A DNA stretch of 35,694 nt, taken from positions 1-35,694 of the forward strand of contig NZ_FONL01000017.1 in the NCBI RefSeq assembly GCF_900112895.1. The letters are read 5' to 3'. A program made the translations under genes and the position numbers. The number at the start of each line of letters is the position of its first letter. Positions within the stretch are counted from its first letter, which is position 1. This stretch comes from Succiniclasticum ruminis DSM 9236 (GTDB lineage Bacteria > Bacillota > Negativicutes > Acidaminococcales > Acidaminococcaceae). Below the pieces are notes generated by a model. The model searched no databases, had not been told where the DNA came from, and saw nothing but the letters and a program-made list of their open reading frames with translations. Shown here one piece after another: positions 1 to 35,694 of this stretch.

Positions 1-97
1 CTTTTGCTACGTTTGCCACATTTGCTTCGTTTGCTACTTTTGCTACGTTTGCCACATTTGCTTCGTTTGCTACTTTTGCTACGTTTGCCACATTTTT
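1..97. repeat. 36-bp tandem repeat inside a coding region
   Basis: Two exact 36-bp units lie at 1-36 and 37-72, and a third is broken off at about 97. Read on the minus strand they encode a 12-residue unit of the form VANVAKVANEAN near the C-terminus of the DUF6291-like protein. The array starts at the window edge, so its full copy number cannot be seen. Units that stay in frame suggest slippage expansion or contraction that keeps the protein readable. Confidence 0.9.
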
Positions 98-355
98 CTT
101 TTTTGCTTTAGCCTTGCCACCTCTACTGCCGGCTGCAGCACGGACAGAACTCAAAGAACCGGAAGATTCTTTTTCGTTGTCAATCAACGGCTTGATCAAC
201 GTATAAAAATAATCACCGATACGTTCGTAGCCGGAAAACGAAGCAACCCCGGTGGATTGATACGTTGCAACCGCAGTACCTAAAACACCTTTTTCTTCCG
301 CCGAGAAATTATCTGATAAAAAAATCATTTTCACTAATTCTTTTGACTTTAACAT
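1..355 (-). CDS. DUF6291-like phage/plasmid protein with repeat tail (3' end outside window)
   Basis: Reading leftward from ATG at 355 gives at least 118 residues with no stop before the window edge. The N-terminus (MLKSKELVKMIFLSDNFSAE) is followed by a stretch ending in FYTLIKPLIDNEKESS. This resembles the short helical domain of DUF6291-type proteins found in phages and mobile elements of Firmicutes, which often precede replication genes. That assignment is by pattern memory and is moderate only. A lysine/alanine-rich stretch (GGKAKAKKK, residues about 80-88) leads into VANVAKVANEAN repeats, probably a flexible linker before a domain outside the window. The ribosome site is weak (GGTGGTG about 5 bases upstream). 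It is the last visible gene of the leftward operon and follows a small-RNA unit on the opposite strand. Confidence 0.6.
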   Translation of the reverse strand, partial: MLKSKELVKMIFLSDNFSAEEKGVLGTAVATYQSTGVASFSGYERIGDYFYTLIKPLIDNEKESSGSLSSVRAAAGSRGGKAKAKKKNVANVAKVANEANVANVAKVANEANVANVAK

Positions 356-395
356 AATAGCACCACCATAAGAAACCTGAAGTGGGGATAAGCAC

Positions 396-424
396 TTGGA
401 AAAAATAACAAAATATGGTATAAT
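396..424 (+). promoter_or_regulatory. Promoter of small-RNA copy 1
   Basis: The -35 box TTGGAA (396-401), a 17-base spacer and the -10 box TATAAT (419-424) fit a housekeeping sigma promoter pointing right, against the surrounding genes. The layout matches the promoter of copy 2 exactly in spacing. Confidence 0.75.
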
Positions 425-430
425 TATTTT

Positions 431-501
431 GTAAAGGTTATGCGTACCCCCACGGTACGATGTGCTCTGAAGTTACCGGAAATAACTTCAGAGCATTTTT
501 T
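431..501 (+). ncRNA. Small structured RNA, copy 1 (about 70 nt, own promoter and terminator)
   Basis: Predicted from sequence only. The first hairpin has a 5-bp stem, CGTAC (443-447) with GTACG (455-459), around the 7-base C-rich loop CCCCACG. A perfect 13-bp stem follows, TGCTCTGAAGTTA (463-475) with 483-495 around a 7-base loop, and then six T residues (496-501): a strong intrinsic terminator. The second copy at 1907 has the same element spacing to the base and keeps both stems through paired changes. No open reading frame of useful length fits. The RNA runs antisense to the leftward operon between the gene at 548-937 and the DUF6291-like gene, so it could act in cis on that mRNA or in trans through its C-rich loop. 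The family is not recognised. Confidence 0.7.
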
Positions 502-547
502 CATCAACTCGCAAGGAGCTTTGATGAAAAAATAACACCGCTCATGT

Positions 548-937
548 CTAAAACCGAGATGCATATTTCAGCATCAACGCTTTCTGCTTTTCCGTAAATT
601 CCACATCATACTGCTTACTTGTATCCTTCGAAATTCTGTTACGGTACGCATACGTAAGAACTGCTTCTCCGTTTTGGTTAAAGTGAAAGATTACACAAGT
701 GCCTTCTGCTTCGTATTTGTAACTTTTCGCAAATACGGCATTCGGAGCGTAATGAACTTTTGCTCCGTACACAGAACTTTTGCTGTCGCCTACTGTCCGT
801 TTTATCTGTTCTTGTGCAGTTTTCACAACATCAAGCAACCTTTCATAATCCAAAATTCTCCGCCTTGCCCTTCCGTTCACTGCAGATAAAACTTTATCGA
901 TTTTTTCTTTATTCTTATCAACAATTTTAATTAACAT
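548..937 (-). CDS. Hypothetical protein of the leftward operon, 129 aa
   Basis: I do not recognise a family. The product begins MLIKIVDKNKEKIDKVLSAV, has a basic patch (NGRARRRILDYERLL) and ends in a region rich in aromatic and charged residues with no signal peptide or membrane segment. It is probably a small soluble cytoplasmic protein. The start at 937 is preferred because AAAGG lies 9 bases upstream. The in-frame ATG at 946 would abut that ribosome site directly. The gene lies between the methyltransferase and the first small-RNA unit in an accessory operon, so a phage or plasmid function is likely but unspecified. Confidence 0.65.
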   Translation of the reverse strand: MLIKIVDKNKEKIDKVLSAVNGRARRRILDYERLLDVVKTAQEQIKRTVGDSKSSVYGAKVHYAPNAVFAKSYKYEAEGTCVIFHFNQNGEAVLTYAYRNRISKDTSKQYDVEFTEKQKALMLKYASRF

Positions 938-1158
938 GTTTTTCATCCTTTCATAAAATAATAATGTGATACAGATTCCAAATCTGTTTGGTCACTGTAA
1001 TGCATTTGCAGTATCTACTAAAATCACGATACAATGAAACAATCCCAGTATTAAGTTATTCAATTACAATCATATACATCACCCGCCTTTTCAAACCTTC
1101 GTCGAAATAACCATTATCCCAAATCACTTCAGTGGCCCAATACGCTTACCGTATTAAA

Positions 1159-1830
1159 CTATGAAGTAACTCCATACCTGATATCACAACCCAAAAAACA
1201 CCTGTCCAATTGCTTGCACGCCTCAAAAACCGAATAACCCCCAGCCGCAGGGTCCAATACAACGTCCCCGTCAGCAGTAGTAGCTGCTATCAACCTTCTT
1301 TGTAATTCAACCGGTTTACTGTGGGGGTGGTTCTTAACGACTTTTTCTGCCCATACATCAGGAATGCTGTGGTCACGCCAACATGCTTTTGCTTTTACGG
1401 GTGACTTTTGCAAAACAACAAGATATTCTGATTTATGTCTCGCATGGTATCCCATACCGAGCTTCCCCTTGTCCCAAACAATCATATCCACTACATTTAA
1501 ATTTGTATCGCTAAACCATTTATAAATATCCTGAATCAAATGATATTTATCGACCCAAAAGAAAAGATGTCCACTCTTTTTCAAGACACGATTTATCTCT
1601 GTTATAAAGGATCTAATAATATTATCATCCATCTGTTCTAAAGAGCATCTTTCCCTGCCCCTGCTCTTTCCCTCGTTGCCGTAGTGCAGTTTATCCAACA
1701 CACCACGGTATTGCGGGTCGAAAAATGCAGTAGCTATTGTTCCATCTTTAATTTCGGACAGCAAATTTCTGCCATCTGTCAAATTTTTCGCGTTGAAGTT
1801 ATATATATCAGATTTTAATACATCCATCAT
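1159..1830 (-). CDS. Orphan DNA methyltransferase, beta class (N4-cytosine/N6-adenine), 223 aa
   Basis: The order of motifs is that of beta-class amino-methyltransferases. The catalytic motif IV comes first (TAFFDPQY, residues about 34-41), then a central region, then the S-adenosylmethionine-binding motif I near the C-terminus (VVLDPAAGGYSVFEAC). The HSKPVELQRRLI segment before motif I is typical. The catalytic tetrapeptide reads DPQY instead of the usual DPPY/SPPY, a known but less common variant type. AAGGAG lies 7 bases before ATG 1830, while ATG 1836 is too close to it. No restriction endonuclease is adjacent, so this is probably a phage-type orphan enzyme that protects or marks element DNA. 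Modified base and target site cannot be read from the sequence. Confidence 0.85.
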   Translation of the reverse strand: MMDVLKSDIYNFNAKNLTDGRNLLSEIKDGTIATAFFDPQYRGVLDKLHYGNEGKSRGRERCSLEQMDDNIIRSFITEINRVLKKSGHLFFWVDKYHLIQDIYKWFSDTNLNVVDMIVWDKGKLGMGYHARHKSEYLVVLQKSPVKAKACWRDHSIPDVWAEKVVKNHPHSKPVELQRRLIAATTADGDVVLDPAAGGYSVFEACKQLDRCFLGCDIRYGVTS

Positions 1831-1871
1831 TAGCATTCTCCTTAATGAAAACTTCTTACAGTGATATCCAC

Positions 1872-1900
1872 TTGTAATAATACAACCATCATGTTATAAT
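1872..1900 (+). promoter_or_regulatory. Promoter of small-RNA copy 2
   Basis: The -35 box TTGTAA (1872-1877), a 17-base spacer and TATAAT (1895-1900) match the arrangement at copy 1. In both copies the -35 box is embedded in CACTTGnAA. Confidence 0.75.
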
Positions 1901-1906
1901 AAATCA

Positions 1907-1982
1907 ACATAATCTATGTGTACTTCCGTGGTACACCATGCTCTGATGTTGCGGCCAACAACATCAGAGCATTTTCTTTTTT
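1907..1982 (+). ncRNA. Small structured RNA, copy 2
   Basis: The first stem is TGTAC (1919-1923) with GTACA (1931-1935) around the loop TTCCGTG. The second is a perfect 13-bp stem, TGCTCTGATGTTG (1939-1951) with 1959-1971 around a 7-base loop, followed by a T-rich tail from 1972. Distances from the -10 box to stem 1 (24) and stem 2 (44) are identical to copy 1. Relative to copy 1, one pair in stem 1 and two pairs in stem 2 change on both sides and none is broken. Both loops keep CC at positions 3-4. The unit lies between the gene at 1987 and the methyltransferase gene, antisense to the leftward operon. Confidence 0.7.
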
Positions 1983-1986
1983 TAAT

Positions 1987-2391
1987 TTAAGACGCGGGGG
2001 CCAAGCTGTTCGTTAACAGGGTCCGGACAGCTTCCAAGAAATTTTCCACTACACAAAACCTTCTATTATCCAATACATACAGCAGGTTTCTGTCAGGGTC
2101 GCCTTTTGCAGCTCCAATTGAATCCATATACGCAAAAAGTTCTTCCTGGAAGTCTGCAAAAGAAAAATTTAACATACAATAAGCATCTTCACCCACCACA
2201 CGAATATACACACGGTTATATTCAGGGGAACTTTGATACTCCTGGAACAGAGGCATTTGTTCATCGTATTCCCACGATTTTATTCGTATCGCGCCGGCGC
2301 CCATCTTATACAAATATTTTTTTGTAAATCTTTTTGCAAAACCACTTTTCAACAATTTCTTACGCCATTTTTTTGTATAGCCATTTACCAT
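1987..2391 (-). CDS. Hypothetical protein of the leftward operon, 134 aa
   Basis: No family is recognised. The N-terminus is strongly basic (MVNGYTKKWRKKLLKSGFAK), and the rest is acidic/aromatic with VYIRVVGEDAYCMLNFSFADFQEELFAYMDSIG. No signal peptide or membrane helix is apparent. AAGGAG 8 bases before ATG 2391 supports the start. It sits between the paralogous small-protein genes and the methyltransferase, and its stop codon is just past the tail of small-RNA copy 2, so the two transcripts converge. Confidence 0.65.
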   Translation of the reverse strand: MVNGYTKKWRKKLLKSGFAKRFTKKYLYKMGAGAIRIKSWEYDEQMPLFQEYQSSPEYNRVYIRVVGEDAYCMLNFSFADFQEELFAYMDSIGAAKGDPDRNLLYVLDNRRFCVVENFLEAVRTLLTNSLAPAS

Positions 2392-2439
2392 TTTCTAAGC
2401 TCCTTTTCCGTATCGTCATACGATACTTAAACAAATTCT

Positions 2440-3027
2440 TTAAGCCTGACTGTTTTCTTTAGCGGATAATGAGTCCACGAAGGTGTTTATTCTTTTAAAA
2501 AACTCTACTAGTTGCCAGTGATTCATTTTGCAAACTTTTTTAATTGTTCGTTCAACGTCGATATATTGCGCAAACCCGTTCGACCTGTTCCGAAAAGCGT
2601 CTTTAACAAGACCGGGAATATCATCCACGCTAAAGTACGGAAAGCTTTTGGCCATAAGCACCACCAGCGTGATAAAGTTCATTTCAATTTCCGAGAACTG
2701 CGGCAGGTTATTCCGTTTGTAATAACCTTGAGGCTTTCCGAATTCATTGATATACTCGTCTTCGTTGAGATACCGTTCGGTCCATTTTTTCGCAGCATCC
2801 GGGGTCATGGGAATAATGGATTCTCTAATAATCTGCCCGCCGAATTCTTCTGCTACGTTAGTCACAGGAACACCCGCACTTCTGTTATACAGGAAATATT
2901 CACCGTCTCTGTCCCGATAAAGTGTGGTACAAATGTGCTGGACGCCATCGTCGAAATCGAACCTATATGTTCCTACACGATGTGCTGTTTCTGTGTTGTA
3001 CAATTTTTCGTTCACGATTTTCTTCAT
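2440..3027 (-). CDS. Conserved mobile-element protein, long paralogue (195 aa)
   Basis: The N-terminal half (MKKIVNEKLYNTETAHRVGT to about residue 95, ending in DEYINEFG) is homologous by eye to the whole product of the neighbouring gene at 3138-3443. Shared features are the MK.IVN...NT start, the YFLY strand, a GG.I...PM.ADAAKKW-like segment and the final EFG. Such proteins are common hypotheticals on phages, plasmids and integrative elements of Firmicutes, and the function is unknown. The C-terminal half (LPQFSEIEMNFITLVVLMAK onward) is an extra helical region absent from the paralogue. AAAGGAG 9 bases upstream fixes the start at 3027. An in-frame ATG at 3057 lies upstream of that ribosome site and is unlikely. 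Confidence 0.75.
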   Translation of the reverse strand: MKKIVNEKLYNTETAHRVGTYRFDFDDGVQHICTTLYRDRDGEYFLYNRSAGVPVTNVAEEFGGQIIRESIIPMTPDAAKKWTERYLNEDEYINEFGKPQGYYKRNNLPQFSEIEMNFITLVVLMAKSFPYFSVDDIPGLVKDAFRNRSNGFAQYIDVERTIKKVCKMNHWQLVEFFKRINTFVDSLSAKENSQA

Positions 3028-3060
3028 AAGGTATTTCTCCTTTCGCCTTTGCGGCATATA

Positions 3061-3164
3061 AATATTTTTCTGGATATCACCATCGCAACATCCATTCCAA
3101 CGCCTGCACGTGCCAGGCGCTGGGTGAACACTGTGAATTATTCCCCAGATTCGCCAAATTCTTC
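3061..3164. repeat. 104-bp direct repeat, copy A
   Basis: This stretch is about 90% identical to 3477-3580, 416 bases away. It includes the end of the gene at 3138-3443 and the gap up to the leader of the gene ending at 2440. Inside is a small hairpin, CGCCTG(7)CAGGCG, kept in both copies. The similarity continues into the ribosome-site leaders (CCTTT...CCTTTGCG) of both downstream genes, so the duplicated unit appears to be gene plus leader. Confidence 0.85.
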
Positions 3165-3443
3165 AATGAACCTATCTGCGTCAAGATGTTCTGCCGCCCA
3201 TTCTTTTGCTTCATCGGCATCCATGGGCAGAATAGTTTTCCCGCCGGCCCAATCGTTAAGACCGGTATCCAGAGCGTAGCTTGAAGTCGGTTCCCCTTCG
3301 CCGTACAAGAAATACATGCCATTCCTTTTCTGGTAAAGTTCTTCGCGCCAGTACTGGAAATCACTAGAACAAGAATACCCGTCTGACCCTACAAATATTG
3401 CATTTACTGTGTTGAACATTCTTCCGTTCACGATTTCTTTCAT
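3138..3443 (-). CDS. Conserved mobile-element protein, short paralogue (101 aa)
   Basis: The product (MKEIVNGRMFNTVNAIFVGS ... PMDADEAKEWAAEHLDADRF ... EFGESGE) matches the N-terminal half of the product of the next gene and stops just after the shared EFG. It may therefore be a truncated duplicate or the minimal form of the family. AAAGGA about 10 bases before ATG 3443 supports the start. It is the first full gene after the leftward promoters at 3699-3750. No motif suggests enzymatic activity. It is soluble and acidic. Confidence 0.7.
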   Translation of the reverse strand: MKEIVNGRMFNTVNAIFVGSDGYSCSSDFQYWREELYQKRNGMYFLYGEGEPTSSYALDTGLNDWAGGKTILPMDADEAKEWAAEHLDADRFIEEFGESGE

Positions 3444-3458
3444 AACAAATCGTTCCTT

Positions 3459-3656
3459 TCACCTTTGCGAATAAAAATATTTTTCTGGATATTGCCATCG
3501 CAACGTCCATTCCAACGCCTGCACGCGCCAGGCGTTGAGTGAACACTGTGAACTATTCCCCGGATCTGCAAAATTTCGGAATGACCCGTCAGCCTCTTTT
3601 TTCGAGTTCCAATTATGTAAAAATATCTTTGTCGAGCTGCTGCCACATTTGTTCAC
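3459..3656 (-). pseudogene. Possible remnant of a third tandem copy (65 codons)
   Basis: An open frame of 65 codons from GTG 3656 ends at the ribosome site of the next gene. Its second half overlaps repeat copy B. The matching frame in copy A shares the pattern SQCS..AW.VQALEW.LRW and is then cut by TGA. The ribosome site AAAGGAG abuts this GTG, and it is better placed (7 bases) for an ATG at 3648-3650 that opens only an 11-codon peptide. I read the stretch as decayed duplication rather than a working gene, but a short translated leader is possible. Confidence 0.35.
3477..3580. repeat. 104-bp direct repeat, copy B
   Basis: Partner of 3061-3164. It differs at scattered single bases only over roughly the first 90 positions, mostly transitions. 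It lies upstream of the short paralogue, where no complete third gene remains. Confidence 0.85.
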
Positions 3657-3698
3657 TCCTTTACTTTTAAAATTACATTTGAGTTTTTAATAACTCAT

Positions 3699-3750
3699 AT
3701 TATAGATTTCTCCTAGCGTTATTGTAACTAATTATATCAGATTAAGTCAA
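3699..3750 (-). promoter_or_regulatory. Overlapping tandem promoters of the leftward operon
   Basis: On the minus strand, TTGACT (3745-3750) is followed after 18 bases by TACAAT (3721-3726). Overlapping it, TTACAA (3722-3727) is followed after 17 bases by TATAAT (3699-3704). Either would start transcription about 40-65 bases before the small ORF at 3656 and drive the genes from 3443 down to 1. Confidence 0.55.
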
Positions 3751-4327
3751 TACTTTTAACTTTTTCTTTTTTTAAAAAAATCTTATAACAATAACTAATG
3801 TATCAATATCAACGACTATTTTGTATTCGTTTTTTTTGCTTAAATTTACTCAAAATCCGCCGATTTGTTTATTTCAGACGGACATTTTATCCATAATTTA
3901 AGTATAAATTCGCAAAAACATCGCCAATTCTCATTTTAAAAATCATCGATTTTTTAGAAATCGTTTTTAAGGCCCTTATTAGCCTCATAGAAGCGCCGAC
4001 ATGTCCGGGGTATTCCACATATGCGTCGACCACTTTGAATGCATTGTAGGGCATTTTAAAGCGTTTCTTTTGTTTTCGGTTTGTTATTTTAGCCGATTCT
4101 TGTTTTTAAATATTGGTTTATCTTGTTTTTTTCTATAATGTTTCTATTTTTTATTGCTATTTTCAATTTTATTTTGTTGTTATTGCCAAAAGGAACAACA
4201 ATACTATCTTCTCCCTGAACGCTAACAAAAAATCAGCACCTGGTCATATTTAATGACTAGGCGCTGCGTTTTAAAAACCAGGATAACTTAATAGCTTCCC
4301 CTATTCTGTTAAAAACTGTAAATACCC
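3751..4327. other. AT-rich gene-free stretch with hairpins
   Basis: No credible gene is seen here. A small hairpin CGATTT/AAATCG (3947-3963) is followed by five T. TTGTTGTT (4174-4181) pairs perfectly with AACAACAA (4194-4201). A 14-bp imperfect stem pairs 4234-4247 with 4253-4266 around ATTTA. Read leftward that stem is followed by six T, so it could terminate leftward transcription, and it could also act as a weaker rightward terminator. A lone TATAAT at 4134-4139 has no good -35 partner. The stretch separates the leftward operon from the rightward HTH gene and could hold regulatory sites or an att/origin sequence that I cannot identify. Confidence 0.5.
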
Positions 4328-4356
4328 TTGTTTTTTTCTACGATGTGAGATATAAT
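4328..4356 (+). promoter_or_regulatory. Promoter of the HTH gene at 4485
   Basis: TTGTTT (4328-4333), 17 bases, TATAAT (4351-4356). It would give a leader of about 120 bases before ATG 4485. Confidence 0.6.
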
Positions 4357-4484
4357 AGAATAAAAATATCATACTTTTCAGTTTTACATTTAAAATTTTT
4401 TGAAACTCATGCTACTGGTTCGTTTCACTTCAAGTATATTTTTTTAATCGATTATATCAATATGTTTTTTTATAGGAGAAGATT

Positions 4485-5036
4485 ATGGAAAATGTCTTAT
4501 CACAATTATCTCAACGTCTATATACTCTTCGGACCAGTTACCACCTACCAGTATCCGAAGAAGAGTGGATATGTGGCGCCAGTCGATCTGCTTTAAATAA
4601 TTGGGAAAGAGGATTGCGTATCCCTTCCGCTGATGGCCTTTATCAAATCTCAACTTCTTTCGGTGTTTCGATCGATTGGCTTTTTGGAGTATCGCAGATT
4701 CCATATACACATGATTCAGTGTTCCTCGCGGAGTCTATCCACAAACCATACGAAGTCATTAAAGACTTAAATCAAAACGGTTCAATGTATCTGCGTATTG
4801 ATACGTCTTCCAAAGATTATTTTGACAATTCTAAACGCGATTTATATGACCTGGCTGCACGAGCCAATATCTTAGTTTTTGCACTATATATCCAAGGCTA
4901 TAACGATTTTTTCGCAGAGCACAACTTAAGAAAGGCTACTGAACAACAGATAATGCGTTTGGATATCGTGAAAAATGGACTATATTTTGCCTTGAAAACA
5001 AAGTATCCGTATATAAATATTCTGGAAGACTTGTAA
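4485..5036 (+). CDS. HTH (Cro/CI-type) regulator, 183 aa, paralogue of 7011-7634
   Basis: Residues about 8-70 form a Cro/CI-like helix-turn-helix: ALNNWERGLRIPSADGLYQI is the usual recognition helix and following turn, and FGVSIDWLFG the closing helix. The first helices are atypical (YHLPVSEEEWICGAS in place of the usual Q-EELA pattern). The C-terminal part is helical, with no protease or ligand domain recognised. The protein shares SALxxWExGxRxPxxDGL, FGVSxxWL and PYxxxxxLxAES with the product at 7011-7634, so they are paralogues on either side of the integrase module. AGGAG 7-8 bases before ATG supports the start. It converges with the integrase gene and probably regulates element genes. 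Target unknown. Confidence 0.8.
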   Translation: MENVLSQLSQRLYTLRTSYHLPVSEEEWICGASRSALNNWERGLRIPSADGLYQISTSFGVSIDWLFGVSQIPYTHDSVFLAESIHKPYEVIKDLNQNGSMYLRIDTSSKDYFDNSKRDLYDLAARANILVFALYIQGYNDFFAEHNLRKATEQQIMRLDIVKNGLYFALKTKYPYINILEDL

Positions 5037-5180
5037 TAAGCCTAACAAACAAGAATATCGATATTGTACTAAGGCTTCTGGTCCGGTGACAGTGTGGTCT
5101 ATCACCTTTCCTCTAATTTAATTATGGAAAACTAGTATCGTAGTCTTGTATCCGCAAACTCGTACGTCAGACCGCAATCG
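5037..5180. other. Gap between convergent HTH and integrase genes
   Basis: The gap holds a perfect 12-bp palindrome AATATCGATATT (5054-5065) and a weak hairpin GGTGA...TCACC. It is a natural place for the element attachment site, next to the integrase 3' end, but I found no matching second copy in the window. Confidence 0.3.
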
Positions 5181-6578
5181 CTATGCCTCTGGTTTTTCCT
5201 TTTTCCTTGCGGCAAATATCGCTCCTATCGTATCCGCAGCCTTGCGGTCCATCTCTTCCAGCACATGTGCATAAGTCTTCATGGTAAATGCAACACCATT
5301 ACCAGAATGTCCCAGCCTTTTGCTCACAGTTTTAGCATCCACTCCTGATGCCAATAACTGGGTGGCATGTGTATGGCGTAGGGAATGGAAAGTTATACTT
5401 TTAGGGAGCCCGGCAGCGCTGACCATCACATCGAAATACCTGCAACGAAAATTGGTGTAGTCGACCGGTTGACCAAAACTATTCGTATATATCAAGCCGT
5501 GTTCATTAAAGAACCAATCACCTACTGCTGCAGAGTAACGTAATTGATAATCATGCCAAGACCGCAATAATTGCATATTATCCTTATCCAAACTGATAGT
5601 ACGGGCGCTACTTCTGGTCTTGGGACTTACCAGCTTACCGCCTTGCAGGTTGTGTCTGATATTGATGGTATTGTTAACATAGTCCTCGCACCCCCAGGTC
5701 AGGCCGAAGATTTCACCCCGGCGCATGCCTGTTGCACATGCAAGGCAAATGACAAAATACCACTGGCGGATCAAATACATAATGCCAAGGTCTCTCTTCC
5801 ATATTTTGATTTCTTTATCTGACTTATTGGCTTTATTCTCCGTCTCTTTAATTCTCTTCTTCACTTTATCCAACGTCGTATAATACTCGCCACTCTCCGC
5901 AACCGCCATCAGACGGTACATCTCATCTCTAGTCAAATAACTTATTTCTTTCTTGTCATTCTGTGCCAGCGGCTTCGTTTTCTTTACTACGTTCAGACTC
6001 AGAACACCATTATCTATAGCTGAGTCCAATGCAGATATCAAAGTAGCCCTGACGCTGCGCACTGTAGTTGTAGATAGTTGTTCCCCGGTCCGTTTCGCCC
6101 CATGTTCTTTCAATTTCAGAAAATACGATTGAAAGTCGATTGCAGTTAAATCGGACAACATCTTTGACCGAATATCGTCGTCAAGGTACCGCAGCATGTA
6201 TGTGTAGTAAGAAAGAGTCGAACCCTTTACAGTCCCCGGAAGAATCTTTTTCAGCCAGCAATCACACCATTGGCCTAAAATAAAAGATATTTCATTTTCC
6301 GAGACCGATTCTTCCAGCGCCTTCGAATCATTCGCATTTTCATTGTCCGTGACCGATTTTTCCAGTGCCTTCAAATCATTTGCATTCTCATTGCCCGAGA
6401 CCGACTTTTCCAGTGCTTGCGCAACCTTCTCTTTCAGTTCACCCAGAGTACGTGCCCGTATAGGTCTACGCTTACGGTTCCCCTCAATGTCACGGATGTA
6501 AACAACTTTGACATAATAGCTGTATTTTCCGTTTTTTTCTTTGTAATCAAAAACACCATTCTTTTTCGGACGAGCCAT
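5181..6578 (-). CDS. int: Tyrosine recombinase (phage/ICE-type integrase), 465 aa
   Basis: The catalytic set of the tyrosine recombinase family is complete: Arg286 in ATGMRRGEI, His398 and Arg401 in HSLRHTHA, His424 in LGHSG and the nucleophile Tyr436 in KTYAHV. The N-terminus (RPKKNGVFDYKEKNGKYSYY) looks like the arm-type DNA-binding domain, and the SAM-like core-binding domain follows from about residue 95. Two oddities are visible. A threefold 16-residue repeat (ALEKSVSxNENANDxK) links arm and core domains, and a charged insert (DKVKKRIKETENKANKSDKE) lies early in the catalytic domain. GGAGG 10 bases upstream supports ATG 6578. It is preceded by the excisionase gene, as in a standard int-xis module that integrates and excises an element. 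Confidence 0.93.
   Translation of the reverse strand: MARPKKNGVFDYKEKNGKYSYYVKVVYIRDIEGNRKRRPIRARTLGELKEKVAQALEKSVSGNENANDLKALEKSVTDNENANDSKALEESVSENEISFILGQWCDCWLKKILPGTVKGSTLSYYTYMLRYLDDDIRSKMLSDLTAIDFQSYFLKLKEHGAKRTGEQLSTTTVRSVRATLISALDSAIDNGVLSLNVVKKTKPLAQNDKKEISYLTRDEMYRLMAVAESGEYYTTLDKVKKRIKETENKANKSDKEIKIWKRDLGIMYLIRQWYFVICLACATGMRRGEIFGLTWGCEDYVNNTINIRHNLQGGKLVSPKTRSSARTISLDKDNMQLLRSWHDYQLRYSAAVGDWFFNEHGLIYTNSFGQPVDYTNFRCRYFDVMVSAAGLPKSITFHSLRHTHATQLLASGVDAKTVSKRLGHSGNGVAFTMKTYAHVLEEMDRKAADTIGAIFAARKKEKPEA
6312..6420. repeat. 48-bp tandem repeat inside the integrase gene
   Basis: Two and a part units of 48 bases encode ALEKSV.(N)ENAND.K three times. The units have diverged at single bases, so the duplication is not very recent. 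It adds about 40 residues between the arm-binding and core-binding domains. Confidence 0.85.
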
Positions 6579-6598
6579 TTTAATATTTCCTCCCCAGG

Positions 6599-6832
6599 TC
6601 AGGAAGACGGTGCAACCTTTTTATTCTTTCCGTTACAGACGCACGGAGCATCAACATATGCCCGTGCCCAGTTGCCATCAATAGCAATACGCCCGCCGAT
6701 CGAGCGCACAGGGATTTCGCCCTTGTCAATCATGCGGTAAATCTGCTGTACTGTTATATAACCGCCCAAAGCCTCGTGCAAATCACGAACCGAATAAAAT
6801 TTCTTTTTCAAAACTTTTTCATCTTTTAACAT
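6599..6832 (-). CDS. xis: Excisionase-type HTH protein, 77 aa
   Basis: The product has the winged MerR-like helix-turn-helix of phage excisionases: FYSVRDLHEAL..YITVQQIYRMIDKGEIPVRSIGGRIAI (residues about 12-55), with the typical pattern of helix, turn, IYRMI-x-KGEIP and an Arg-rich wing. GGAGG 8 bases before ATG 6832 fixes the start. It ends 20 bases before the integrase start, so the two are co-transcribed. It would bend DNA at the att site and favour excision. A TATAAT in the leader lacks a well-spaced -35 box. Confidence 0.85.
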   Translation of the reverse strand: MLKDEKVLKKKFYSVRDLHEALGGYITVQQIYRMIDKGEIPVRSIGGRIAIDGNWARAYVDAPCVCNGKNKKVAPSS

Positions 6833-6913
6833 TGTTTTTTCCTCCTGTCTGCATTATAATGTTATTAATAAACACATTTGTAAATATAAACGACCTCAAC
6901 GAGGTTTTTACGC

Positions 6914-6946
6914 ACGCAATTGAATCTTTTAATACTACAATTGCGT
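6914..6946. promoter_or_regulatory. 9-bp inverted repeat between xis and the divergent HTH gene (candidate operator)
   Basis: ACGCAATTG (6914-6922) and its exact reverse complement (6938-6946) are separated by 15 bases, a centre spacing close to two helical turns. It lies in the divergent promoter region and so could be the operator of the 7011 regulator or a related repressor. Confidence 0.5.
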
Positions 6947-7010
6947 TTCTAGTTAGATTGTAATAAAAAATAATGTATCATGTCAATAGGGTCACGAAGG
7001 TAAAAAATTT

Positions 7011-7634
7011 ATGAAAAGATTGTCTGATTTCGTAAAAGAAATAATTCCTGTAAGGCTGGCCGCTGTAAGAAATGCTTACGGGATCCCACTCAAAGAAGTA
7101 TCCTGGTTATGCGAGGATACCAGCATATCAGCCCTTACCGCGTGGGAATCCGGATCCAGAACGCCTGCAGTAGATGGCCTATTTGACTTTGCTGTCAGCT
7201 TTGGTGTTTCACCGAATTGGTTATATGGCGCCAGCAAATCTCCCTATGATCCTGAATTTTTGCTATATGCAGAATCAACAAAGGGAGTTTACGAGTCTTT
7301 TCTTTCCAGATTTATTGATACCCATATGTTTATCTATAGGGCCCGAGAAGATGAACTCATCGCCAGAGCTCATGCATATGACTCTGTGGATACACGCGTT
7401 TCTACGTTTTCACTCGAGGCAAGAGCTAATCTATTGGTGTTGATTCCCTATTGGTATAAATTGGGAAAAGAAACACTCGCAAATCCCGACATAAAAAAAC
7501 AACTCCGCTATAAAATGGCGGAGCGTTTGAACAAATGCGAGAGGTCGATTTCAATGATACTACTTACCGGCGAAGCATCATGTATCATTGCCACGGAAGA
7601 GTGCATGGATTCACAAGCCCAAATCAACGTATAG
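7011..7634 (+). CDS. HTH (Cro/CI-type) regulator, 207 aa, divergent from int-xis
   Basis: The helix-turn-helix spans residues about 15-75 (SALTAWESGSRTPAVDGLFD ... FGVSPNWLYGASKSPYDPEF) and is homologous to the regulator at 4485. As in that paralogue, the first helices (YGIPLKEVSWLCEDTS) differ from the standard repressor pattern. The C-terminal 130 residues are mostly helical, with no LexA-type peptidase motif. AAGG 10 bases before ATG supports the start. It is divergent from xis-int across the 9-bp inverted repeat, the usual place of a repressor controlling integration and excision. This role is inferred from position. Confidence 0.8.
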   Translation: MKRLSDFVKEIIPVRLAAVRNAYGIPLKEVSWLCEDTSISALTAWESGSRTPAVDGLFDFAVSFGVSPNWLYGASKSPYDPEFLLYAESTKGVYESFLSRFIDTHMFIYRAREDELIARAHAYDSVDTRVSTFSLEARANLLVLIPYWYKLGKETLANPDIKKQLRYKMAERLNKCERSISMILLTGEASCIIATEECMDSQAQINV

Positions 7635-7706
7635 GCGGTCGCGTTTCATACCTCCATCAGCAAATCACTGCCATATTGCTACAGGCAGCAAATTCATCAA
7701 AAACAA

Positions 7707-7756
7707 AAAAACTGCACCAATATCATTGCTATGATACGGGTGCAGTTTTTGTTTAG
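7707..7756. terminator. Bidirectional intrinsic terminator
   Basis: AAACTGCACC pairs with GGTGCAGTTT, and TATCAT-TGCT-ATGATA forms the top of the stem. It has T runs in both directions (GTTTTTGTTT rightward; TTTTTTTG leftward). It can stop both the HTH transcript and the leftward ATPase transcript. The remaining bases to 7925 hold no gene that I can see. Confidence 0.8.
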
Positions 7757-7925
7757 CTGTATTACCCCACATTCCACGGGGCAAAAGAAATTACCGATAA
7801 CAAAGAACGCCTGTTTTTATGCAAAATCAAAGCCCAGCCAAAATGAGAACATCATTAACTTAAGAAATTCAGAGAAAAAAATAGACTCTGCTTATTCTAT
7901 ATAGTAGCTTGGTTTTTTTGTCCAC

Positions 7926-9458
7926 TTAATTTGTATTTGGCCGTGAGAGATTAATTCCCAACTCGGCCCATGTTTTCGCCTCAAAATTGTAATTTTTGTC
8001 GTTAGCATCTCTCATCGTGTTTACTATTTTAATTAATGATTTAACAGACTCTGGGTTCCTTTCAGCAACTAATATACCTTTATTAGGGATAATTCCATCG
8101 AACACAAGTCCATCCCAATACATTCGGAGTTGATAAACATCTTTGCTGGTTGTGGTTTCCTTTTTACCTTCATAAATGGTAACCCCATAAGAGGTTTTTT
8201 CATATAAATCTATCCTAACTCTATCTTTGTTTTCTCCCGTACTTTTAAAAACTTGCATTTCAGTCGTTATTAATTTGTTCGGATCAGGATTAAACAGCTC
8301 CTTGTTTTTTCGCAATTCTTCAAACAAATCAGTTTCATGATCGGCCAGGGACAAATCCTTTTTTGGTTCAGGCATATTTGATTTTACCCAGGAATAGAGT
8401 TTCTCAAGTTTGGGGTCCCCTTCGCGCAATCCATTTTTAGATGTACGGGTTTTCGGCAGATAATCTTTGTTTTGGGACTTGAGATTGAGTACAACAAGAA
8501 GATAATTGTAAGAATTGTGTTTTTCAATACCCCAAATTTCCTTAAAAAGATTATAACAGAGAACTCTACCGTTAATACGGATTTCAACTCCAGATGATGA
8601 CATATTTTTCATATAATATTTTCTGGTTGTGGAATTATCAAATTCTTTCCTTAATGATTTTTCGTTAATACGTCCAAATTTATACTCAATATCAACTTTC
8701 CCAGAGCCTAAATCCACTTGTTCCATGCCTGATCCAGGTTTAATAAAATCTGCCCAGTCTGGTTCAACAGCACCCACAACCTTTCTCTCTTTTATCCCGT
8801 CACTATTTTCAATACTCATTGTGATGCTTGCGCCACCAGATGCAATAACTCCAGCATATATGAATCCGATATCTTCGCAAAGGATATCAGCCATTGTTCG
8901 GAACGAGGTTACACCTCCTCGAATTCCTCTTGCTGTGGTTTTGAACATTTCCCAACTACAAGTAAACCTAACCAAAGTGCCAGAACCACTAAGTTGGCCA
9001 GGCCAGGCTTCATTTGCGCAAACAAGTGCCTGGAAGTCATGGATTTTATAAGGAGCTGAAATCTTTTTGAAAGAGTTATTATCATAATCTTCATCTGTTC
9101 TTGTATATACTTCCCATGAGGAGTTCTCGGGATTTGCAGAAGCTAACGCATGTTTTAAACCAAAACCATGTTCATTAAGAGGGGATTCTCCTGCGTTCGT
9201 ATTTCCCAAAGTAAATGCTTCATCAAGTTTTTTTATTCCAGTGCCTGAATCTTCTATCGAAATTTCAACCTGATTAGTTGATTGTAATTCTTTTAAACTA
9301 ACAATAAGATTTCTGTTAACTGAAGGATTTGCGGCAAAATTTGAAATGCTATTGTCAAGGAATTCGTTAATTATTTGCCCGAGATTGTCAAAATGCCCAC
9401 CAATCCCAGCCCATAATTCTTCTGCACTTGGCTGATTATTAATTGTTATAATATTCAT
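7926..9458 (-). CDS. MORC-like GHKL ATPase with probable C-terminal PD-(D/E)XK nuclease domain, 510 aa
   Basis: The N-terminus is a Bergerat/GHKL ATPase: the N box INEFLDNS (residues 30-37) has the catalytic Glu32 and the Mg-binding Asn36, the first glycine motif is EDSGTGI (69-75) and the second is NEHGFGLKHA (95-104). A transducer-like region follows. Near the end, VRIDLY (Asp417) and IYEGKKE (Glu430, Lys432), then YQL, fit the D...E-x-K core of PD-(D/E)XK nucleases. The architecture resembles prokaryotic MORC/MutL-like ATPases linked to restriction and phage defence. This is family knowledge, and the nuclease reading is inference from motifs. The start at 9458 has AGGAG 8 bases upstream. 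An upstream TTG has none. It is a single gene beside the integrase module, so a stand-alone defence gene is plausible. Confidence 0.8.
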   Translation of the reverse strand: MNIITINNQPSAEELWAGIGGHFDNLGQIINEFLDNSISNFAANPSVNRNLIVSLKELQSTNQVEISIEDSGTGIKKLDEAFTLGNTNAGESPLNEHGFGLKHALASANPENSSWEVYTRTDEDYDNNSFKKISAPYKIHDFQALVCANEAWPGQLSGSGTLVRFTCSWEMFKTTARGIRGGVTSFRTMADILCEDIGFIYAGVIASGGASITMSIENSDGIKERKVVGAVEPDWADFIKPGSGMEQVDLGSGKVDIEYKFGRINEKSLRKEFDNSTTRKYYMKNMSSSGVEIRINGRVLCYNLFKEIWGIEKHNSYNYLLVVLNLKSQNKDYLPKTRTSKNGLREGDPKLEKLYSWVKSNMPEPKKDLSLADHETDLFEELRKNKELFNPDPNKLITTEMQVFKSTGENKDRVRIDLYEKTSYGVTIYEGKKETTTSKDVYQLRMYWDGLVFDGIIPNKGILVAERNPESVKSLIKIVNTMRDANDKNYNFEAKTWAELGINLSRPNTN

Positions 9459-9851
9459 AATCACATCTCCTAATAAATACTTATACAATCCTAAAAATCT
9501 ATAAAATAATATTAAACTATTAGTTCGACGTTTAACAGGTAAAACCTTTTTTTCATAGTTTGTCGCTGTATATTCTATTCATTTAAAAGTTTTAAGTTTG
9601 TTTCTCATTATCTGGATAAAAAGTTGCAACAGGCATCATATGCGCAATACAGTCACCTTTGCAAATTTTAACCGTTCCCTTGTCATATAAATTGTTCTAA
9701 TCTGATACTATTGATCTGTCAATTCGTCTATACTCATGAACCTTTTGCGGATTCATTTTTTCGTTGTAAGTGTTTTGCAAAAAGATTTTTTACCTTTTCC
9801 CTGGAATAAGTTACTTAATGACATTAGCCAAAATGATTGGTTGGGCTTTTA
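9459..9851. other. AT-rich gene-free stretch
   Basis: This holds the long leader of the ATPase gene. The minus strand carries TTGACA at about 9714-9719 and several AT-rich -10-like boxes, but no pair with convincing spacing. A 62-codon rightward frame at 9736 runs into the phosphoesterase gene and has no ribosome site. I see no repeat or RNA gene. Confidence 0.4.
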
Positions 9852-10379
9852 TCATTTAAAAAACACCATTATCGTATCCAGGCTCACAGGTGCGAACCCG
9901 TTAGCATCTACACCCACGTCATAACGGTTGATTCCAGCCTGCTTCTGCTGGTAATTATATATAGCTTTATTATGTTGATGCCCATGCAGATGAATAGCTC
10001 CCTTATAATAATCCGCCCATTCTTCTACCGGGTAATGAAATAATACAAATTTCTGGCTGTTCCAGACCGGTTCATGATAGTCCTTCACCCACCGGAACAC
10101 CCACGAATACTGCTGCCATGCCTCGTTATCAGCAAACCGGTCGTGGTTGCCACGTATCAGATACTTTACGCCTTTCAATTGAGAAAGCATGGCAAAGGCT
10201 TTCTCCGGGCCTTCCATGGTAACGTCACCCAGGATATACACCTCATCGTCAGGGGCAACAATGTTGTTCCAGTTAGCAATTAACTTTTCGTTCATCATAT
10301 CAACGTTTTTGAAAGGTCTATTACAATGACGAATGATTTTTTCGTGATAAAAATGTAAATCCGAAGTAAAAAAAATCAT
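9852..10379 (-). CDS. Calcineurin-like metallophosphoesterase of phage type, 175 aa
   Basis: All metal-binding motifs of the family are present in order: DLHFYH near the N-terminus (SDLHF), LGDV, GNHD, FHYP and HLHGHQH. The length fits the small single-domain phosphoesterases common in phages and mobile elements of Firmicutes. It should hydrolyse a phosphomonoester or diester with two metal ions in the cytoplasm. The substrate is unknown, and nucleotide or RNA repair are only possibilities. The ribosome site is weak. It is followed 20 bases upstream in the genome by another small leftward gene, so probably the same transcript. Confidence 0.85.
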   Translation of the reverse strand: MIFFTSDLHFYHEKIIRHCNRPFKNVDMMNEKLIANWNNIVAPDDEVYILGDVTMEGPEKAFAMLSQLKGVKYLIRGNHDRFADNEAWQQYSWVFRWVKDYHEPVWNSQKFVLFHYPVEEWADYYKGAIHLHGHQHNKAIYNYQQKQAGINRYDVGVDANGFAPVSLDTIMVFFK

Positions 10380-10399
10380 TTTCTAACACCAGACTCTAT

Positions 10400-10717
10400 C
10401 TATACTTCACGCTTGCATCTATGAAAATTACGCAGAAAATCTGCATCTTCTTTACTGATTTCTCTGCTCTGCAAAGGTTCGTCTATACCAAGATACTTCT
10501 CCCGCAGATATTCCGCTACATCTTTATCTATCAGTCCATCCCAGTATGCACCATTAATCGAGCCATAGATTTCATCTTGCAAACAATCCATGTGCCAGCA
10601 TTTTTCTCCTGTTTCTTGTTCTTTCCTTATCGCTTCTATATACGCATCTATATCATGCTTTAAAAATGCGGGCAACGTATTTTCATCTATCTTATTCATT
10701 TCCTCAATTTCATACAT
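10400..10717 (-). CDS. Hypothetical protein, 105 aa
   Basis: No family is recognised. The product is acidic and helical (MYEIEEMNKIDENTLPAFLK ... CLQDEIYGSINGAYWDGLID ... EDADFLRNFHRCKREV), without membrane segments. ATG 10717 is chosen. A GTG at 10726 in the same frame is possible, and neither has a good ribosome site. It lies in a run of three leftward genes (10781, 10400, 9852) that look like one accessory transcript. Small proteins of this look are frequent on phage and ICE modules. Confidence 0.55.
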   Translation of the reverse strand: MYEIEEMNKIDENTLPAFLKHDIDAYIEAIRKEQETGEKCWHMDCLQDEIYGSINGAYWDGLIDKDVAEYLREKYLGIDEPLQSREISKEDADFLRNFHRCKREV

Positions 10718-10780
10718 TTGTTTCACCGCTTATCTAATATCTTTAAAAGGAGGCTTAGATTTGTCTTCTGAAAGTTAGTC

Positions 10781-11452
10781 TTATACTTCGTCCCCATCGT
10801 CATCAAGGTACTCTTGATCATCAACTCCCAAGAACTCCAATAAATCATCGAAATTATAGGGAAATGAGTTGCTGCCATAAATATGGACAGGTTTCCTGTT
10901 TCCCTCATACTCGATGTCGATGCTCCACTGTGTGCCGTCCAGCATCGGACTTGCATAATTTTTCTTCCATTCACCAATATGTAATTCGGCAAGTCCTTCC
11001 AAAAAATTCTCCTTGGTAACCGGCTCATAGACCGGAAAATCAAAAGGTTTCTGACGAAAGCTGTGGCGCAAATCAAGAAGTACTTTTTCTCCAACAATCG
11101 TATAACTACGAGTCTCATAACCATTGAAGAAGCCGCCGTATTCAAATTCAAATTTCTTCATCAACCTGAGTGATTCATTAAACTCTTGACCCTTCATCTC
11201 TGCCTTCGTCGGCTTGTACTCTCCGCCAACTTCCGCATAAGCAATCTTCGCTCGTTCCAAATACTCCCTATTAACTTTGATTTGCGTCAGCGGGCTGGGC
11301 TCGCACATTTTTTCCGAAAGCACATCGTTACTTTCAGCGATTTTTATGAGTCTTTTGATTTCTCGTTTTAAAGATTGAATCTCCCGAAAAAGTTCTCCTG
11401 CGCTCTTTCCTTTCAGATTATCTTCGTAATATGTTTCAGGGCTGATCATCAT
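10781..11452 (-). CDS. Conserved hypothetical protein of Firmicutes mobile DNA, 223 aa
   Basis: The N-terminus is a coiled-coil-like charged helix (GELFREIQSLKREIKRLIKI). It is followed by CEPSPLTQIKVNREYLERAK and a beta-rich C-terminal half with FGGFFNGYETR-like, LLDLRHSFRQKPFDFPV and IYGSNSFPYNFDDLLEFLGV. I recall the pattern from hypothetical proteins in gut Firmicutes. No function is established that I can name. It is soluble and ends in an acidic tail (DDDGDEV). GAGGAAG 8 bases upstream fixes ATG 11452. An extended -10 box (TGATAAAAT on the minus strand, 11542-11550) may serve as promoter. Confidence 0.7.
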   Translation of the reverse strand: MMISPETYYEDNLKGKSAGELFREIQSLKREIKRLIKIAESNDVLSEKMCEPSPLTQIKVNREYLERAKIAYAEVGGEYKPTKAEMKGQEFNESLRLMKKFEFEYGGFFNGYETRSYTIVGEKVLLDLRHSFRQKPFDFPVYEPVTKENFLEGLAELHIGEWKKNYASPMLDGTQWSIDIEYEGNRKPVHIYGSNSFPYNFDDLLEFLGVDDQEYLDDDGDEV

Positions 11453-11692
11453 AGTCTACACTTCCTCTCTATTTCAGGTTTTATAATGTTATCCTTCACG
11501 TTGTCTTCTGCATCAGAGGCTCCGTTGTTTCCGTTGTTTCTATTTTATCACATTTTGCTGTCCAAAAGTTTCCCCCCACAGCGACAAATTTCAAAACCCT
11601 GCCAGCCCAGCTGTGAAGCGGGTTGCAGGGATTCGCTATTTTTGTCGTGTAAAATTTTACATCTTTGTTTATTTTATACTCAATGCCTAATC
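11453..11692. other. Gene-free leader region with nested hairpin
   Basis: CGACAAA (11582-11588) pairs with TTTGTCG (11641-11647), enclosing CCCTGC (11597-11602) paired with GCAGGG (11625-11630). Read leftward, the inner stem is followed by TTTT, so it can act as a terminator for leftward transcription such as the RNA candidate at 11693-11879. A nine-base unit CCGTTGTTT is repeated in tandem at about 11522-11540. No gene is seen. Confidence 0.45.
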
Positions 11693-11879
11693 AATAAAAG
11701 TCCTTCACAGCTCGGCGTTCCTGCTTCCAATGCAGGGGCTGCCATGAAGGACTTTTTTTAGGTACTTCTCCCGGTCGTTTCCGGGTTATTGACCCGGGCG
11801 TAAAGGAGCAAGCACCTATTGAAGCAGATGCCACGATGCGCAATGTACCCCGCCGGCCCAACGTCCGAAACGACTCTGC
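11693..11879 (-). ncRNA. Candidate structured noncoding RNA, family not recognised
   Basis: The minus strand carries a good promoter just upstream (11886-11914). The following 190 bases are markedly GC-rich compared with their surroundings and full of pairing. GTCGTTT near the 5' end matches AAACGAC about 100 bases later. Between them CCGGGT-CAATA-ACCCGG forms a tight hairpin. The 3' end is a long hairpin of AAGTCCTTCA with TGAAGGACTT (11696-11759). That last hairpin has seven T on its rightward side and four T leftward, so it may terminate both strands. The rod-like pairing recalls 6S RNA, but I do not see enough to name it, and no SRP, tmRNA or RNase P signature is present. Confidence 0.4.
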
Positions 11880-11885
11880 CAGATT

Positions 11886-11914
11886 ATTATAGAACAAATA
11901 ACAGAAGAAATCAA
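11886..11914 (-). promoter_or_regulatory. Promoter of the candidate RNA
   Basis: On the minus strand TTGATT (11909-11914), 17 bases, TATAAT (11886-11891). It lies directly after the stop of the XRE gene and does not serve an obvious protein gene. Confidence 0.6.
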
Positions 11915-11924
11915 GCAACCGTTA

Positions 11925-12278
11925 CTATTCATTCATCTTCCTGTACTCCGGCATCTGTGATAAACCTTTCACCGCAGCAACCGTCAGCGCGTGACCCTGG
12001 TCGTTCAAATTTCGGAAATCGGTGATGAGTTCCTTTTCCATCACCATGGCTGACTCATCAACCAGCGGCGGAAAAAAATCAGAAACGCTTGCACCCGTAA
12101 TTTTCGCTATCATATATAATTGCTGCATGGTAGGCTCCCTGTCGCCTTTTTCCCATGATGCCTCAGTATTGTGAGCTGCATCTACCTTTTCTGCCAGCTC
12201 TGCCTGCGTCCAATGCATCTTTTTTCTGTATTCTTTAATCTTGGCACCTATATAGGCCCTTACATTTATAATTTCCAT
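11925..12278 (-). CDS. XRE-family transcriptional regulator, 117 aa
   Basis: A standard Cro/CI helix-turn-helix occupies residues about 8-66: IKEYRKKMHWTQAELAEKVD, then the recognition helix in AHNTEASWEKGDREPTMQQL and the closing ITGASVSDFF. The C-terminal 45 residues are a helical tail (LITDFRNLNDQGHALTVAAV), probably for dimerisation. AAGGAG 7-8 bases before ATG 12278 fixes the start. It lies at the edge of the accessory region next to the tRNA gene, where prophage-type repressors are common, but it has no divergent partner here. A TTGACT at 12348-12353 (minus strand) could be its -35 box with a poor -10. The target is unknown. Confidence 0.85.
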   Translation of the reverse strand: MEIINVRAYIGAKIKEYRKKMHWTQAELAEKVDAAHNTEASWEKGDREPTMQQLYMIAKITGASVSDFFPPLVDESAMVMEKELITDFRNLNDQGHALTVAAVKGLSQMPEYRKMNE

Positions 12279-12500
12279 CTTTTTTCTCCTTAACCATTAA
12301 AAGGTTTTTGCGGTTCTACTCTTCCCTATCGTTTCATTTTTATTATTAGTCAATATTTTAATTTTTTTCAATAAAAACAACGTTAAACATCTTAAAACAC
12401 GGCATTTTAGTTAAAGCCAGCATTTGTGCGGATTTAAGTACTATAAAAATCATTTGCTACAAAAATGCTACAAAAAACATTGTTTAGAACAATAAGAGCT
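12279..12500. other. AT-rich stretch at the accessory/core boundary with 11-bp tandem repeat
   Basis: TGCTACAAAAA occurs twice in tandem at 12455-12465 and 12466-12476. Similar motifs are often seen at ends of elements inserted by tyrosine recombinases, but that is only suggestive. No gene is seen between the XRE gene and the tRNA terminator. Confidence 0.4.
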
Positions 12501-12541
12501 AAAAAAAAGCAGCCACACAGGTTCTGAAACCCGCATGGCTG
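12501..12541 (-). terminator. Intrinsic terminator of tRNA-Ala
   Basis: On the minus strand CAGCCA-TGCGGGTT pairs with AACCTGTG-TGGCTG around a 4-base loop (12510-12541). It is followed by C and eight T (plus-strand A run 12501-12508), 14 bases after the tRNA 3' end. Confidence 0.85.
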
Positions 12542-12554
12542 TTGGCTTTTGATG

Positions 12555-12630
<76 letters not shown>

Positions 12631-12685
12631 AAAAGCTTTACAAACGATATTATACGGAAAAAAGCATCCTTTGTCAATAGCATTC

Positions 12686-13108
12686 TCACCAAATCGAAGG
12701 TTTCATTCTGTGATACAACGTTTCATACTTTGTTCCGGCAATACCTTTCCATTCCGCGTCGATAAAACGCTGATCAGACGTCTTGACTTTTTTGTTCTTC
12801 CTGTCTGCCTGGTAAGCACGGATAATCCTGTATTTCCCGGTTCCGTAATCCATAACTACCGCTTCATAAAAATAGGAATGCGTCACGCCCTTCTGATTGG
12901 GAATAAAGGTCACGAACCAAAGGCCGATTTGTTTATCTCCTTCATGATGTACTTCCATGTGATTATAAAAGTCCTGAACTTCTATTGAGTTTTCCACCCG
13001 TGTCTGCACCGGTGTCCATGTTTTCTTTTTCAGCTTGCTTTTTTCCGCAAAGCATACGCCTGTAAACAGCAGTGTAAAAATAAGTGAAAGCGTTAGTATT
13101 TTTTTCAT
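12686..13108 (-). CDS. Small secreted protein of unknown function, 140 aa
   Basis: MKKILTLSLIFTLLFTGVCF followed by A and then EKSK is a clear Sec signal peptide, with signal peptidase I cleavage probable after residue 21. The mature part is basic and beta-rich (SIEVQDFYNHMEVHHEGDKQ, GLWFVTFIPNQ, YRIIRAYQADRKNKKVKTSD), and no family is recognised. It should be periplasmic in a diderm Negativicute. GGAGG 8 bases upstream fixes the start at 13108. A longer frame back to 13258 has no ribosome site. The promoter is at 13214-13242. The gene is monocistronic and divergent from the zinc-ribbon gene. Confidence 0.8.
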   Translation of the reverse strand: MKKILTLSLIFTLLFTGVCFAEKSKLKKKTWTPVQTRVENSIEVQDFYNHMEVHHEGDKQIGLWFVTFIPNQKGVTHSYFYEAVVMDYGTGKYRIIRAYQADRKNKKVKTSDQRFIDAEWKGIAGTKYETLYHRMKPSIW

Positions 13109-13213
13109 GTCAATTTCCTCCTGCAGTTTAATTTTACAATATTTCCCGGGAAATTGCATCACCTTACACCATAATATTTTTTTAGAGGCTGCATTTACAG
13201 ATATCTGCCCGAT

Positions 13214-13242
13214 AGTATAGAATATAATTGAGAGATTTACAA
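13214..13242 (-). promoter_or_regulatory. Promoter of the secreted-protein gene
   Basis: On the minus strand TTGTAA (13237-13242), 17 bases, TATACT (13214-13219). It gives a leader of roughly 100 bases. Confidence 0.55.
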
Positions 13243-13381
13243 AATCTTTTGACGACAAGTTTTTTTATAAACAATAGATAGTATGTGTTTAATTTCTTTT
13301 TTACAGAAGTCTTGTTGTTATTCTGTACTAAGTTTTTTCATATTTAATTTTACATAAACTGTAAGCGAGGAGGAAACAATC

Positions 13382-14236
13382 ATGGCTAATTTTTGCGAAA
13401 ACTGCGGTTCGCCCTTAAAGAGCGAAAATAAATTCTGCCCGAATTGCGGAGCTCCGGTAAAGCAAACTGAACCGGCAGTACCGGCAACCCCCGTTACACC
13501 CAGTTCACTGCCGGAAGATGCTGCGGTGAATACATCTCCGGCAAATGCCCCGACCGGTAATCCTTCCACAACATCTGCAGTTTCCGACACTTCTTCCGCA
13601 GTAACCGGTGCTGCCGGTGCCGCAACAGCTGCAACGTTGGGAGCAATTCATCCGGACCCGGTTCCTGAAAAACCGCAGGATGCTTTCGTCCCTCCCCGGG
13701 AGCAGACACCCCCAGACCCTCAGCCTTTTCATGAAGAAGCGTCAAAAGACAACGGGCCTTCGCATTCTTCTCTGCGGCAGGAAGCTGAACAGGCCTTTCC
13801 ACATACTGATTACATCCACAAAGAAGAATTTTCCCGGGGCGGAACAGGTCCCAAATACGAACCGGACAAAGACCTCCAGTCCATGTTCCTGCGTTACGAC
13901 AACCGCCTGAACCGCAAGCGTTACTTCTTCCGCGGCCTCGCACTTGGAGCAGCCGCTTCAATCATTACAAATTTAATTACCATGGTCGCCGTTTCAATGA
14001 ACAGCAGTGCAATCGCCATGCTGGGAACCATTATTTCGATTGCTGCCGTAATCCCCAGTTTCATGCTTATAATCCGGCGTCTGCACGATTTGAACCGCCC
14101 TGCCTGGTGGTGCATCGGTGTGTTCGTGCCGTTAGTAAATCTTGTTTTGGGAATCTACCTTCTGTTCTTCAAAGGAACGGACGGCCCCAACGATTACGGC
14201 CCCGACCCGCTGGAAGTACCGGGTGGTTTGCTCTAG
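13382..14236 (+). CDS. Zinc-ribbon and DUF805 membrane protein, 284 aa
   Basis: The N-terminal 25 residues form a zinc ribbon with two CxxC knuckles (FCENCGSPL and FCPNCGAPV). A long Pro/Ala/Thr-rich linker follows (about residues 28-150). The C-terminal DUF805 domain starts at LRYDNRLNRKRYFFR. It has three to four membrane helices and the diagnostic RRLHDLNRPAWW and FFKGTDGPNDYGPDP segments. DUF805 proteins are inner-membrane proteins of unknown function. The ribbon-linker fusion is common in Firmicutes. The start follows GAGGAGG with suitable spacing. It stands alone upstream of dpaL, with about 70 bases between them. Confidence 0.9.
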   Translation: MANFCENCGSPLKSENKFCPNCGAPVKQTEPAVPATPVTPSSLPEDAAVNTSPANAPTGNPSTTSAVSDTSSAVTGAAGAATAATLGAIHPDPVPEKPQDAFVPPREQTPPDPQPFHEEASKDNGPSHSSLRQEAEQAFPHTDYIHKEEFSRGGTGPKYEPDKDLQSMFLRYDNRLNRKRYFFRGLALGAAASIITNLITMVAVSMNSSAIAMLGTIISIAAVIPSFMLIIRRLHDLNRPAWWCIGVFVPLVNLVLGIYLLFFKGTDGPNDYGPDPLEVPGGLL

Positions 14237-14306
14237 TTATTACACAGTAAGCATAAGAAGTTTCTTCTTTACTTAACCACTGAAACAATAGCGGAGAATG
14301 ATTCAT

Positions 14307-15512
14307 ATGGAATACCGGTTCAAAGATTTCAGCGTCCTGCAAAATAATAGCTTAACAAAGGCAAACCAATATGTACGATTTGATAAAGCCGTGGCCGCAG
14401 ATGCAATTCGTTTTCACAAAACCCTGCCCGGTTACGCGCCTGCCCCGTTGGTTGCGTTGCAGGAACAAGCCGCTGCCTGTAGAATTAAAGGTATTTACTG
14501 CAAAGACGAGTCACACCGTTTTGGCCTTAATGCTTTTAAAGGACTAGGCGGAAGTTATGCCATGTTCCGCATCCTCTGCGAAAAGCTGGGGCTGGATTAC
14601 AAAAACATTGATTACCGTTACTTTCAGAAAGAAGAAGTCCGGAAGCAATGCGCCAAAATCCATTTTGTCACAGCCACGGACGGCAATCACGGCAAGGGTG
14701 TTTCCTGGGCCGCAAAGCTGTTTGGCTGCAACGCCACTGTATTTATGCCAAAAGGTTCTGTGGAAGCACGGCGCGTTGCCATCGAAGAAGCGGGCAATGC
14801 TACTGCGCAGATTACGGAATTTAATTATGATCAGGCTGTGGAACATTCCTGGGAACTGGCGCTTAAAAATGGCTGGATACTGATTCAGGATACCGCCTGG
14901 GACGGATACGAACAATATCCGGAATGGATTATCGACGGTTATCTGACATTGGCATCAGAAACCGTAGAACAGTTGGGACTAATTATTCCGACCCACGTTT
15001 TTCTGCAGGCAGGTGTCGGAGCCATGGCGGGTGGCGTTTTGGAGTTTTTTCATTCATGCTATCGTGAAACTCCTCCCATTGTCACTGTCGTTGAACCTGT
15101 GGAAGCCGCCTGCATCTATCAATCTGTGAAAGCCGGTGACGGACAGATTCACACCTTAGAAGGAAATCCTTCAACCATTATGGCCGGTCTGAACTGTGGT
15201 ACGCCCTGCCGGGTAACCTGGCCCGCTATCCGTGACAAAGCAGCTTTCTTCTGCGCCTGTGATGATACCATTACAGAAGAAGGTATGCGTGCCTACGCGA
15301 ACCCGGTTGGCAATGACAAAGCAATCGTCGCCGGAGAATCCGGGGCTGTGACCTACGGTCTCGTCAACCGGATCCTGCAGGATGAAACGCTTCGTAACCT
15401 GTTTAATATCAACGCAGATTCGGTAATCCTGCTTATTAATACCGAAGGCGACACCGATCCGGAAGGCTATCAGAGAATTGTGTATGGAATCCCTCATATA
15501 AAACAGAATTAA
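14307..15512 (+). CDS. dpaL: Diaminopropionate ammonia-lyase, 401 aa
   Basis: The product matches YgeX/DpaL, a fold-type II PLP enzyme that splits 2,3-diaminopropionate to pyruvate and two ammonia. The PLP lysine is Lys78 in GLNAFKGLGGSYA. TATDGNHGKGVSWAAK and FLQAGVGAMAGG are the phosphate-binding and glycine-rich loops. Length agrees with the family (about 400). ATG 14307 has GGAG 10 bases upstream. The earlier in-frame ATG at 14298 would sit one base after it. Threonine dehydratase or cysteine synthase are rejected because the SHRFGLNAFKGLGGSYA segment is specific to DpaL. It fits an amino-acid-fermenting anaerobe. It is followed by a strong terminator, so probably monocistronic. Confidence 0.93.
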   Translation: MEYRFKDFSVLQNNSLTKANQYVRFDKAVAADAIRFHKTLPGYAPAPLVALQEQAAACRIKGIYCKDESHRFGLNAFKGLGGSYAMFRILCEKLGLDYKNIDYRYFQKEEVRKQCAKIHFVTATDGNHGKGVSWAAKLFGCNATVFMPKGSVEARRVAIEEAGNATAQITEFNYDQAVEHSWELALKNGWILIQDTAWDGYEQYPEWIIDGYLTLASETVEQLGLIIPTHVFLQAGVGAMAGGVLEFFHSCYRETPPIVTVVEPVEAACIYQSVKAGDGQIHTLEGNPSTIMAGLNCGTPCRVTWPAIRDKAAFFCACDDTITEEGMRAYANPVGNDKAIVAGESGAVTYGLVNRILQDETLRNLFNINADSVILLINTEGDTDPEGYQRIVYGIPHIKQN

Positions 15513-15528
15513 TTATTTTGAACGCTAG

Positions 15529-15558
15529 AAAAACCTGATGTTCAGCATCAGGTTTTTT
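15529..15558. terminator. Terminator after dpaL
   Basis: ACCTGATG-TTCAG-CATCAGGT followed by six T. The A run on the other side also lets it work for the leftward copA transcript ending at 15650. Confidence 0.88.
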
Positions 15559-15649
15559 CTTTGGAAACAATAATATTAGTTTGTCAGAAAAAAGACTGAA
15601 GCAAAACTAAGTGAACATTTTTGCGAAGCCTTTTTCCTAAAATCAAATA

Positions 15650-15853
15650 TTACTTCACGAGTTCATACCCTGCATCGGTAATCGCCTTTTCGAATTCCGC
15701 CACCGGAATGTCGCGGTCAGCCTTCACCGTAGCGGTTTTAGCTTCCAGACTTACATCTACCGAAGTTACGCCCTCCAGTTTCGCCAACGCGTTTGTCACA
15801 TGTTTCTGGCAATGTGCACAGGTCATTCCTTCCACTTTTAATACTTTTTCCAT
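15650..15853 (-). CDS. copZ: Nested in-frame CopZ copper chaperone, 67 aa
   Basis: Inside copA and in the same frame, AGGAGG lies 7 bases before ATG 15853. Translation from there gives [20 protein letters not shown] ... [10 protein letters not shown], a full-length copper chaperone with the Cu(I)-binding CxxC (residues 12-15). The upstream copA frame reads through without a stop. Either a stop codon between formerly separate copA and copZ was lost, leaving a fusion that can still make free CopZ, or a base change or sequencing error removed it. Independent translation is an inference from the ribosome site. Confidence 0.6.
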
Positions 15854-18382
15854 AGTTGAACCTCCTGTAATACTTATATTTTTATTATCTTTACCGGCAT
15901 TCACCGGTACCATACCCAGACTTTTCAGCTGCACAATTCCGGTTTCCGTTGCTGCTTTGCTCTTCACCGCCACAGTCGGCTTAAATCCTTTCAACCGCAA
16001 CGCGTTAGTTACCACCGAAACGGAACTCAGGCTCATAGCCGCAGCCCCGAACATGGGATTGAGATGGATGCCCCAGTGCACCAGCGCGCCCGCTGCCACC
16101 GGAATACAGACCACATTATAGAAGAAAGCCCAGAATAGATCTTCTTTTATTTTTTTGATGACATCTTTACTGAGACGAACCGCATCTACCGCATCCAGCA
16201 AATCGCTTTTCATCAGTACGATATCCGCGCTTTCAATGGCCACGTCCGTACCGGCGCCGATTGCAATGCCCACATCCGCCCGCGCCAGAGCCGGCGAGTC
16301 GTTTATACCGTCCCCGATCATGGCTACTTTATGGCCTTCCGCCTGCAGGTCCGCGATCACTTTTTCTTTTCCTTCCGGCAGCACGCCGGCAATGACCCGT
16401 GGAATATCCATCCGTTTCTGAATCGCTTCCGCCGTCCGCTGGTTGTCACCGGTCAACATCACTACGTTAATTCCCAGTTTTTTAAATTCCGAGATAGCCT
16501 GCCGGCTGGTAGCCTTTTCCCTGTCCGCCACGGAAACAATACCCAGCAATTCTTTATCTTTTGCAAACAACAACGGAGTTTTGCCTTCATCCGCCAGTTT
16601 ATCCAACTGGACGGCAACGGACGTAACGTCAATACCTGCCTCTTCCATCAGCTTATCATTGCCCGCGTAAAACTTGCTTCCGTTTTGTTCCGCCTGCACG
16701 CCTTTGCCGAAGAGTGTAACAAAATTATCCATCTTCGGAACTGCAATCTGCTTTTCCGTTGTATATTCCATCACGGCGCCTGCCAGGGGATGACTACTGC
16801 CATGCTCCAGCCCTGCCGCTGCAGAAAGCAGCGATGCAAAATCCGGATTCGTTTCATCGGCGGCACCGCGAAGCAGAATTACATCGGTGACCCGGGGCCT
16901 GCCTTCCGTAATTGTGCCCGTCTTATCCAATACTACAGTATCTAAGTTATGGGCTGTTTCCAACGCTTCCCCGGATTTGATCAGGATCCCATTTTCCGCG
17001 CCTTTGCCGGTTCCCACCATAATGGCCACCGGAGTAGCCAGGCCCAGCGCGCAGGGGCAACTGATGACCAGCACACTGATGGCACAGCTGAAAGCGAATT
17101 CAAAAGTCTCGCCCCACAGCAGCCAGAAAATACAGGTTGCCAGTGCGATGAGCATTACCACCGGTACAAACACACCGGCTATTTTATCCGCCATGCGGGC
17201 AATGGGAGCCTTGCTGCTGCTGGCTTCGTCCACCAGCCGGATAATCTGGCTGATCGTGCTGTCTTCCCCTACCCGTTGGGCTGTAAAATGAATAAACCCG
17301 GTTTTGTTGATGGTAGCGCTGATGACTTTATCTCCCGGCTGTTTTTCCACCGGGATGCTCTCCCCGGTAATGGCCGCTTCATCCACGCTGGTAGTGCCGC
17401 TGATAATCACCCCGTCTGCCGGAATGCTTTCACCGGGGCGTACCACGATTTCATCGCCTTCCACCAGTTCTTCCGCCGGAATGACGACTTCCGCGCCGTC
17501 CCGGATGACCGCAGCCTGTTTCGGTGCCAGGTCCATCAGTTTTTCAATGGCGCTGGAGGTGCGGCCTTTGGAACGGGCTTCCAGCCATTTGCCGAAGGTA
17601 ATCAGGGTGACGATCATACCTGCCGATTCAAAATACAGATTCATGCGGTACAGATCCACCAGCGCCACATCGCCGTGGCCCAGGCCCCATCCGATACGGT
17701 AGATGGCAAAAATACCGTAAAGCAACGCCGCGCCGGAACCTACCGCCACCAGCGTATCCATATTAGGACCGCCCATGGCCAGGCTCTTAAATCCGCTGAT
17801 AAAAAACTTTTTATTGATAATCAGAATGGGCAATACCAGGATGAATTCCGTAAAAGCCAGCCAGATTGCATTGTTGGTTCCGTAAAAATAATTCTGCAAA
17901 ATGTCCGGAACCGCAAAACCGAAAAATTTCGCAAACATGGGCGTCATGGAAAGAATCAGCACCGGAATTAAAAATACCAGCGACCACATAAGCCGGTGAT
18001 GCATTTCCGCAATAGCTTCTCTCGATGCTTTCACCGCCGGATTTTCTTTCGGTTTTTTTGCTTTTGCAGAAGAAGAACCGGCTGCTTTGCCGCTGCCTGC
18101 CGATTCCTTACTGCTGCCGGCCCCTGCGCTGGCGGTTGAACCTGACTCTGTTTTACCGTTGCGGCCCGTTTCCACCCGTTCGGCGCCGTAGCCGGCATCC
18201 ACTACAGCCTGAACAATGTTCTCTTCATTTAATTTCGTTTCGTCATATTCCACCTGCATGGAATTGGTCAGCAGGTTCACGCTGGCTTTTCCTATTCCGT
18301 CCAGCTTATTTACCGCTTTTTCCACGCGGCTGGAGCAGGCGCTGCAGGTCATACCTGTGACGATGTATTTTTCTTTCTTCAT
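15650..18382 (-). CDS. copA: Copper-translocating P1B-type ATPase with fused C-terminal CopZ domain, 910 aa
   Basis: The ATPase pumps Cu(I) out of the cytoplasm. In order: an N-terminal heavy-metal domain (GMTCSAC, CxxC at 13-16), a Gly/Ser/Ala-rich linker (about 75-115), membrane helices, the actuator motif TGES, the metal-site helix SCPCALG, the phosphorylation motif [11 protein letters not shown] in SSHPLAG, and [11 protein letters not shown]. After the last helices a linker of about 40 residues leads to a second heavy-metal domain (844-910, GMTCAHC) that is a complete CopZ chaperone. That domain keeps its own ribosome site and ATG (separate entry). AAAGG upstream supports ATG 18382. It lies downstream of csoR, 102 bases away, and shares its copper-controlled promoter. 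Confidence 0.96.
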
Positions 18383-18484
18383 AACTGCCTTTCTGCCTGC
18401 AACGCCTTGGTTGCAACCATATCTTTTGTTACGTTGTAACTCGGTTTCCCTTTATGCAGACAAACACCTGCCTGCAGATTCTTC

Positions 18485-18874
18485 TTACTTCATCAGCTTC
18501 TGCACCAATGTTACCAGCTCATCCACTACTTCATCCTTACCGTTACGGATATCATCCACCACACAGCCGTGGATATGCTGGGCCAGCAATTCTTTGTTGA
18601 AAGCGTTCAGTGCGCTCTGGATTGCGCTGACCTGAATGAGGATATCGACACAGTAACGATCCTCTTCCACCATCTTTTCGATGCCACGGACCTGGCCTTC
18701 GATCAGCTTCAGGCGGCGGATCATGCTTTTGTATTCTTTGCTGTTAACATCCCGGTATTTGTGTTTCACACAATCACAGCAGGAAGACCCGGACATGGTC
18801 TCTCCTGCATGGGAGTTTGCAGTTGCAGCACAACAAGAATTCTCCTCTTTTGCCATTATTTCTTCTTTTGCCAT
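18485..18874 (-). CDS. csoR: Copper-sensing repressor CsoR with Cys-rich N-terminal extension, 129 aa
   Basis: The CsoR/DUF156 core begins at SKEYKSMIRRLKLIEGQVRG. It carries the copper ligands Cys in RYCVDIL and the His/Cys pair in QHIHGC, and ends in VDELVTLVQKLMK. Cu(I) binding releases it from DNA. Unlike the usual 85-105-residue proteins, about 40 residues precede the core, including SCCAATANSHAGETM and SSCCDCVKHKY: five cysteines and two histidines that might bind extra metal. AAGAAGG 7 bases upstream supports ATG 18874. ATG 18856 would shorten the extension only slightly, and a longer frame to 18976 reads through the leader. It is first gene of csoR-copA and represses its own promoter. 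Confidence 0.93.
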   Translation of the reverse strand: MAKEEIMAKEENSCCAATANSHAGETMSGSSCCDCVKHKYRDVNSKEYKSMIRRLKLIEGQVRGIEKMVEEDRYCVDILIQVSAIQSALNAFNKELLAQHIHGCVVDDIRNGKDEVVDELVTLVQKLMK

Positions 18875-18997
18875 TTTCAAACCTTCTTCTTTCACACAAA
18901 AGGGGGGAAGAACTGCAGGCCTTCTCCCTGCCTGCAGTTCCATCATTCCGGCAGCAGCCGGTGAGAGTCCGGCCACTGTTTATCAGAATCCTTCTCC

Positions 18998-19060
18998 TAT
19001 ACCCCCATAGGGTATTTACCTGGACAAAAATAATATACCCCACAGGGGTATATTTGTCAA
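18998..19060 (-). promoter_or_regulatory. CsoR-controlled promoter and two operators
   Basis: On the minus strand TTGACA (19055-19060), 17 bases, TATATT (19032-19037). A perfect inverted repeat with 9-base arms ATATACCCC and GGGGTATAT around ACA (19033-19053) fills the spacer and covers the -10. A second, slightly degenerate box TATACCCCCATAGGGTAT lies at 18998-19015, downstream of the start site. These match the known CsoR box (TATACCCC..GGGGTATA). Confidence 0.92.
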
Positions 19061-19123
19061 GAGAAAACTCTTTTATTTTTATAAAATGCCAATTGTTGCA
19101 ATACGACCGGCAGGCAAATACTT

Positions 19124-20011
19124 TTACTGCCGCATTAAGAAATTATAAAGAGCGCCAAGCATGCCCGCATCATTTTGCAACGCGGCAAACCGCAGCGTCA
19201 GTTTTCCATACACCAACGGGAACAGCTTTTCCCGCAACGCTATATCCAGCAACGGATACAGATATGCTTCCTGTGCGGCAATGCCGCCGCCTACGATGAT
19301 CCGTTCCGGATTTAGAATATAACAAATATTGGCGATGCCAGTCGCAAGGTCATCCATCTGTCTGGCAATGGCAGCCGCAGCTTCTTCGTCTCCGCTCTGT
19401 GCCAGGGCAAAAATTTTTCTGCCATCCAGCGCAGTTTCCGGAATTCCTTTTGCCGCTGCTACGTTACGGATCAGCGCCCGGGTGGACGCCATCTCCTCCC
19501 ATGTGCATTCCGGTGTAATATGCTGCAGTCCCGCTTCCCCGCCGAAGCAGGCCGCGCCGTGGATCACCCGGCCGTCCAGCAGGGCACAGCCGCCGATTCC
19601 GGTTCCGACAGTAATACAGAACAGCGATTTCGCCCCTTGTCCGGCGCCCAGCCAGTATTCTCCCAGCGCCGCGGCGTTTACATCGTTCTCCACCGTACAG
19701 GGCAGACCGCAGCGTATTTCCAGCCGTTCTCCCAACGCCGTACCCGGATAACCCGGAAAATACTTCGGCGCATATAAAATCAAACCTTTTTCCGGATCGA
19801 CCACGCCTGCAGTGGAAACCGCAATCCCACGCAAACTGTATTCCTGCCGGTATTGTTCCGTGACGGAAGCCAGACTATCCACCAGCCCATCCACACCTTT
19901 TTGGGTAATTACATTGGGAATTTCGTTTTTTTGCAACAGCGCGCCATTTTCTCCGGCCACGCCAAATTTTACGGAAGTTCCGCCAATATCAAAACACATG
20001 TAATGTTTCAT
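19124..20011 (-). CDS. ROK-family sugar kinase, 295 aa
   Basis: The ATP-binding motifs of ROK kinases are clear: CFDIGGTSVKFGV at the N-terminus, ENDVNAAALGEYWLGAG (catalytic Asp), VGTGIGGCALLDG, and GGGIAAQEAYLYP near the C-terminus. The His of GEAGLQHI is present, but the CxCGxxGCxE zinc cluster of classic glucokinases is replaced by PECTWEEMAST. It therefore belongs to the zinc-free subgroup, and the sugar (glucose, N-acetylmannosamine, other) cannot be fixed. It lies 8 bases after ppaC with GAGGA upstream of ATG 20011, so is translated from the same transcript. Cytoplasmic. Confidence 0.88.
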   Translation of the reverse strand: MKHYMCFDIGGTSVKFGVAGENGALLQKNEIPNVITQKGVDGLVDSLASVTEQYRQEYSLRGIAVSTAGVVDPEKGLILYAPKYFPGYPGTALGERLEIRCGLPCTVENDVNAAALGEYWLGAGQGAKSLFCITVGTGIGGCALLDGRVIHGAACFGGEAGLQHITPECTWEEMASTRALIRNVAAAKGIPETALDGRKIFALAQSGDEEAAAAIARQMDDLATGIANICYILNPERIIVGGGIAAQEAYLYPLLDIALREKLFPLVYGKLTLRFAALQNDAGMLGALYNFLMRQ

Positions 20012-20019
20012 GCTTATCC

Positions 20020-21657
20020 TCAGTCCATTTTCTTAAAAGCTTCCGTCAGCGGCGGAATTACCTGCTTTTTCCGGCTCAGTACGCCCGGCAGATGATAGTA
20101 CCCCGCAGCGTCCCGGTCGCCAAAAGCCAGATCCAGCACACTGTCCCGGCAGCCCGCCTCCAGAAGATCCGTAGCTTCGCCCAGCACGTCCGTCACCATC
20201 AGCAGCGACATATCATAGTTTTCTCGTTTTCTGAATTCGTCCAGAGCCTTTTGCAATTCCGGAAGTTTTTCCATGGCCAGCTGCCGGTCCATAATATTAA
20301 TCTGGCTCACCGTGACCCGCACATCCCCGAAATCAAACTCCTTGAAGTCGTTGCGGATAATATCTGCCGGAGCCATGGTGTTCAGCACGCTCCCGGCCCG
20401 CAGCAGCTGCATGGCAAAGTCTTCCGGGTCTTCAATGCCCGCCTGTACTGCCAGCCGTTTGGCCGCGGCCCGGTCCGCCTCCGTCGTAGTAGGGGAACGG
20501 AAATACAACGTATCCGAAACCATAGCGGCAAACAGGATGCCCGCAATATTAGGCGGCATGCCTATGTCATGGTTCCACATCATGTTGGCGATAATCGTAG
20601 CCGTGGAACCTACCGGTTCCTGCCGGATGTAAATCGGCGCACCGGTAGTAAGGCCCCCCAGCCGGTGGTGGTCGATAATCTCCAGGATCTGCGTTTCTTC
20701 AATGCCTTCCACCGCCTGGCTCCGCTCGTTGTGATCTACCAGGATGACCTGCTGCCGTTCCGGCTCCAGCATCATGCCCCGGTCGATGATTCCGATATAT
20801 TTTCCCTTTCGCAGCACAGGATAGGTTACATATTTGGCCGAAAGGATTTTTTCCTTTACATCCGCCAACAGGTCCGTTTCATTGAAGCATACCACCGGGG
20901 ACGTCATGATCAGCTTCGCGGGAATGCTCTGGTTGATCAGCCGCGCCGTGCGGTAACTGTCAAAGGGCGTAACGATAATCACGTCATCCCTTGCTTCCGC
21001 CAGCCGGATAATTTCCTCCGAAACATCGGTATTTCTGGTCAGCACCAGGCAGATGCCGCCGATTCCCAACAGTTCCTTCTGCACATCTTCCCGGTCCCCC
21101 AGGATGATCATATCCCCGGGCGCCACATCCGCCAGAATCGTCGCCGCCTGAGACGCGCCCAGCTTGATCTTGCCGGAAAAGGTTTTCCCGATATCCCCGC
21201 AAAGCAGCCTGCCTTCCAGCGTACTGACAATATTGGCATAGCTGACGGAACCATCCTCCAGTTCCTTGATGGATTCCTCTTCGTAATAACGTTTGGCCAA
21301 ATCGCCTACCGTGATGATGCCGGTCACATTTCCCTCTGTGTCCAACACCGGCACGGACTTCAGCCGGGGATTTTCCACAAACAACTTGCCTGCTTCCCGC
21401 AGCGTAGCCTGCATGCCCACGGCCGGCGCCTGCAGAAGCCTGATATCTTCCAGGGAAGGATAAAAATAATTAATCAGCCGGGGCGCCGGAATTTTAAAAT
21501 AATCCAGTACGAACTCCGTTTCCGGATTCAGTTTGCCCGCACGGGCCGGTTCCGCATTCCAGCCCTGCTGCTTTTTCAGATAGGCATAGGCAATAGCCGA
21601 GCAGACCGAGTCGGTATCCGGATGCTGGTGACCGATGATAAGAACAGGTTTATTCAT
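20020..21657 (-). CDS. ppaC: Manganese-dependent family II inorganic pyrophosphatase with CBS and DRTGG domains, 545 aa
   Basis: The DHH phosphoesterase core is split. The N-terminal part has IGHQHPDTDSVCSAIAYAYL, and after a regulatory insert the core continues with VDHNE, EIIDHHRLGG and the C-terminal DHHA2 domain. The insert (about residues 70-290) contains a CBS domain (SVPVLDTEGNVTGIITVGDL), a DRTGG-type domain and a second CBS half (TYPVLRKGKYIGIIDRG). This is the nucleotide-regulated CBS-PPase type known in clostridia. It hydrolyses pyrophosphate to phosphate, and adenine nucleotides or Ap4A are usual effectors of the family. GGGAGG before ATG 21657 and an extended -10 promoter just upstream support independent transcription from the his operon. 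Confidence 0.95.
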   Translation of the reverse strand: MNKPVLIIGHQHPDTDSVCSAIAYAYLKKQQGWNAEPARAGKLNPETEFVLDYFKIPAPRLINYFYPSLEDIRLLQAPAVGMQATLREAGKLFVENPRLKSVPVLDTEGNVTGIITVGDLAKRYYEEESIKELEDGSVSYANIVSTLEGRLLCGDIGKTFSGKIKLGASQAATILADVAPGDMIILGDREDVQKELLGIGGICLVLTRNTDVSEEIIRLAEARDDVIIVTPFDSYRTARLINQSIPAKLIMTSPVVCFNETDLLADVKEKILSAKYVTYPVLRKGKYIGIIDRGMMLEPERQQVILVDHNERSQAVEGIEETQILEIIDHHRLGGLTTGAPIYIRQEPVGSTATIIANMMWNHDIGMPPNIAGILFAAMVSDTLYFRSPTTTEADRAAAKRLAVQAGIEDPEDFAMQLLRAGSVLNTMAPADIIRNDFKEFDFGDVRVTVSQINIMDRQLAMEKLPELQKALDEFRKRENYDMSLLMVTDVLGEATDLLEAGCRDSVLDLAFGDRDAAGYYHLPGVLSRKKQVIPPLTEAFKKMD

Positions 21658-21698
21658 AACTGCCTCCCTGACACTGCTAAAACTTAATTTAATATATT

Positions 21699-21707
21699 AT
21701 TATACCA
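21699..21707 (-). promoter_or_regulatory. Extended -10 promoter of ppaC
   Basis: The minus strand reads TGGTATAAT, an extended -10 box, directly after the his operon terminator and about 40 bases before ATG 21657. No good -35 box is present. Confidence 0.5.
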
Positions 21708-21738
21708 TAAAAAAACGTCTGCACCTTACGATGCAGAC
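21708..21738 (-). terminator. Terminator of the his operon
   Basis: On the minus strand GTCTGCA (21732-21738) pairs with TGCAGAC (21717-21723) around 8 bases, followed by G and a run of T, 70 bases after the hisIE stop. Confidence 0.85.
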
Positions 21739-21808
21739 ATTTCTGTTTATAAAATCATCGGATGCAGCTCTTTTTTCACCGGGCATATTTTAGCTGTTCG
21801 GTTAAATC

Positions 21809-22483
21809 TCAATATTTACTGTTGTTTTCCTTTGACCTTCTGCCGGACAATTCATGCAGCAATTCTGCCGGAGTAATGCCGTGGTACGCCAGCAGCACCA
21901 TGCAGTGATACCAGAGGTCGCTCATTTCGTAAATTACTTCCTGACGGCTGTTGTTCTTGGAAGCGATGATGGTCTCCGCCGACTCTTCGCCCACCTTCTT
22001 TAAAATCTTGTCCTGTCCTTTCATGAACAGGTACTTGGTATAACTCTTTTCGCCGCCGTGTTCCCGTTTGTACAGGATGACCCGGTACAGTTCTGCCAGA
22101 ACGCCGTAGATGCTTTCGTTGTCCGGTTCCGGAACAGGCAGGTTTCTGCCTTCCCCTTCATTCCACAGGGGATTGAAGAAGCAGGAGCGATGCCCCGTAT
22201 GGCAGGCTGCGCCTGTCTGATCCACTTTCACCAGCAAAGCATCCCCGTCACAATCATAGGTGATGGATTCCACTTTCTGCATGTGGCCGCTGGTAGCGCC
22301 CTTGTTCCACAATTCCTGACGGCTGCGGCTCCAGAACCAGGTATAGCCGGTTTCCACCGTCTTGGCCAGACTCTCGCCGTTCATATAGGCCAGCATCAGC
22401 ACTTCATCACTGTACACATCCTGCACGATGGCAGGGATCAATCCCTTGTCATCAAATTTCAGATTAGAAAAATCAATTTTCAT
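21809..22483 (-). CDS. hisIE: Bifunctional phosphoribosyl-AMP cyclohydrolase / phosphoribosyl-ATP pyrophosphatase, 224 aa
   Basis: The N-terminal HisI domain (to about residue 110) has the characteristic [27 protein letters not shown] and [20 protein letters not shown] segments with metal-binding Asp and Cys residues. The C-terminal HisE domain has [20 protein letters not shown] and [18 protein letters not shown]. It catalyses steps 2 and 3 of histidine synthesis. The ATG overlaps the hisF stop (TAATG), indicating translational coupling. It is the last gene of the operon. Confidence 0.96.
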
Positions 22484-23241
22484 TACAGTCTCACCTCTAC
22501 TCCTTTATCCCGCAGGTACTGTTTCACCTGCCGGATCGTAAACGTTTTGTAATGGAATACGGAAGCCGCCAGCACCGCATCTGCCTTTCCCAGCGCAAGC
22601 ACATCATAAAAATGTTCCAGGGTACCGGCGCCGCCGCTGGCAATGACAGGCACGTTCACCGCTTCCGCCACTGCTCTCGTCAGGGGAATATCGTAACCGT
22701 TTTTGGTACCGTCCGCGTCCATGCTGGTCAGCAGGATCTCACCGGCCCCCAGGTTCACCGCTTTCTTCACCCATTCCAGACAGTCGAGCCCCGTAGGCGT
22801 CCTGCCGCCGTTCACATAAATTTCCCAACGGTCCGTGCCGCAGCGTTTTGCGTCGACTGCCAGCACAATGCACTGACTGCCGAACAGTTCCGCACCCCGG
22901 GCGATCAGGTCCGGATTTTTTACCGCCGCCGTATTCAGCGAAGTTTTGTCCGCTCCCGCATTCAGACAGTTGCGGATGTCTTCCACGGTACTGATGCCGC
23001 CGCCCACCGTCAGGGGCATAAACGCCTTGCCCGCCGTCCGGTTGATGACATCCAGCATGGACTTGCGTTTTTCCACGCTGGCGGTGATATCCAGAAACAC
23101 CAGCTCATCCGCGCCTTCCCTGTCATAGACGGAAGCCAGCTCCACCGGGTCGCCTGCGTCCCGCAGACCTACAAAATTCGTGCCTTTTACGACCCGCCCT
23201 TCTTTTACGTCCAGGCAGGGAATGATTCGTTTGGTCAGCAT
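22483..23241 (-). CDS. hisF: Imidazole glycerol phosphate synthase cyclase subunit, 252 aa
   Basis: A (beta/alpha)8 barrel with [20 protein letters not shown] at the start (catalytic Asp11), [24 protein letters not shown] (second catalytic Asp) and [13 protein letters not shown] phosphate-binding loops. With HisH it makes imidazole glycerol phosphate and AICAR. Family length fits. AGGGG 6 bases before ATG 23241. A 110-base gap without a gene separates it from hisA, longer than elsewhere in the operon. Confidence 0.97.
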
Positions 23242-23351
23242 GTTGTTCCCCTTTACTATTATAGCAAACTTAGCTTTGTGAAACCATGCGCAGCGGCTCG
23301 ATTTCGCAGTTATTTCAGAATTAGCAACCCTCTCCGGCTGCTGCCGAATTG

Positions 23352-24086
23352 TTACGCTTTGCCTTTGGCCACAGCCAGTGCTTCTTTTAAATCCACTTTG
23401 CCGGCATACAGCGCTTTTCCGATTATCACGCCTTCAATACCGTCCTGCTCACGGGCCATAACCTTTTTCACATCTTCAATCGAAGCCACGCCGCCGCTGG
23501 CAATAACTTTCACGCCGCTGGCTTTAGCCAGTTCTGCCGTCGCTTCCACATTCACGCCCTGCAGTTTTCCGTCCCGGCTGATATCCGTAAAAATAATATG
23601 CCGGATACCGATTTCCGCCATCCGCTTTCCCAGCTCCAGATAATTCATACCGCCGGAAACGCCCCAGCCTTCCACAGCCACTTCACCGTTTTTTGCATCA
23701 ATGCCCGCTACCGCCTGACCGGGAAAATATTTACAGATTTCCCGGGTTTCCGCCGGATTCCGGGCTGCCAGACTGCCTAAAATGACCCGGGTCACGCCCA
23801 GATCCAGCATGCGGGATACCGCGTGCAAATCGCGGATGCCTCCGCCTACTTCCACTTTCATGTTACCGGCCTTCGCCAGAATACGCCGGATCACTTCCAG
23901 ATTCCGGCTTTCCCCGGCCAAAGCACCGTCCAAATCTACCACGTGGAGAAATTCCGCTCCCGCGTCCCGGAACTGTTCCGCCACGGCAGCCGGATCATCC
24001 GCATACACCGTTTCCTGTTTAAAATCGCCTTCCACCAGGCGCACTGCTTTTCCATTCCGCAAATCAATTGCAGGAAAAATAATCAT
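23352..24086 (-). CDS. hisA: ProFAR isomerase, 244 aa
   Basis: The barrel starts [20 protein letters not shown] with the catalytic Asp8, then [34 protein letters not shown] (second catalytic Asp) and VIASGGVAS. It performs the Amadori rearrangement of step 4. It is paralogous to HisF, as usual. The upstream ribosome site is weak (GAAGAG), and it follows hisH by 22 bases. Confidence 0.97.
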
Positions 24087-24108
24087 AGTGTCTCTTCTTT
24101 CTGATAAA

Positions 24109-24717
24109 TTATAAATTCACAAACCGTTTCAGCATGGCAAGCCCCACTTCGCTGGATTTTTCCGGGTGAAACTGGACGCCGGAAACATTTCCCCTGCCTA
24201 CGCTGGCCACAATTTCCGTTCCGTAATCACAGACGGAAGTGATCAGAGCCCTGTCCTCTGGCTGACAGCAATAGCTGTGCACAAAATACACATATTTTCC
24301 TTCACTGTCCGCCAGTAAAGGGGAAGAAGTCTTCAGGTTCAGCTGATTCCATCCCATGTGGGGTATTTTCAAAGACGTAGGAATCATTACAACCTTGCCA
24401 GGAAACACGCCCAGCCCTTTAACACCCGGCGCTTCTTCGCTTTCTTCAAACAGCACCTGCATTCCGAGACAAATACCGAGAAACGGTTTGTCCGCAGCAA
24501 TATACTCTTTAATGACCGGAATGACTCCGGCTTTTTCCAGATTCGCCATGCAGTCGCCAAACGCACCCACACCCGGCAGAATCAGTTTTTCCGCCGCCGC
24601 AATAATTTCTTTATCGCCGGTAATAACGGGGTTGCCTCCTACCAGTGCCACAGCCTTGTTGACACTGTGCAGGTTCCCCAGGCCATAATCAACAATTACG
24701 ACATTTTTATTGCTCAT
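24109..24717 (-). CDS. hisH: Imidazole glycerol phosphate synthase glutaminase subunit, 202 aa
   Basis: Class I glutamine amidotransferase with GVGAFGDCM, the nucleophile Cys in LGICLGMQVLF, and the catalytic His/Glu in GVQFHPEKSS. VIVDYGLGNLHSV is the family start. It supplies ammonia to HisF. GGGAG lies 8 bases before ATG 24717, and it follows hisB by 18 bases. Confidence 0.97.
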   Translation of the reverse strand: MSNKNVVIVDYGLGNLHSVNKAVALVGGNPVITGDKEIIAAAEKLILPGVGAFGDCMANLEKAGVIPVIKEYIAADKPFLGICLGMQVLFEESEEAPGVKGLGVFPGKVVMIPTSLKIPHMGWNQLNLKTSSPLLADSEGKYVYFVHSYCCQPEDRALITSVCDYGTEIVASVGRGNVSGVQFHPEKSSEVGLAMLKRFVNL

Positions 24718-24735
24718 TGCCTAAACTCCCAAAAA

Positions 24736-25347
24736 TCACAGCACGCCCTTGCTGCTCATAACGCCCTTCACCCGCGGATCCACGGCCGCCGCTTGCGCCA
24801 CGGCACGGGCAAAGGCCTTGAAGATTGCTTCGATGATATGATGCACGTTGCTGCCGTACAGGACACGGATATGCAGCGTCAATCCGCAGTGCATGGCTAC
24901 GGCGCGGAAAAATTCTTCCGTCATTTCCGTATCGTAATTTCCCAGTTTTATTTTCGGAATCTCTGCGCCGAAAACTAAAAACGGACGGCCGGAAAAATCC
25001 AGGCATGCCTGGGCCAGGGTTTCATCCATGGGGATAAAACAGTTACCGTAGCGGTGGATCCCGGCTTTGTCACCCAGCGCCTCCCGCAACGCTTCGCCCA
25101 ACACAATACCGATATCTTCCACCGTGTGATGGCTGTCCACTTCCAGATCGCCTTTTGCTTTTACAGTCAAATCCATAAAACTGTGTTTGGCCAGCAGGGT
25201 CAGCATATGATCCAGAAAACCGATACCCGTTGCAATGTCGCATATCCCTTCTCCATCCAGTGTCAGTTTTACGGAAATCTGCGTCTCCGCCGTTTTTCTT
25301 TTTATCTCAGCACAGCGCGTCTTTTTCGTTTCAGTTGATTTGTTCAT
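24736..25347 (-). CDS. hisB: Imidazoleglycerol-phosphate dehydratase, monofunctional, 203 aa
   Basis: Dehydratase motifs DHMLTLLAKHS, EVDSHHTVEDIGI, DFSGRPF and YGSNVHHIIEAIFKAFARA with the manganese-binding His/Glu clusters. The N-terminal phosphatase domain of the enteric bifunctional HisB is absent, so histidinol-phosphate phosphatase must be elsewhere. The start overlaps the hisC end by 17 bases, suggesting coupled translation. Confidence 0.96.
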   Translation of the reverse strand: MNKSTETKKTRCAEIKRKTAETQISVKLTLDGEGICDIATGIGFLDHMLTLLAKHSFMDLTVKAKGDLEVDSHHTVEDIGIVLGEALREALGDKAGIHRYGNCFIPMDETLAQACLDFSGRPFLVFGAEIPKIKLGNYDTEMTEEFFRAVAMHCGLTLHIRVLYGSNVHHIIEAIFKAFARAVAQAAAVDPRVKGVMSSKGVL

Positions 25348-26545
25348 TTCCCAAACACTCCCTGCAAAGATTCTTGATTTTGTTCATCACGATGGCATTT
25401 TCTTCCGGCAGCCCGATGGTCTGGCGGATGCATCCCTGCAGAACCGGGTGCTCCGTAAAATCCCGCAGCAGGATTTTTTCCGCCAGCATAGCCTTAAAAA
25501 TCATTTTACCGGCCTTCGTCGCCGCGCTGAAATTACTGTAACCGTATTTTTTTTCGTACGCGTCCGCAAGCATGGCCTGCAGTTTCCCCTCCGGACTGTA
25601 GCAGATAAAATTGGTTTCCGTAGGCCAGACTTTCATCCCCAGTTCTTTTAGTTCCGCAATCATCAGCGCCCGCTGGGAACGGATCTCTTCAATCTGCTCA
25701 CGGAAATCTTCTTTATGACGGTAGCAAACCTCTGCTGCCATGAGAGAATATGCGTTCACATGATAGGGCAGTAGCGTCTTCCCTAAAATGCGGCTCAGGG
25801 AAATGCTGCCTACAGAATACCCGACCCGCATACCGGCCAGGCTGTAGGCTTTGGAAAAAGTCCGGTAAACGAGGAAATTATTGTATTTGTTTAACAGCGC
25901 CAGGGCCGAACCTGCCACCAGTTTCAACTGGCTCAGGGGGCGCAGGTCCCGGGGATCCACCCCTTCCCCTCTGGCAAATTCCATATACGCTTCATCTACG
26001 ATAACAGGACACTCTACGTTGGCAATGATTTGTTCAATCACTGACAGTGGATTGTAATTTCCCGTCGGATTGTTGGGATTGTTGAGAATCAGCAGATTAG
26101 GACGGTTCTCTTTACAGAAATCAATGACCGATTCCGCATCCAGAAAACCTTCCACGTTCAGAGGATAACGCAATACTTCGCTGTCCGACATCTGGGCGTA
26201 AACGCCGTACATGGAAAAAGACGGATAAGGTACCGCAATCTTCTTCCCTGCTCCGCCAAAAGCATAGCAGGCCATCTGCAACAGTTCACTGGAGCCGTTG
26301 CCGACGCGTACTTTGTCAATATCAACACCCAGTGTTTCCGCAATAAGGTTGCACAGGGTCTCGCATTTTATCGGCGGATACCGGTTAAACAAAAAACTTT
26401 TTGTCTTTTCTTCAATTTCCTGCTGTATGGAAGCCGGAACCGGATAATTCGACTCGTTGGCGTTTACGATTATTTTTGCTTCTATCGTTTCTACTTCATA
26501 TTCCTCCAGCCCGGCCAGGCTGGAACGAACCGCAATCTCAGGCAC
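25331..26545 (-). CDS. hisC: Histidinol-phosphate aminotransferase, 404 aa
   Basis: A class I/II PLP aminotransferase with NANESNYPVP, the pyridoxal contact GNGSSELLQM, NNPNNPTGN, DEAYMEF and the Schiff-base lysine in RTFSKAYSLAGMRVGY. It transfers the amino group to imidazole-acetol phosphate. It is longer than the usual 350-370 residues. Extra segments appear around GEGVDPRDLRPLSQLKLVAG and DAYEKKYGYSNFSAATKAGK. GTG 26545 is preferred, with AGGGG 8 bases upstream. The GTG at 26554 abuts that site. It may also act on phenylalanine or tyrosine precursors, as some HisC do. Confidence 0.92.
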   Translation of the reverse strand: MPEIAVRSSLAGLEEYEVETIEAKIIVNANESNYPVPASIQQEIEEKTKSFLFNRYPPIKCETLCNLIAETLGVDIDKVRVGNGSSELLQMACYAFGGAGKKIAVPYPSFSMYGVYAQMSDSEVLRYPLNVEGFLDAESVIDFCKENRPNLLILNNPNNPTGNYNPLSVIEQIIANVECPVIVDEAYMEFARGEGVDPRDLRPLSQLKLVAGSALALLNKYNNFLVYRTFSKAYSLAGMRVGYSVGSISLSRILGKTLLPYHVNAYSLMAAEVCYRHKEDFREQIEEIRSQRALMIAELKELGMKVWPTETNFICYSPEGKLQAMLADAYEKKYGYSNFSAATKAGKMIFKAMLAEKILLRDFTEHPVLQGCIRQTIGLPEENAIVMNKIKNLCRECLGNEQIN

Positions 26546-26617
26546 GTTGTTCACCCCTTATGTAACTATAAATGAAATTGGCAGGTAAGCCGCTTCTCTT
26601 CACAGATAATCAATTAT

Positions 26618-27961
26618 TTACCTTTCCTGACGTTTCCGGATCGCATTGGCGTGAGCCCGCAGGCCTTCTGCTTCCGCCATGGCGATAATATCGTCCGCGG
26701 CTTCCAGCAATGCCTTGTTGGTATAAGCAATGATGCTGGTCTTTTTCATAAAGGTTTCCACGTTCAGAACACTGTAGAATTTCGCCGTACCACCGGTAGG
26801 CAATACATGGTTGGGTCCTGCAAAGTAGTCGCCCAAAGGCTCGGGAGAATCCGTGCCCAGAAACATCGCGCCACAGTTATGCAGCAGGGGCATCAGCTGG
26901 AAGGGTGCTTTTGTCATAACTTCCAGATGCTCCGGCGCACTGAGGTTGGCCATGGCCACCACGGTCTCCATGTTATTCGCCAGAATGATCTTGCCCATGG
27001 TTCTCAGGGACGCCGCAGCTATTTCTTCCCGGGGCAGTTCTTTCAACTGCACTTCCACTTCCGCCGCCACCGCTTTGGCGATACGCTCGCTGTCTGTAAT
27101 CAAAATTGCGCTGGCCAGCGGATCGTGCTCTGCCTGGCTTAATAAATCGGCCGCCAGATAGACCGGATTGGCAGAATCGTCCGCCACGATCAAAATCTCG
27201 CTGGGTCCGGCCAGCATATCAATATCCACATGCCCATATACCGCTTTCTTTGCCAGCGTCACAAAAATATTGCCGGGGCCAGTGATCTTGTTCACCTTCG
27301 GAACTGTTGCCGTACCAAAAGCCAGCGCTGCAATGGCCTGGGCACCGCCCATTTTATAAATTTCGGTAATCCCGATTTTTTCTGCCGTTACCAGTACATA
27401 AGGATTCAGCTTTCCGTCCTTACCGGGAGGCGCTGCCATCACAATGCGGGGCACACCAGCTACTTTGGCCGGAACCGCGTTCATGATCACGCTGGAAGAA
27501 TAGGCCGCCGTACCGCCGGGCACATAGATACCCACACTGTCCAGGGGCGTGATCTTCTGTCCCAGAATGCTGCCATGGGCCCGGTTGGTAATCCAGGATT
27601 TTGGCATCTGCTCCTCATGAAATTTTTTTACGTTCATGATTGCCCGGGTAAGGGAATCAACGACCTTGGGGTCTACCAATGTGCGGGCCTCGTCAAATTC
27701 CCGCTCCGTTACCCGCAGGGTTTCGGCGGTCAGACCCGCCCGGTCAATCGTGTTGGTGAAATACAACAGCGCTTCGTCCCCAACCCTGCGCACGTAGTCT
27801 ACAATGCGGTCTACGATCTGCGCAGCCGTCAGGTGTTCGCCCCACATCTGATCGCAGGCTGCCTGTACGCCCGGTGAAAGCTCCGTTTCGTCAAAGGCTT
27901 TCTTTTTCAGAAGCGCAGCAATTTCCTCAGCATTCATTTTTCTTGCGTCAATTATATTCAT
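26618..27961 (-). CDS. hisD: Histidinol dehydrogenase, 447 aa
   Basis: Family motifs are present: [74 protein letters not shown] (zinc/catalytic His), APEHLEVM and [14 protein letters not shown]. It oxidises histidinol twice with NAD to histidine, the last two steps. The start overlaps the hisG stop (ATGA). Length slightly above the typical 430. Confidence 0.97.
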
Positions 27962-28623
27962 TTTGCTTTTTTGTCTCCTTTTTCCGCTGCCAGTACGGCA
28001 CGTAAATCCACGACCAGTTTATGCAGCCGTTCAAATTTCAGTTTGAAGCTGACCGGATTGGCAATCAGCCGTGCGGTGGAAGTAAAGATGCTGTCCACTT
28101 CCATCAGCTTGTTTTCTTTAATAGTGGTCCCTGTCTCTACAATATCCACAATCAGCTCCGACAACCCAATCAGTGGGCCCAGTTCGATGGAGCCGTTCAG
28201 TTTAACTATTTCCATCTGGATGCCCAGCTTATCAAAATATTCCCGGGCACAGCGGGGATATTTTGTTGCCACGCGCAAATGCGCGTAATCTTTTAGTTCC
28301 GACCGCTTCTTCGCTTCCGGCACCGCCATCATCAGACGGCATTTTCCAAAGCCCAGATCCAGCAGTTCGTACACGTCCTTCTGCTCTTCCAGCAGAACGT
28401 CCTTGCCGATAATGCCGATGTCCGCAGCGCCATACTCCACATAGGTCGGAAGATCCACCGTTTTGGTGATGATAAAACGCACCTTCGTTTCCTCATTCGC
28501 AATCACAAGCTTGCGGGAATTTTCCGAAACGCCTTCCGCGCTGTACCCTACTTTGGCCAACAGGTCCAGACTTCGTTTGAACAGTTTGCCCTTTGGCAGC
28601 GCTATGGTAATATATTCTTCCAT
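27958..28623 (-). CDS. hisG: ATP phosphoribosyltransferase catalytic subunit, short form, 221 aa
   Basis: The product has the short-form HisG architecture: ITIALPKGKLFKRSLDLLAK start, the GAADIGIIGKDVLLE loop, and the PRPP-binding VDIVETGTTIKENKL. The C-terminal regulatory ACT-like domain of long HisG is lacking, so it needs HisZ, encoded directly upstream. It is the first and feedback-controlled step of histidine synthesis. GGAG lies before ATG 28623. Confidence 0.97.
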   Translation of the reverse strand: MEEYITIALPKGKLFKRSLDLLAKVGYSAEGVSENSRKLVIANEETKVRFIITKTVDLPTYVEYGAADIGIIGKDVLLEEQKDVYELLDLGFGKCRLMMAVPEAKKRSELKDYAHLRVATKYPRCAREYFDKLGIQMEIVKLNGSIELGPLIGLSELIVDIVETGTTIKENKLMEVDSIFTSTARLIANPVSFKLKFERLHKLVVDLRAVLAAEKGDKKAK

Positions 28624-28687
28624 GGTTTATTCTCCATTCCGGTCCTGTTTCGCCGTACTTCATGTAACAGAAAACACAACGATAATA

Positions 28688-29860
28688 TTATCCGATGTAT
28701 TTCCATGTACTGTAATGATTTTCCTGTACGGCCTGCTGCATTTCCGTTTCCGTCATAGCACGGTCAGCCAGCTTCACCCGTTTGCCTTCTTTACGGAGGG
28801 CACAGGCTGCACGGATACCTTCTGCGGTTTTTCCGCCCCCATAGGCAACAAACACGGTTTCCGGCCGTTCCGCAAACTGTTTCCCCTGCCGTTCCAACGT
28901 CAGGGCTATACGGTCAATGCCCAGGGCAAAACCGGTAGCGGGGCAGGGTTTCCCGAATCGCTGCATCATGTTGTCATAACGCCCGCCACCAATCAGGGAA
29001 TATCCCATTCCGGCAGCATACCCCTCAAACAGCATACCCGTGTAGTAATCCAGACTGCGGGTCAGGCCCAGGTCAAAGCTCAGATACTGTTCCACTCCGT
29101 AGGCTTTGGCCAGTTCATAGATTTCCCGCAGGTTCTCCAGCGCATTCCAGCAACGACGGCTCAACACCCGCTTCTGCATATCTTCCAGCAACGCAATACC
29201 GCCATGCAGGAACAGCAATTCTTTAAAAATAAGGGCCAACTGTTCCGGAATTCTTGCTGCTTCCACGACATTTTCCAGTCCGGCCGCGTTGCGTCTGATC
29301 AGGCAATGCTTGATATCCTTTGCCTGTTCTTCCGTCAGCGTTGCCGCTTCAATCAACCCGTTGATAAACTCCATGTGGCCAAGGGTGATATTAAAATCTT
29401 TCAGGCCCGCTTCCATGAGGGTCGACACGGCCAGCGCAATGACTTCCGCATCGGCAGCCGCCCCGGCGGCCCCCATCATTTCGATACCGCACTGGGTAAA
29501 TTCACATTGGCGGCCGGCCTGGGCCTCTTCGTAACGGAATAACTGAGCCCGGTATGATAACCGCTTCACGCTTTCATCTTTGCGCATCCGTGTGGCCACC
29601 ATGCGGGCAATCGGTGTCGTCATATCCGTGCGGAGCATTAAAATGTTATCCTTGCGGTCAAAAAACTTAAACGCGCCCGCGCCGGGTTGTCCCATACCTG
29701 CAAACGTATCCAGATACTCGAAGGTCGGTGTCGCTACTTCGTCATACCCCCAAAGAGCAAACAGGTTGCATATCTTATCTTCCATCTGCCGGCGTGCCGC
29801 AGCCTCTCCCGGAAGCACGTCCCTTGTTCCATAGGGAACCTGCAATATTGCATCAGCCAT
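28688..29860 (-). CDS. hisZ: ATP phosphoribosyltransferase regulatory subunit, 390 aa
   Basis: A paralogue of histidyl-tRNA synthetase without tRNA-binding: VPYGTRDVLPGEAAARRQME, RTDMTTPIARMVATR, YRAQLFRYEEAQAGRQCEFT and GLTRSLDYYTGMLFEGYAAG correspond to synthetase motifs. Length and the neighbouring short hisG identify HisZ rather than HisS. ATG 29860 overlaps the yerC stop by 8 bases. An in-frame start at 29902 lies inside yerC and would add an unrelated basic tail. Forms an octamer with HisG and carries histidine feedback. Confidence 0.94.
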   Translation of the reverse strand: MADAILQVPYGTRDVLPGEAAARRQMEDKICNLFALWGYDEVATPTFEYLDTFAGMGQPGAGAFKFFDRKDNILMLRTDMTTPIARMVATRMRKDESVKRLSYRAQLFRYEEAQAGRQCEFTQCGIEMMGAAGAAADAEVIALAVSTLMEAGLKDFNITLGHMEFINGLIEAATLTEEQAKDIKHCLIRRNAAGLENVVEAARIPEQLALIFKELLFLHGGIALLEDMQKRVLSRRCWNALENLREIYELAKAYGVEQYLSFDLGLTRSLDYYTGMLFEGYAAGMGYSLIGGGRYDNMMQRFGKPCPATGFALGIDRIALTLERQGKQFAERPETVFVAYGGGKTAEGIRAACALRKEGKRVKLADRAMTETEMQQAVQENHYSTWKYIG

Positions 29861-30233
29861 TTTCCCGTACCGCTTTCTTTCTTTCGGCCCGTTCTTTTTC
29901 AAATTTAGCTTTACGTATCACTCTGGGTGACCGGGTCTCATGATGCTTTTTCTTCAAATTTGCCAATGCTGTTTCATAGCCGTCCTTACCATACACAAGG
30001 CATCGTTTCACGCGGGAAATCGTCGCTGTGCTGGCTCCCGTACGCTCCACGATATCCTCATATTTAACACCTTCATCCAGAAGCCTTGCTACTTCAAACC
30101 GCTGGGCCAGTGCCTTGAACTCGCTGATCGTACAGGCGTCTTCCAGAAAATTGGCAATCTGTTTCTCATTCTTCAGGGAAGCGATCGCTTCACACAGTTG
30201 TTCAGTCAGATGATTCTCAATTTTCTCAGCCAT
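29853..30233 (-). CDS. yerC: TrpR/YerC-type regulator, first gene of the his operon, 126 aa
   Basis: The TrpR-like helix-turn-helix is clear: LEDACTISEFKALAQRFEVA, RLLDEGVKYEDIVERTGAST, ATISRVKRCLVYGKDGYETA. A basic tail of about 30 residues follows (KKKHHETRSPRVIRKAKFEK...). YerC-like proteins are TrpR-family regulators often found with his genes in Firmicutes, and a histidine-responsive role has been proposed for the family. Here it is the leading gene of the operon, with autoregulation likely through the inverted repeat at 30343-30379. GGAGG 9 bases before ATG 30233 fixes the start. A longer frame to 30272 reads over that site. Confidence 0.9.
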   Translation of the reverse strand: MAEKIENHLTEQLCEAIASLKNEKQIANFLEDACTISEFKALAQRFEVARLLDEGVKYEDIVERTGASTATISRVKRCLVYGKDGYETALANLKKKHHETRSPRVIRKAKFEKERAERKKAVRENG

Positions 30234-30342
30234 AATTAAAATCCTCCTTGCACGCAGAACCTTTTCTTTCAATTTCTTTTACAGTTCCTGCTTTCACATT
30301 ATTCTCTTGTTTTATCTTTCTCATAGAACCGACTTTCCTCAT

Positions 30343-30379
30343 TTGATAAAAATCATAAACAAAATTCGTTATTTATCAA
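30343..30379. promoter_or_regulatory. Inverted repeat over the his operon start site (candidate YerC operator)
   Basis: TTGATAAA (30343-30350) and TTTATCAA (30372-30379) are exact reverse complements with 21 bases between. The right arm overlaps the -10 box and the whole spans the expected start site. Assigning it to YerC is inference. Confidence 0.5.
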
Positions 30380-30406
30380 TTTACTACTTTATTGCGTGAA
30401 AGTCAA
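30378..30406 (-). promoter_or_regulatory. Promoter of yerC-his operon
   Basis: On the minus strand TTGACT (30401-30406), 17 bases, TAAATT (30378-30383). The leader to ATG 30233 is about 140 bases and shows no T-box or his-leader peptide. Confidence 0.75.
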
Positions 30407-30521
30407 TATCCACTTGCTGTTTTTACGAAAATTAAGAGATAATCCGTATTTTACGTAATATCTATTCCGGTAAACCTTGATCATTTCAACAAAATCACCA
30501 TTAAAAACTATTATGAAACAA
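30407..30521. other. AT-rich region between the his promoter and the met terminator
   Basis: Contains TTTTACG twice as a direct repeat (30421-30427 and about 30449-30455) and the 12-mer TTTACGAAAATT (30422-30433), which recurs at 32513-32524. No gene. Confidence 0.4.
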
Positions 30522-30556
30522 ATATCCGGCGTCCGTCTTAATCAGGCGCCGGATAT
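30522..30556 (-). terminator. Terminator of metNI
   Basis: ATATCCGGCG (30522-30531) pairs with CGCCGGATAT (30547-30556). On the minus strand it is followed by the imperfect T stretch TTGTTT. It lies about 55 bases after metI. Confidence 0.65.
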
Positions 30557-30609
30557 GGAATTTCACGTGGATACACAGATATGTAACTAACACGGATATG
30601 CAATTATAT

Positions 30610-31272
30610 TTACGACAGCTTGTTCTTGTTCAGCTTGCGGCTCAGCGCGTTTCCAACAGTCTGCACACCCTGTACCATAACAATCAGGACAATGACCGTA
30701 GCAATCATCACATCCATCTGGAAGCGCTGGTAACCGTAACGGATCGCCAGGTCACCCAGTCCGCCACCGCCTAAAGCACCTGCCATTGCAGAAGCGCCTA
30801 TTAACGCAATCAACGCCAGGGTAATTCCCAACACAATGGAATGCAATGACTCAGGAAGCATCACCTTGGAAATAATCTGCACAGGGCTCGCGCCCATGGA
30901 CTGGGCTGCTTCAATTACGCCCCTGTCCACTTCCAACAGGGAAGATTCAATGACGCGGGCAATAAAGGGCGCCGCCGTAATAGTCAGCGGCACAATGGCT
31001 GCTGTTGTGCCAATGGAAGAACCCACGATCATGCGGGTAAAAGGAATAATAGCGACCATTAAAATGATAAACGGTGTGGAACGGGTCGCATTCACGATAG
31101 CGCCCAACACATTATGCACCACAGAATTCGGCATGATGTGGTCTTTACGGGTCACAGTCAGAATCACGCCGAGAGGCAGACCGATGAGCGTTGCCAGCAC
31201 GATGGCGATCAGCACCATATAACAGGTTTCCCCCAGCGATTTCAAAAGCAAATCTATCATATTAGCCGACAT
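30610..31272 (-). CDS. metI: Methionine ABC transporter permease, 220 aa
   Basis: MetI-type permease with five to six membrane helices. The cytoplasmic EAA-like loop reads IEAAQSMGASPVQIISKVML, and ATRSTPFIILMVAIIPFTRM is the family's conserved first periplasmic loop region. GGAGGTGA 6 bases before ATG 31272 and an 11-base overlap with metN show coupled expression. It forms MetN2I2 in the cytoplasmic membrane. No substrate-binding metQ follows. Confidence 0.95.
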   Translation of the reverse strand: MSANMIDLLLKSLGETCYMVLIAIVLATLIGLPLGVILTVTRKDHIMPNSVVHNVLGAIVNATRSTPFIILMVAIIPFTRMIVGSSIGTTAAIVPLTITAAPFIARVIESSLLEVDRGVIEAAQSMGASPVQIISKVMLPESLHSIVLGITLALIALIGASAMAGALGGGGLGDLAIRYGYQRFQMDVMIATVIVLIVMVQGVQTVGNALSRKLNKNKLS

Positions 31273-32332
31273 AGCCGATCACCTCCACTTTTACTCCCGC
31301 ATCTTTAGCATACTGAACGGAGTCTGCGATACCTTTTTCATCACCCATGATTTCTACCAGCAGCGTTCCGTAAGGAGTATCCTTCAGGTAATCCACTTTG
31401 CCGGAAATGATATTGACATCCACTCCGAATTTTTTGATCAGGGCAGAAACCAGCGGCTGATCTGCGCCGGTCTTCTTTTCCGTTTCATCCCCGCCTGCGC
31501 CGCTGTCCAGGAATGTCAGGTTAACCAGCAGCCTTGCGCCCGGAAAATACTTCTGTTTCATAGACTGCGTGTCAATAATCGGAGGAATTTTAATATCGTT
31601 GACAGTCTTGACAAATTCCTGCGTCGTTTCCATCTGCGGTTCCGTAAACACCTTATACATGGTGCCTTCCTCAATGATGACGCCGTTTTCAATAACCGCC
31701 ACACGGTCACAGATTTCTTTCACCACTTCCATCTGGTGGGTAATCATGACAATGGTAAGATTCAGCCGTTTGTTGATATCCCGCAACAACTGTAAAATGG
31801 ATTTTGTGGTCTGGGGGTCCAGTGCGGAAGTCGCTTCGTCTGACAGAAGCACTTTCGGATTAGAGGCCAGCGCCCGGGCAATACCAACCCGTTGCTTCTG
31901 ACCTCCGGAAAGCTGGCTGGGATAATAATCCGCCCGGTCTCTCAGCTGTACCAGGTCCAGCAGTTCTCCTACCCGTTCCGCAATTTTTTCCTTAGGCAGG
32001 CCCTGGATCTCCAGCGGAAACGCGATATTATCAAATACGGTACGGGAAGCCAGCAGGTTAAAATGCTGGAAGATCATACCGATATTCTGCCGGGCTTTCC
32101 TGAGCTGGGCCTCGTTCATGGCAGTAAGTTCCTGTCCGTCCACAAAGACCTGTCCCCCCGTAGGCACTTCCAGCATATTGATACACCGGATCAGCGTGGA
32201 TTTCCCGGCGCCGGATAAACCGATAATGCCAAAAATTTCTCCCTCTTTTACCTCAATATTCGTTTTCTTCAGGGCCGCAATGTCTCCGGCTTTGCTGAAA
32301 TACGTTTTCTCTACGTTTACTAGCTTTATCAT
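31262..32332 (-). CDS. metN: Methionine ABC transporter ATP-binding protein with NIL domain, 356 aa
   Basis: ATPase motifs: Walker A GLSGAGKST (38-46), Q loop, signature LSGGQKQRVGIARALA, Walker B VLLSDEATSALDP and the switch His in ITHQMEV. The C-terminal NIL domain (about 265-356) binds methionine and inhibits import when the amino acid is abundant. It carries an insert (GAGGDETEKKTGADQP) compared with the usual length of about 340. AAGGA 7 bases before ATG 32332 fixes the start. An in-frame ATG at 32359 lies inside the structured leader. A leader RNA structure precedes it. Confidence 0.95.
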   Translation of the reverse strand: MIKLVNVEKTYFSKAGDIAALKKTNIEVKEGEIFGIIGLSGAGKSTLIRCINMLEVPTGGQVFVDGQELTAMNEAQLRKARQNIGMIFQHFNLLASRTVFDNIAFPLEIQGLPKEKIAERVGELLDLVQLRDRADYYPSQLSGGQKQRVGIARALASNPKVLLSDEATSALDPQTTKSILQLLRDINKRLNLTIVMITHQMEVVKEICDRVAVIENGVIIEEGTMYKVFTEPQMETTQEFVKTVNDIKIPPIIDTQSMKQKYFPGARLLVNLTFLDSGAGGDETEKKTGADQPLVSALIKKFGVDVNIISGKVDYLKDTPYGTLLVEIMGDEKGIADSVQYAKDAGVKVEVIGYVG

Positions 32333-32351
32333 GCGTGTTTCCTTCTCTCTT

Positions 32352-32425
32352 CGCACCATTTACAATAAAATGCTTTTGCATAGTTTATCATGCTGAAATA
32401 TTTATCGTTTCAGCATTCTGGTGCG
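32352..32425 (-). promoter_or_regulatory. Structured metN leader, possible three-way junction
   Basis: In the metN leader RNA, CGCACCA (minus strand of 32419-32425) closes with TGGTGCG (32352-32358). Inside are a 9-bp hairpin ATGCTGAAA/TTTCAGCAT (32390-32416) and a 4-bp hairpin ATGC-AAAA-GCAT (32370-32381). The closing stem ends 7-8 bases before the ribosome site (AGAAGG), so its formation could influence access. It does not match the SAM-I or SMK patterns I know. No terminator is present, so translational control would be expected if it is a riboswitch. Confidence 0.5.
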
Positions 32426-32467
32426 TTTTTACCGAATAATTCATTTATATTTATAGTAATCTTTATT

Positions 32468-32496
32468 ATTATAACGATTTTTGCGTAAAAATGCAA
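32468..32496 (-). promoter_or_regulatory. Promoter of metNI with small palindrome
   Basis: On the minus strand TTGCAT (32491-32496), 17 bases, TATAAT (32468-32473). ATTTTT-GCGT-AAAAAT (32477-32492) fills the spacer and could bind a repressor. Confidence 0.65.
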
Positions 32497-32568
32497 AACG
32501 AAATCCGCCTTCTTTACGAAAATTTTATTTAATTATCACTTTTTATTTTTCATTTTTAATTATTTGGC

Positions 32569-32597
32569 TTTTAATGTAAGAAATAATAAGGTATAAT
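32569..32597 (+). promoter_or_regulatory. Likely promoter of korDABC
   Basis: TATAAT at 32592-32597 with a weak -35 TTTTAA at 17 bases. A second TATAAT at 32636-32641 lacks a -35. The 32497-32676 stretch is AT-rich and holds no gene. Confidence 0.45.
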
Positions 32598-32676
32598 TAA
32601 TTGGTACATAAAAAACACAATACAACAGGTCGTACTATAATGTTAAGAGGGGTCATTATCAGAGGAGGATTTTAGC

Positions 32677-32862
32677 ATGCTGAAACTGGTTACCAAACGT
32701 TGTAAAGGCTGCGGCATCTGCGTAAACTTCTGTCCCAAAAAGGTATTGGAAGTTACGGAAGTAGGCAAGTGCGCCATTATTAAAGACAAAGAAAAAGACT
32801 GTATCCGGTGCGGACAGTGCGAGATGCGCTGCCCCGACTACGCAATTTTTGTGGAAAAGTAA
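32677..32862 (+). CDS. korD: 2-oxoacid:ferredoxin oxidoreductase, ferredoxin-like delta subunit, 61 aa
   Basis: Two 4Fe-4S clusters: CKGCGICVNFC at residues about 9-19 and CIRCGQCEMRC further on, each followed by the Pro of the classic ferredoxin pattern. It passes electrons from the KorAB active site to soluble ferredoxin. GGAGG before ATG; 14 bases to korA. Confidence 0.93.
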   Translation: MLKLVTKRCKGCGICVNFCPKKVLEVTEVGKCAIIKDKEKDCIRCGQCEMRCPDYAIFVEK

Positions 32863-32876
32863 AGGAGTGAGATGTT

Positions 32877-34019
32877 ATGTCCAGAGTATTACTGTTGCAA
32901 GGCAACCAGGCAGTAGTAGAAGGCGCCATCGCGGCCGGCGTTAAATTTTACGGCGGCTATCCCATCACCCCTTCTACGGAAATTGCCGAACAGTTAGCAG
33001 CCCGTCTGCCCCAGGTCGGCGGCAAATTTATGCAGACAGAAGATGAAATCGCCGGGTTAGGCGCAGCCATCGGCGCCTCCATGGGCGGCAAAAAAGCCAT
33101 GACCGCCACCAGCGGTCCCGGCTTCTCCCTGAAGCAGGAAATGTTAGGCCTGGCCTGCACGGCGGAAATCCCTGTAGTCCTCGTAGACGTACAGCGGGTA
33201 GGCCCGGCTACCGGCCAGCCCACCAGCCCTGCCCAGGGCGAAGTGATGATGACCCGCTGGGGAACCCACGGCGACCACTGGGTCATCGTGGTATCGCCCT
33301 CCAGCGTGCCGGAATGCTTCTGGCTCACCATCCGCGCGGTTAACCTGGCGGAAAAATACCGCGTGCCCGTTATCATTTTAATGGACGAAGTCATCGGCCA
33401 TATGCGGGAAAAAATTGAACTGCCGGATGACTACAGCACGGTAGAAACCGTGGACCGGATACGTCCCACCTGCAAACCGGAAGAGTATCTGGCTTACGGC
33501 ACCACGGAAGACAATCTGGTTCCTGCCATGGCGGATTACGGCAGCGGCTACCGCTGGCACGTCACCGGCCTGATCCACGACGAGACCGGGTTCCCGAAAG
33601 GCACGCCGGCCGGCACGGTCAACGCCCTGAACCGCCTGCATGATAAAATTTATAATAACCTGGCAGATATCGTTACGTTTGAAAACTATAAGATGGACGA
33701 CGCGGAATTCGCTGTTCTTTCCTTCGGCGGCGCGGCCCGTACCGCTTACGAAGCAGTAGACATGGCCCGGGCTGAAGGACTGAAAGTCGGTTTCTTCCGT
33801 CCCATCACCATCTGGCCTTTCCCGGAAAAAGAAGTGAAAGAGCTGGCAGGCAAAGTAAAAGGCATTTTAGTGCATGAGCTGAACTACGGCCAGTATGTGC
33901 TGGAAGTAGAACGGGTCGTAGCAGGCAAATGCCCTGTCACCCTGTACGGCAAGTACGACAACGAATCCGCAACGCCGCAGGAACTTCTGGCGGAAATCAA
34001 AAAGGCCATGGGCCGGTAA
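32877..34019 (+). CDS. korA: 2-oxoacid:ferredoxin oxidoreductase alpha subunit, 380 aa
   Basis: Starts with LLQGNQAVVEGAIAAGVKFY and GGYPITPSTEIAEQLAARLP, the pyrimidine-binding face of thiamine diphosphate, with MQTEDEIAGLGAAIGASMGG. It matches the 2-oxoglutarate (Kor) rather than pyruvate type by its separate subunit organisation and length. With KorB, C and D it converts 2-oxoglutarate (or another 2-oxoacid) and CoA to the acyl-CoA, CO2 and reduced ferredoxin. In amino-acid fermenters it serves glutamate or branched-chain breakdown. The substrate is not fixed by sequence. GGAGTGAG precedes ATG. Confidence 0.93.
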   Translation: MSRVLLLQGNQAVVEGAIAAGVKFYGGYPITPSTEIAEQLAARLPQVGGKFMQTEDEIAGLGAAIGASMGGKKAMTATSGPGFSLKQEMLGLACTAEIPVVLVDVQRVGPATGQPTSPAQGEVMMTRWGTHGDHWVIVVSPSSVPECFWLTIRAVNLAEKYRVPVIILMDEVIGHMREKIELPDDYSTVETVDRIRPTCKPEEYLAYGTTEDNLVPAMADYGSGYRWHVTGLIHDETGFPKGTPAGTVNALNRLHDKIYNNLADIVTFENYKMDDAEFAVLSFGGAARTAYEAVDMARAEGLKVGFFRPITIWPFPEKEVKELAGKVKGILVHELNYGQYVLEVERVVAGKCPVTLYGKYDNESATPQELLAEIKKAMGR

Positions 34020-34037
34020 GGGAAAGGAGATAAGACC

Positions 34038-34880
34038 ATGGGAATGGAACAATTAGTTGAGAAATATTTTCGCCCGGGCCGCCTGCCCCACATCTGGTGC
34101 CCCGGCTGCGGCAACGGCGTCATCACGGGCGCAATTGTAAAAGCGGTGGATAAGCAGGGCTTGTCCAAAGACGAAGTCGCTTTAATTTCCGGTATCGGCT
34201 GCTCCAGCCGCTCTTCCGGGTATCTGGATTTTAATACAGCCAACACCTTACACGGACGGGCACTGCCCATCGCCAGCGGCCTGAAGATGGCGAATCCCGC
34301 TTTAAAGGTTATTGTTGCCAGCGGCGACGGTGACTGCACAGCCATCGGCGGCAACCACCTGATTCATGCGGCACGCCGCAACATTGATTTAACATTAGTA
34401 GTATATAACAACAGCATCTATGGCATGACCGGCGGCCAGTATTCGCCCATGACCCCCAAAGGATCCAAAGCGACTACGGCTCCGTACCTGACCATCGAAC
34501 CTTCCTTCAATCTGCTGGAACTGGCAAAAGCAGCCGGCGCCACCTTCTGCGCACGGGCTACCACCTTCCATGTACCTCTGATGGTAGACGTGATTGCCAA
34601 AGGCATCGCCCACAAAGGCTTCTCCATCATCGAATGCGTATCGGCCTGCCCCATCAACTTCGGACGTCAGAACAAAGCGGGCACACCGGCCAAAATGATG
34701 GAATGGCAGCGGGACCACGGCGTAATGAAAGCAGCCTGGGACAAGATGGACGAAGAGAAAAAAGCCGAAGCCATCGCAGCGGGCAAATTCCCCATCGGCG
34801 TACTGTTTGAAACCAACGACGTACAGGAATATACCGAAGCCTATGATGAAGTCATCCGGCGCGCACAGGGAGGGAAATAA
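34038..34880 (+). CDS. korB: 2-oxoacid:ferredoxin oxidoreductase beta subunit (thiamine diphosphate), 280 aa
   Basis: Thiamine diphosphate binding is seen in IWCPGCGNGVITGAIVKAVD, GIGCSSRSSGYLD and GDGDCTAIGGNHLIHAARRN followed by VVYNNSIYGMTGGQYSP (the GDG...NN motif that holds Mg and diphosphate). The CPGCG Cys residues belong to the beta-subunit cluster. Length fits KorB. AAAGGAG before ATG 34038; 18 bases after korA. Confidence 0.95.
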   Translation: MGMEQLVEKYFRPGRLPHIWCPGCGNGVITGAIVKAVDKQGLSKDEVALISGIGCSSRSSGYLDFNTANTLHGRALPIASGLKMANPALKVIVASGDGDCTAIGGNHLIHAARRNIDLTLVVYNNSIYGMTGGQYSPMTPKGSKATTAPYLTIEPSFNLLELAKAAGATFCARATTFHVPLMVDVIAKGIAHKGFSIIECVSACPINFGRQNKAGTPAKMMEWQRDHGVMKAAWDKMDEEKKAEAIAAGKFPIGVLFETNDVQEYTEAYDEVIRRAQGGK

Positions 34881-34882
34881 TC

Positions 34883-35416
34883 ATGAAACATAATTTTAGA
34901 TTTTCCGGAACCGGCGGCCAGGGCCTGATCACAGCCGGTATCATCTTAGCGGAAGCAGCGATCCTCGACGGCAAAGAAGCCATCCAGTCCCAGTCCTACG
35001 GACCGGAAGCCCGGGGCGGTTCTTCCAAAGCGGAAGCCATCATCTCCGACGACAAAATTTATTTTGGCCGGGTTACCTGCCCGGATGTATTGCTGGCCAT
35101 GAGCCAGGAAGCGGCAAACAAGTATACCAAGGACTGCGGCAAAGACAGTATCGTTATCACGGATTCCCTGTTTGTTAAAGAAGTACCCGGAACCTACAAA
35201 GAGCGGATTGACCTGCCCATCACCCACACGGCAATCGGCGCCTGTGGCAAATCCTTATTCGCCAACATCGTAGCGTTAGGGGCTGTTGTAGCCTTAACCC
35301 ACTGCGTATCCGACGAAGCGCTGGAAAAGGCTGTGCTGAACCGTGTTCCCAAAGGAACAGAAGAAGCGAATAAAAAAGCCTTGCAGGCAGGCAAAGAACT
35401 GATTACTAAACGGTAA
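34883..35416 (+). CDS. korC: 2-oxoacid:ferredoxin oxidoreductase gamma subunit, 177 aa
   Basis: The domain begins FRFSGTGGQGLITAGIILAE, the family hallmark of the gamma subunit. SYGPEARGGSSKAEAIIS is a further conserved segment. AGGGAGG precedes ATG 34883, two bases after korB. It is last in the operon. An IS200-type element lies a few bases after its stop. Confidence 0.95.
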   Translation: MKHNFRFSGTGGQGLITAGIILAEAAILDGKEAIQSQSYGPEARGGSSKAEAIISDDKIYFGRVTCPDVLLAMSQEAANKYTKDCGKDSIVITDSLFVKEVPGTYKERIDLPITHTAIGACGKSLFANIVALGAVVALTHCVSDEALEKAVLNRVPKGTEEANKKALQAGKELITKR

Positions 35417-35419
35417 AAT

Positions 35420-35694
35420 CGCTTCCACCCCTTCAAGGGGTGGTTCGCTTAGCCCTATAAGGGCCCAACACAGGCCAGCGCCTAAATGACGCTGGCTTTC
35501 ACTTTGTTCAAGCCGCAGTGGTATGACTACTTGCTACCCTTAAAAGGGTCTTCGTATTCTTTACTGAATAACGAATCTTCCATTTGATCCATCTTATCCT
35601 GTTCCCGGATATATTTCTGTATGGTTTGCGCATTCAGCCCTACCGTACTAACGTAATATCCGGTTGCCCAGAATTTTCGATTTCCAAATTTATA
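35420..35694 (-). mobile_element. IS200/IS605-family insertion sequence, one end
   Basis: After korC come three hairpins: CCACCCCTTCAAGGGGTGG (35425-35443), GCCCT-ATA-AGGGC (35453-35465) and GCCAGCG(9)CGCTGGC (about 35474-35496). The transposase gene follows on the minus strand. Subterminal hairpins are how IS200/IS605 elements mark their ends. The exact end (35417-35425) is a guess, and the third hairpin may also stop korC transcription. Confidence 0.7.
35527..35694 (-). CDS. tnpA: IS200-type Y1 transposase, C-terminal 55 residues (5' part outside window)
   Basis: The minus-strand frame reads YKFGNRKFWATGYYVSTVGL, then NAQTIQKYIREQDKMDQMED, and ends in EYEDPFKGSK before TAG. This is the C-terminal end of the single-strand Y1 transposase TnpA. 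The catalytic Tyr is expected in QKYIREQ. The HUH motif lies beyond the window. The tail DPFKG is common in the IS200 group. Whether the whole gene is intact cannot be seen. Confidence 0.88.
   Translation of the reverse strand, partial: YKFGNRKFWATGYYVSTVGLNAQTIQKYIREQDKMDQMEDSLFSKEYEDPFKGSK

Follow-up and report, generated by a model that had tools for sequence, protein, structure and literature searches.

Plasmid copy-control antisense RNAs, e.g., the Inc RNA of IncI/B plasmids, block a loop-to-leader pseudoknot. In phage lambda, the short OOP RNA is made from the pO promoter against cII-O and ends at tO, overlapping cII by 52 bases, and the passages cited here describe its pairing with the cII-O mRNA and suggest cleavage by RNase III (PMC5869508). 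According to another report, the convergent pO promoter also reduces transcription from pR, and replication suffers when this promoter is lost (PMC3985674). A further article deals with P22 sar and lambda aQ, phage-encoded RNAs that are antisense to phage genes and have ant (the antirepressor gene) or Q as their target, as well as with phage small RNAs acting on host RNAs, e.g., PreS and VpdS (PMC12197685).

Here, we analysed a window of 35,694 nucleotides, i.e., the whole of contig C39 (NZ_FONL01000017.1) in the 2.54-Mb assembly of Succiniclasticum ruminis DSM 9236, in which two paralogous units point rightward against a leftward operon (Table 1). The sequence supports their description as small, rightward, terminated units under structural constraint that oppose this operon, and transcription of both is predicted on the same grounds. 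We tentatively favour, at slightly under an even chance, the view that they are paralogous ~70-nt small-RNA genes with their own promoter and terminator, antisense to intercistronic stretches of an early operon and acting as lambda pO-OOP. Regulation of the operon mRNAs in cis, one of the roles put forward in the initial annotation, is plausible and is our preferred reading as well.

Table 1. Features of the two units and of the neighbouring genes (positions in the window unless stated otherwise)
Feature	Position	Strand	Basis or remark
Unit 1 promoter	396..424	+	TTGGAA 396-401, 17-nt spacer, TATAAT 419-424, extended -10 (TGG before TATAAT)
Unit 1 predicted small RNA	431..501	+	~70 nt; predicted from promoter and terminator, start placed 7 nt past the -10; fold computed
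Unit 1 hairpin 1	443..459	+	6 bp, loop CCCAC (folding)
Unit 1 intrinsic terminator	462..501	+	14-bp stem 462-496, then T run
Unit 2 promoter	1872..1900	+	TTGTAA 1872-1877, 17-nt spacer, TATAAT 1895-1900, extended -10 (TGT before TATAAT)
Unit 2 predicted small RNA	1907..1978	+	~72 nt; start predicted, from promoter and terminator; fold computed
Unit 2 hairpin 1	1918..1936	+	7 bp, loop UCCGU (folding)
Unit 2 intrinsic terminator	1938..1982	+	14-bp stem 1938-1972, then T-rich tail
Probable replication-initiator gene, start	2..355	-	by position only; would continue into contig C11, end C11:1002
Function-unassigned operon gene	548..946	-	ORF; in the leftward mRNA, precedes the gap holding unit 1
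N6/N4 DNA methyltransferase gene	1159..1836	-	Pfam PF01555 6e-20; PHROG 67
Function-unassigned operon gene	1987..2391	-	ORF; stop codon abuts unit 2 terminator
Function-unassigned operon gene	2440..3057	-	first half related to hypothetical proteins of three phage records; paralogous to 3138-3443
HTH repressor-like gene	4485..5036	+	Pfam/PHROGs; divergent from the leftward operon
Tyrosine integrase gene	5181..6578	-	Pfam/PHROGs

Each unit spans 110 nt (393-502 for unit 1 and 1869-1978 for unit 2). The two align without a gap over this length and therefore have identical distances between their elements, as the initial annotation had stated together with the common TTGnAA-N17-TATAAT promoter; its coordinates of the units and their rightward orientation against the leftward operon also agree with the sequence and the ORF list. 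Its 5-bp hairpin and 13-bp terminator stem were too short, as the hairpin folds with 6 bp in unit 1 and 7 bp in unit 2 and the terminator stem with 14 bp. T runs follow the stems of both units in the + direction only, and no + strand ORF of at least 60 codons overlaps either unit. In the folds of both RNAs, the 5' leader and the hairpin-1 loop are unpaired, and fold stability (z -5.4 for unit 1 and -5.2 for unit 2) beats 200/200 dinucleotide shuffles in each case. Under strict criteria for promoters, terminators and units that were written after the units were known, the real window 1-10000 holds 2 promoters, 2 terminators and 2 units, and 200 dinucleotide shuffles of it hold 9, 4 and 0 in total. 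A GTAC-N-GTAC motif, considered as a protein operator, occurs in the two hairpins and at one other place in the window; as many were present in 9/100 shuffles, and the candidate was set aside.

Between the two units, 71/110 positions are identical, and their conservation follows function. Promoter elements (-35 region 8/9, extended -10 8/9) and stems (hairpin-1 arms 9/12, terminator arms 23/28) are kept, and the promoter spacer (5/14), the leader (5/15, columns 33-47) and the hairpin-1 loop (2/5) have drifted. Beyond the borders, identity is 5/10 in each of two 10-nt blocks upstream of column 1 and then 2-4/10, and it drops to 1/10 right after alignment column 110. A BLAST search of the own genome with unit 1 retrieved unit 2 at E 4.3e-4 (61 nt, 74%). 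All 20/20 pairs of the common structure are kept despite 8/40 changed paired positions, which amount to three double and two single changes. The three compensated pairs (of 18) initially reported are all real, but two one-sided, pair-keeping changes had been overlooked, C-G to U-G in hairpin 1 and G-U to A-U at the terminator foot. When 8 random substitutions were placed in the 40 paired positions of unit 1 in 100,000 simulations, all 20 pairs were standard in 4e-5 of them, the corresponding values by part being 0.024 for hairpin 1 alone (3 changes) and 0.0016 for the terminator alone (5 changes). For the terminator, the claimed selection on RNA structure is firm, although any terminator would be expected to show it; for hairpin 1, the evidence consists of one double and one single change. 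The covariation is mostly what any duplicated terminator would show, with a modest separate contribution from hairpin 1. A CC is common to both hairpin-1 loops (columns 57-61, CCCAC and UCCGU), as had been noticed, but the second loop is not C-rich.

Both predicted RNAs are wholly intercistronic. In the gap that separates the probable initiator gene from the gene at 548-946, unit 1 is placed immediately before the start of the former and faces away from it, and unit 2 lies directly upstream of the methylase, in the gap separating it from the gene at 1987-2391. Neither predicted RNA overlaps its upstream gene: ~47 nt separate the unit 1 RNA end at 501 from the gene end at 548, and ~9 nt separate the unit 2 RNA end at 1978 from the gene end at 1987. 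Relative to the start codons at 355 (unit 1) and 1836 (unit 2), the predicted RNA starts lie 76 and 71 nt upstream, and the RNAs run away from these codons, leaving the ribosome sites uncovered.

The operon itself looks like the early replication operon of a prophage-like element, with the methylase, the probable initiator and DnaB, and with a repressor-like gene and an integrase upstream. The initial annotation was right that a leftward operon opposes the units, but its term "accessory operon" is better replaced by early operon of a prophage-like element. The left end of the window falls within a 36-bp repeat with which another contig of this genome, C11, starts as well (93 nt, 100% identity), and the window probably continues there across the collapsed repeat. 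This in-frame tandem repeat, of the ANVANVAKVANE type (window 1-95 and C11, locus L047, 1-95), is situated inside the gene before DnaB and breaks the assembly at this point. The minus-strand frame starting at 355 appears to run on in C11 to position 1002, and C11:999-2405 encodes a DnaB-type helicase (DnaB_C 5.6e-62). By position only, the frame preceding DnaB probably encodes the replication initiator; its window part has no match in Pfam, PHROGs or NCBIfam, and its C11 part none in Pfam or PHROGs. The protein of C11:3013-3411 gives sigma-70 region 4 matches below the Pfam cut-offs and a weak PHROG regulator match, and its gene is followed by a strong terminator at C11:3421.

No DNA match was found among phage records for window 1-3700 or among plasmid records for 1-7700. 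In viral contigs, where the searches reach close relatives only, none could be confirmed for the proteins of the methylase, 548-946, 2440-3057, DnaB and integrase genes. The 548-946 protein has weak relatives (26% identity) in 2/379 other genomes of the class and none among phage records, and the 1987-2391 protein has none in the 62 other genomes of the order searched. Several features of the element were noted in passing. The genes at 2440-3057 and 3138-3443 are a duplicated pair in the same operon (36% identity over 100 residues), and their upstream ends carry an 85% repeat (3056-3172/3471-3587). The N-terminal part of the integrase gene (window 6290-6433) holds three 16-residue in-frame repeats (48 nt), and a HATPase-domain protein of 520 residues (window 7926-9488) near the element is a possible accessory or defence gene. 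The cargo of C11 is unusual in being of protease type: it has AAA genes at 5514-6806 and 12636-13904, the second of which matches the ClpX zinc finger, and among 15485-16765, 16759-17637 and 19368-19958 are a third AAA gene (like the second, by eye), a ClpP-looking gene (by eye) and an RNase H gene. At C11:3465-5491, three tandem genes of 143-157 residues are paralogous by eye, and the first has one weak, functionless PHROG match.

Homologues of the units were sought with a covariance model (R1) in overlapping genome sets; sets of more than 40 genomes were searched by a loose first look followed by stricter filters, in which weak matches are lost, as illustrated by a weak own-genome match in contig C35 (locus L084) that was found by direct scan and is absent from the genome-wide result. 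The own genome yielded no credible third copy. Its six further matches at E <= 10 comprise two on the reverse strands of the same two terminators and four others (E 0.107 to 4.06), one with an unrelated hairpin and terminator and three covering mainly the promoter region; contig C11 had no match at E <= 10. In the family, 7/58 other genomes had matches at E <= 0.1 for ~6 expected. No credible relative was found in 380 genomes of the class (2/379 others at E <= 0.01 for ~4 expected) or in a phylum sample of 398 genomes (0/397 others at E <= 0.001). Six matches were aligned (L010, L011, L015, L016, L019 and L020), L012-L014 being left out of this check, and they showed promoter similarity with or without an unrelated terminator, with hairpin 1 mostly broken or replaced. 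In a DNA search of the genus with unit 1, 3/13 other genomes had matches at E <= 0.01; these are 19-39 nt long and all fall in the promoter part, which is A+T-rich. Three DNA-pattern scans of viral contigs gave 0 matches.

Further searches were guided by the neighbouring genes. Relatives of the methylase at 57-71% identity lie on 22 genome contigs, nine of them titled Synergistales, Synergistaceae or Fretibacterium; these contigs gave two R1 matches (best E 3.2) and no credible unit, and therefore the unit does not travel with this methylase family there. At the loci of the 548-946 protein relatives (L050-L052), the best match has E 0.12 (L050), and promoter-terminator scans of L050 and L051 showed nothing resembling the units; in L051, a weak promoter-like site lies 32 nt before a 5-bp terminator-like site. 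For DnaB, 20/27 places of the genus other than C11 were taken, host dnaB genes included, and no related unit was found upstream in these 20 regions. R1 gave three matches there at E <= 1, of which the two best (L100 and L084) have in common an unrelated hairpin that lacks a proper promoter and lies close to HTH and amidase-like genes, and the third is in L095 (E 0.48). A looser promoter-terminator scan of the window, C11 and the 20 DnaB regions returned the two units and three others, none of which was retained. The pair at L047:8051-8123 has the same direction as the following gene; apart from those of the units, its promoter is the sole one of the strict TTG-TGnTATAAT type within the 62 kb that were scanned. 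A 12-bp terminator comes next, and the pair, lying divergent from an HTH gene, may be an attenuated early leader. Its layout is like that of L095:2065-2171 in another genome of the genus, where a strong promoter and a terminator without Rfam match stand just before a co-directional HTH gene and look like an attenuated repressor leader. In the third, L087:645-695, a weaker promoter faces a small ORF (374-640) on the opposing strand, and no sequence resemblance to the units was seen; the L095 pair, too, has a sequence different from theirs.

Within the genomes searched, only these two copies were found, the outcome that the initial annotation had named as speaking against its proposal, and the comparison of structure is limited to them. 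Our claim stays local because only one pair of copies is known. In Rfam, the window matches tRNA only, the units having no match at the gathering threshold, and a relaxed search of 340-2010 gave four matches to unrelated families far below threshold. As far as Rfam is concerned, the earlier statement that the units fit no known family is correct, but in arrangement they are similar to lambda OOP. Among the literature matches listed, we noticed no publication on the two units, which does not prove absence.

We propose a model in which the entire short RNA would form a duplex with the early mRNA in the gap separating two cistrons, where RNase III would then cut the paired mRNA, and in which the firing of the opposing promoter would slow RNA polymerase travelling down the operon. 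Either effect would lower or uncouple the output of the downstream genes, most tellingly that of the replication initiator. Several points stand against this OOP-like model: (i) the predicted RNAs, starting well upstream of the start codons, leave the ribosome site uncovered and have no coding-end overlap, (ii) the searched genomes contain no homologue of either unit beyond this element, (iii) the initiator is so named by its position before DnaB only, and (iv) the 20 DnaB regions of the genus lack a related unit upstream. At unit 1, the hairpin-1 loop of the mRNA could pair near the start codon (equally good pairing in 20/2000 shuffles), which makes a leader switch a lead for this unit; at unit 2, 1721/2000 shuffles are as good, so such pairing is not common to both. 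A bolder and quite improbable extension would be a duplicated antisense switch, in which one RNA gene was copied to two gaps so that a pair of related RNAs would set initiator and methylase; as their stems are similar, each RNA could also pair with the mRNA targeted by the other, which would couple replication and methylation.

Several other readings were weighed against this antisense model. There is some small chance that the units encode trans-acting small RNAs or sponges directed at host mRNAs or an RNA chaperone, their antisense position being incidental. The leader and loop left open in both folds would suit such a role, for which PreS and VpdS are phage precedents, but these unpaired parts are the least conserved of the units. 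Moreover, the initially suggested trans binding of G-rich ribosome sites did not emerge from duplex predictions with 92 start regions, a set drawn from the element only (mechanical ORFs of at least 80 codons, not every one of them a gene, from C11 and the leftmost 12.5 kb of the window): for the 33 nt at the 5' end, the best duplex was equalled or beaten by 45/60 shuffles in the case of RNA 1 and by 18/60 in that of RNA 2. It is unlikely that the opposing promoters matter instead of the RNAs, convergent transcription tuning the operon or opening DNA near an origin and the terminators only confining it. The promoter elements are indeed conserved as well as the stems, and lambda pO offers a precedent; nevertheless, hairpin 1 is kept with a compensated change that a mere promoter-terminator pair would not need, no origin was identified in the element, and unit 2 is not beside the initiator.

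The fold of the opposite strand raises another reading, that the hairpins serve the leftward mRNA, be it by stabilising it between cistrons, as sites of processing or by giving its leader an alternative structure, and that the rightward promoters are incidental. The reverse strand of the units folds at least equally well (z -6.3 and -5.8), the full leaders fold at z about -4.4, and in unit 1 the first hairpin can unfold and pair close to the start codon. This view is nevertheless quite unlikely given two perfect extended -10 promoters at an identical distance, T runs on the rightward side only, the lack of any such unit in the 200 shuffles, and a long-range leader pairing that the two units do not share. 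Very doubtful is a functionless duplicated promoter-terminator segment whose arms were matched by quasipalindrome correction during replication and not by selection; the lack of homologues elsewhere in the genomes searched would agree with it, as would an operon that also carries a duplicated gene and the 85% repeat, but the promoter elements were kept while spacers and leader drifted. Finally, an in-phase ATG at the same column (440 and 1916) and shared residues (M..T..V..AL.L...TSEHF) could denote two short peptide genes in the same frame. These frames (31 and 24 residues) pass both terminators before reaching a stop, and by eye no plausible ribosome site precedes the unit 2 ATG; with their stop codons beyond the terminators, peptide genes are therefore not likely, and we regard them as scarcely credible.

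Returning to the preferred antisense model, the units have features of several described systems. They recall plasmid copy-control RNAs in that unit 1 lies in the leader of the probable initiator and loop-to-leader pairing is possible there; in contrast to them, no such pairing was found at unit 2, and there is no plasmid DNA match (window 1-7700) and no Rfam match. As for P22 sar and lambda aQ, the arrangement would be that of phage-encoded antisense RNAs, but the unit RNAs lie within gaps between cistrons, away from the ribosome sites. The closest likeness, one of arrangement, is to lambda pO-oop-tO: at the sequence level, both units have their own promoter and terminator and are opposed to an early operon, and unit 1 is directly upstream of the initiator, if the ORF from 355 to C11:1002 is the initiator. 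In contrast to OOP, neither unit overlaps the 3' end of the upstream gene, and a second paralogous unit precedes the methylase. If transcribed, the units would represent antisense RNAs of the OOP kind, carried by an element for which the searched phage and plasmid records gave no DNA relatives, and they would exemplify the duplication of an antisense RNA gene inside a single operon. A recurrent origin of opposed RNAs upstream of replication initiators in prophages would then become testable. Phage antisense RNA genes as such are already known, and the unusual feature of this locus is the duplicated pair.
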